Virus record (IMG/VR): IMGVR_UViG_3300032331_001184
Coordinates: 1 to 23,847 of that record
Length of the DNA: 23,847 bases
Source: a virus
Reading direction: 5' to 3' (one strand)
Positions 1 to 23,847 of this stretch are shown piece by piece. The translations under genes were made by a program, and so were the position numbers. A model generated the notes under the pieces. It worked only from the letters and a program-made list of their open reading frames with translations, was not told where the DNA came from and made no database searches. Positions within the stretch are counted from its first letter, which is position 1. Each line of letters opens with the position of its first letter.

Positions 1-110
1 ACTATGAAATGATGAGAGAACGCATCGAAGAGTATAAGAAGGCCCCGCCTGGTGTGTGGTATGATGGAGAACAAATCTGGGATGGTGTATACCGCACTAA
101 CAGCAAGTAA
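1..110 (+). CDS. 3' end of an unidentified protein (partial)
   Basis: An open frame enters from the left edge (first full codon at base 3) and stops with TAA at 108-110, giving about 35 residues rich in Glu, Lys and Tyr and ending in VYRTNSK. The fragment is charged and soluble-looking, with no motif I recognise. It ends 10 bases from the stop codon of the convergent minus-strand gene, and I see no convincing terminator in the gap. That it is coding is supported only by the continuous frame and the tight fit against its neighbour. Confidence 0.55.
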   Translation, partial: YEMMRERIEEYKKAPPGVWYDGEQIWDGVYRTNSK

Positions 111-120
111 GGTTCTTTAC

Positions 121-555
121 TTATTTGCCTTTCTTTGCTGGCTCTTGCTTGGTATTTTGCTCTGGGTTCGATATGGGCCCATTATTTACTTCGACAGTAT
201 TACCATGATGCTTGGCTGCTAGTTCTTCTGCGGCTCTGACCTGCTTATCAGCCGCTTCCAATTCGCGTTGTTGAGCCTTTGCAGCCGTCTCAACGTCATG
301 TAGGTGTCTTTCTGATTCGATTTCTTTACCACGCAACTGTAGTACAATATTGATTTTCTGGTTCAAACGGATAAGATCGTTGTCGAGCATACGAATACGG
401 TCGATAAGAGCAATCAACACCGTAGAGGCCTCGCTGGTCACAGGTTTGATTTCTTTGGTTGCCCATGTCCATACATAGTAGATCATATATCCCATGCCGC
501 CTGCGGCTACAATAGGAAATCCATATTTGTTGATTAGTTCAGCAATGCCACCCAT
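121..555 (-). CDS. Small membrane-anchored coiled-coil protein, paralogue of its upstream neighbour
   Basis: 144 residues. One N-terminal membrane segment (about residues 11-32, beginning GFPIVAAGG) is followed by a long charged, heptad-like helix (about 45-115) and a hydrophilic Pro/Lys tail. The start overlaps the stop of the upstream minus-strand gene by one base (TAATG), so the two are translationally coupled. The N-terminal half aligns with that neighbour: GFPI-x-AA, GY, then a run with D/N-R near a D-x-IR. This indicates a tandem duplication. The layout suits an inner-membrane protein with a cytoplasmic or periplasmic coiled coil, but topology cannot be told from sequence. A holin-like or structural role is possible. 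I do not recognise the family with certainty. Confidence 0.8.
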   Translation of the reverse strand: MGGIAELINKYGFPIVAAGGMGYMIYYVWTWATKEIKPVTSEASTVLIALIDRIRMLDNDLIRLNQKINIVLQLRGKEIESERHLHDVETAAKAQQRELEAADKQVRAAEELAAKHHGNTVEVNNGPISNPEQNTKQEPAKKGK

Positions 556-836
556 TAGTCTCTCCTTGCATCATTCTTGCCGTCAGCGCGGGCGATACGG
601 TCAACGTCAGGTTTAACACCAAGAGCATTAGAGACCAGAGTGTCAATACGGATAACGTCATGGTTCATAGTTTTGACACGATTATCTAATGCGGTAATAA
701 TACCTGATAGGCTCTTGACAGAACTCATAACACCTGCTAGGATAAACTTCATTGTGAGGAATACGAAGTAACCGCCAGCGCAAGCTGCTGCGATAGGAAA
801 TCCTACTTCTGCGACTAACTTAAACCATTCATCCAT
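555..836 (-). CDS. Small membrane protein, first of a duplicated pair
   Basis: 93 residues with one hydrophobic segment (about 12-36, GFPIAAACAGGYFVFLT) followed by an amphipathic stretch, LDNRVKTMNHDVIRID, and a charged tail. A ribosome binding site, AAAAGGTG, lies four bases before the ATG. It overlaps the next minus-strand gene by one base. Similar short proteins occur in T4-like phages without known function. The shared core with the downstream 144-residue protein shows the two are paralogues. Only these two genes run leftward in the window, diverging from the tRNA promoter. Confidence 0.82.
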   Translation of the reverse strand: MDEWFKLVAEVGFPIAAACAGGYFVFLTMKFILAGVMSSVKSLSGIITALDNRVKTMNHDVIRIDTLVSNALGVKPDVDRIARADGKNDARRD

Positions 837-851
837 TATTCACCTTTTTGG

Positions 852-880
852 TTGACATGTGCGTTTGTTTACTATATACT
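852..880 (+). promoter_or_regulatory. Near-consensus sigma70 promoter for the tRNA cluster
   Basis: TTGACA at 852-857, a 17-base spacer and TATACT at 875-880, within TATACTATTT. The predicted start lies about 12 bases before the first tRNA at 900. This is an almost perfect host-type promoter in an intergenic, divergent region, consistent with early transcription by host RNA polymerase. Confidence 0.85.
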
Positions 881-899
881 ATTTAGACAATAAAGAAAC

Positions 900-973
900 G
901 CTTCCTTAGCTCAAAGGTAGAGCAATCGCTTGATAAGCGATAGACGTTGGATCGATACCATCAGGAAGCACCA
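900..973 (+). tRNA. tRNA-Ile (GAT)
   Basis: Seven-pair acceptor stem (900-906 with 963-969), discriminator A970 and encoded CCA at 971-973. The anticodon loop TTGATAA sits between an ATCGC/GCGAT stem, giving anticodon GAT. The T-loop reads ATCGATA, so the usual T54 is A, and the T-stem has one T-T mismatch. First tRNA after the promoter. Confidence 0.93.
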
Positions 974-974
974 T

Positions 975-1050
975 TCAGGGTTAGTTCAATTGGTAGAACT
1001 ACGGACTTTGAATCCGTGTGTTGGTGGTTCGAGCCCATCACCCTGAACCA
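975..1050 (+). tRNA. tRNA-Gln (TTG)
   Basis: Acceptor 975-981 pairs with 1040-1046; A73 and CCA at 1048-1050. Anticodon loop 1006-1012 (CTTTGAA) gives TTG at 1008-1010. D-loop GG and a normal TTCGAGC T-loop are present. One base separates it from the preceding CCA. A second Gln tRNA (CTG) is at 5871. Confidence 0.95.
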
Positions 1051-1075
1051 GTTTTAACATGATGAAAGGTGAGAG

Positions 1076-1285
1076 ATGACAAAAGAAGATAAATATAAGG
1101 TGACATATTCGTTCTCTGTAGAGTATGAGAATGTTAATCTACCTGATGAGCCTAAGCATAGTCTTACTGTACTCACGTTTGACGGTACAGATGCTCATCT
1201 TGACCTGGTGTTAAATCAGTTTGCAACCTTTATGAGGGCCGCAGGCTATCATTGGGTTGACGGTCTTGAGGTTGCAAAGAGTTAA
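1076..1285 (+). CDS. Small hypothetical phage protein
   Basis: 69 residues, acidic, with no signal peptide or membrane segment. The first half alternates polar and hydrophobic residues as in a beta sheet, and the C-terminus (FATFMRAAGYHWVDGLEV) looks like a helix followed by a short strand. A ribosome binding site, GAAAGGTGAGAG, directly precedes the ATG. It lies between tRNA-Gln and tRNA-Cys, so it is probably co-transcribed with them. No family recognised. Confidence 0.7.
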   Translation: MTKEDKYKVTYSFSVEYENVNLPDEPKHSLTVLTFDGTDAHLDLVLNQFATFMRAAGYHWVDGLEVAKS

Positions 1286-1290
1286 TATCG

Positions 1291-1298
1291 GATAAATA
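1291..1298 (+). promoter_or_regulatory. Late-promoter-like NATAAATA box
   Basis: GATAAATA, followed by CTATAAT, eight bases before tRNA-Cys. T4-like late promoters use TATAAATA or NATAAATA near position -10, which would place the start almost exactly at the tRNA 5' end. It could give late expression of tRNA-Cys and the RlpA-like gene. The TATAAT immediately behind it lacks a matched -35. Confidence 0.4.
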
Positions 1299-1305
1299 CT
1301 ATAAT

Positions 1306-1382
1306 GTGACAGTGTTGCCGAACGGTTAGGCTGAGGTCTGCAAAACCTTTTTATGTGGGTTCGAGTCCCATCTGTCACTCCA
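1306..1382 (+). tRNA. tRNA-Cys (GCA)
   Basis: Acceptor 1306-1312 pairs fully with 1372-1378; discriminator T1379, CCA 1380-1382. The anticodon loop CTGCAAA (1338-1344) gives GCA at 1340-1342. D-loop GG and T-loop TTCGAGT are regular. Confidence 0.95.
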
Positions 1383-1397
1383 AAGAAAGGAGAAAAC

Positions 1398-1751
1398 ATG
1401 CTAAGAGTAATCACAGCATGTCTATCCGCTTTTTTGCTTACAGGTTGTGCCTTCTTCACGCATCCTATTAAAAGCGGTAAACAGCAAACCATGGTCGCCA
1501 GTTGGTATGAGCATGGAACTAGAACTGCGAATGGTGAAAGATTTAATCCTGACGGATTAACAGTTGCACATAAGAAATTACCATTCAATACAAAGATAGC
1601 CTTGACAAGAGGCGACAAAACAGTTATAGTAAGAGTAACTGATAGAGGCCCTTTCATTCGCGGAAGAGACCTTGACCTTTCGAGAGGTGTTGCAAAAGCT
1701 CTGGGTTGCATCCAGATAGGTGTTTGCACAGTTCACGCAGAGATCCTATAG
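1398..1751 (+). CDS. rlpA: RlpA-like double-psi beta-barrel lipoprotein (putative peptidoglycan lytic enzyme)
   Basis: 117 residues. A lipoprotein signal peptide ends in the lipobox LTGC (Cys17), followed directly by an RlpA-type double-psi beta-barrel: ASWYEHG, TANGE (Glu47), VAHKKLPF (His58), VTDRGPF (Asp82) and RDLDLS. Glu, His and Asp match the active-site trio described for Pseudomonas RlpA, a lytic transglycosylase of stem-less glycan strands. The SPOR domain of cellular RlpA is absent. I chose the start at 1398, behind AAAGGAG, instead of an in-frame ATG at 1353 inside tRNA-Cys. The stop TAG is bases 8-10 of tRNA-Asp, a 10-base overlap. The likely role is remodelling the host wall from the outer-membrane lipoprotein location. 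Confidence 0.9.
   Translation: MLRVITACLSAFLLTGCAFFTHPIKSGKQQTMVASWYEHGTRTANGERFNPDGLTVAHKKLPFNTKIALTRGDKTVIVRVTDRGPFIRGRDLDLSRGVAKALGCIQIGVCTVHAEIL
1602..1630 (+). promoter_or_regulatory. Possible internal sigma70 promoter in rlpA
   Basis: TTGACA at 1602-1607, a 17-base spacer and TATAGT at 1625-1630, about 110 bases upstream of tRNA-Asp. It lies inside coding sequence (Leu-Thr codons), so chance is possible. It matches the pattern of other promoters here, and could give independent tRNA-Asp transcription. Confidence 0.35.
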
Positions 1752-1815
1752 TTTAATGGTAGAACGCAGGTCTGTCTAACCTGTCGCGGGAGTTCGATTC
1801 TCCCTAGGATCGCCA
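1742..1815 (+). tRNA. tRNA-Asp (GTC), overlapping the rlpA stop
   Basis: Acceptor 1742-1748 pairs with 1805-1811; discriminator G1812 and CCA 1813-1815. Stem CAGGT/ACCTG encloses loop CTGTCTA, giving GTC at 1774-1776. Its T8-A9-G10 (1749-1751) is also the rlpA stop codon. Cutting the tRNA 5' end out of a shared transcript would leave rlpA mRNA without a stop. Confidence 0.95.
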
Positions 1816-1840
1816 CTATATAATATGTAAAGGTGAAAAC

Positions 1841-2299
1841 ATGAACGATGAAGAAAACAAAGAAGGTCTCTGGGAAGGCTTGAAAAAGCTCGGTGAAGCA
1901 TTACATGCTCGCGATGAAGACCTTGACAAACTAGCCGAAACCTGCGATTATGATATGAAGATCGCAGTTACTAGATGGGTAATGAAGCATATTGTTGCCC
2001 ATGCAGAAGAAGGCGGTTCTTATCGTTATCTGATCTATGATCGTCTTGATTTTGGACCAGATGCCTATGCTCCACTCTGTGGTGACGGAATGACTATCTC
2101 AAATATGTTTGACTTAAATCAAGCGGATGAGGTAGCAAAGGTTGCCAAGGAGCATGGTTATGATAAGATAAAGCCTGTCATTAATCTGTGTGATGAACCA
2201 GGATGTTATGATACAGTAAGTTGTGGTTTTCCTACTGATGATGGTGAGTATCGCCGCACCTGTTCTACCCACAGCAATTTTAAGCTAAACAAGGAGTAA
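1841..2299 (+). CDS. Hypothetical protein with a C-terminal zinc-binding-like Cys/His cluster
   Basis: 152 residues. The N-terminal third is a charged helical region (residues 5-55). A middle region about 60-112 contains YRYLIYDRL and DGMTISNMF. The C-terminus has Cys117, Cys122 (in DEPGC), Cys128 (in SCG), Cys141 and His144 (TCSTH), spaced like a small treble-clef or zinc-ribbon site. Similar C-terminal Cys clusters occur in uncharacterised phage proteins. Ribosome binding site AAAGGTG lies seven bases before the ATG. Function unknown; it sits between tRNA-Asp and an exported beta-barrel gene. Confidence 0.8.
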   Translation: MNDEENKEGLWEGLKKLGEALHARDEDLDKLAETCDYDMKIAVTRWVMKHIVAHAEEGGSYRYLIYDRLDFGPDAYAPLCGDGMTISNMFDLNQADEVAKVAKEHGYDKIKPVINLCDEPGCYDTVSCGFPTDDGEYRRTCSTHSNFKLNKE

Positions 2300-2303
2300 G
2301 TAT

Positions 2304-2840
2304 ATGTTTAAGTCTATCAAGTTGGCCACAGTTTCGTTGCTGGTCCTTTCGTCAGTAGCGGTCGCTGGGGATCTTCCTAGTAAGACTCAGCCTGCTATCC
2401 CATCTGTAAAGTCTATTACAGGTGATACTACATACTACGTTGGTGGTTTCATTGGCGCAGATGCAAAGAAGGTTGAACCATGGTACGGTTCTCTTCGTGG
2501 TGGTGTCAATGCTGGTTATAATCTAACCACATTTGCTGCTGTTGAAGCTGCATATGAATATCAGTATAGCCCTACAAAGGCTTTGCGTGGTAATGCCTTA
2601 TTCGCCAACGCTGTTGGTCAGATGAAGGTGCCTTTCATTCCCGTTGTGCCTTATGCACTAGCTGGTGTTGGTTATCGTATGAGTGATGCCAAAGATCAGG
2701 CCGTCTGGAATGTCGGTGGTGGTTTGAAGTATGAAGTCACTTCGAATATTGACCTTGACCTTCGTTATCGTTATGCGTCAGACTTTGATCGTAAGACACA
2801 TAACAATGCTGTAACTCTTGGTGCAGCATATAAGTTCTAA
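2304..2840 (+). CDS. Outer-membrane beta-barrel-like protein
   Basis: 178 residues with a Sec signal peptide (cleavage expected after AVA, residue 21). The mature part alternates polar and hydrophobic residues (YYVGGFIGAD, LRGGVNAGYNL, YALAGVGYRM, NVGGGLKYEV, LDLRYRYAS, AVTLGAAYKF) and ends in a C-terminal Phe, the BamA-recognition signature of outer-membrane proteins. This resembles the OmpA/opacity (OMP_b-brl) eight-strand barrels. Ribosome binding site AAGGAG lies seven bases before the ATG. In a phage this is accessory cargo: it may alter the infected cell surface, for instance by masking receptors. The surface role is inferred. Confidence 0.85.
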   Translation: MFKSIKLATVSLLVLSSVAVAGDLPSKTQPAIPSVKSITGDTTYYVGGFIGADAKKVEPWYGSLRGGVNAGYNLTTFAAVEAAYEYQYSPTKALRGNALFANAVGQMKVPFIPVVPYALAGVGYRMSDAKDQAVWNVGGGLKYEVTSNIDLDLRYRYASDFDRKTHNNAVTLGAAYKF

Positions 2841-2841
2841 G

Positions 2842-2868
2842 CTATAATAAGAATTATTCTTGTTATAG
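2842..2868 (+). other. Perfect AT-rich hairpin between the barrel gene and tRNA-Asn
   Basis: Twelve consecutive pairs (one G-T) close a TTA triloop two bases after the barrel stop and five bases before tRNA-Asn. The stem is AT-rich and followed only by TTTGA, so it is not a classical terminator. It may be an RNase III-type processing site, an mRNA 3' stabiliser or a weak terminator. Confidence 0.55.
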
Positions 2869-2873
2869 TTTGA

Positions 2874-2949
2874 TTCTCGGTAGCTCAGTTGGTAGAGCAT
2901 CTGACTGTTAATCAGAGGGTCCCTGGTTCGAGCCCAGGCCGAGGAGCCA
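2874..2949 (+). tRNA. tRNA-Asn (GTT)
   Basis: Acceptor 2874-2880 pairs with 2939-2945 (one T-G pair); discriminator G2946, CCA 2947-2949. Stem TCTGA/TCAGA with loop CTGTTAA gives GTT at 2907-2909. D-loop GG and T-loop TTCGAGC are canonical. Confidence 0.95.
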
Positions 2950-2977
2950 ATATGGATGGTCACATAATAGACCCGCA

Positions 2978-3007
2978 GGGGGCCAAGGTTAGCCCCCACC
3001 ATTTTTT
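2978..3007 (+). terminator. Rho-independent terminator after tRNA-Asn
   Basis: A six-pair GC stem, GGGGGC (2978-2983) with GCCCCC (2992-2997), has an 8-base loop; after three bases and an A comes a run of six T. It would end the first stretch of the tRNA operon ahead of the oxygenase gene at 3019. Confidence 0.7.
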
Positions 3008-3018
3008 AGAGGTTTGAT

Positions 3019-3633
3019 ATGGACGTATGTGATCTTTTTCCTTCTGGTTTTTCAGTACATAACTTGAGTGTTGACGAAAATAGCCTCAACAAAATAATGA
3101 AACTATCGAAAGACTCAGATAACTTTGATCGCAATAATAACGGAAATTTCTTACACAAAGAAACCTACATATTCGATACGATTCTAAAAGATTCGAAGTT
3201 GGTGAAAGATATATATGAGTGTATCGATGAGCATGTCACGAAGATTTCGGGTGAAAAACCTAATCTTCGAATCACGCAGAGTTGGTTGAATATCAATCCA
3301 CCAGGTACTAGCCATCATAGGCATAGTCATGGTAACAGTATATTGAGTGGTGTTCTCTACATACAAACGAACGAGTCGAGTGGTAATTTCGTAGTACATA
3401 CACCAAACAAAAGAGCATTTGGTGGTTTCGTAGAAGAGTTCAATAGATATAACTATGAGTTTATCTACTTCACACCTAAGAAATTTGATTTGTTCCTGTT
3501 TCAGAGTTCTCTAGACCACTCAGTAAACGTAAACGAATCACAAGAAGACCGTCTGTCAATATCATTCAATACGTTTTATCGCAGTGATTTCACGATGAAT
3601 GGTGGCCTGACAGAAATAAGATTGCCCGTATAG
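3019..3633 (+). CDS. Putative 2-oxoglutarate/Fe(II)-dependent oxygenase (TIGR02466-like)
   Basis: 204 residues. The double-stranded beta-helix signature is visible: W89, NPPGTSHHRHSHGN (metal-ligand candidates His102 and His104), LSGVLYIQ, a distal His167 in LDHSVN and Arg178 in EDRLSISFN, which would bind the 2OG carboxylate. Length fits the TIGR02466 group, common in T4-like phages. These enzymes hydroxylate or demethylate macromolecules, but the substrate is unknown. The ribosome binding site is weak (TAGAGG). The last 10 bases, including stop TAG, overlap tRNA-Thr, exactly as in the rlpA/tRNA-Asp pair. Confidence 0.82.
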   Translation: MDVCDLFPSGFSVHNLSVDENSLNKIMKLSKDSDNFDRNNNGNFLHKETYIFDTILKDSKLVKDIYECIDEHVTKISGEKPNLRITQSWLNINPPGTSHHRHSHGNSILSGVLYIQTNESSGNFVVHTPNKRAFGGFVEEFNRYNYEFIYFTPKKFDLFLFQSSLDHSVNVNESQEDRLSISFNTFYRSDFTMNGGLTEIRLPV

Positions 3634-3699
3634 CTCATCAGGTAGAGCAACTGATTTGTAATCAGTAGGCGGTGGGTTCGAGTCCTGCTGCGGGCACCA
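3624..3699 (+). tRNA. tRNA-Thr (TGT), overlapping the oxygenase stop
   Basis: Acceptor 3624-3630 pairs with 3689-3695; A73 and CCA 3697-3699. Stem ACTGA/TCAGT and loop TTTGTAA give TGT at 3657-3659. T8-A9-G10 (3631-3633) doubles as the stop codon of the upstream gene. Confidence 0.94.
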
Positions 3700-3704
3700 T
3701 ATAC

Positions 3705-3790
3705 GGAGCGTGGGCAGGATGGTAATGCAGCGGTTTGCTAAACCGTAGAACCGCAAGGTTCAATTGGTTCGATTCCAATACGCTCCGCCA
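3705..3790 (+). tRNA. tRNA-Ser (GCT)
   Basis: Class II tRNA. Acceptor 3705-3711 pairs with 3780-3786; G73 and CCA 3788-3790. Anticodon loop TTGCTAA gives GCT at 3737-3739. A long variable arm (GAACC-GCAA-GGTTC) supports Ser. Five bases separate it from tRNA-Thr. Confidence 0.94.
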
Positions 3791-3804
3791 AAGGATAAGT
3801 AGAA

Positions 3805-4257
3805 ATGAAAAAAGTAGCAGTCGCATTGTTAGTGAGTCTACTAACTATCGTTTCAGCCAGTGCTGATGAAGTGTCAATCATTGGTCATGGTTTCTCTAAG
3901 CATCTTGATAACCATAACTTCAGAGAAAGAAATTATGGTATTGGTCTTAGATATGAGCATGACGACTACGGTGTACAGATAGGTGCGTACCAGAATAGCA
4001 TATATAAGGATAGCGTATACATTGGTATTGATTGGAACTTAATTCAATATCAGACGAGTACATGTTTGAAGTATGATGCTGGTGTCTATTATGGTGCTGT
4101 TACAGGGTATACATATGCTGTGACACCTGTTGTAGGTATACAAGCGGCTGTTAAATGTGAGAATGTGTTTGTCAGAGTTCGAGCAATGCCAGAACCATTC
4201 TATAACTCTAAGGCTGTTGGCTCTATAGAGTTTGGGTTGGTGATAAAGAAGTTTTGA
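3805..4257 (+). CDS. Exported small beta-barrel-like protein
   Basis: 150 residues. A Sec signal peptide (positive MKK start, hydrophobic core, cleavage expected after SASA near residue 20) is followed by an all-beta pattern with aromatic girdles: NYGIGLRYEH, YGVQIGAYQNS, SVYIGIDWNL, AGVYYGAVTGY, VFVRVRAMP and a final FGLVIKKF ending in Phe. Length and alternation suit an eight-strand outer-membrane barrel; a PagP-like or acyl-hydrolase fold is possible, but I see no catalytic motif to assign. Two Cys (about 89 and 118) could form a disulfide. Stop TGA lies one base before tRNA-Trp. It is the second barrel-like cargo gene in the tRNA region and is not an obvious copy of the first. Confidence 0.78.
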   Translation: MKKVAVALLVSLLTIVSASADEVSIIGHGFSKHLDNHNFRERNYGIGLRYEHDDYGVQIGAYQNSIYKDSVYIGIDWNLIQYQTSTCLKYDAGVYYGAVTGYTYAVTPVVGIQAAVKCENVFVRVRAMPEPFYNSKAVGSIEFGLVIKKF

Positions 4258-4258
4258 T

Positions 4259-4332
4259 ATCGGTGAAGTGTTACGGTAGCACATCAGTCTCCAAAACTGA
4301 GGGCCTGGGTTCAACTCCTAGCACCGGTGCCA
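4259..4332 (+). tRNA. tRNA-Trp (CCA)
   Basis: Acceptor 4259-4265 pairs with 4322-4328 (one T-G); G73 and CCA 4330-4332. Stem TCAGT/ACTGA with loop CTCCAAA gives anticodon CCA at 4291-4293. D-loop GG and C56 are present. Confidence 0.94.
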
Positions 4333-4339
4333 TATCATC

Positions 4340-4384
4340 GCTGAACAGATACGTCTGTCAGCACCTCCAGCTCCAGGGCTGGAG
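4340..4384 (+). ncRNA. Twin-hairpin structured element between tRNA-Trp and tRNA-Ser
   Basis: Two adjacent stem-loops fill most of the 59-base gap. Hairpin 1 (4340-4362) has GCTG/CAGC and ACAGA/TCTGT stems separated by one bulged A, with loop TACG. Hairpin 2 (4365-4384) has seven GC-rich pairs (CTCCAGC/GCTGGAG) and a 6-base loop. There is no T-run, so they are not a standard terminator. They could be a processing or stability element, or a remnant of a lost tRNA. Not a known family to me. Confidence 0.45.
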
Positions 4385-4391
4385 ACTAATT

Positions 4392-4481
4392 GGAGTGCAT
4401 GTCTAGTCGGGGATACTAGCACCGCCTTGAAAGCGGTTGGAGCCGAAAGGCCAGGGGTTCGATTCCGCCATCACTCCGCCA
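4392..4481 (+). tRNA. tRNA-Ser (TGA)
   Basis: Class II tRNA. Acceptor 4392-4397 pairs with 4472-4477 (position 7 mismatched); G73 and CCA 4479-4481. Stem ACCGC/GCGGT with loop CTTGAAA gives TGA at 4428-4430. The long variable arm (TGGAGCC-GAAA-GGCCA) and large D-arm support Ser. Confidence 0.92.
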
Positions 4482-4496
4482 AACAGAGAGGGTGCT

Positions 4497-4706
4497 ATGA
4501 TTGTAAGTTCTTATAGTAAGGGTAATAGACGCGCAGAGATTCACAACGAAGGTAGAGGATTGTCTGTGTATCTATATGAGAATGATCTCTTCATTGAAAC
4601 GAGAGAACTGAAGAATTATAGCATCCATTATGCAGAAAGCCTAGCCGAGAATTTCGTAGAGGAGATCGGCAGCTTCTACAATATGAAGAAACTACTAGTA
4701 GAATAA
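4497..4706 (+). CDS. Small hypothetical protein
   Basis: 69 residues with beta-like segments (AEIHNEGRGLSVYLYEN, LFIETRELKNYSIHY) and a C-terminal helix (AESLAENFVEEIGSFY). No signal peptide or membrane segment. I chose the ATG at 4497 behind AGAGGGTG, since the longer in-frame start at 4437 lies inside tRNA-Ser. The stop lies four bases before tRNA-Gly. Family unknown. Confidence 0.68.
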   Translation: MIVSSYSKGNRRAEIHNEGRGLSVYLYENDLFIETRELKNYSIHYAESLAENFVEEIGSFYNMKKLLVE

Positions 4707-4710
4707 ATTT

Positions 4711-4784
4711 GCGGGGGTGATGTAATGATAGCCTGTCACCTTGCCAAGGTGAATGCAGGGGTTTGATTCCCCTTCCCCGCTCCA
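4711..4784 (+). tRNA. tRNA-Gly (GCC) with an A19-U56 elbow
   Basis: Acceptor 4711-4717 pairs with 4774-4780; T73 and CCA 4782-4784. Stem TCACC/GGTGA with loop TTGCCAA gives GCC at 4743-4745. The D-loop reads AATGATA (G18-A19) where GG is expected, and the T-loop reads TTTGATT, so C56 is U. The two changes together restore a Watson-Crick tertiary pair. Confidence 0.93.
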
Positions 4785-4790
4785 ATCTAT

Positions 4791-4861
4791 GCGGATTTAG
4801 TGTAACGATAGCACGGGTTGTTCCAACAACCGAGACTGGTTTAACTCCAGCCTCCGCTCCA
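4791..4861 (+). tRNA. Degraded or non-canonical tRNA-Gly-like gene (TCC/CCA loop)
   Basis: 71 bases ending in T73-CCA (4858-4861), aligned to a Gly tRNA (GCGGATT start, GTGT/GCAC D-stem). The acceptor has only five firm pairs (GCGGA/TCCGC). The anticodon arm pairs GGTTG/CAACC, leaving a six-base loop TTCCAA; aligning a seven-base loop for TCC gives two mismatches. The T-stem has four pairs. D-loop AACGATA (A19) and T-loop TTTAACT (U56) retain the elbow covariation. Likely a decaying tRNA-Gly (UCC), possibly still processed. Confidence 0.6.
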
Positions 4862-4883
4862 TCACCAAAGGAGTTCTAATGAC

Positions 4884-5249
4884 ATGGCATACTGGGGTTT
4901 TCATCTTCTCTTAGACTGCGCCGAACTTGACAACGCAGCGATTATAGACTATGATAATATCTATCACTTCGCAAAGCGCCTTGTCAAGGACATTGACATG
5001 GTTGCATATGGTGAACCACAGATTGTTAACTTTGGATCTGGTAACAAGGCCGGCTACACCTTGGTACAGTTGATTGAGACTTCCAATATCGTAGCCCACT
5101 TCGTACCTGATGATGGTATGGGTGGTAATGCAATGTATCTTGACGTTTTCTCCTGTAAAGAGTATGATGATGCGATTGTTATCGAACTAGTTAAGGAGTA
5201 TTTTGGCGCCAAGTATGTACGCCCGAATTATCTAACTAGACAGGCTTGA
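4884..5249 (+). CDS. speD: S-adenosylmethionine decarboxylase-like proenzyme (pyruvoyl type)
   Basis: 121 residues, the size of prokaryotic class 1B AdoMetDC. The enzyme makes decarboxylated S-adenosylmethionine, the aminopropyl donor for spermidine. Key positions are kept: the self-cleavage Ser67 (QLIETSNIVAH, compared with AESHISIH in bacterial enzymes), His72 and Cys91 (YLDVFSC). The residue after Ser is Asn where cellular enzymes have His, as I recall for phage homologues. Two starts compete behind AAAGGAG (4867-4873): an ATG at 4879 opens an 11-codon out-of-frame peptide, and the speD ATG at 4884 overlaps it. No speE-like partner is seen, so host spermidine synthase would finish the pathway. 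Confidence 0.82.
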   Translation: MAYWGFHLLLDCAELDNAAIIDYDNIYHFAKRLVKDIDMVAYGEPQIVNFGSGNKAGYTLVQLIETSNIVAHFVPDDGMGGNAMYLDVFSCKEYDDAIVIELVKEYFGAKYVRPNYLTRQA

Positions 5250-5250
5250 C

Positions 5251-5589
5251 ATGATTATCCCGACCAAGTATAATGTAGGTGATACCTTTTGGGTTCCTCG
5301 TTCGATGGACTTTTGGACAACCGAAGAACTCAGACACGAAGGTGAAGTGTGGGAACGACAGGTTAAAGAGATTCGACCTAGCGTCAAACAGAAAAAGATC
5401 ATAGGCATAGAAATTTCGGTGAACAAGAGCAACAAAGTAAATATTCAGTACTTTACAGTCAATGTTGGCCATGAAGATACTATGTCGCAGGTCTATCAGG
5501 AAATGACCATCAATAATTACACTGAAGAAGAAGCACTAGCAATAGCGAGAGATTATGCCGACAGGAATGAAACCTATTACGGAACTTAA
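5251..5589 (+). CDS. Hypothetical phage protein
   Basis: 112 residues starting one base after the speD stop, hence probably coupled. The N-terminus MIIPTKYNVGDTFWVPR looks like a small SH3-like or beta-barrel fold (a GDxVWVP-type motif common in phage and host small proteins). It is followed by beta strands (KIIGIEISVNKSNKVNIQYF) and a C-terminal helix with EEEALAIARDYADRNE. No catalytic motif is visible. Function unknown. Confidence 0.72.
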   Translation: MIIPTKYNVGDTFWVPRSMDFWTTEELRHEGEVWERQVKEIRPSVKQKKIIGIEISVNKSNKVNIQYFTVNVGHEDTMSQVYQEMTINNYTEEEALAIARDYADRNETYYGT

Positions 5590-5788
5590 TCTGAAGTATC
5601 CGTTCGATGAAACTTCAGAAGGAACTTCACGCAATTATACTCTGCTGCACGCCAACTACAATTGGTGCCTAGATATCTTCAAGAGGGTTGACGAGGTGCT
5701 CAAAGCAGAGTATTATACACCTCAAGAAAAGATTGATGGGATTACTTGGCTCATCAAACAAGGATTGAAAGCCGAGTCAGAAGAATAA
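5555..5788 (+). CDS. Small hypothetical helical protein overlapping its upstream neighbour
   Basis: 77 residues from the ATG at 5555, or 73 from the in-frame ATG at 5567, which has AGG just before it; either start overlaps the upstream gene by 23-35 bases in another frame. The body is helical and charged (NYNWCLDIFKRVDEVLKAEY, EKIDGITWLIKQGLKAE). The stop TAA ends at 5788 and tRNA-Ala begins at 5789 with no gap. Family unknown. Confidence 0.65.
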   Translation: MPTGMKPITELNLKYPFDETSEGTSRNYTLLHANYNWCLDIFKRVDEVLKAEYYTPQEKIDGITWLIKQGLKAESEE

Positions 5789-5864
5789 GGGGGTATAGCT
5801 CAGTTGGGAGAGCGTCTGCTTTGCAAGCAGAATGTCGGCGGTTCGATCCCGTCTACCTCCACCA
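5789..5864 (+). tRNA. tRNA-Ala (TGC)
   Basis: Acceptor 5789-5795 pairs with 5854-5860 (one G-T); A73 and CCA 5862-5864. Stem TCTGC/GCAGA with loop TTTGCAA gives TGC at 5822-5824. It starts directly after the stop of the upstream gene. Confidence 0.95.
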
Positions 5865-5870
5865 GTTTGT

Positions 5871-5946
5871 TAGGGATTAGTTCAGTTGGTAGAACGGCAG
5901 ACTCTGAATCTGCATGTCCGAGGTTCGAGCCCTTGATCCCTAGCCA
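5871..5946 (+). tRNA. tRNA-Gln (CTG)
   Basis: Acceptor 5871-5877 pairs fully with 5936-5942; G73 and CCA 5944-5946. Stem GCAGA/TCTGC with loop CTCTGAA gives CTG at 5904-5906. With the TTG isoacceptor at 975, both Gln codons are read by dedicated phage tRNAs. Confidence 0.94.
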
Positions 5947-6023
5947 GTCCCGTTAGCTCAACTGAATAGAGCATCGGTCTACGAAACCGAAGGTTGGGAG
6001 TTTGACTCTCTCACGGGACGCCA
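5947..6023 (+). tRNA. tRNA-Arg (ACG) with an A19-U56 elbow
   Basis: Starts at the base after the previous CCA. Acceptor 5947-5953 pairs with 6013-6019; G73 and CCA 6021-6023. Stem TCGGT/ACCGA with loop CTACGAA gives ACG at 5981-5983, which needs A34-to-inosine editing by host TadA. The D-loop AACTGAATA carries A19 and the T-loop TTTGACT carries U56, the compensatory pair also seen in the two Gly-type tRNAs. Confidence 0.94.
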
Positions 6024-6039
6024 TTTAAGGAAGAAGAAA

Positions 6040-6147
6040 ATGAAGACGCTAAATGAATTACTTGACATAGCCAAAATAGCTGCTATACTATTTTGGATGC
6101 CAATCATCGTAATGACCTTTCTAGGAATTATGATTAGTTTCGAATAA
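6040..6147 (+). CDS. 35-residue single-span membrane peptide
   Basis: ATG at 6040 behind AAGGAAGAAG, stop TAA at 6145-6147, one base before tRNA-Leu. After an amphipathic start (MKTLNELLDIAK) comes a continuous hydrophobic stretch (IAAILFWMPIIVMTFLGIMI) long enough to cross a membrane once. It lies between tRNA-Arg and tRNA-Leu, as other small cargo genes do. A near-consensus promoter is embedded in the same DNA, so the frame could instead be a by-product of promoter sequence. Moderate confidence. Confidence 0.45.
   Translation: MKTLNELLDIAKIAAILFWMPIIVMTFLGIMISFE
6062..6089 (+). promoter_or_regulatory. Near-consensus sigma70 promoter upstream of tRNA-Leu
   Basis: TTGACA at 6062-6067, a 16-base spacer and TATACT at 6084-6089, followed by ATTT. 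The extended TATACTATTT is identical to that of the promoter at 852-880. It would start about 50 bases before tRNA-Leu and may re-initiate transcription of the distal tRNAs. Confidence 0.6.
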
Positions 6148-6148
6148 T

Positions 6149-6225
6149 GCCCCTGTAGCCCAACTGGTAGAGGTGCCGGTCTTAGAAACCGTAGGTTGTC
6201 AGTTCGAATCTGACCTGGGGCACCA
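6149..6225 (+). tRNA. tRNA-Leu (TAG) with a short variable loop
   Basis: 77 bases. Acceptor 6149-6155 pairs with 6215-6221 except T6-T67; A73 and CCA 6223-6225. The anticodon loop CTTAGAA gives TAG at 6183-6185, reading CUA. The D-arm (three-pair stem, TGGTAGA loop) looks Leu-like, but the variable region is only AGGTT, whereas bacterial Leu tRNAs are class II with a long arm. Either a reduced Leu tRNA or one with a shifted anticodon. Confidence 0.88.
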
Positions 6226-6227
6226 AA

Positions 6228-6318
6228 TTTAGTCCTTGCCATAGGGACAGGCCATTCTTCGTGGCTGGTATCAACGGCATGATATCTAGTGTCAGGTGCG
6301 AGCATGACCTAACTAAAG
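6228..6318 (+). ncRNA. Cloverleaf-like tRNA remnant or structured RNA
   Basis: Six pairs close the ends (6228-6233 with 6312-6317). Inside are a weak D-like hairpin (6234-6245), an anticodon-like arm GGCCA/TGGCT with a seven-base loop TTCTTCG (6250-6266), a variable-arm-like hairpin of seven pairs (6267-6273 with 6280-6286), and an imperfect T-like arm (6291-6308) containing GTGCGAGC where GTTCGAGC is expected. No CCA follows. It looks like a decayed class II tRNA between the two Leu tRNAs. A functional tRNA-like RNA cannot be excluded. Confidence 0.45.
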
Positions 6319-6334
6319 ACGCAGAAGAATAATA

Positions 6335-6411
6335 GCCCGTGTAGTCCAATTGGTAGAGGCGGCGGATTCAAACCCCGCATGTTGTGGGTTCGAGTCCCTC
6401 CTCGGGCACCA
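6335..6411 (+). tRNA. tRNA-Leu (CAA) with a short variable loop
   Basis: 77 bases, the same architecture as the Leu (TAG) gene. Acceptor 6335-6341 pairs with 6401-6407 except T6-T67; A73 and CCA 6409-6411. Stem GCGGA/CCCGC (A-C at the loop end) with loop TTCAAAC gives CAA at 6369-6371, reading UUG. The variable loop is ATGTT. Shared length, mismatch and D-loop show the two are paralogues. Confidence 0.88.
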
Positions 6412-6431
6412 ATCTAGAAGGAGAAGTGAGC

Positions 6432-6668
6432 ATGAATAAGTTACTTGTAGTATGTGGGTTGGCTTTGACACTTGCTGGTTGTAATGCAACCGTGTATCCG
6501 TCGAGGCCTATGGTGATTGATCTTGAGACACGACCACCTTTGGTTGTGCCTCGTGCATATGAACCTCTTCCACCTCCTCGCCCATACATGCACAACCATC
6601 GTCGTTGTGGCACTATTTGGGATAATACACCTCGTGGCTATCGTGAACGGGTGGTCTGTAATTACTAA
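6432..6668 (+). CDS. Small putative lipoprotein, Pro/Arg-rich
   Basis: 78 residues. A type II signal peptide ends in LAGC (Cys17), followed by a Pro- and Arg-rich segment (PSRPMVIDLETRPPLVVP, PLPPPRPYMHNHRR) and a C-terminal CGTIWDNTPRGYRERVVCNY with a Cys pair that could form a disulfide. I chose the ATG at 6432 behind AAGGAGAAG; the longer frame from 6384 begins inside tRNA-Leu. The stop TAA lies directly against tRNA-His. A probable outer-membrane lipoprotein of unknown role. Confidence 0.8.
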   Translation: MNKLLVVCGLALTLAGCNATVYPSRPMVIDLETRPPLVVPRAYEPLPPPRPYMHNHRRCGTIWDNTPRGYRERVVCNY

Positions 6669-6744
6669 CCTAACTTAGTGTTGTTGGTCAGCACGGATGA
6701 TTGTGGATCATCAAGACTTGGTTCGAATCCAAGAGTTAGGACCA
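6669..6744 (+). tRNA. tRNA-His (GTG), alphaproteobacterial type
   Basis: Acceptor 6669-6675 pairs fully with 6734-6740; A73 and CCA 6742-6744. Stem GATGA/TCATC with loop TTGTGGA gives GTG at 6703-6705; T-loop TTCGAAT. The base before position 1 is A (the end of a stop codon) and the discriminator is A, so the near-universal G-1:C73 pair is missing. That loss is documented for many alphaproteobacteria with matching HisRS changes. Confidence 0.95.
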
Positions 6745-6762
6745 ATCGAAGAGTGAAATGAA

Positions 6763-7239
6763 ATGAACAAGAAGTTTGATATCGATGAAGTCCGACAATA
6801 TATCACTAATAGTTCAGAGAGTACATCCGTGTATATTGGAGCAGATAGTGAACGCTACCGTGGTCGGGATGGCCACTGGTACGCTGACTATACTACTGCT
6901 ATCGTTATACACATTGATGGTTCTCGTGGATGTAAAGTTTTCGGAGACGTAGTAACCGAACGTGACTATGATAAGCGCCATGATAGGCCTGCATATCGTC
7001 TAATGAATGAAGTCTATAAAGCGTCGGCTATGTACCTTGAACTGTTCGAGGCTATTGGTGACCGTCATGTAGAAGTTCACCTCGATATCAATCCTGATGA
7101 ACTGCACGGTTCTTCTTGTGTCATTCAACAGGCCACTGGCTACATTCGTGGTATGTGTGGTTTCTCACCAAAGGTCAAACCAGAAGCCTTTGCGGCCTCA
7201 TATGCTGCTGACCGCCTGAAAGAAATTCTCACACCATGA
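6763..7239 (+). CDS. YkuK/DUF458-family RNase H-like protein
   Basis: 158 residues. The family pattern is clear: IGADSER (Asp28), a GSRGCKVFGDVV strand, Glu83 in MNEVYKAS, LDIN (Asp108, Asn110), ATGYIRGMCGF, then KPEAFAASYAAD (Asp150). Asp28, Glu83, Asp108 and Asp150 fit the acidic set of an RNase H fold, suggesting a metal-dependent nuclease, though no activity has been assigned to the family as far as I know. Length equals that of bacterial YkuK. Ribosome binding site GAAGAG precedes the start. It overlaps the next gene by ATGA, forming a three-gene unit ending with the Dps-like gene. Confidence 0.85.
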   Translation: MNKKFDIDEVRQYITNSSESTSVYIGADSERYRGRDGHWYADYTTAIVIHIDGSRGCKVFGDVVTERDYDKRHDRPAYRLMNEVYKASAMYLELFEAIGDRHVEVHLDINPDELHGSSCVIQQATGYIRGMCGFSPKVKPEAFAASYAADRLKEILTP

Positions 7240-7454
7240 AGCTCGACACCATCTTTGCCGAAAGGTTTAGAATATCGATGAAGCGTATGGAAATATGCAG
7301 AACATGCGATAAATTTAAACCCGACAACAAAAAATGTTTAGTCTGTCGTTGTTTCATGGACTATAAGACATTGCTTCTCGACTCCAAATGCCCTCTTGAT
7401 AAATGGCAAGCTGAAAAAGTGCTAAATAGTCCATCAGACCAGGAGTCAAAGTAA
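7236..7454 (+). CDS. Cys-rich mini-protein (putative zinc binding)
   Basis: 72 residues. Cys21-x2-Cys24, Cys34-x2-Cys37-x-Cys39 and Cys52-Pro lie in a pattern ending CPLDKW. Short phage proteins with C-x2-C ... C-x2-CxCF(M) ... CPxxKW are common in T4-like marine phages and probably bind zinc; their function is unknown. ATGA overlap with the upstream gene and TAATG overlap with the downstream gene imply tight coupling. Confidence 0.82.
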   Translation: MKLDTIFAERFRISMKRMEICRTCDKFKPDNKKCLVCRCFMDYKTLLLDSKCPLDKWQAEKVLNSPSDQESK

Positions 7455-7897
7455 TGGAAGAACTAGTAGAAAAGCTGAAGGTTGTTTTAGCTAACACATT
7501 CACCATGTATATCAAGACACATGGTTATCATTGGAATGTTATTGGTTCTGACTTCCCTCAGTATCACGATTTCTTCGGTGATATCTATACAGAGGTTCAT
7601 GGTGCAGTAGATGATATTGCCGAACAGCTTCGTCAGATAGATTCATTTGCGCCTGGCACTCTTCAGCGTATGAAAGAATTATCTCAGGTAGAAGAAGATG
7701 ATAAGATTCCTGCTGCACCTAAGATGGTCACAAACTTGATTGCTGCCAATGATACTGTAACTACTTCTCTGATAGAGTGTTATGAGATGGCAGAAGATGC
7801 CAAAGAGTATGGTCTATCTAACTTCCTTCAAGACAGAATAACAGCCCATAAGAAACATAGTTGGATGCTCAAAGCAACCTCAGGTCAGAAATCATAA
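7454..7897 (+). CDS. dps: Dps-like ferritin-family protein
   Basis: 147 residues forming the four-helix ferritin/Dps pattern. The inter-subunit ferroxidase motif is recognisable: His26 (YHWNV), His38, Asp53 and Glu57 (DDIAEQ) match E. coli Dps His51, His63, Asp78 and Glu82 in spacing. The position of Asp67 is Gly42 with an Asp at 43, so iron binding may differ. The short N-terminus lacks the Lys-rich DNA-binding tail of E. coli Dps, so protection by iron and peroxide detoxification is more likely than DNA compaction. Last gene before a strong terminator. Confidence 0.88.
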   Translation: MEELVEKLKVVLANTFTMYIKTHGYHWNVIGSDFPQYHDFFGDIYTEVHGAVDDIAEQLRQIDSFAPGTLQRMKELSQVEEDDKIPAAPKMVTNLIAANDTVTTSLIECYEMAEDAKEYGLSNFLQDRITAHKKHSWMLKATSGQKS

Positions 7898-7920
7898 TAG
7901 TACATTGATAGAATCAATCT

Positions 7921-7948
7921 AAGCCGCCTCAGGGCGGCTTTTTGTTGT
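7921..7948 (+). terminator. Strong rho-independent terminator
   Basis: An eight-pair stem AAGCCGCC/GGCGGCTT (7921-7928 with 7933-7940), loop TCAG, followed by TTTGTTGTTT. A small hairpin, ATTGAT/ATCAAT (7904-7918), precedes it. It closes the unit ending at the Dps-like gene and separates the tRNA/cargo region from the late block. Confidence 0.92.
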
Positions 7949-7950
7949 TT

Positions 7951-7958
7951 AATAAATA
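7951..7958 (+). promoter_or_regulatory. Late-promoter-like NATAAATA box
   Basis: AATAAATA followed by TACC, just after the terminator and 33 bases before the next start codon. This is the expected place for a T4-like late promoter opening the 7991-11012 block. Confidence 0.6.
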
Positions 7959-7990
7959 TACCGTATAGACAACTTTATGATTGATGAGAA

Positions 7991-9160
7991 ATGCAGATAT
8001 CACAAATTATACCTAAAATGACTACCGTGAAGTTCAATTCGATACTGAAAAGTGTCGGTGTTATGTCACATGAGATAGTCAATGCAAAAATGATAGTGCT
8101 ATATGGTCAGACAAAATCTAGATCAGACAGATCAGGCCTACTCAAAGAACTGGCCGGCCTACTAAAAACCTATGGTGCAAAATTTGACGCATCCAGTGCG
8201 GCTTCAGGTGCCGGCGCAGTTATGGTTGGTCAGACGAAGATCATAACCAAACCAGCAAAAACTCAAGGTGGTTATATTCTCAAACCAGGTTTTTTTGGTG
8301 ATCCAAGAGTAAGTCTGGTAGACGAAGACATACCTTTCAACTCATACTATTCTAAGGTCATCTCTGCAATCAATGCCACAAAGAAACTATCAGATGAACA
8401 AAAAGAAGTACTGATTGCAATCACAGAGTACACAAAGAGTCCTGATGCTGCTACCAAACTCAAGGTGAAGAAGATGATGAAAAACTTGGGTCAGACAATT
8501 CAGATAAACACCGTAAACAATGATTTTGGCGAAGTACTAGGACCTATTGCAATACAGAGCTACAGTCTTCTGCCTATAGACTATAGATCAGCAGTTGTAA
8601 GGATACCTGGTAGATCCAATGAACCGTTGTTGGACTATAAGATAACAGACAATAAGAATGAATATAAAATTTCTGCCAAGTCTGGTACTACTACGAATAC
8701 ACTAAAACCTGCCGATGTTTTGAGTCTTATTGATGAGAACCCTAAGTTGAAGAAGAGATGGGGTAAGACTCCTGAATATACCATAATCAAGCTTCTGAAT
8801 GAAGGCACCACAAAGCAAGGCCCAATTGATACTGGTATGTGGATGAAGAAGAACGGTTTCGAATCTGAATTTGGCTGGTTAAAAAATGATGTGTACACCG
8901 AAGAGAGTAGACAGAAGTGTGAAGACACGATAGTTAAAATTTCCAGAGAATCAATAGACTTCACACCATTGTTCAAAGATGCAACCGATTCGAAAATATT
9001 CTATGTGAAATTTAGAATGACGATAATGGGTGAGGTAGAATGGAAATTGGTAGAAACACCAAAAGATAAGAGTGAAGAAAAGAAGACGCAGAAGAGAGTC
9101 TCATTCAGGTCGAAGAACTTTGTTGGCAGAGCAAAAGATAAGTTAGGTTTCCAAGTATGA
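7991..9160 (+). CDS. Uncharacterised late protein, possible PD-(D/E)XK-like core
   Basis: 389 residues, basic. The N-terminal half is helical and Lys-rich. The central part holds NDFGEVLGPI (Glu181), LLDYKITDNKNEYKISAKSG (Asp215, Lys230) and TNTLKPADVL. The order Glu, Asp, then x-x-Lys on adjacent strands resembles a PD-(D/E)XK nuclease core with Ser-Ala-Lys in the last motif, but this is inference only. A C-terminal Lys/Arg-rich tail (about 345-389) could bind nucleic acid. The ATGA overlap with the next gene ties it to the KWDG protein and HAD phosphatase. The start lies behind GATGAGAA, a weak ribosome binding site. Confidence 0.8.
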   Translation: MQISQIIPKMTTVKFNSILKSVGVMSHEIVNAKMIVLYGQTKSRSDRSGLLKELAGLLKTYGAKFDASSAASGAGAVMVGQTKIITKPAKTQGGYILKPGFFGDPRVSLVDEDIPFNSYYSKVISAINATKKLSDEQKEVLIAITEYTKSPDAATKLKVKKMMKNLGQTIQINTVNNDFGEVLGPIAIQSYSLLPIDYRSAVVRIPGRSNEPLLDYKITDNKNEYKISAKSGTTTNTLKPADVLSLIDENPKLKKRWGKTPEYTIIKLLNEGTTKQGPIDTGMWMKKNGFESEFGWLKNDVYTEESRQKCEDTIVKISRESIDFTPLFKDATDSKIFYVKFRMTIMGEVEWKLVETPKDKSEEKKTQKRVSFRSKNFVGRAKDKLGFQV

Positions 9161-10392
9161 TTTCATTTTCAAGCTATCTCAATGAATCTAAAGAAGGTAA
9201 GAATGTTCATTTGGAGCACCTGCAAGATGAGGTGTTGAATGGCGGTGTCACTGGTACCAGAAGTGCTATTTACTTTCTCACTTCTCTGAGAGATATGCTG
9301 GCTGGACATGCTAGTGAAGCCAGAGTTAATCTTACCACAAAGTGGGATGGAGCGCCTGCTGTTTTTGCTGGTATCAATCCAGAAAACGGTAAATTTTTCG
9401 TTGGTACTAAAGGTGTCTTTGCAAAGAACGCAAAACTCAATTATACCGATGCTGACATTGATGCAAACCATCCTGGTGAAGGTTTAAACAAGAAGCTAAA
9501 GATTGCTCTAAGATATCTCAGAGAACTTGGTATCACTGGTGTTATTCAAGGTGACATGATGTTCACCAAAGAAGACCTTAAAAATCAAACTATAGATGGC
9601 GTTGATTATGTTATCTTCCAACCTAACACTGTTGTATATGCTGTACCTGCTGATTCTAATCTCGCTAAACAGATAACTACAGCACAGATGGGTATTGTCT
9701 GGCATACCACATATGTTGGCCCTGCACTAGAAGATATGAAAGCTTCGTTTGGTGTTGATATCGGGCATCTCAAGCAAACCCGAAATGTCTGGTTCAGAGA
9801 TGCTTCATTCGTTGATGCTACAGGCACAGCCACATTCACCGCGCCAGAGACCGCAGCACTTAACTCTATCCTTACAGCCGCCGGTAATCTATTCAGAACC
9901 ATATCTGCCCGCACACTGAATGAGATTGCTACGAACGATGCCTACAAGGTACAGATCAAGGCCTGGAACAATTCTAAGGTTCGCGAAGGTCAAGCCATCA
10001 CAAATACGTCCGAGCATGTTAAAGGATTAATTCTTTCGATTGAGGAAAGAATGAACAAGTCAATTGCCGAGGCCAAGAAAGCTGACACGAAGGCCAACCG
10101 TCAGCGTGAAAAAACCATTGTGGTAGGTTGGTATAAGGCCAACAAAGATGAGTTGAAGAAGATTTTCGACTTGCAAAACCTGATAATTGATGCTAAACTA
10201 ATGATAGTCAGAAAGCTGGAAAAGATACAGGGTGTAGTAGGAACATTTAAGAGAACTGAGAATGGCTATACCGTAACAACACCAGAAGGATTCGTGGCCG
10301 TCGATAGACTGAAAGGAAATGCAGTCAAGTTAATCGACCAGCTAGAGTTCGCTTTCAATAACTTCACAGCAACAAAGAACTGGTCGAAATGA
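9157..10392 (+). CDS. DUF6267-like protein with a ligase-type KWDG motif and T4-like capsid-targeting N-terminus
   Basis: 411 residues. The N-terminus MISFSSYLNE-S has Leu8-Asn9-Glu10, matching the position and type of the prohead-protease site in T4 internal proteins. The core has LTTKWDGAPAVFAG (Lys62-Trp-Asp64-Gly65), FVGTKG, TGVIQGDMMF (Asp133) and GIVWHTTY. KxDG is motif I of covalent nucleotidyltransferases (DNA/RNA ligases, capping enzymes), and GVIQGDMM resembles the following DGE motif. A C-terminal helical region ends EFAFNNFTATKNW. Homologues are common in T4-like marine phages. Nucleotidylation activity is inferred. It overlaps both neighbours by ATGA. Confidence 0.82.
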   Translation: MISFSSYLNESKEGKNVHLEHLQDEVLNGGVTGTRSAIYFLTSLRDMLAGHASEARVNLTTKWDGAPAVFAGINPENGKFFVGTKGVFAKNAKLNYTDADIDANHPGEGLNKKLKIALRYLRELGITGVIQGDMMFTKEDLKNQTIDGVDYVIFQPNTVVYAVPADSNLAKQITTAQMGIVWHTTYVGPALEDMKASFGVDIGHLKQTRNVWFRDASFVDATGTATFTAPETAALNSILTAAGNLFRTISARTLNEIATNDAYKVQIKAWNNSKVREGQAITNTSEHVKGLILSIEERMNKSIAEAKKADTKANRQREKTIVVGWYKANKDELKKIFDLQNLIIDAKLMIVRKLEKIQGVVGTFKRTENGYTVTTPEGFVAVDRLKGNAVKLIDQLEFAFNNFTATKNWSK

Positions 10393-11012
10393 AATCTCTC
10401 TATGAATATCTAGAAGAAGCCAAAGAACAAACGGGAATGTTGCTCAACATTTTCGATATTGATGATACACTATTCATATCACAGGCCTCTGTCGTGATTA
10501 TGAAAGACGGTGAGAAGGTTCGTGAACTGAAGTCTGGTGAGTTCAACACCTATAAGTTGAAACCAGGTGAAGAGTATGATTTCGCTCAGTTTAGGTCTGG
10601 TGAACATTTCAAGAAGACTGCGGTGCCTATCGATAAGATGATTGACCGCTTGAAGAGAGCCTTTCAAGACACCAATTCGAAGACTATCATCGTCACCGCA
10701 AGGTCCGACTTCTTCGATAAAGGTCCTTTCTTGCAGAAGTTTAGAGACCATGGTATTCCAATCGACCAGATTTATATCGAACGAGCTGGTAACCTCCAGA
10801 AGCTAAAGGCTGACGCGAAGACCAATATCACCAAGGCGGTTATCATTCGCAAGTACATCGCTTCTGGTAAATACAATAAGATCCGCATGTGGGATGACCA
10901 TAGAGGTAATCTCGAAACGCTTCTGAAGCTGAATAAACTACATCCAGAAATCAAGATTGAGGCCTACTTGGTCGATCCAGAGACAGGTGAAAGCACCAGA
11001 TATACTAAATAA
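10389..11012 (+). CDS. HAD-superfamily phosphatase with capsid-targeting-like N-terminus
   Basis: 207 residues. Haloacid dehalogenase motifs in order: I, FDIDDTLF (Asp23, Asp25); II, IIVTARSD (Thr103); III, Lys149 in TKAVIIRKYI; IV, MWDDHRGNL (Asp169, Asp170). The size and cap-poor layout resemble polynucleotide 3'-phosphatase or 5'-nucleotidase members. The first ten residues, MKSLYEYLEE-A, precede the catalytic domain and carry Leu8-Glu9-Glu10, as in T4 internal proteins. It overlaps the KWDG protein by ATGA and precedes the kinase-bearing polyprotein, so phosphatase, kinase and nucleotidyltransferase sit together. The substrate is unknown. Confidence 0.87.
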   Translation: MKSLYEYLEEAKEQTGMLLNIFDIDDTLFISQASVVIMKDGEKVRELKSGEFNTYKLKPGEEYDFAQFRSGEHFKKTAVPIDKMIDRLKRAFQDTNSKTIIVTARSDFFDKGPFLQKFRDHGIPIDQIYIERAGNLQKLKADAKTNITKAVIIRKYIASGKYNKIRMWDDHRGNLETLLKLNKLHPEIKIEAYLVDPETGESTRYTK

Positions 11013-11040
11013 AAGACAAAGGTTCCTGTAGAGGGGATAT

Positions 11041-14000
11041 ATGAAAACAATAGCGGTTTATCCTGGCCGTTTCCAACCTTTTCACAAAGGTCACGCCCAG
11101 GTCTATAAGTGGTTGAAGAGTAAATTTGGTAACGCAACCATTGCAACATCCAATAAAGTAGAAGCTCCAAAGAGCCCTTTCACCTTCACTGAAAAGAAGA
11201 AGATGATGGAGCTATCTGGTGTCACCTCTACTGACATTCACGAAGTTCGCAGTCCATATATCTCATCTGAAGTTTTACGAGGCTACGATGGTTCAAAGAC
11301 CATTGTAGTCTTTGCTATTTCCCAGAAAGACATGGAAGAAGATCCACGTTTCTCTTTCAAGCCAACCAAGTCTGGTCAACCCAGCTATCTACAACCATAT
11401 CCAAAAGACGGTAAAGGTGCAAAACCTTTCGGTGATCCTGATAAACCTAAGGCCTATGTGGTCGTAACACCAACATTCGATTTCGAAGTGCTTGGTGAAC
11501 CTGCAAGGTCTGCTACAGAAGTTCGCAAGCAATTTGCTAATGCCGACCATGGTACTCAGATCAAGATCATCAAAGACCTCTTTGGTAAATATGATAAAGG
11601 TATTCACAAAGTTATGGATGAAAAAATTAAGGGTGCGATGGCATCCGCACCAAAACCAGTTTCTATCAAGAAGATTAGAGCCAAACTCAAAGAAGAAAAT
11701 ATCAATGAGGTATCAAAAGTAAAATTGAGTTCTAAGCCTGATGATTTTGGAGCTTATGTGCGCGACACTGGTGATAAACCAGAAAAAACTTCAACTATAC
11801 CAATTCATAAAATATCTGTGCATGAGCCTGATGATAAGTTTGATAATCCAGAACATGCTAAAAATTTAGGTAAAATTGCAAAGTCGATCAAAGCTGGTAA
11901 AGAAATGCCACCTATATTAGTTCGAAGACATGGTATAGATAGATTTCAAGTTGTTGATGGTCATCATAGATTGAAAGCTCATAAAATGGCCGGCAAGAAA
12001 GAAATTTCGGTCAGGGTGCTTTCACCAGCCAACGTCAAAGAGATCAAAGAAGACCATGTAGAAGATATTGGTGACCTGAACCATGAGAAGTTTGGTCCAA
12101 TGCTGGACACCTTCACACAGTTTGCATCGAAGAAGCTTGGTATCAAGTCACTACCTAAGATGAGACTTGAAAAAGAACCAATGAGTAATAGTTTTGGTGG
12201 TTATACTCCAGGCGAAAAGTCTATTGTAGTAATAAGCAAGAACCGCCATCCTATGGATGTGTTCAGGACCGTTGCTCATGAATTGGTCCATCACAAGCAA
12301 AATGAGGATGGTCGTCTTGGCAAAGATATTTCCAATGAAGGTGCAACAGGTTCCGATATTGAAAACGAAGCCAATTCGGAAGCTGGCAAGATTATGCGCT
12401 GGTTTGCGAAGTCTAATCCAGAAATGTTCAAGTCTGGTTATGTCACCGAAGAAACGATAACCGAAGGTATCAACGATCCAGGTACATTCAAGGCTGTATT
12501 CTTGGCTGGTGGACCTGGTTCAGGTAAAGACTATGTGATGAAGCAAACCCTTGATGGTATGGGCCTGCAAGAAATCAATTCAGATATTGCATTTGAGTTT
12601 CTTATGCGTAAGGCTGGTTTGAACTTCAAGATGCCTGAGAGTGAACGTGTCGAACGTGACCTCGTGCGCGGGCGTGGAAAGAACATCACCAAAGAGCGCC
12701 AGCGTCTTGCACTAGCAGGTCGTCGTGGTGTTATCATCAATGGTACCGCTGATGATCCAGAACATGTGGCTTCTATCAAGAAAGAACTAGAAGCCCTAGG
12801 CTATAGCACCATGATGGTGTTTGTGAATACCTCAGATAAGGTATCACAAGAACGTAATATCGGTAGAGGTGAGGCCGGTGGGCGCGCAGTACCAGAAGAC
12901 ATTCGCAAAGATAAGTGGGAAGCATGTCAGGCTGCTATGCCTGTTCTTGCAAAGCTATTTGGTAAAGATAACTTCGTTGCAGTAGATAATAGCAATGATC
13001 TTCGCACTGCACCACCTGAAGTAAAGAAGAAGGTTGAGGGTGAGTTTCAGAACATTTTCAAGATGACAAAGAAGTTTGTTGCTCGTCAACCAAATGATAA
13101 TCCTGCGGCTGCTGCATGGAATCAATCTGAGATGCAGAGACGCAATATGCAGTCTTTCGTACCACCAAGTACAACTGCATTTGGTACAGGTTCGGTTCAA
13201 CGTGGTGCAGTTCAGGCCTCTGATGCAATACCAGCAGACCAAGATAACGTACAGCAAGTTTCACAAGCACCATCACCTAATGAACAAACGCAGGCTCAGC
13301 GCCTTGGTTTGACATACTACGGTTTTGGTCGTTATGGTACAACAATAAAAGGAAAACATACCGTAACTTATATTTCTCAGAATGGTAAGTTAGTACCTAA
13401 GCAGAGACAGATAGCGGAAGACCTTCGCAAGTGGTTTAGCAAAACTAATCCTGAAGGTGGGTGGAAAAGAATCAACTCTAAGGGTGAAGCTATTGGTCCT
13501 TGTGCTAGAGAGCCTGGTGAACCTAAACCAAAGTGTATGTCCAATGAAAAGAGAGCGTTACTAACTAAAAAAGAAAGAGCCTCTGCTGTTCGAGCAAAGC
13601 GTAAGCACGATCCTAATCCAGAAAGAAAAGGTGATCCTATCAATGTATCAAACTTTGGTAAGGGTAAAATTGGTGAGGCGTGCTGGGATGGTTACAAGGC
13701 AAAAGGTATGAAGAAAAAAGGTAACAGAATGGTACCTAACTGCGTTCCTGTAAGTGAAGCAAATGCAGCCGCTATAGCGGCAGCAACAGCAATAGCAAAG
13801 AAGAAGTCTGGTAATTATGATTCTAAAGGGCTTAGAAAAACGCCATATAAAAATCCAGATGCACCAAATGTAAAATCAAATGAAGAGAGAAGAAAAGAAA
13901 TGAAGAAAGAAGAATATCTTCAGGAGAAAAACGTACCTACAAATCCAAGTCTTTGGTCTCAAGCCAAGTCTATGGCTAGATCCAAGTTTGATGTATATCC

Positions 14001-14991
14001 TTCTGCCTATGCTAATGGTTGGGCATCGAAGTGGTATAAGTCTAAAGGTGGTGGTTGGAAAACTCAAGCAGATGAGAGTTTTGAAAACATGGTCAATGAG
14101 AACACACCATCAGATCGTGAGTGGGGTAAAAATAGTCTCACCAAGATTTATAAAGAGAATACACCTGGTCAAACTTTTCCAGAAAATCCACTATCTGAGA
14201 AAAATGTGAAAGAAGGTAAAGTTCTTCCAGACCTCACACAAAAGCCAATTGAACCTAAACATTCAAAGCAGTATATGGATCGAATAAAAGATAAAAAAGC
14301 TAAGAGAGCTGAGAATAAGCGTGAAAGAGGTGAAGCACTGAAATTTGCATCTTATATGTGGTCAAAGAAGCTTGCTCAAGAAGACAATGCGCCTGCACTA
14401 GGCTATGAGTTTGGTAGAGATGGTATAGGACCAACATTTGGCACCATTCGTTCACCATCAGGATTTGGTGGATATTCTATACCTATGTCAGAATCAGTAG
14501 CAGCATGGGCCAGCAAAGATGAGACCATAGAGCGTTTCATCACCAAGTATGGCGAACAGGCTGAACAAAAGCTATATGAAGCTTGTGAGAGATTGAGTGA
14601 AATCAAATCTACTCCAAATACAAGCAAAGGTTTCAATGGGCTTCGTGAGTCATGGGAAGCTATCGGCGGGCGTGACATGGGTACTGTACCAAAACAAGGT
14701 AAAGAAGAGGTAGACGAAGCTTCGGCCGCATGGCAGCGCAAAGAAGGTAAAAATCCAACTGGTGGTTTGAACAAGAAGGGTATCGCCTCTTATCGCAGAG
14801 AGAATCCTGGTTCTAAGCTATCACTTGCAGTCACAACCAAACCATCTAAGTTGAAGCCTGGTTCTAAGGCTGCAAACCGTCGCAAGTCATTTTGCGCCCG
14901 TATGGGTGGTATGCGCGGGCCCATGAAAGATGAAAAAGGTAGACCAACAAGAAAAGCATTGTCGCTCCGCAAATGGAATTGCGAAGAATAA
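11041..14991 (+). CDS. 1316-residue modular enzyme polyprotein: nucleotidyltransferase, ParB/Srx-like, HExxH peptidase, P-loop kinase and DUF modules
   Basis: Modules in order: a NMNAT/cytidylyltransferase-like domain (about 1-195; GRFQPFHKGH at 9-18, RSATEVR at 156-162); a ParB/sulfiredoxin-like domain (about 225-330; PPILVRR, VVDGHHRLKA at 304-313); a metallopeptidase-like domain (about 340-460; HELVH at 413-417, later Glu443/Glu447); a P-loop kinase (about 480-680; GGPGSGKD at 490-497, GRGEAGGR lid); a Pro/Gln/Ser linker (about 700-760); a DUF5872-like module (793-860); ACWDGYK...VPNC (880-901); a PSLW...YPSAYANGW module (969-1000); and a DUF6321-like Cys/Arg-rich end (about 1227-1316). 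Several boundaries carry hydrophobic-x-Glu (LKE218, ITE475, LQE962, VDE1226). Strong ribosome binding site GAGGGG. In relatives many of these modules are separate proteins. Confidence 0.88.
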   Translation: MKTIAVYPGRFQPFHKGHAQVYKWLKSKFGNATIATSNKVEAPKSPFTFTEKKKMMELSGVTSTDIHEVRSPYISSEVLRGYDGSKTIVVFAISQKDMEEDPRFSFKPTKSGQPSYLQPYPKDGKGAKPFGDPDKPKAYVVVTPTFDFEVLGEPARSATEVRKQFANADHGTQIKIIKDLFGKYDKGIHKVMDEKIKGAMASAPKPVSIKKIRAKLKEENINEVSKVKLSSKPDDFGAYVRDTGDKPEKTSTIPIHKISVHEPDDKFDNPEHAKNLGKIAKSIKAGKEMPPILVRRHGIDRFQVVDGHHRLKAHKMAGKKEISVRVLSPANVKEIKEDHVEDIGDLNHEKFGPMLDTFTQFASKKLGIKSLPKMRLEKEPMSNSFGGYTPGEKSIVVISKNRHPMDVFRTVAHELVHHKQNEDGRLGKDISNEGATGSDIENEANSEAGKIMRWFAKSNPEMFKSGYVTEETITEGINDPGTFKAVFLAGGPGSGKDYVMKQTLDGMGLQEINSDIAFEFLMRKAGLNFKMPESERVERDLVRGRGKNITKERQRLALAGRRGVIINGTADDPEHVASIKKELEALGYSTMMVFVNTSDKVSQERNIGRGEAGGRAVPEDIRKDKWEACQAAMPVLAKLFGKDNFVAVDNSNDLRTAPPEVKKKVEGEFQNIFKMTKKFVARQPNDNPAAAAWNQSEMQRRNMQSFVPPSTTAFGTGSVQRGAVQASDAIPADQDNVQQVSQAPSPNEQTQAQRLGLTYYGFGRYGTTIKGKHTVTYISQNGKLVPKQRQIAEDLRKWFSKTNPEGGWKRINSKGEAIGPCAREPGEPKPKCMSNEKRALLTKKERASAVRAKRKHDPNPERKGDPINVSNFGKGKIGEACWDGYKAKGMKKKGNRMVPNCVPVSEANAAAIAAATAIAKKKSGNYDSKGLRKTPYKNPDAPNVKSNEERRKEMKKEEYLQEKNVPTNPSLWSQAKSMARSKFDVYPSAYANGWASKWYKSKGGGWKTQADESFENMVNENTPSDREWGKNSLTKIYKENTPGQTFPENPLSEKNVKEGKVLPDLTQKPIEPKHSKQYMDRIKDKKAKRAENKRERGEALKFASYMWSKKLAQEDNAPALGYEFGRDGIGPTFGTIRSPSGFGGYSIPMSESVAAWASKDETIERFITKYGEQAEQKLYEACERLSEIKSTPNTSKGFNGLRESWEAIGGRDMGTVPKQGKEEVDEASAAWQRKEGKNPTGGLNKKGIASYRRENPGSKLSLAVTTKPSKLKPGSKAANRRKSFCARMGGMRGPMKDEKGRPTRKALSLRKWNCEE

Positions 14992-14997
14992 CTTTCA

Positions 14998-15005
14998 GAT
15001 AAATA
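14998..15005 (+). promoter_or_regulatory. Late-promoter-like NATAAATA box
   Basis: GATAAATA followed by TACAT, in the 44-base gap after the polyprotein stop and 31 bases before the next ATG. Same spacing and context as the box at 7951. Confidence 0.55.
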
Positions 15006-15035
15006 TACATAAACCTCAATTAAAGGAACTTAAAC

Positions 15036-16121
15036 ATGCACGGAAATAATAACTTCACTAAGAAAGACCCGTTGGTCAATGCAGTAGCAAAAGTGATGCA
15101 AGAGAATGAAACTCGTCGTCAAATCGAAAAGCAGTTTCAAGAAGAAATTGGCATTCAGGCCAAGCGCGAACTTCCATTCCAGAAACATGCAGAGTATGAC
15201 CGTCTTCTTGCAGAAAGAACAGCAGTTGCTCTTAATGAAGAACTAAAAGGTAATCAACACAAGATCGATGCTAACAAGAACAATAAAGTTGATGCACAAG
15301 ACTTCAAGATTTTGAAGGCTCAAAAGAAACAGCCACAGGGTGCAGACTTTGCAGCACAGAGACGTAAAGAACGTGTCGCATCTAATGGGCGTATGGATGA
15401 GGCTGACTATCCGCCAGGTGCTGGGCAAGATACTGCTAAAGACAAAGACCCTGATATGATGAAGGGTGCACCAGGCGAAAAAGATAGTACACCAAAGGCG
15501 GCTCCAATGCCACCTAAGCGCCCTGCCAATATGGAAGAAGAGGCCGAGCAGATCGATGAGCTTTCTAAGAAGACACTCGGCTCGTATGTAAAGAAGGCCT
15601 CACATGATGTAGCAACTAAGTCTGCTGCAACTGGTCGCTATGCTGAAAGAGCAAACAAAGAAGAAGATGATCGCAAGAAAACAGGCGACTATTCAGGCTA
15701 TCGTCAAGGGCGTAAAGACAATGAAACGGCTGACAAGATGTTTGGTAAGTCATGGAAGCGCCGTCAAGGTATTGCTAAGGCAGTTGACAAGATGACCAAA
15801 GAAGAAACCCTTGCTGAACGTAACGAAGAAAACAAAGGCAAGAAAGATGCTGCCGTTACTTCAATCGGTGCAAAGAACAAAGATGAAAAGCATCTTGGTT
15901 CTAAGGGTACAGGAATCCGTAATAGCATAGCAGACAAGATTCGTGGTCGTGAAGTAACATCAGGTAAAGATCGTCTTGAAGAAAAGGCACCTCCAGGTGA
16001 CAAGTATGAGCGCATGGTGAAGCACATCAAGTCCAAGTATTCTAAAGATGGTCTATCAGACAAAGAAAAGTCAATCGCCTATGCTACTGCATGGAAGGCA
16101 AAGAACAAGGATTCAGAATAA
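15036..16121 (+). CDS. Lys/Glu-rich late protein with an EF-hand-like loop and an ELSKKTLxxYVKKA module
   Basis: 361 residues, highly charged and largely helical or disordered. Residues about 80-95 read KIDANKNNKVDAQDF, an EF-hand/dockerin-type calcium loop (D1, N3, N5, hydrophobic 8, D9, D12). A module at about 171-257 (IDELSKKTLGSYVKKAS ... WKRRQGIAKAVDKM) recurs in the 18175-19752 product. The C-terminus, PPGDKYERMVKHIKSKYS ... KSIAYATAWKAKNK, is a widespread phage motif. Promoter box and AAAGGAAC ribosome binding site upstream. Probably an internal head or structural protein by composition and context; no enzyme motif is seen. It overlaps the next gene by TAATG. Confidence 0.82.
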   Translation: MHGNNNFTKKDPLVNAVAKVMQENETRRQIEKQFQEEIGIQAKRELPFQKHAEYDRLLAERTAVALNEELKGNQHKIDANKNNKVDAQDFKILKAQKKQPQGADFAAQRRKERVASNGRMDEADYPPGAGQDTAKDKDPDMMKGAPGEKDSTPKAAPMPPKRPANMEEEAEQIDELSKKTLGSYVKKASHDVATKSAATGRYAERANKEEDDRKKTGDYSGYRQGRKDNETADKMFGKSWKRRQGIAKAVDKMTKEETLAERNEENKGKKDAAVTSIGAKNKDEKHLGSKGTGIRNSIADKIRGREVTSGKDRLEEKAPPGDKYERMVKHIKSKYSKDGLSDKEKSIAYATAWKAKNKDSE

Positions 16122-17089
16122 TGGATAAGGTAACTCTCGATGCAGTAATGGAAGAAATCAAGAAGAGCCTTGGTGAGGCTCGCCTGATGAAGATTTTTGA
16201 AGACGATCCTGAAGATAAGGTCATTAAACAAGAACCTAAAACTTCAGCTACACCTAGCAGTCAAGAAGATCAGAATAAAACTGGTACATCACCAGCAACG
16301 GCAGGTAGTCAACCACAATCTACAATGGCTTCTCCTGGTGATAGAGCCGCTTTTGATGCTAAAACTGGCGCCGATAAAACAAGAGCCGATGCAGGTGCAG
16401 CCGAGCTTGCACAGAGAACATTAAAACCTCTTGTACCAGGTGGTTCAACTGCACCATCAGCTCCAGGAGCTGTCAGACCTTTATCTGCACCATCTGCTCC
16501 TATTAAACCCATAACTGGACCTACACCTCCAGGCGCCGGCGCAAAACCTGTTTCTGCTCCTGCGGATGCTGCGGCTAAACCTGAAAAATTTAGTGGAACA
16601 ATTAAAGATTTCCAGGCAAAAAATGCTGGTGCTACAGTTGGCCAGGCTATGAATGCAATTCAAGGTAAAACAGCTATTGCTGGTGGTAAGAATGATCCAT
16701 CAGTTATACAGAAAGGTTATGATGCAACTAGCGGCGGCAGAACTCGTGCATATGATCCAGCTGCTGGTGCTTCAGCTCCAAAACCAGCCGCTCCGGCTGC
16801 TCCAGCTGCACCTAAATCTGCTCCAGCTCCTGCGGCACCTGCGGTTGCGGCTGCACTCGCGAAAGCACAAAGTAGAAGTGCTGGAACAGATGACAGCGGT
16901 AACCAAAAAGCACCTTCTGCACCTGCGGTTGCGGCTGCTCAACAACAGAGAAATACTGAATTGTTGTCAAAAAATCAATCTAACATTGATGATTTGAAAA
17001 AGGCTCAGAAAAAGAACCCTGTTGACTTGAGCAATGTGTCAGAAAACTTCGACCAGTTCGTCAAGAAGTTTCTAAAGGAATCAAAATGA
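16121..17089 (+). CDS. Ala/Pro-rich low-complexity late protein
   Basis: 322 residues. I chose the ATG at 16121, which overlaps the upstream stop (TAATG), rather than a longer frame from 16091. An N-terminal amphipathic helix (MEEIKKSLGEARLMKIFEDD) leads into a disordered Ala/Pro/Ser region. A small conserved-looking core, SGTIKDFQAKNAGATVGQAM ... KNDPSVIQKG (about 169-205), is followed by PAAPAAP repeats and a duplicated PAVAAA segment. The C-terminus, SENFDQFVKKFLKESK, is a second amphipathic helix. The layout of two helical ends joined by a flexible linker suits a scaffold-like or internal head protein. ATGA overlap with the next gene. Confidence 0.78.
   Translation: MDKVTLDAVMEEIKKSLGEARLMKIFEDDPEDKVIKQEPKTSATPSSQEDQNKTGTSPATAGSQPQSTMASPGDRAAFDAKTGADKTRADAGAAELAQRTLKPLVPGGSTAPSAPGAVRPLSAPSAPIKPITGPTPPGAGAKPVSAPADAAAKPEKFSGTIKDFQAKNAGATVGQAMNAIQGKTAIAGGKNDPSVIQKGYDATSGGRTRAYDPAAGASAPKPAAPAAPAAPKSAPAPAAPAVAAALAKAQSRSAGTDDSGNQKAPSAPAVAAAQQQRNTELLSKNQSNIDDLKKAQKKNPVDLSNVSENFDQFVKKFLKESK
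16835..16938 (+). repeat. 20-base direct repeat in the Ala/Pro-rich gene
   Basis: An exact 20-base repeat occurs at 16835-16854 and 16919-16938 (84-base period), coding APAVAA both times. It suggests a recent slippage or short internal duplication in low-complexity DNA. Confidence 0.75.
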
Positions 17090-17523
17090 GTGTGTTAAAG
17101 AAACTCAAAGAACAGCCTATAGAAAAATTCAAAGGTGGTGCCGCTGATATTCAAGACCTATCTGGTCCAAACAAGGTTGTAGGTTCAAAACCAAGAGAGC
17201 AACACCACGGTCTTTCAGAAGAAGAAATTGAAGAAGCTCGTTCAACAACAACAGGTTTAGGTGGCACTCATGCTAGTGGTATGAAGAAAACTGGACCAAA
17301 CATCAATAAAGCGGGTGCTGGCCTTCAACAAAGAGCTGGTGCCCAAAGAGGTGGTAACCAAAGACGAAGCCCAGCAATGTATGCCGAAGAGGCTACCAAG
17401 AAAGTTCTCAAGAAACTAAAAGAGAAAAAAGGTGAACAACCTTTGGGTAAAACTGCTACAGGTCAAGCAGGTGATACTATTACCACCGAACCTAGCAAAC
17501 CAGAATTAGTCGGTTATCACTAA
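17086..17523 (+). CDS. Basic Gly/Lys-rich hypothetical late protein
   Basis: 145 residues, mostly disordered by composition. The N-terminus, MSVLKKLKEQPIEKFKGGA, has Leu-Lys-Glu at 7-9. A nearly identical VLKKLKE heptad returns at about 107-113, an internal echo. The middle is Gly/Thr-rich (TTTGLGGTHASGMKKTGPNI) with an Arg/Gln patch. ATGA overlap with the previous gene implies coupled translation. No family recognised; context suggests a small head-associated or internal protein. Confidence 0.7.
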   Translation: MSVLKKLKEQPIEKFKGGAADIQDLSGPNKVVGSKPREQHHGLSEEEIEEARSTTTGLGGTHASGMKKTGPNINKAGAGLQQRAGAQRGGNQRRSPAMYAEEATKKVLKKLKEKKGEQPLGKTATGQAGDTITTEPSKPELVGYH

Positions 17524-17531
17524 CATAAATA
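17524..17531 (+). promoter_or_regulatory. Late-promoter-like NATAAATA box
   Basis: CATAAATA followed by TAAGC, just after the upstream stop and 22 bases before the ATG at 17554, which has its own AAGGAG ribosome binding site. Confidence 0.5.
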
Positions 17532-17553
17532 TAAGCAACAAGGAGTACTACAT

Positions 17554-18159
17554 ATGCTTTGGGGAAATAAAGATTACGGCAATGGCAATAACAAGCCACT
17601 GTTTGCTAATACATCTAATTCAACATCTAACTCTACAATCAATGGTACAGCAGCCAATACAAATCAATACTATGGTATTGTGGCTGGTGTGTCAACAACA
17701 GAACTTGACTTAACTCAAGGTGCTGCAAACCATCCGCAACACGCTGGTTGGGTCAGTCTCAAGATTGGTACAGGTCCTATTTCTGCCATTTCAATTACGA
17801 ATGGTGGTCAAGGTATCAATGCCGCAGGTTTCATCAATATCACAGATGGTAGCTATCTTGCTCAAGGTACTGGTGCGAACATCTCTTTCACCATCGCCAA
17901 CTCACAGAATAGTTTGCAGTCATACTCAACCAATTCTGCACTAAATGCCATTTCATCTTTGACAATCGTAAGTGGTGGTAGCCTGTATTCGAACGTATCT
18001 GCTATCACATATAAAAGCAATATAGCCAATACTGTTCAGCCAACACTAGCGATTACCCTTGGCGGCAGAGCAGGTAGATATTCTGCTGAAACTCTTGTTG
18101 CAATGGGTTCGATGACTCTTGATGACGCAAGAGATAACGTCTACTTCTCTGGCATCTAA
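17554..18159 (+). CDS. Putative virion structural protein, beta-rich
   Basis: 201 residues. The N-terminus MLWGNKDYGNG is followed by an Asn/Ser/Thr-rich beta region with two related units (ISAISITNGGQGINAAGFIN and ISSLTIVSGGSLYSNVSAIT) typical of phage fibre or decoration folds. The segment HAGWVSLKIGTGP, together with the C-terminal GGRAGRYSAETLVAMGSM, resembles short structural proteins of T4-like marine phages in which GWV and GGRAGR are adjacent. Here they are separated by about 100 residues, as if the beta units were inserted. Preceded by a late box and AAGGAG. Confidence 0.75.
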   Translation: MLWGNKDYGNGNNKPLFANTSNSTSNSTINGTAANTNQYYGIVAGVSTTELDLTQGAANHPQHAGWVSLKIGTGPISAISITNGGQGINAAGFINITDGSYLAQGTGANISFTIANSQNSLQSYSTNSALNAISSLTIVSGGSLYSNVSAITYKSNIANTVQPTLAITLGGRAGRYSAETLVAMGSMTLDDARDNVYFSGI

Positions 18160-18174
18160 TAAAGGCAACTAGAT

Positions 18175-19752
18175 ATGAAAACTTTCAAAAGATATATTAA
18201 AGAAGAAAATGCTCCAAGATTTGGAACATCATCAGGCATAACTGATGTAAACGATGGTGCTGTCAGAGACAATATCAATACTATATTGACGATGACAACA
18301 GCAAGAAAATATATCACACCTTATCTTGCTCTAGAAAGAGTAAAGAAAGCCTTGGCAAATTTTCATATCTTCTTACCAAACTATTCATTCTTAGAAGGTG
18401 ATTCTGGAATGGCCGTCTTTGATGTCAAACAATTTGGTGACAAAATGGGTATGACAGATGACGGTCAATTCATCAAAGAAGTTCCACCAATCTATCATGT
18501 ATATTTTGAATATCAGTTGTCTGACTGTGGAATGTTCGAAGCTTTCTGTGAAGTGGTAAGTAAGGCTGAACTCGATGAGATTCTCGAAGATGTTGAGGAT
18601 GAAATGAATGAGGCTGAGTCAGAAGAGCTTGAAGAAGAGGCACACACAGCCGAACCAGAAACAGGTGAACGTAAGACACCTGGTTCGAATCAAGAACCAT
18701 TCGAAAAAGCATCGGCTCCAAAACCTATAAAGAAGCGAACTGATGCTGAAATGGAAAAGAAGAAGCTTGATGAAGTTGTCACCGCTCGTAAGATGACACC
18801 AAAAGAAAAGAAGGCTCGTGCTGAATATATTGTGAAGCATAAAGAAAAACTTGCTGCACACGATACTGGTATCAAAGCTAAGAAAACCGTGAAAGATGTT
18901 AAATCTGAACCTGGTGATTATGGTAGCGAACCAAGCAAGATGGGCCTAAGAAATGCTATCGGTGCTGGCTACTACAAAGTAGACGAAAGTATGGAAGAGA
19001 AGAAAGAAAAAAAGAAGGCCAAGTTCAAAGCTTATCGTGATGAGAGAGATGAGAGTAAGAAGAAGCGTGAAGATATGAAATGGCAAAAACATAGGCTCAC
19101 TAAAGAAGGTATCGATCTTTCTAAGATTACATTGAATAAAAATACAGGCAATATCTCATCTAGTGATCCTAAAGCTGATCTATCTAAAGTAAAAATGGAT
19201 AAGAAGACGGGTAACATATCTGCCACGAATGAAGATAGAATGGATGACCTTGCAGATTCTCTAAAGACCAATAGAGAGCGTCAAAATGCGGCCACCGATC
19301 CTCAAGAAAAAGAGCGTCTTTCAGGGCAACGCGACCGTATGATGAGTACTGCCGATAGAGTACCTAGTCAACCGGCCATCAATGAAATCTCAGCCAAGCT
19401 TGTTGGTAAGGTCAATAAGGCCAGAGCAGTTGATGGTAAGCCAAGTAAGACTAAAACAGCCAGTGCAACTCTATCGAGAGCCGTTGCGAAGAAGTGGCTC
19501 GACTCAGATGTAGGTAAGCTTAAAGAAGAAGAAAACCTTCAAGAACTTTCTGATAAACTAAAGAAGAGATATGTCAAGAAGGCCACAGACGATAAGAAGT
19601 CTGCTGAAAGACAAGCAAGTTTGTCTGACCGTGAAGCAGCCGATACGGGCCGTAGTAAAGAGTCTCGTAAGTCTTTCAAAGATGAATCGAAGTGGCTAAA
19701 AGGTATTGCCTCTAAGAGAGCCAAGGGGCTAGAAATGGCAAATAAGAAGTGA
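18175..19752 (+). CDS. Large late protein with capsid-targeting-like N-terminus and a Lys/Glu-rich modular tail
   Basis: 525 residues. The N-terminus MKTFKRYIKE-E closely follows T4 internal proteins (MKTYQEFIAE-A), with Ile8-Lys9-Glu10. A conserved globular part (about 12-145: SSGITDVNDGAVRDNINTIL, LALERVKKALANFHIFLP, FEYQLSDCGMFEAFCEVV) is typical of T4-like marine phages. Beyond it lie an acidic stretch and Lys/Glu-rich sequence, a 21-residue direct repeat (DLSKxxxxKxTGNIS at 314 and 335), an NEISAKLVGKV...LSRAVAKKWL module (about 404-448) and an ELSDKLKKRYVKKA module (about 455-521) shared with the 15036 product. Probable virion or internal head protein. Confidence 0.83.
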   Translation: MKTFKRYIKEENAPRFGTSSGITDVNDGAVRDNINTILTMTTARKYITPYLALERVKKALANFHIFLPNYSFLEGDSGMAVFDVKQFGDKMGMTDDGQFIKEVPPIYHVYFEYQLSDCGMFEAFCEVVSKAELDEILEDVEDEMNEAESEELEEEAHTAEPETGERKTPGSNQEPFEKASAPKPIKKRTDAEMEKKKLDEVVTARKMTPKEKKARAEYIVKHKEKLAAHDTGIKAKKTVKDVKSEPGDYGSEPSKMGLRNAIGAGYYKVDESMEEKKEKKKAKFKAYRDERDESKKKREDMKWQKHRLTKEGIDLSKITLNKNTGNISSSDPKADLSKVKMDKKTGNISATNEDRMDDLADSLKTNRERQNAATDPQEKERLSGQRDRMMSTADRVPSQPAINEISAKLVGKVNKARAVDGKPSKTKTASATLSRAVAKKWLDSDVGKLKEEENLQELSDKLKKRYVKKATDDKKSAERQASLSDREAADTGRSKESRKSFKDESKWLKGIASKRAKGLEMANKK

Positions 19753-19753
19753 G

Positions 19754-20146
19754 ATGATTGAAAACTTACATGATGATAACTTTACAATTTATGCGATAAA
19801 GGCATACGATAAACCAAACTGTGTGATGTCTGAGTTTGAAGAAGACCTGAAACGCATAAAGTATATCAAAAGATTGTTGAAAAGATATAAGATATGGGGT
19901 GAAGAAGAACTTAAAGAAAGGTTGATACTAAACCACATTATCATCCTTTCTAATGTTTTTGGTATAGAAGCTTCTGTTAGGATGTTGTTTTTCAAACTTG
20001 ATCCTGTAGACTATCACTTGCTAAAACCATTCCTCATGTTTCTCAACTTCATGCCTAAAACTATACGGGGAATAAAAAGCATAGACATACAATCGAATGA
20101 TATACCGGTTGATATCTATATTCTAAGCCGTCTAAGAACCTTATAA
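19754..20146 (+). CDS. Conserved helical protein of T4-like marine phages, function unknown
   Basis: 130 residues, mainly helical. Features include DDNFTIYAIKAYDKPNC, FEEDLKRIKYIKRLLKRY and the hydrophobic ILNHIIILSNVFGIEASVRMLFF, a pattern I associate with a family of small T4-like phage proteins lacking an assigned role. No signal peptide; the hydrophobic helix is interrupted and not clearly membrane-spanning. It starts two bases after the previous stop with a weak ribosome binding site, so it is probably coupled. Confidence 0.75.
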   Translation: MIENLHDDNFTIYAIKAYDKPNCVMSEFEEDLKRIKYIKRLLKRYKIWGEEELKERLILNHIIILSNVFGIEASVRMLFFKLDPVDYHLLKPFLMFLNFMPKTIRGIKSIDIQSNDIPVDIYILSRLRTL

Positions 20147-20203
20147 TTCATTCACAGCGGTACATAGCTACCATAGACCATTGTCAAGAGGTTGTCAAGA
20201 GAA

Positions 20204-20620
20204 ATGTCAAACATCGAAGAAGATGCTCCAGCAAATAGTGTAGGCGGCGGTGAGATTGCTGCGGTTGGTGTAAGCCCACCTAGCAAGCCTGCTAACTGGG
20301 GTGAACCAGGTCTAAGCGCAAAGAACATGAAGAAGAAGCACAAGAAAGATGCTGTCATGCGTAGAGATCCACCTAAGGCACTACAGGAAGCAAAGACAGG
20401 TATATTCGCAGGGCATCAGACATTCATAGTTCCTTCTAGTCTATTTCACAAAGCTCGCCTTGAAAAGAAAAAAGGTGGCCACTGGAAATCTTATATCGGT
20501 GAAGATGAACATGGACAGTCTATCAGAGAGTTTGACAGAAAGCACAAAGGTAAGAAACCAATCATACTTCAAGACGAACTCACTGGTGCAATGTGCTATG
20601 CAAGATACGGGAGTAAATAA
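20204..20620 (+). CDS. Conserved phage protein with an EEDAPANSVGGG N-terminus
   Basis: 138 residues from the ATG at 20204; TTG at 20192 is an alternative, but AAGAG is well placed only for the ATG. The N-terminus MSNIEEDAPANSVGGGEIA is a hallmark segment of many phage structural or internal proteins (E-DAPxNxxGxGxIA). A Lys-rich linker leads to a C-terminal domain (GHQTFIVPSSLFHKARLEKK, HWKSYIGEDEHGQSIREF, IILQDELTGAMCYARYG) that is strongly patterned in T4-like marine phages. Function unknown. A 10-base repeat just upstream duplicates the ribosome-binding region. TAATG overlap with the endolysin gene. Confidence 0.75.
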   Translation: MSNIEEDAPANSVGGGEIAAVGVSPPSKPANWGEPGLSAKNMKKKHKKDAVMRRDPPKALQEAKTGIFAGHQTFIVPSSLFHKARLEKKKGGHWKSYIGEDEHGQSIREFDRKHKGKKPIILQDELTGAMCYARYGSK

Positions 20621-21237
20621 TGGCTTTGGTTACCTTCGAACAACTAAACGAATTCTTTGAAGACACAGACGAAGATATCATTCAGAGATTTGTAGAAGAC
20701 CTTAACACTGTAATGGAATTCTATGAGATCAATAACAAACAACGCATCTCGATGTTCCTTGCTCAAGTTGGCCACGAATCTGGCGGTCTCAGAACAATCA
20801 AAGAAAATCTAAACTACTCTGCTGACCGTCTCAAGGTCATCTTCCCTAAATATTTTCGTGGAGTAGACCCAGCACCATTCGCCAAGAATCCTGCTAAGAT
20901 TGCTAATCGTGTTTATGCCTCGCGCATGGGTAATGGTGATGAAGCATCTGGTGATGGTTATAGATACTGTGGTCGCGGATTGATACAGCTAACAGGTAAG
21001 TCTAACTATCAAGCGTTTGCCGCTGATATGAGTTGGACACTAGAAGAAGCCACCGAGGCTATGGGCACAGAAGAAGGTGCATGTTGGTCTGCTGGTTGGT
21101 TCTGGGATTCAAGAGAGTTGAATCAGTGGGCCGACAAAGGTGATATCGTTACCGTAACAAAGAAAATTAATGGTGGAACTATTGGTCTTGAAGACCGCAA
21201 ATCTCATTATGAAGCAGCACTCGAAATATTTTCATAA
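20620..21237 (+). CDS. GH19 chitinase-like endolysin
   Basis: 205 residues. The glycoside hydrolase family 19 signature is clear: FLAQVGHESGGLRTIKENLNYSADRL (catalytic Glu53, second Glu62), FPKYF, YASRMGNGDEASGDGYRYCGRGLIQLTGKSNY. Phage members cleave the GlcNAc-MurNAc backbone of peptidoglycan. There is no signal peptide, so release depends on the holin encoded next. Starts on TAATG, coupled to the upstream gene, and heads the lysis cassette. Confidence 0.92.
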   Translation: MALVTFEQLNEFFEDTDEDIIQRFVEDLNTVMEFYEINNKQRISMFLAQVGHESGGLRTIKENLNYSADRLKVIFPKYFRGVDPAPFAKNPAKIANRVYASRMGNGDEASGDGYRYCGRGLIQLTGKSNYQAFAADMSWTLEEATEAMGTEEGACWSAGWFWDSRELNQWADKGDIVTVTKKINGGTIGLEDRKSHYEAALEIFS

Positions 21238-21246
21238 GGAGAGATT

Positions 21247-21729
21247 ATGCCTAAGTTCGGACTACCAGACGAAGAACCAGTAGCGCCTAAGCCTGCAATG
21301 GATATGATTCCGCCAGCAACCAAAGGTGCTGGTGCTTCTATACCTTCAAACTATGTTGACAATTCACCTCGTGTAGGCTATACTACACCTGCTCCACAAG
21401 TTCAACAATTATCGGAAGCAGCACAGCTTGCTAAGATTGAACTAGAGAAGAAGCAATGGGAAGCGGAAAACTCAAAGCAAAACGAAGATTGGATGGTCAA
21501 GAAGTGGCGCCCTGCGATGGGTTGGTGCTATATGGTCATTTGCTGCCTTGATATGGCAATCTTCCCTGTTGCATGGAGTGTCGCACAAGTTATGACGAAG
21601 ACACCGCTCGTTCAATGGAGCCCACTAACACTACAAGGCGCAGGCTTATTCCATCTTGCAATGGGTGCTGTTCTAGGTATCGCCGCATGGTCTCGTGGTC
21701 AAGAGAAAATGTCTGGTGTAACGAAGTAA
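21247..21729 (+). CDS. Putative holin (GTA-type three-TM holin family)
   Basis: 160 residues. A Pro-rich disordered N-terminus (1-50) and a charged helix (52-85) precede KKWRPAMGW, the hallmark entry to this family, and two clear membrane segments (about 92-115 and 130-148) with a short polar loop. The family name refers to holins associated with alphaproteobacterial gene transfer agents, which fits the inferred host. It forms the membrane lesion that frees the endolysin. Ribosome binding site AAGGAGAG. A near-perfect sigma70 promoter lies within its 5' third. Confidence 0.82.
   Translation: MPKFGLPDEEPVAPKPAMDMIPPATKGAGASIPSNYVDNSPRVGYTTPAPQVQQLSEAAQLAKIELEKKQWEAENSKQNEDWMVKKWRPAMGWCYMVICCLDMAIFPVAWSVAQVMTKTPLVQWSPLTLQGAGLFHLAMGAVLGIAAWSRGQEKMSGVTK
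21356..21384 (+). promoter_or_regulatory. Near-consensus sigma70 promoter inside the holin gene
   Basis: TTGACA (21356-21361), a 17-base spacer and TATACT (21379-21384), on the coding strand within the disordered N-terminal part of the holin. It has the same elements as the tRNA promoter at 852. If active, it would transcribe the spanins and the primase region, perhaps a 5'-truncated holin message too. Chance remains possible because it lies in coding DNA. Confidence 0.45.
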
Positions 21730-21738
21730 GGATATGAA

Positions 21739-22203
21739 ATGAGTATTAGAATCATCATTGGTGTTGTCCTTGTTTGTATTATGACGACAGGATACTTCTA
21801 CATCGAATCACTCAATAGTCAATTAGAAGCGGCCGCTGAATTGCAGCAGAAGCTTGAAGACACTATTGATAAGCAACAGCAAGTTATGGATCGTAATGAT
21901 GCTGACATGAAAAAGATGCAGCAGTTGAATAAGGACCTTTCTGAGAGTTTTACCACTACTCAGCAAGAAGCAAATGAGTTGAGAGGTAAATTCGACAAGA
22001 TGAATCTTGCTAAGTCTGCAAGTTCTCTCCCTACTGAAACTGAAATGAAGATTAATAGAGGTACTAAAGACGCACTTCGCTGCAATGAATTAGTTACAGG
22101 CGCCAAACTAACAGCCGATGAAAAGTCAGGTAAAGTTCAGAATCATATGTGCAGCGATTTCATAAAGAGAGCTATTGTGAAGGAATCTAAAGATGCTAAA
22201 TAA
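21739..22203 (+). CDS. Rz: Rz-like inner-membrane spanin
   Basis: 154 residues. One N-terminal membrane anchor (about 4-22: IIIGVVLVCIMTTGYFYI), then a long coiled coil (about 25-95, Gln/Glu/Lys-rich) and a C-terminal domain with two Cys (RCNE, HMCSD) that may cross-link in the periplasm. This is the type II-anchor plus coiled-coil architecture of i-spanins. Rz proteins join with the outer-membrane partner to fuse the two membranes at the last step of lysis. Its 3' end overlaps the o-spanin start by 11 bases. Confidence 0.87.
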   Translation: MSIRIIIGVVLVCIMTTGYFYIESLNSQLEAAAELQQKLEDTIDKQQQVMDRNDADMKKMQQLNKDLSESFTTTQQEANELRGKFDKMNLAKSASSLPTETEMKINRGTKDALRCNELVTGAKLTADEKSGKVQNHMCSDFIKRAIVKESKDAK

Positions 22204-22564
22204 GATCATAGTTTGTGCCTCTGCGTTTCTACTACTTACAGGTTGTGCATCAACAAAGCCAAAGATTATTGAAGCACCGGTACTTGTCGATAGACCTGAA
22301 CTGATTCTTCCAAAAGTGCAACCTGTAAATCAAGGCTCTATGGAATGGGTTATCATTACAGCATCTAACGCCGAAGAAAAGTTAGAGATGCTGAAGTCAA
22401 AAGAAAACGTGGTATACTTCGCTCTCACTTCACAAGGGTATCAGAATCTCAGCATGAATGTGGCCGAACTGCGCCGCTACATTGAACAACAGAATGCCGT
22501 GATTGCAGCCTATCAAGCATACTATGCCAATCTTCCTAAACCTCCAAGACAAGAAAAACGATAA
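22193..22564 (+). CDS. Rz1: Rz1-like outer-membrane spanin lipoprotein
   Basis: 123 residues. The lipoprotein signal peptide ends in LTGC (Cys18) followed by AST; a Pro-rich segment (PVLVDRPELILPKVQPV) and a helical C-terminus (NVAELRRYIEQQNAVIAAYQAYY) complete it. Position, partial overlap with the i-spanin gene and lipobox identify the o-spanin. It is longer than lambda Rz1 but comparable to spanins of large myoviruses. The signal peptide resembles that of the RlpA-like protein (both MLxx...C8...LTGCA). TAATG overlap with the next gene. Confidence 0.86.
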   Translation: MLNKIIVCASAFLLLTGCASTKPKIIEAPVLVDRPELILPKVQPVNQGSMEWVIITASNAEEKLEMLKSKENVVYFALTSQGYQNLSMNVAELRRYIEQQNAVIAAYQAYYANLPKPPRQEKR

Positions 22565-23043
22565 TGGCGGATGATTTGAAAATAGATGTTGAACTACTGA
22601 AGAAAGATGTCACGATGATATCTAGTCTATGCAGTAAGTTTGACACCACTATTGATAAGATGCAAGAGATTGCATCTAATTTGTCACGCATGGTATCTCT
22701 ACAAGAACAAAGAATTGTGGTGCAAGAGAAGATTACTCAAGAGGTGCAAAGCGTTTTGGAAAAGCGTAGGCTAGAACATGTAGAAGATACGAAAGAGTTA
22801 CACTCGCGCATCACAACCGTGAACCGTGAACTCACACAAAAAATAGATGAATCAGAAAAAAGAATCCTTGCTGAACTCTATAGTATGCGAGAAGAGCTAA
22901 GGAAAGATGACAAGACATTCGGTGAAAAGTTAGCCAGTATTGAATCATGGAAATATATGGTGGTTGGTGGATTGATGGTCATTACTTGGGTTCTGGCCCG
23001 TCTCGATATCTCCAAACTTTTAATCTTGCTTTCCTCGAAGTAA
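22564..23043 (+). CDS. Tail-anchored coiled-coil membrane protein
   Basis: 159 residues: a long heptad-patterned helix (about 10-125) and one C-terminal membrane segment (about 131-155, KYMVVGGLMVITWVLARL and following residues), that is, a tail anchor. It resembles phage proteins placed near lysis genes in T4-like phages, some of which have been proposed to act in lysis or membrane association. The topology mirrors the two minus-strand proteins at 121-836, which carry the anchor at the N-terminus. Coupled to the o-spanin by TAATG. Function unknown. Confidence 0.78.
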   Translation: MADDLKIDVELLKKDVTMISSLCSKFDTTIDKMQEIASNLSRMVSLQEQRIVVQEKITQEVQSVLEKRRLEHVEDTKELHSRITTVNRELTQKIDESEKRILAELYSMREELRKDDKTFGEKLASIESWKYMVVGGLMVITWVLARLDISKLLILLSSK

Positions 23044-23054
23044 TCATATATACT
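23026..23054 (+). promoter_or_regulatory. Possible sigma70 promoter for primase
   Basis: TTGCTT at 23026-23031, a 17-base spacer and TATACT at 23049-23054 within TATATACTA, spanning the end of the previous gene. The -10 matches that of the promoter at 852, while the -35 keeps only TTG. It would give a short leader consisting mainly of the hairpin at 23055-23074. Confidence 0.45.
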
Positions 23055-23074
23055 ACAATCCAAATCAGGATTGT
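23055..23074 (+). promoter_or_regulatory. Hairpin covering the primase ribosome binding site
   Basis: ACAATCC (23055-23061) pairs perfectly with GGATTGT (23068-23074) around loop AAATCA. The only Shine-Dalgarno-like sequence, AGGA (23067-23070), is mostly in the 3' arm, and the start ATG follows at 23075 without a gap. Folding would block ribosome access, so primase translation may be repressed or conditionally opened. Confidence 0.6.
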
Positions 23075-23847
23075 ATGAACATGTCCCTCCACATCGATAA
23101 GAAATATATGTCGCTCGTCTCGTCTAAGCTCGACCGCTTTAGGCAGAAGAGCGATTATCTATGGAACTTCAGATGCCCTATCTGCGGTGACTCCTCAAAG
23201 AACAAACTCAAGATGCGTGGGTATATCTATCGGCGTAAGAGTGATTTGTTCTTCTCCTGTCATAACTGTGGTACGTCTATCTCATTTGGAAACTTCCTAA
23301 AAACAATAGATAAATCAATGTATTCGCAGTATCAAATGGAGCGTTTTAAGTCAGAAAACGCTGGTAACGTAGCCAAGCCAGACTTTAGCTCCTTAATGGA
23401 GAAACCAGTATTCAATATCAAGAAAAAGATAAACCTTCCAAGCATTTACTCTCTTACTGAAACGCACACAGCCAAACGGTATTGCTATGACAGGAGACTG
23501 CCTAAGAATAAGCTTGAAGAACTCTTTTATGCTGATGACTTTGCTGAGTTTGTCAAAGAGATATTTCCTGAGTATGACAAAAAACTATATAATGAACCAC
23601 GCCTTGTGATACCCTTCTATGATGAGAAAGGTGATCTACTAGGATTTCAAGGTCGTGCTTTCATCGCATCCAAGGTGAAATATATAACCATCAAGCTTTC
23701 AGATGATAATCTGAAGGTCTTTGGTCTCAACAAAATCGATAGGGCGAAACGTGTCTATGTGGTCGAAGGACCTATCGACGCAATGTTTCTTGAGAATTCT
23801 CTTGCAATGATGGACGCTTCACTGTATAATGTCATCTCATCTGTCGG
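23075..23847 (+). CDS. DNA primase, T4 gp61-like (3' end outside the window)
   Basis: 257 residues are visible and the frame runs off the right edge. An N-terminal zinc ribbon has Cys34-x2-Cys37 (CPICGDSSKN) and Cys62-x2-Cys65 (CHNCG). A linker is followed by a TOPRIM-containing core (RLVIPFYDEKGDLLGFQGRA, then VYVVEGPIDAMFL with Glu231 and Asp235). This order fits DnaG/gp61 primases, which lay RNA primers for lagging-strand synthesis with the replicative helicase. ATG codons at 23075 and 23081 are both possible; I prefer 23075 by spacing from AGGA. The gene marks entry to the replication region. Confidence 0.9.
   Translation, partial: MNMSLHIDKKYMSLVSSKLDRFRQKSDYLWNFRCPICGDSSKNKLKMRGYIYRRKSDLFFSCHNCGTSISFGNFLKTIDKSMYSQYQMERFKSENAGNVAKPDFSSLMEKPVFNIKKKINLPSIYSLTETHTAKRYCYDRRLPKNKLEELFYADDFAEFVKEIFPEYDKKLYNEPRLVIPFYDEKGDLLGFQGRAFIASKVKYITIKLSDDNLKVFGLNKIDRAKRVYVVEGPIDAMFLENSLAMMDASLYNVISSV

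Follow-up and report, generated by a model that had tools for sequence, protein, structure and literature searches.

The tertiary pair formed by G19 and C56 at the tRNA elbow is conventionally presented as an invariant feature of tRNAs. A canonical bacterial elongator tRNA combines this pair with a cloverleaf, U33, G18, U54-U55, A58 and an encoded CCA. The staphylococcal cell-wall tRNA-Gly, in which G18G19 and the T-loop are lost, shows reduced EF-Tu binding. A third point of comparison is tRNA-Ile1 (GAU) of the E. coli phage T5 (AY543070, 28210–28286), a member of a large phage tRNA array, whose D-loop AGCGATCTA and T-loop TTTAAAT place A at position 19 and U at position 56; according to the note in its record, replacement of the anticodon gives an amber suppressor. 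Neither the A19-U56 pair nor a phage 19-56 variant is named in the open-access literature searched, and parts of the finding described here may have been noted before in the subscription literature on T5 tRNAs. The elbow is described as being recognized by way of the flat surface that the 19-56 pair presents (PMC4810234).

The window, by which we mean the whole 23,847-base IMG/VR virus fragment analyzed here, contains an array of 17 tRNA genes on the plus strand (900–6744), three of which have A19-U56 and the other 14 G19-C56. ARAGORN reports 14 tRNAs in the window, the Rfam model 15, and a register-aware scanner 14; the scanner disregards positions 19 and 56, needs U33, A58 and a good cloverleaf, and gave a single hit, itself below threshold, when run on three shuffled versions of the window. 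The set of 17, which includes by-eye reading, consists of the 14 ARAGORN genes plus tRNA-Gly (GCC) at 4711–4784, tRNA-Ser (UGA) at ~4392–4481 and a Gly-like gene at 4791–4861. Twelve of the 14 scanner genes are G18G19/C56 and two, Gly-GCC and tRNA-Arg (ACG), are A19/U56, while Cys (1306–1382) and Ser-UGA were read by eye as G19/C56. The preliminary description had counted exactly three A19/U56 tRNAs in the window, and that count holds for the full set of 17. Given the viral background rate derived below (20/1710), the chance of at least two such tRNAs in 14 is p = 0.011, and of at least three in 17, p = 0.001. The Ser-UGA gene (4392–4481) is absent from the output of ARAGORN and of the Rfam tRNA model, and scores 35.7 bits, below the cut-off, as a tRNA-Sec.

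Gly-GCC (4711–4784, plus strand; A19 at 4728, U56 at 4764), with D-loop AATGATA and T-loop TTTGATT, was detected by Rfam (52.4 bits) and the scanner, and Arg-ACG (5947–6023, plus strand; A19 at 5965, U56 at 6003), with D-loop AACTGAATA and T-loop TTTGACT, by ARAGORN, Rfam (59.4 bits) and the scanner. Both scores exceed the gathering cut-off of RF00005 (29 bits), and membership of that family stands because Rfam does not require G19-C56; the cloverleaf, encoded CCA, U33, G18, U54, U55 and A58 are all present by the scanner. Since both Gly genes have 7-nt D-loops, the register at position 19 is unambiguous in them; in Arg-ACG, the sole G eligible as G18 leaves A at 19. All three genes differ from the canonical elongator in having A-U instead of G-C at 19-56, with Watson-Crick pairing retained. 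The window's tRNA-Gly shares with the staphylococcal tRNA-Gly an altered contact between the D- and T-loops, but the trio keeps G18, U54, U55 and a 19-56 pair, and therefore does not show the loss of G18 and T54/U55 of the staphylococcal non-translating type.

The third gene (4791–4861, plus strand; A19 at 4808, U56 at 4842) is 71 nt long, with a 4-bp T stem, a 6-nt anticodon loop, D-loop AACGATA and T-loop TTTAACT. It scores 20.3 bits, below the Rfam cut-off of 29, although it aligns with the tRNA model in colinear order, and like Gly-GCC it is missing from the ARAGORN output. Orthologues were found at L005:6200–6270 (96% identical), L017:5886–5956, L652:485–556, L006:595–666 and L013:6132–6202. 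All six members are 71–72 nt long with a 4-bp T stem, and four have a 6-nt anticodon loop. Despite the short T stem, the cloverleaf, CCA, U33, G18, U54, U55 and A58 are in place; the anticodon stem is paired in 30 of 30 cells, each of the five pairs having changed on both sides somewhere among the members, and 19-56 is A-U in five members and G-C in L013. Judged by these sequence features, the gene is a conserved short tRNA-Gly overlooked by automatic finders rather than a pseudogene.

Covariation between positions 19 and 56 was measured in a viral sample of 1,710 distinct tRNAs from 296 loci. The tRNA-bearing loci were drawn by patterns in which 19 and 56 are unspecified, and every tRNA inside was scored; all frequencies rest solely on loci drawn in this way, with sampling anchors that demand G18 and viral contigs among which some prophage or host sequence may be present. 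Among the U55-bearing tRNAs, the Watson-Crick pairs are G-C (1621), A-U (20), C-G (4) and U-A (2), and the other states include G.U (1), A.C (1) and A19 with A56 (2). A19-U56, at ~1% of phage tRNAs, thus outnumbers its two single-step intermediates 20 to 2 (~10:1), and a Fisher test of G/A by C/U at the two positions gives 6e-44. When related tRNAs are collapsed, 25 independent groups with a non-GC Watson-Crick pair remain; 10,000 shuffles gave 0.5 such groups on average and never more than 5. The 20 unbiased A19-U56 cases carry 12 different anticodons, and the isotype table of a pattern-picked A-U set is likewise broad. The A19-U56 elbow is not special to the phage of the window. Two apparent mismatch rows, ‘C19/C56’ and ‘T19/C56’, were dropped as products of long or shifted loops, as was an apparent A19.C56 in Caulobacter phage CcrBL9, where AGCGGAATTAA reads as G18G19.

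These frequencies bear on two alternatives. Were the genes decaying pseudogenes, their matched changes would be a matter of chance; a T11.C24 mismatch in the D stem of Gly-GCC and the shortness of the Gly-like gene could be read that way. The covariation contradicts such a reading, the mismatch is conserved in Gly-GCC orthologues, and the fully paired, compensated anticodon stem of the Gly-like family speaks against it as well, so that decay is very improbable; the earlier claim that the double change is selected covariation and not decay is borne out. A mutation bias toward A+T, pushing a neutral G-C pair to A-U, would fit the fact that A-U is the commonest replacement and that both changes are transitions. 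The G+C content of A-U loci is, however, the same as that of the others (0.404 versus 0.402, p = 0.79), C-G and U-A occur too, and at a neutral pair G.U and A.C should be frequent; we regard this bias as a quite unlikely cause.

In close relatives of the window's phage, the two positions also change together. Through an RNase H-like protein that adjoins the array, 80 relatives with 321 tRNAs were gathered, in which the 19-56 pair is G-C in 302, A-U in six and U-A in three, and neither G.U nor A.C occurs among the 321; the independent variation of 19 and 56 that would have spoken against covariation did not occur. Arg-ACG has A-U in the window, L642, L644, L666, L177, L228 and L118, and G-C in L643 and L645, while for Gly-GCC the window is the sole case of A-U, and L645, L652, L684, L705 and others have G-C. 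Trees were built with positions 19 and 56 masked; they require about four changes for Arg-ACG and seven or eight for Gly-TCC, although the sequences are short and the trees weak, which makes exact counts of origins uncertain. The window's Gly-GCC nests in a supported clade (97) of G-C orthologues. In L034, which is less closely related, two tRNAs have A19-U56: Glu-TTC and a possible amber suppressor whose anticodon is CTA (L034:3097–3171).

Cellular tRNAs were compared in two ways. In 250 bacterial tRNAs drawn like the viral set, A19-U56 was not found, a sample too small to separate the rates (all Watson-Crick variants, p = 0.07). In a matched loop class, GxNTA, A19-U56 is found in six of 230 viral tRNAs against one match per ~3,900 expected G-C counterparts, a number extrapolated from 13 genomes, in 398 Pseudomonadota genomes (p = 2e-7); within this class, and for a cellular side that is chiefly Pseudomonadota, the pair is ~100 times rarer than in viral loci. 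The GATA-form pattern was uninformative as a measure, with 0 GATA/T versus 485 GGTA/C in the unbiased viral set, and GxNTA was used instead. The only cellular cases seen come from G216, a 0.9-Mb genome of the Pseudomonadota group with A19-U56 in two of 33 scored tRNAs, Ala-CGC and Val-TAC (L437:1484–1559 and L736), which also supplied the sole credible cellular GATA-form case. Such a genome is what one would look for if phages had captured tRNAs from cells in whose lineage A19-U56 was already in use. But G216 alone matched among the 398 genomes, and the closest kin of the window's Gly-GCC in the tree are phage orthologues with G19-C56, which places the origin of its change in phages; capture is therefore a most improbable source.

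The preliminary description had also suggested that the A-U elbow evades an elbow-recognising nuclease or host factor, or tunes processing. In its sharpest form, this would mean selection for escape from a host factor, be it a nuclease, a toxin or a modification enzyme, with sequence-specific recognition of G19-C56 or of the D/T loops. Phage tRNAs that escape anticodon-loop nucleases are known (PMC10264068), and the PARIS nuclease AriB contacts the D-loop base-specifically, a change at U16 impairing cutting (PMC12409363). In both systems, as in the window, phage tRNAs diverge from those of the host at conserved sites, but there it is the anticodon arm that is altered and the nuclease is shown or predicted, whereas here it is the elbow. 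Noncanonical elbows are unevenly distributed, with some phage genomes holding several (29 within-locus pairs versus 8.5 expected), so constraint or selection on the elbow differs between phages. Against evasion, the altered tRNAs are spread over many isotypes, with the 12 anticodons in 20 cases not concentrated in nuclease-targeted isoacceptors; only three of the 17 window tRNAs, and a minority in each phage, are altered; sister-phage orthologues keep G-C, and the pair flips within orthologue groups, maybe in both directions; and the motif of the modification enzyme TruB is left intact. A comparison with known anti-phage tRNA nucleases showed that the defence tRNases looked at in the literature cut the anticodon arm or the variable loop, and an elbow-reading or elbow-cutting defence nuclease was not found in the literature searched. 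Neither evasion nor tuned processing is supported by these observations, and evasion is, in our judgment, unlikely. The same holds for the broader idea that some phages recode several tRNA elbows (A19-U56, C19-G56, U19-A56 and A18-G55) under selection by a sequence-reading host factor, to which we give a low probability; if true, elbow recoding would add a so far undescribed branch to the defence and counter-defence that centre on phage tRNAs.

We consider it likely, from the sequence comparisons, that the pair has undergone compensatory evolution, in which working auxiliary phage tRNAs retain the shape of the elbow while its letters drift. The letters change with pairing kept, the change has arisen repeatedly, intermediates are nearly absent, and A19-U56 is rare in cellular genomes. 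On the simplest account, selection in phage tRNAs acts on pairing and leaves the choice of letters almost free. By paired substitution, the exposed tertiary pair G19-C56 would be swapped for the shape-equivalent A19-U56, and selection would maintain pairing and with it the flat surface to which RNase P, the ribosome and modifying enzymes bind. Which bases form the pair would be less constrained in phages than in cells, maybe owing to the auxiliary role of phage tRNAs, host copies remaining available, and single-mutant states would be disfavored. A-U may dominate over C-G and U-A because transitions suffice to produce it and a pyrimidine acceptable to TruB stays at position 56. The clustering of noncanonical elbows in particular phages counts against compensatory drift of this kind, as uniform neutral drift does not predict it. 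Phage tRNAs offer double mutants made by nature, with each Watson-Crick combination represented, and thereby separate the shape, which the cell reads, from the letters, which it does not.

The modification motif and cultured phages are consistent with working tRNAs. GUUYRANYC, the stated target motif of TruB (PMC7912444), is retained in 20 of 20 unbiased A19-U56 tRNAs. Stem mismatches in A-U tRNAs are not above those of their neighbors, in a set that is largely pattern-picked and favors intact T arms. T5 tRNA-Ile1 has the same A19-U56 elbow and GUUYRANYC T arm as the window trio, from which it differs in isoacceptor, in D-loop and in coming from a phage that is in culture and for which a suppressor test is recorded. 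By analogy with this tRNA, annotated as functional in E. coli, an A-U elbow would be compatible with function, and T5 brings the elbow question within testing reach in laboratory E. coli. Phage T4 has no A19-U56 tRNAs. Stenotrophomonas phage DLP_6 has two, Gln-TTG and Gly-TCC (L755:2156–2230 and 4525–4599; KU682439.2, 107898–107972 and 110267–110341), both unannotated; given these and the omissions of ARAGORN in the window, A-U-elbow tRNAs can escape gene finders, and phage tRNA sets are maybe undercounted. A Met tRNA (L263) and a Thr tRNA (L123) had no Blast match in cultured phages.

Other tertiary pairs are swapped as well. In 27 of the 1,710 viral tRNAs, and in none of the 250 bacterial ones, the T-loop reads U54-G55-C56 in place of UUC, together with A18-G19 in the D-loop (examples in L083, L164, L544, L538 and L278, and Lys-TTT of Salicola phage SCTP-2 at L756:958–1033). 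The 18-55 contact changes jointly from G-U to A-G, a second elbow covariation; a first reading of these tRNAs as having a broken G18 was dropped, as they are A18G19 with G55. In the window, tRNA-Trp (4259–4332) has A8 and T14 replacing U8 and A14, and A8/U14 occurs in 22 of the 1,710 viral tRNAs. An S-adenosylmethionine decarboxylase gene (4884–5249) lies within the tRNA array, directly after both Gly tRNAs. The two Leu tRNAs UAG and CAA (6149–6225 and 6335–6411) have a 5-nt variable loop, where Leu tRNAs of bacteria typically carry a long arm, and the same short loop is found in L005, L006 and L008.

Follow-up and report, generated by a model that had tools for sequence, protein, structure and literature searches.

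A ten-residue T4-type capsid targeting sequence probably shared by unrelated proteins, including enzymes, of an uncultured T4-like phage

The window analysed here, a DNA stretch of 23,847 nucleotides (23.8 kb), is a genome fragment of an uncultured T4-like phage, in which the products of three plus-strand open reading frames, ORF 9157 (9157–10392; 411 amino acids), ORF 10389 (10389–11012; 207 amino acids) and ORF 18175 (18175–19752; 525 amino acids), have one common ten-residue start. Their N-terminal sequences are MISFSSYLNE-S, MKSLYEYLEE-A and MKTFKRYIKE-E, respectively, where hyphens here and below mark known, predicted or possible cleavage positions. The corresponding candidate propeptides are encoded on the plus strand at 9157–9186, 10389–10418 and 18175–18204, with predicted cuts at E10-S11, E10-A11 and E10-E11. 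All three proteins combine Leu or Ile at position 8 and Glu at position 10 with a hydrophobic pair at positions 4 and 7 (F4/Y7, L4/Y7 and F4/Y7). A preliminary description of this DNA had drawn attention to the similar starts, and its coordinates, reading frames and sequences were all exact; it did not mention the conserved position 4 (F, L and F). The annotated starts look right because ORFs 9157 and 10389 are translationally coupled through 4-base overlaps and the nearest relatives use identical start positions. A possible C-terminal targeting sequence in ORF 16091 (...FDQFVKKFLKESK) was considered and rejected, its spacing being wrong for such a signal.

ORF starts were scanned with the motif M-x(1,2)-[FYLIM]-x-x-[FYHW]-[LIVMF]-x-E, and the null expectation was obtained by shuffling residues 2–25 of the same N-termini. 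Three ORFs of the window match, against about 0.075 expected (P about 7e-5). Eight related genomes that encode the gp21 prohead protease hold 31 motif starts against 2.81 expected (11-fold; P 6.5e-22), and five large gp21-negative control phages hold none, with 1.06 expected by shuffling. Counting those of the window, there are 34 matches, and they represent 23 families with no sequence relationship to one another.

T4-type late-promoter-like cores (ATAAATA, plus strand) were located by motif placement at 7952–7958, before ORF 7991, the first gene of the cargo operon; at 14999–15005, before ORF 15036; and at 17525–17531, before ORF 17554 with ORF 18175 downstream. These three cores lie in the gaps ahead of ORFs, where 0.19 would be expected (P 0.001). 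The exact sequence TATAAATA is absent from the window, and the NATAAATA form shows no overall enrichment, its enrichment being one of placement only.

ORF 9157 encodes a DUF6267 protein (PF19782; profile E 2e-103) that resembles the ligase-like covalent nucleotidyltransferases. The residues of motif I (K62WDG), motif III (QG132D133), motif IV (E377GFV380) and motif V (K391) are invariant or nearly so among 42 sequences, and most of the top rows of a VIA fold comparison are RNA or DNA ligases, the best with Z 6.9, which is below 8 (rmsd 4.3, 184 residues). Foldseek alone returned only non-significant fold matches for DUF6267, and its sequence matches in the PDB were set aside as chance coiled-coil similarities. 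ORF 10389 encodes a HAD phosphatase (phrog_415, E 2e-9) whose catalytic residues of motifs I–IV (D23, D25, T103, R105, K149, D169 and D170) are invariant. A PDB sequence search with this protein gave no match, and in Foldseek alone the top match was AphA, at weak TM-scores; a VIA comparison yielded the T4 Pnkp phosphatase (Z 13.5, rmsd 2.6, 133 aligned) and Pnkp1 (Z 13.3). The product thus resembles the Pnkp type and is a putative nucleic-acid 3'-phosphatase. Both enzyme calls of the preliminary description, a KWDG nucleotidyltransferase-like protein and a HAD phosphatase, were borne out, the KWDG sequence being ligase motif I. The tag is kept in 10 of 15 HAD sequences. Packaging is not universal for either family, since the DUF6267 proteins of cyanophages S-PM2 and S-SM1 and some HAD orthologues are untagged. 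For the late-region protein of ORF 18175 a single relative was found, 57% identical, which starts MKSFKQFVNE-E. The tail of ORF 18175 and ORF 15036 may have a short basic module in common, though the likeness is weak.

The preliminary description had read the three starts as capsid targeting sequences like those of the T4 internal proteins, which it gave as beginning MKTYQEFIAE-A; this is correct for IPII and IPIII and incorrect for IPI, which starts MKTFKEFTSTTT... Mutagenesis of T4 IPIII assigned positions 4 and 7 to targeting and positions 8 and 10 to processing, and the cleavage site of gp21 is L/I-x-E (PMC9026906). Among the DUF6267 relatives (n=42), exactly positions 4, 7, 8 and 10 are fixed (F/L/Y4 in 41/41, F/Y7 in 40/40, L/I8 in 41/41 and E10 in 41/41), and the remaining tag positions drift. 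A T4-type tag is supported because the fixed positions are those that mutagenesis had assigned to targeting or processing. Some environmental NMNAT relatives start MKTYQKFMTE-K, nearly the IPIII tag itself. Residue 11 is A or R in T4 IPII and IPIII; roughly half of the DUF6267 relatives have E or D there, and ORF 18175 is acidic at this position too, which counts against the reading, E-E and E-D being putative gp21 cuts only. No gp21 gene was found in the 23.8-kb window, itself a genome fragment. The protease (Peptidase_S77) is encoded in all four DUF6267 relatives of at least 90 kb (G001–G004) and also in G026, G046, G050 and G059, and the major capsid proteins of the relatives carry FLSE-A and LLTE-A at the expected maturation position.

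Published virion proteomes of related phages bear on packaging. In cyanophage S-CREM2, five of six exact-register tagged proteins (ORFs 6, 13, 14, 136 and 154) were detected in the particle by mass spectrometry (Fisher P 0.003); ORF175, a 55-residue exact-register match, and ORF30, a loose match, were undetected in that data set. The T4-GC190 cytidylyltransferase of S-SM1 (MKKFSAFLNE-A) was detected in its virion. One of two tagged proteins of S-SCSM1, the ORF91 cytidylyltransferase (MKSFLQFLKE-A), was detected, and ORF30 of that phage (MKTFKQFMSE-S) is not annotated as a virion protein. Together with the conserved positions 4, 7, 8 and 10 and the gp21 genes of the relatives, these proteomes support the earlier capsid-targeting reading.

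Downstream of the HAD gene, ORF 11041 (11041–14991, plus strand) encodes a multi-module protein of 1316 residues without a targeting sequence at its N-terminus. CTP_transf_like (CTP_transf/NMNAT), Zeta/AAA_33 kinase and DUF6321 modules score above the Pfam cut-off; ParB_N reaches 25.0 bits, just under its cut-off of 26.3, with PHROG ParB support; a zincin is recognized by its HELVH motif; and small modules are also present. Three joints on the plus strand carry gp21-type [ILVMFY]xE sites. At Glu475 (12463–12465; ITE-GINDPGTF, invariant in 13/13), before the kinase module, the counterpart is the start of stand-alone kinases (MKTFAELQE-GVYDP and MIPFILKE-GLYDP). The Glu879 joint (13675–13677; KIGE-ACWDGY) compares with stand-alone CWxGY proteins that start MKTFKEHIKE-AQGPCWDGY and MQTFKQFLE-ACWTGY, and the Glu1226 joint (14716–14718; VDE-ASAAWQRKEG, invariant in 9/9), before DUF6321, with stand-alone relatives that start MLKFKQFLDE-SAAW and MITLKEFIAE-VAAW. 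Because the domain joints hold gp21-type sites where stand-alone relatives hold the tag, the comparison suggests that ORF 11041 is a candidate head polyprotein cleaved in the prohead. A substantial possibility, somewhat short of evenly balanced, is that the joints are instead cut by the protein's own zincin domain, as in the self-processing proposed for polyvalent proteins (Iyer et al., 2017; PMC5512222), or stay uncut, the xE sites reflecting composition. The HELVH motif agrees with this, as does the [LI]xE total of 14 against 9.3 +/- 2.8 after shuffling; that excess is not significant, so the polyprotein idea stands on the joint positions only. Against this, xE precedes three types of module exactly where their stand-alone copies have the tag, and the xE sites at 475, 793, 1151, 1180, 1203 and 1226 are invariant across orthologues. 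Furthermore, among contigs of at least 85 kb, shorter DUF6321-type contigs being uninformative on the absence of gp21, the protease is present in 5/6 with an E-type DUF6321 joint versus 0/5 without. In G054 (140 kb; joint KE-GHAPTW) gp21 was not found, which is either an exception or a gap.

For the starts themselves, chance composition, or common ancestry through gene duplication, might be invoked, given that the motif is short, that MK starts are frequent in phage genes and that part of the matches are orthologues across genomes. This is scarcely credible, as it is already contradicted by the shuffle control and the five control genomes, by the 23 unrelated protein bodies and by the HAD, NMNAT, DUF6321 and CWxGY families, each of which mixes tagged and untagged members. 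Another explanation takes the start as a docking helix for some other common partner, such as the replisome, the membrane or a chaperone, without packaging and with a convergent likeness to T4. Residues 4–15 are indeed helical in the HAD model, and the DUF6267 genes of relatives adjoin replication genes (helicase, primase and recA), but mass spectrometry places tagged proteins in the virions of three phages, the Glu10 and L/I8 that fit the gp21 site would be needless for docking, and the motif is missing from gp21-negative phages; we regard docking as quite improbable. The start could also be a true targeting sequence on assembly or scaffold factors that act inside the prohead and are not injected. 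T4 IPIII influences head morphogenesis (PMC9026906), and several tagged proteins are small with no assigned function. Such a role is unlikely, because the tagged enzymes keep catalytic residues that assembly would not need (HAD, ligase motifs, SAM lyase and NMNAT) and the cargo differs among genomes.

We therefore consider it very probable that the common start of ORFs 9157, 10389 and 18175 is a T4-type capsid targeting sequence, and that their products are gp21-cut cargo carried in the head; packaging, cleavage, injection and a joint role are what we infer from the data above. The proteins would be synthesized late, bind the prohead core through the hydrophobic tag residues 4 and 7, and be enclosed as the shell forms. 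A gp21-type protease would then cut after Glu10 within L/I-x-E, ahead of DNA packaging, leaving the protein bodies in the head to enter the next host along with the DNA. Throughout these T4-like phages the tag would be a movable module, carried by many cargo proteins that are unrelated to one another. As the most likely joint role, held tentatively and with rather less than even confidence, the HAD 3'-phosphatase, the P-loop kinase of ORF 11041 and the DUF6267 ligase may form a preloaded end-healing and sealing kit, which would mend, in the first minutes, ends of tRNA or DNA that host defences have cut. A broader proposal, for which we see the case as evenly poised, is that aquatic T4-like phages use the T4 tag for general modular loading: many unrelated enzymes (the end-repair ligase and 3'-phosphatase, kinase, NMNAT and SAM lyase) would each bear a tag of their own or be joined in polyproteins with internal gp21 joints derived from fused tags, and the prohead protease would free in the head an effector set prepared for the repair, at injection, of cuts inflicted by the host.

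Enzymes carried in cyanophage virions have been reported repeatedly, with no established reason for being packaged. A readable N-terminal tag that predicts head entry provides a prediction testable genome-wide in marine and freshwater T4-like phages, points toward counter-defence functions in the first minute, and would make the T4 packaging signal a widespread one that is placed on enzymes.

The tag resembles that of T4 IPII and IPIII in its ten-residue start, hydrophobic positions 4 and 7, L/I8 and Glu10, and in the gp21 of relatives; it differs in that the cargo here includes enzymes (ligase-like, 3'-phosphatase-like, NMNAT, SAM lyase and kinase), S, D or E often follows Glu10, and tag-like sequences also occur at domain joints within multi-module proteins. 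The jumbo phages SPN3US and phiKZ use a different protease and different propeptides. Their head and ejection proteins, according to two reports (PMC5694885, PMC10052503), are likewise packaged and processed by a prohead protease. Closer at hand, virion-associated enzymes are known from T4-like cyanophages: the T4-GC190 cytidylyltransferase and, in S-CREM2, a SAM hydrolase and an APH-like kinase. They have the same tag and come from phages of the same family, Kyanoviridae, and in S-SM1 a related operon adjoins DUF6267. The authors of those studies, however, gave virion presence without a targeting signal; PMC10665884 nowhere mentions targeting or a propeptide, and a literature search combining capsid targeting with cyanophages matched only one T4 review. 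ORF 11041 is similar to the polyvalent proteins (Iyer et al., 2017; PMC5512222) in its many domains, its ParB-like and zincin modules and its probable early delivery, but its joints resemble prohead-protease sites and not zincin-processed ones. Finally, as in the RNA repair systems T4 Pnkp/Rnl1 and bacterial Pnkp1/Rnl/Hen1, a Pnkp-type HAD here adjoins a ligase-like nucleotidyltransferase and a P-loop kinase domain. The T4 repair enzymes are synthesized after infection, whereas those of the window would arrive preformed.

The ORFs at 9157 (DUF6267), 10389 (HAD) and 18175 (525 residues) begin MISFSSYLNE/S, MKSLYEYLEE/A and MKTFKRYIKE/E (the slash marks the predicted cut by the gp21 prohead protease), in reading frames exactly as in the preliminary description, and the observation of a common ten-residue start is confirmed. 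In the T4 capsid-targeting sequence, positions 4 and 7 serve targeting and positions 8 and 10 processing (PMC9026906). N-termini of non-overlapping ORFs were scanned with a motif built on these positions, M-x(1,2)-[FYLIM]-x-x-[FYHW]-[LIVMF]-x-E, using shuffled residues 2–25 as the control. The window holds three matches against 0.075 expected; a search of other genomes for further proteins with the same start yielded 31 in eight relatives whose genomes encode a gp21-type protease, against 2.81 expected (P = 6.5e-22, the matches not being independent across genomes), and none in five large phage contigs with a DUF6321 gene but without detectable gp21 (1.06 expected). The 34 matches in all represent 23 families whose bodies are unrelated, far over expectation, and starts taken at methionines inside these ORFs gave the motif less often. 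The shuffle control and the unrelated families thus bear out that the start exceeds chance and sits on unrelated proteins.

Among 42 DUF6267 sequences (the relatives sharing 47–90% identity with the 9157 protein), F, L or Y occupies position 4 (41/41), F or Y position 7 (40/40), L or I position 8 (41/41) and E position 10 (41/41), while positions 3, 5, 6 and 9 and the length of the linker after Glu10 vary; selection thus appears to fall on the functional residues 4, 7, 8 and 10. Residues 1–13 of the DUF6267 AlphaFold model are of low confidence. The sole relative found for the 18175 protein (57%) begins MKSFKQFVNEE, with the same four positions and the rest changed; the HAD family keeps the tag in 10 of 15 sequences, and environmental NMNAT-like proteins start MKTYQKFMTE (T4, MKTYQEFIAE). 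A gp21-like protease (Peptidase_S77) occurs in all four DUF6267 relatives of at least 90 kb; that the 23.8 kb window lacks it is no surprise in a fragment. Melnitz, S-CREM2, S-SM1 and S-SCSM1 each have an annotated prohead protease, and their major capsid proteins carry FLSE/A, LLTE/A, ILTE/T and FLAE/A around the place of FLTE/A in T4 gp23, an ending shared with the tag.

Published virion proteomes were compared with these N-termini. Six of the 219 S-CREM2 proteins have the motif in exact register, and five of them (a SAM hydrolase, an APH-like kinase, a cytidylyltransferase and two unknowns) are in the virion list (PMC10665884) compared with 47 of the 213 others (Fisher P = 0.003). The sixth, of 55 residues, and ORF30, a looser match, are not among the virion proteins detected, and the words targeting, propeptide and internal protein are absent from the text of that paper. 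Two further virion proteins match: T4-GC190 cytidylyltransferase, found in S-SM1 particles (PMC3037559), begins MKKFSAFLNE/A, and an NMNAT found in S-SCSM1 particles (PMC9602691) begins MKSFLQFLKE/A; a second S-SCSM1 match (ORF30, 106 residues) has no virion annotation. Separately, an S-CREM2 virion protein annotated as a Cas9-like nuclease (7704–10313) has FASFMAE/A at residues 19–26, possibly a longer targeting sequence, and a 69-residue S-SCSM1 virion protein (46626–46835) has a possible C-terminal tag, KKRTFKEFLEYIE, at its end.

Among the named relatives of this IMG/VR virus contig, T4-like Kyanoviridae predominate. Its 14 tRNA genes (900–6744, with small ORFs in between), a large set for this contig, precede an operon starting at 7991 that holds the three tagged proteins and a lysis cassette; a gene at the right end encodes, judged from its sequence, a gp61-like primase. 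A Dps-like protein (7454–7897; phrog_3636 'DNA binding protein', E = 1e-30) is encoded directly upstream of the operon. ATAAATA cores lie about 20–40 bases upstream of ORFs 7991, 15036 and 17554 (three in the non-coding gaps of the window against 0.19 expected, P = 0.001), a late-promoter-like placement that would imply late timing. The late proteins at 15036–16121 and 18175–19752 may share a short basic module, ELSxKxxxxYVKKAxxD (BLASTP E = 0.014), directly preceded by [IL]xE (QIDE/LS and NLQE/LS), a candidate prohead-protease joint.

The enzyme families proposed for two of the tagged proteins hold. The 9157 product belongs to DUF6267 (PF19782, E = 2e-103), and its conserved residues match nucleotidyltransferase/ligase motifs I (K62WDG), III (QGD133), IV (E377GFV) and V (K391); RNA ligases (Naegleria Rnl, Z = 6.9; REL1, 6.7; Trl1, 6.3) and DNA ligases fill most top rows of its VIA-align comparison, at scores too low for fold alone to convince. 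Every HAD catalytic residue is invariant in the 10389 product, the model of which has its best match in the T4 Pnkp 3'-phosphatase, at Z = 13.5, with the Pnkp1/Rnl/Hen1 complex close behind at Z = 13.3. The next gene (11041–14991) encodes a 1316-residue protein with a Zeta/AAA_33 P-loop kinase among its modules, and the adjoining predicted phosphatase, kinase and ligase may together form a kit for healing and sealing ends that would enter along with the DNA. Proteins of the S-adenosylmethionine lyase family (PF23780) are tagged in three phages (L085, 11511–12071; L265, 7243–7797; S-CREM2, 3840–5081), the last being present in the virion; this hints at injected cargo and would fit counter-restriction. 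In phage C48C1 the annotated cytidyltransferase start (11688–13031) looks too far downstream, the frame running upstream through the tag-like IKNFSQYLLE/E, and its operon has several more tagged small proteins. The DUF6267 gene of S-PM2 (7992–9771, AJ630128) appears split, its C-terminal half fused to cytidylyltransferase GC190.

The 1316-residue protein has no N-terminal tag. Three of its modules also stand alone elsewhere, and there the tag ends at the same place as the fused [ILV]xE: MKTFAELQE/GVYDP and MIPFILKE/GLYDP versus fused ITE/GINDP (kinase), MKTFKEHIKE/A and MQTFKQFLE/ACW versus KIGE/ACW (CWxGY), and MLKFKQFLDE/SAAW and MITLKEFIAE/VAAW versus VDE/ASAAW (DUF6321). Some fused relatives have entire internal tags (LSFKQYLNE/VAAW, VSFESFVSE/ASAAW, KTFGNFMNE/ASAAW). 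Sites 475, 793, 1151, 1180, 1203 and 1226 are invariant among orthologues. On contigs of at least 85 kb, gp21 accompanies an E-type DUF6321 joint in five of six cases versus none of five where the joint lacks Glu. This correspondence, the invariant sites and the co-occurrence suggest, at the sequence level, a polyprotein cut in the prohead. The protein's own zincin is a rival processor, since PMC5512222 proposes self-processing by zincins; that alternative and the absence of any cleavage, taken together, we place somewhat short of an even chance.

The proposed reading of the common start as a capsid delivery signal is supported, and its identity as a T4-type targeting sequence is well supported by the motif statistics, the comparative evidence and the proteomes of other phages, rather than by direct data on the window phage. 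A signal of the same kind is already known in T4; new, as far as the literature found shows, are how widely it occurs, its placement on enzymes and what looks like its use within polyproteins.

Follow-up and report, generated by a model that had tools for sequence, protein, structure and literature searches.

A fused phage enzyme chain whose module joins resemble prohead-protease sites

The window, a stretch of viral DNA of 23,847 nucleotides, contains on its forward strand an open frame of 1316 residues (11041-14991) that starts with the ATG at 11041, four codons downstream of an in-frame TAG. The first-pass annotation had described it as a single frame joining several modules, and the frame, the domains and the tripeptides listed there were all confirmed. 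The same architecture, with modules gained or lost, is repeated in L002/L088 (1090 residues), L101 (1309 residues), L096 (1173 residues), L098 and L129, and because of this recurrence an accident of frame or assembly is excluded. The polyprotein is a product of gene fusion and module shuffling. It consists of the following modules (residue numbers are those of the protein).

11041..11640, +, NMNAT/cytidylyltransferase-like module, residues 1-200 (CTP_transf_like, E 2.4e-9; motifs GRFQPFHKGH and SATEVR)
11761..12042, +, ParB/Srx-like module, residues about 241-334 (ParB_N, E 1.7e-6 for the isolated piece, just over the cut-off)
12052..12429, +, HExxH metallopeptidase-like module, residues 338-463 (HELVH at 12277-12291; HExxH and IENEAN invariant)
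12466..13155, +, P-loop kinase module, residues about 476-705 (Zeta_toxin, E 2e-12; AAA_33)
13276..13404, +, LGLTYYGFGRYG module, residues 746-788 (kept in 6/6 aligned polyproteins; ordered in the model)
13420..13668, +, DLRKWF module, residues 794-876 (phrog_12753)
13678..13749, +, CWDGYK module, residues 880-903 (phrog_9737)
13927..14070, +, PSLW / KFDVYPSAYANGWA module, residues 963-1010 (30 matches among the related loci)
14719..14988, +, DUF6321 module, residues 1227-1316 (Pfam, E 3.8e-22)

Pfam matches (CTP_transf_like, ParB_N, Zeta_toxin/AAA_33 and DUF6321) agree with the NMNAT-like, ParB-like, kinase and DUF6321 domains recognized earlier. The HExxH domain scored below the Pfam cut-off (DUF6782, E 0.002; M78, E 0.0065), so that its match is weak, and its motifs HELVHHKQ and IENEAN are invariant in the relatives. 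A Flavobacterium phage ORF that bears the annotation NMN adenylyltransferase contains a homologue of this module. The Foldseek matches of the NMNAT-like module were NadD/NadM chains, and the NMNAT domain of one related locus, L007, matched a single reference phage record. The kinase module has the Walker A sequence GSGKD, found in 44 of 68 contexts, and its top fold match was the bacterial polynucleotide kinase 4gp6. A NadR-like reading of NMNAT plus kinase was rejected, since the kinase is Zeta_toxin/AAA_33-like and most similar in fold to polynucleotide kinase. The ParB/Srx-like module is an exchangeable cassette, replaced by another in L002 and L101 and missing from L096, L098 and L129; the L101 cassette matches DarB-like antirestriction proteins. 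DUF6321 also occurs as a stand-alone gene in L003, L010 and other loci. Models of defence systems gave no match, and promoter-like ATAAATA/CTAAATA sites were present at chance level.

Candidate cleavage sites of the form hydrophobic-x-Glu lie at most of the joins (a caret marks the predicted cut).

11686..11694, +, LKE218 (pLDDT <50; left edge of the exchanged cassette)
11701..11709, +, INE223 (within the pLDDT <50 stretch 217-290)
12043..12051, +, IKE337 (E337 invariant in six polyproteins; pLDDT <50)
12457..12465, +, ITE475^G ([LI]xE^G in 67/69 nr kinase contexts; pLDDT <50)
13411..13419, +, IAE793^D ([LIVMF]xE in 38/54 contexts)
13669..13677, +, IGE879^A ([LIVMF]xE in 18/39 contexts; adjoins a pLDDT <50 stretch)
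13750..13758, +, VSE906, a weak candidate (also a border in L004, IGE^A; start of an ordered helix in the model)
13918..13926, +, LQE962^K ([LI]xE in 24/25 contexts; pLDDT <50)
14092..14100, +, VNE1020^N (L002 keeps MMNE^NTPSDREWG; pLDDT <50)
14710..14718, +, VDE1226^A (the pre-DUF6321 motif; pLDDT <50)

LKE218, INE223, IKE337, ITE475, LQE962 and VDE1226 were each found where the first-pass annotation had placed them, and four further tripeptides at module starts (IAE793, IGE879, VSE906 and VNE1020) had been overlooked. The pLDDT values were read from two models, one for the N-terminal and one for the C-terminal part of the chain. The conserved border sites lie outside the folded domains, mostly in linkers modelled as disordered (pLDDT <50); VSE906 is an exception, as it is modelled within an ordered helix and may remain uncut. 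For IAE793, the N-terminal model, near whose end it lies, gave a value below 50, and the C-terminal model one of about 62. The models are ordered at the non-border tripeptides IHE68, LGE153 and LQE511.

It had been cautioned that such tripeptides are common by chance, and this proved correct: the protein contains 14 [LI]xE and 29 [LIVMF]xE, compared with 9.2±2.7 and 21.2±3.8 in shuffled sequences. Because the count is near the shuffle expectation, it is no evidence for processing and was dropped as an argument. Placement, in contrast, is informative, as the note had supposed. The comparison set comprised 173 related loci, and motif counts were taken over distinct (nr) contexts, although these loci share ancestry, so that the counts are less independent than they look. 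In 67 of 69 such contexts [LI]xE^G, its middle residue free, stands before the kinase module, and in 24 of 25 [LI]xE stands before the PSLW module, against a background of about 1%. At the kinase border, both the P1 glutamate and the P1' glycine are present in 69/69 contexts, making ITE475^G the best-supported candidate site of the chain. The border consensus is L or I in P3, any residue in P2 and E in P1; at the CWDGYK border the motif is present in just 46% of contexts. [LI]xE adjoins 5 of 10 breakpoint clusters, defined as starts of homology to shuffled relatives (1.3 expected, p 0.003), and [LIVMF]xE adjoins 213 of 230 local-alignment starts (56 expected). A breakpoint test on a global alignment gave no significance (p 0.25-0.31), which counts against the proposal, although reordered modules make a global alignment misplace gaps.

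The gp21-type prohead protease cuts after L/I-x-E (PMC9026906), and the border sites fit a protease of this type, since their consensus is the one expected for it. The motif before DUF6321 was found in 61 of 66 T4-like loci (five contexts are without it) and in 2 of 20 other loci (p 4e-12), the latter having different portal and head proteins where these were recognized. Judged from sequence, the border motif depends on the T4-like context rather than on the module. A gp21 protease gene was not seen within the 23.8-kb window. The L101 and L129 contigs, which carry the same polyprotein, encode Peptidase_S77 (gp21) and Gp23, and the L101 capsid protein has a matching site, VLNE^A.

The first-pass annotation had suggested that relatives be searched for the modules as separate genes. 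Such genes exist, and many have starts that resemble T4 capsid targeting sequences (CTSs). In T4, the first ten residues are sufficient for targeting and are cut off after L/I-x-E (PMC9026906). Stand-alone kinase relatives begin MKTFRELKE^G, MKQFKQIIQE^G or MLSFKSFLTE^G, and NMNAT-kinase genes begin MKFKDFLLE^ or MKFREFITE^A. Shorter relatives thus carry an N-terminal leader of about ten residues ending in L/I-x-E, and the window protein (P0001) does not; it begins MKTIAVYPGRFQPF, closely preceded by an in-frame stop. An N-terminal CTS on the window protein was ruled out by the upstream in-frame TAG and by the relatives, and it is absent from the other NMNAT-to-DUF6321 chains as well. Because the chain is without an N-terminal targeting sequence, its entry into the head is something that we infer. 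CTS-like starts are present on three other genes of the window.

9157..10392, +, DUF6267 gene, start MISFSSYLNE^S (T4-like CTS; invariant KxDG, EGxV and K)
10389..11012, +, HAD/polynucleotide-phosphatase-like gene, start MKSLYEYLEE^A (phrog_415, E 2e-9)
18175..19752, +, gene of unassigned product, start MKTFKRYIKE^E (from sequence)

Mass spectrometry of virions is available for a related cyanophage, S-CREM2, in which gp154, gp160 and gp137 were detected (PMC10665884). The first is a CTS-tagged homologue of the NMNAT module. The second is a homologue of the DLRKWF/CWDGYK/PSAYA modules, with LHDWF resembling the DLRKWF module and further sequences similar to the CWDGYK and PSLW modules, and gp137 is a DUF6321 homologue. 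CTS-like starts were present in 5 of 18 virion-detected and in 4 of 120 undetected S-CREM2 proteins (p 0.002). This virion support concerns module homologues in one related cyanophage.

The protein might instead stay out of the head altogether, as a conventional enzyme of several domains working inside the cell, with a structural role, such as that of a helix cap, for the motif before the modules. The missing N-terminal CTS would fit, and the S-CREM2 virion matches may be carry-over, against which its authors caution for their purification (PMC10665884). However, DUF6321 modules outside T4-like loci are mostly without the motif (2/20), the models show disorder around the borders, stand-alone genes have the end of their CTS at this very position, and the neighbouring genes at 9157, 10389 and 18175 bear CTS-like starts. 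We therefore regard this explanation as quite improbable.

As to the protease, the earlier proposal had named either the prohead protease or the chain's own peptidase domain. The former has conserved gp21-type L/I-x-E borders in linkers and the T4-like context in its favour; cutting of these sites by the latter is not supported. Zincin-like domains are the commonest in polyvalent proteins and have been proposed to self-process them (PMC5512222), and HExxH and the ENEAN helix are invariant in the window polyprotein family, so that cutting by this domain before packaging or in the host deserves mention. Yet the chain's border sites are independent of it: the site is retained in 59 of 61 kinase contexts whose ORF has no HExxH, and this persistence argues against self-cleavage. 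The border motif also agrees with the cutting rule of gp21 and with the site in the capsid protein. Cutting of the joins by the HExxH domain thus seems very unlikely, but the domain could cut elsewhere or target host proteins.

It is also conceivable that the chain stays intact through packaging and ejection, with the L/I-x-E at the joins as uncut fossils of the CTSs of the fused genes. The vRNAP of N4 is packaged unprocessed despite a metallopeptidase domain (PMC5512222), and a whole CTS can enter a fusion: the L101 chain retains a CTS-type start, including its Met, at an internal join (MKSFKNLRENLNE^G). A fossil would be expected to decay, however, whereas L/I in P3 and E in P1 are held in 67 of 69 kinase contexts while P2 and the upstream residues vary widely. 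The PSLW and DUF6321 joins carry the same motif, which also speaks against fossils. Packaging of an uncut chain therefore appears unlikely to us.

Nearly every join resembles a maturation-protease site, which points to a head loaded with an enzyme set that is made as one chain and then cut there. We consider it probable (about 0.68) that the protein is a polyprotein of head-packaged enzymes, taken into the prohead and cut at its joins by gp21 during maturation. The ancestral genes would each have had a short N-terminal CTS ending in L/I-x-E, which targeted the product into the prohead and was then removed by gp21. In-frame fusion would have retained these sites at the joins. The chain would most likely enter the prohead core and be cut during head maturation into a nucleotidyltransferase, a ParB-like module, a metallopeptidase, a P-loop kinase and several small modules, to be ejected together with the DNA.

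The closest known concept is that of polyvalent proteins (P1 DarB/DdrB, N4 vRNAP; PMC5512222). These share with the window chain a large number of small enzyme domains, including one that is ParB-like and one that is zincin-like, and are thought to be ejected with the DNA, as the window chain would be. The window protein, encoded by a T4-like phage, presents several catalytic and small domains of unrelated kinds in a single shuffled chain. Unlike in polyvalent proteins, its joins appear to be prohead-protease sites derived from T4-type CTSs, and these sites occur irrespective of the zincin. A survey of polyvalent proteins from 2017 noted a paucity in cyanobacteria (PMC5512222), whereas the present group has relatives among cyanophages and pelagiphages. 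The internal proteins IPI-IPIII and Alt of T4 have a CTS cut by gp21, and the shorter relatives share with them the MKxFxxFLxE-type leader and the L/I-x-E cut. They are, however, single proteins cut near a terminus, whereas the window chain comprises several enzymes with many internal candidate sites, and full NMNAT-to-DUF6321 chains are without the leader. In phiKZ and SPN3US, the prohead proteases gp175 and gp245 extensively process packaged ejection proteins after x-x-E (PMC5694885), but this removes propeptides rather than separating a string of enzymes, and the rule is S/A-x-E. Cyanophages of the S-CREM2 type have virion-associated cytidylyltransferase and kinase as stand-alone genes (PMC10665884), which the available portions of that paper do not tie to targeting sequences or protease sites. 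A literature search found no paper on DUF6321 and none that pairs a capsid targeting sequence with a polyvalent protein; the two ideas, separate in the literature found, are joined here.

More tentatively, and with doubt as to the whole, T4-like aquatic phages might in general fuse capsid-targeted genes into cleavable enzyme chains, with protease sites as cassette exchange points. Injected as a repair kit, the cargo would combine a nucleotidyltransferase for NAD with an enzyme resembling polynucleotide kinase, a HAD phosphatase and the ligase-like DUF6267 to deal with broken RNA, all available before the phage expresses any gene. The RNA-ligase identity of DUF6267 stays a lead: KxDG, EGxV and K are invariant, but no match came from profile searches against PDB, Pfam and NCBIfam. 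If the polyprotein reading is true, a phage maturation protease acts like the polyprotein protease of an RNA virus. A simple rule, L/I-x-E where a module begins or MKxFxxFLxE where a protein begins, would then predict which of the numerous uncharacterized proteins in abundant aquatic phages are head cargo, and their cut points. The predicted ends could be sought in virion mass-spectrometry data that already exist, and the chains would be natural examples of multi-enzyme loading into a phage head.

The complete IMG/VR record of 23,847 bases contains 14 tRNA genes, a lysis cassette and further phage genes, and eight of its ORFs other than that of P0001 have matches in genomes of the Kyanoviridae, a group of T4-like cyanophages and pelagiphages. 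The features considered here are as follows, with a slash marking a candidate cut.

9157-10392: DUF6267 gene
11041-14991, plus strand: P0001, a multi-enzyme protein of 1316 residues
15036-16121: 361-residue neighbour protein (EEAEQIDELSKKTLGSYVKKA), in which an IDE again precedes a module-like stretch; weak matches to phrog_30733 and phrog_5709
18175-19752: gene with a textbook capsid-targeting-like leader (MKTFKRYIKE/E); no match in Pfam or PHROG

Late-promoter-like heptamers (ATAAATA at 7952, 14999 and 17525, CTAAATA at 11005) sit about 30-40 bases upstream of the genes at 7991, 15036, 17554 and 11041, respectively; the total of these heptamers is at chance level.

P0001 joins cytidylyltransferase/NMNAT-like, ParB-like, HExxH and P-loop kinase modules. 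It also has a conserved YYGFGRYG module and several small modules that occur in other phage contexts, and it ends in DUF6321. The first-pass annotation had read it as a single frame fusing many modules. The same chain recurs, with modules gained or lost, in related loci (L002/L088, L101, L096, L098 and L129), and the fusion is therefore real.

Hydrophobic-x-Glu tripeptides number 14 in P0001 as [LI]xE (9.2±2.7 in shuffles) and 29 as [LIVMF]xE (21.2±3.8). Placement, which the first-pass annotation had named as the evidence, proved more telling than it had stated. With module borders defined by homology, independently of the motif, starts of local alignments to relatives form ten clusters. An [LI]xE falls in the range -4 to +8 residues at five of these, where circular shift predicts 1.3 (p 0.003), and of the 230 starts 213 adjoin [LIVMF]xE (56 expected, p 0.002). 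Local-alignment ends showed no clear enrichment (p 0.25-0.28 by cluster). Neither did gap edges of a global alignment taken as breakpoints (p 0.25-0.31), a failed test given less weight because modules change order.

Profiles omitting the motif served to place the modules across 173 loci, and the residues preceding each were tabulated. The kinase has [LI]xE at one fixed place in 67 of 69 distinct contexts and the PSLW module has it in 24/25, while [LIVMF]xE precedes the DLRKWF module in 38/54 and the CWDGYK module in 18/39, against rates of 1.1% and 2.2% over all positions of the same proteins; the loci are related, and these counts are not independent events. At the kinase border L (56) predominates at P3, with I (11), T (1) and V (1) making up the rest; P2 varies freely (3.5 bits), and P1 and P1' are E and G in 69/69. 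A variable P2 between fixed P3 and P1 is the pattern expected of a short protease rule.

DUF6321 provides a natural control, being also found in loci with neither a Kyanoviridae-like gene nor a kinase gene. Among ten proteins scanned from loci of this kind or ambiguous ones, those recognised were other portal/head types (phrog_1216, phrog_156, phrog_11589) or replication proteins. [LIVMF]xE lies within the nine residues directly before DUF6321 in 61/66 T4-like loci and 2/20 others (Fisher p 4e-12; about 14% expected by chance), after the classes were refined from a first pass (39/44 vs 11/29, p 7e-6) once 9 of those 11 proved to lie in loci holding the kinase gene. The motif therefore tracks the T4-like background, not the module.

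Predicted structures agreed for most of the sites with the proposal that the sites lie in exposed linkers, for which low pLDDT is only a proxy in models built on few sequences. In the model of residues 1-793 (mean pLDDT 68), stretches below 50 hold LKE218, INE223, IKE337, VTE470/ITE475 and IAE793, and the non-border IHE68, LGE153 and LQE511 lie inside ordered domains. In that of residues 776-1316 (mean 58), such stretches hold LQE962, VNE1020, LSE1053 and VDE1226, and IGE879 adjoins one, but helices contain VSE906 and LYE1180.

The kinase stands alone in some phages, as a separate gene with a start resembling the T4-type capsid targeting sequence (CTS): MKTFRELKE/GLND, MKQFKQIIQE/GVYD, MLSFKSFLTE/GLHD, MIPFILKE/GLYD in HTVC008M and MKTFAELQE/GVYD in Melnitz. 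NMNAT-kinase genes begin alike (MKFKDFLLE/, MKFREFITE/A and similar). In T4 IPIII the first ten residues suffice for targeting, and gp21, the prohead protease, cuts after L/I-x-E (PMC9026906). An [LIVMF]xE at residues 8-14 occurs in 64/80 kinase-bearing ORFs vs 193/1213 other long ORFs. One internal border of L101, KKAMKSFKNLRENLNE/GINDPG, is by its sequence a stand-alone gene start fused in, Met included. The ParB-like module of P0001 lies between LKE218 and IKE337; at that position L101 and L126 have a different ParB-like module, and L096, L098 and L129 nothing, indicating that cassettes are swapped between a pair of candidate sites. For the L101 cassette, the matches are DarB-like antirestriction proteins from phages of Burkholderia and Pseudomonas. 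In L002/L088 a Gly/Ala-rich hydrophobic stretch (VGAALDVAGEIPKVGMAVGAARAIGSA; L002 about 3508-3858) replaces the ParB module, with no family match above cut-off.

Zincin domains have been proposed to process polyvalent proteins (Iyer et al. 2017, PMC5512222), and self-cleavage by the peptidase domain of P0001 had been put forward beside the prohead protease. [LI]xE/G is kept in 59/61 kinase contexts without HExxH in the ORF and in 8/8 with it, which disfavours self-cleavage and makes gp21 the likelier cutter, if the border sites are cut; the HExxH domain may act on something else. The window is too short for head genes. Two contigs with the same polyprotein, that of L101 (167 kb) and that of L129 (110 kb), both have genes for Peptidase_S77 (gp21) and Gp23. 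The L101-contig capsid protein has VLNE/AAPTN near the T4 gp23 cut position, where relatives have YLNE/A and QLTE/A, HTVC008M FLGE/I and S-MbCM6 ILTE/T; by analogy with T4, these would be cut.

Mass spectrometry of purified virions of cyanophage S-CREM2, as listed in PMC10665884 Table 3, detected gp154, a cytidylyltransferase starting MKNFSSFLTE/A; gp160, in which LHDWF, CWPGY and WPSAYASG modules were recognised by eye; and gp137, with a DUF6321-like end and only 4 peptides. The authors allow for carry-over (PMC10665884). Among proteins of two genome stretches, listed tail and baseplate proteins excluded, CTS-like starts occur in 5/18 detected vs 4/120 undetected (p 0.002; broader patterns p 0.01-0.02). 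The virion-detected S-CREM2 gp12 (L171 7704-10313), annotated as a Cas9-like nuclease, has a CTS-like LRFASFMAE/A near residues 17-25 and so may be head cargo.

NMNAT-to-DUF6321 chains share a CTS-less start, so their entry into the head would need another signal, for which internal CTS-like stretches (SFENMVNE, for example) or core-protein binding could serve. What such cargo would do is a guess: NAD supply from the NMNAT module, and RNA end repair by the kinase with a HAD neighbour (phrog_415) and DUF6267. Foldseek ranked bacterial polynucleotide kinases first among matches to the 1-793 model (4gp6, target-based TM 0.68), followed by zeta toxin, adenylate kinases and NadD/NadM chains. Three DUF6267 invariants, KxDG (residue 62), EG[YF]V (near residue 377) and K (residue 391), look like motifs I, IV and V of nucleotidyltransferases/ligases. 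The repair role is qualified, since profile searches left DUF6267 unconfirmed as a ligase and Walker A (GGPGSGKD, residues 490-497) has Asp for the usual Ser/Thr after Lys, as in 44/68 kinase contexts; T or S stands there in the stand-alone kinases of HTVC008M and Melnitz. Fusions of the DUF6267 gene to a cytidylyltransferase occur in L036 and L057.

P0001 is thus a protein of the polyvalent type whose joins carry candidate sites of a T4-type head-maturation protease.
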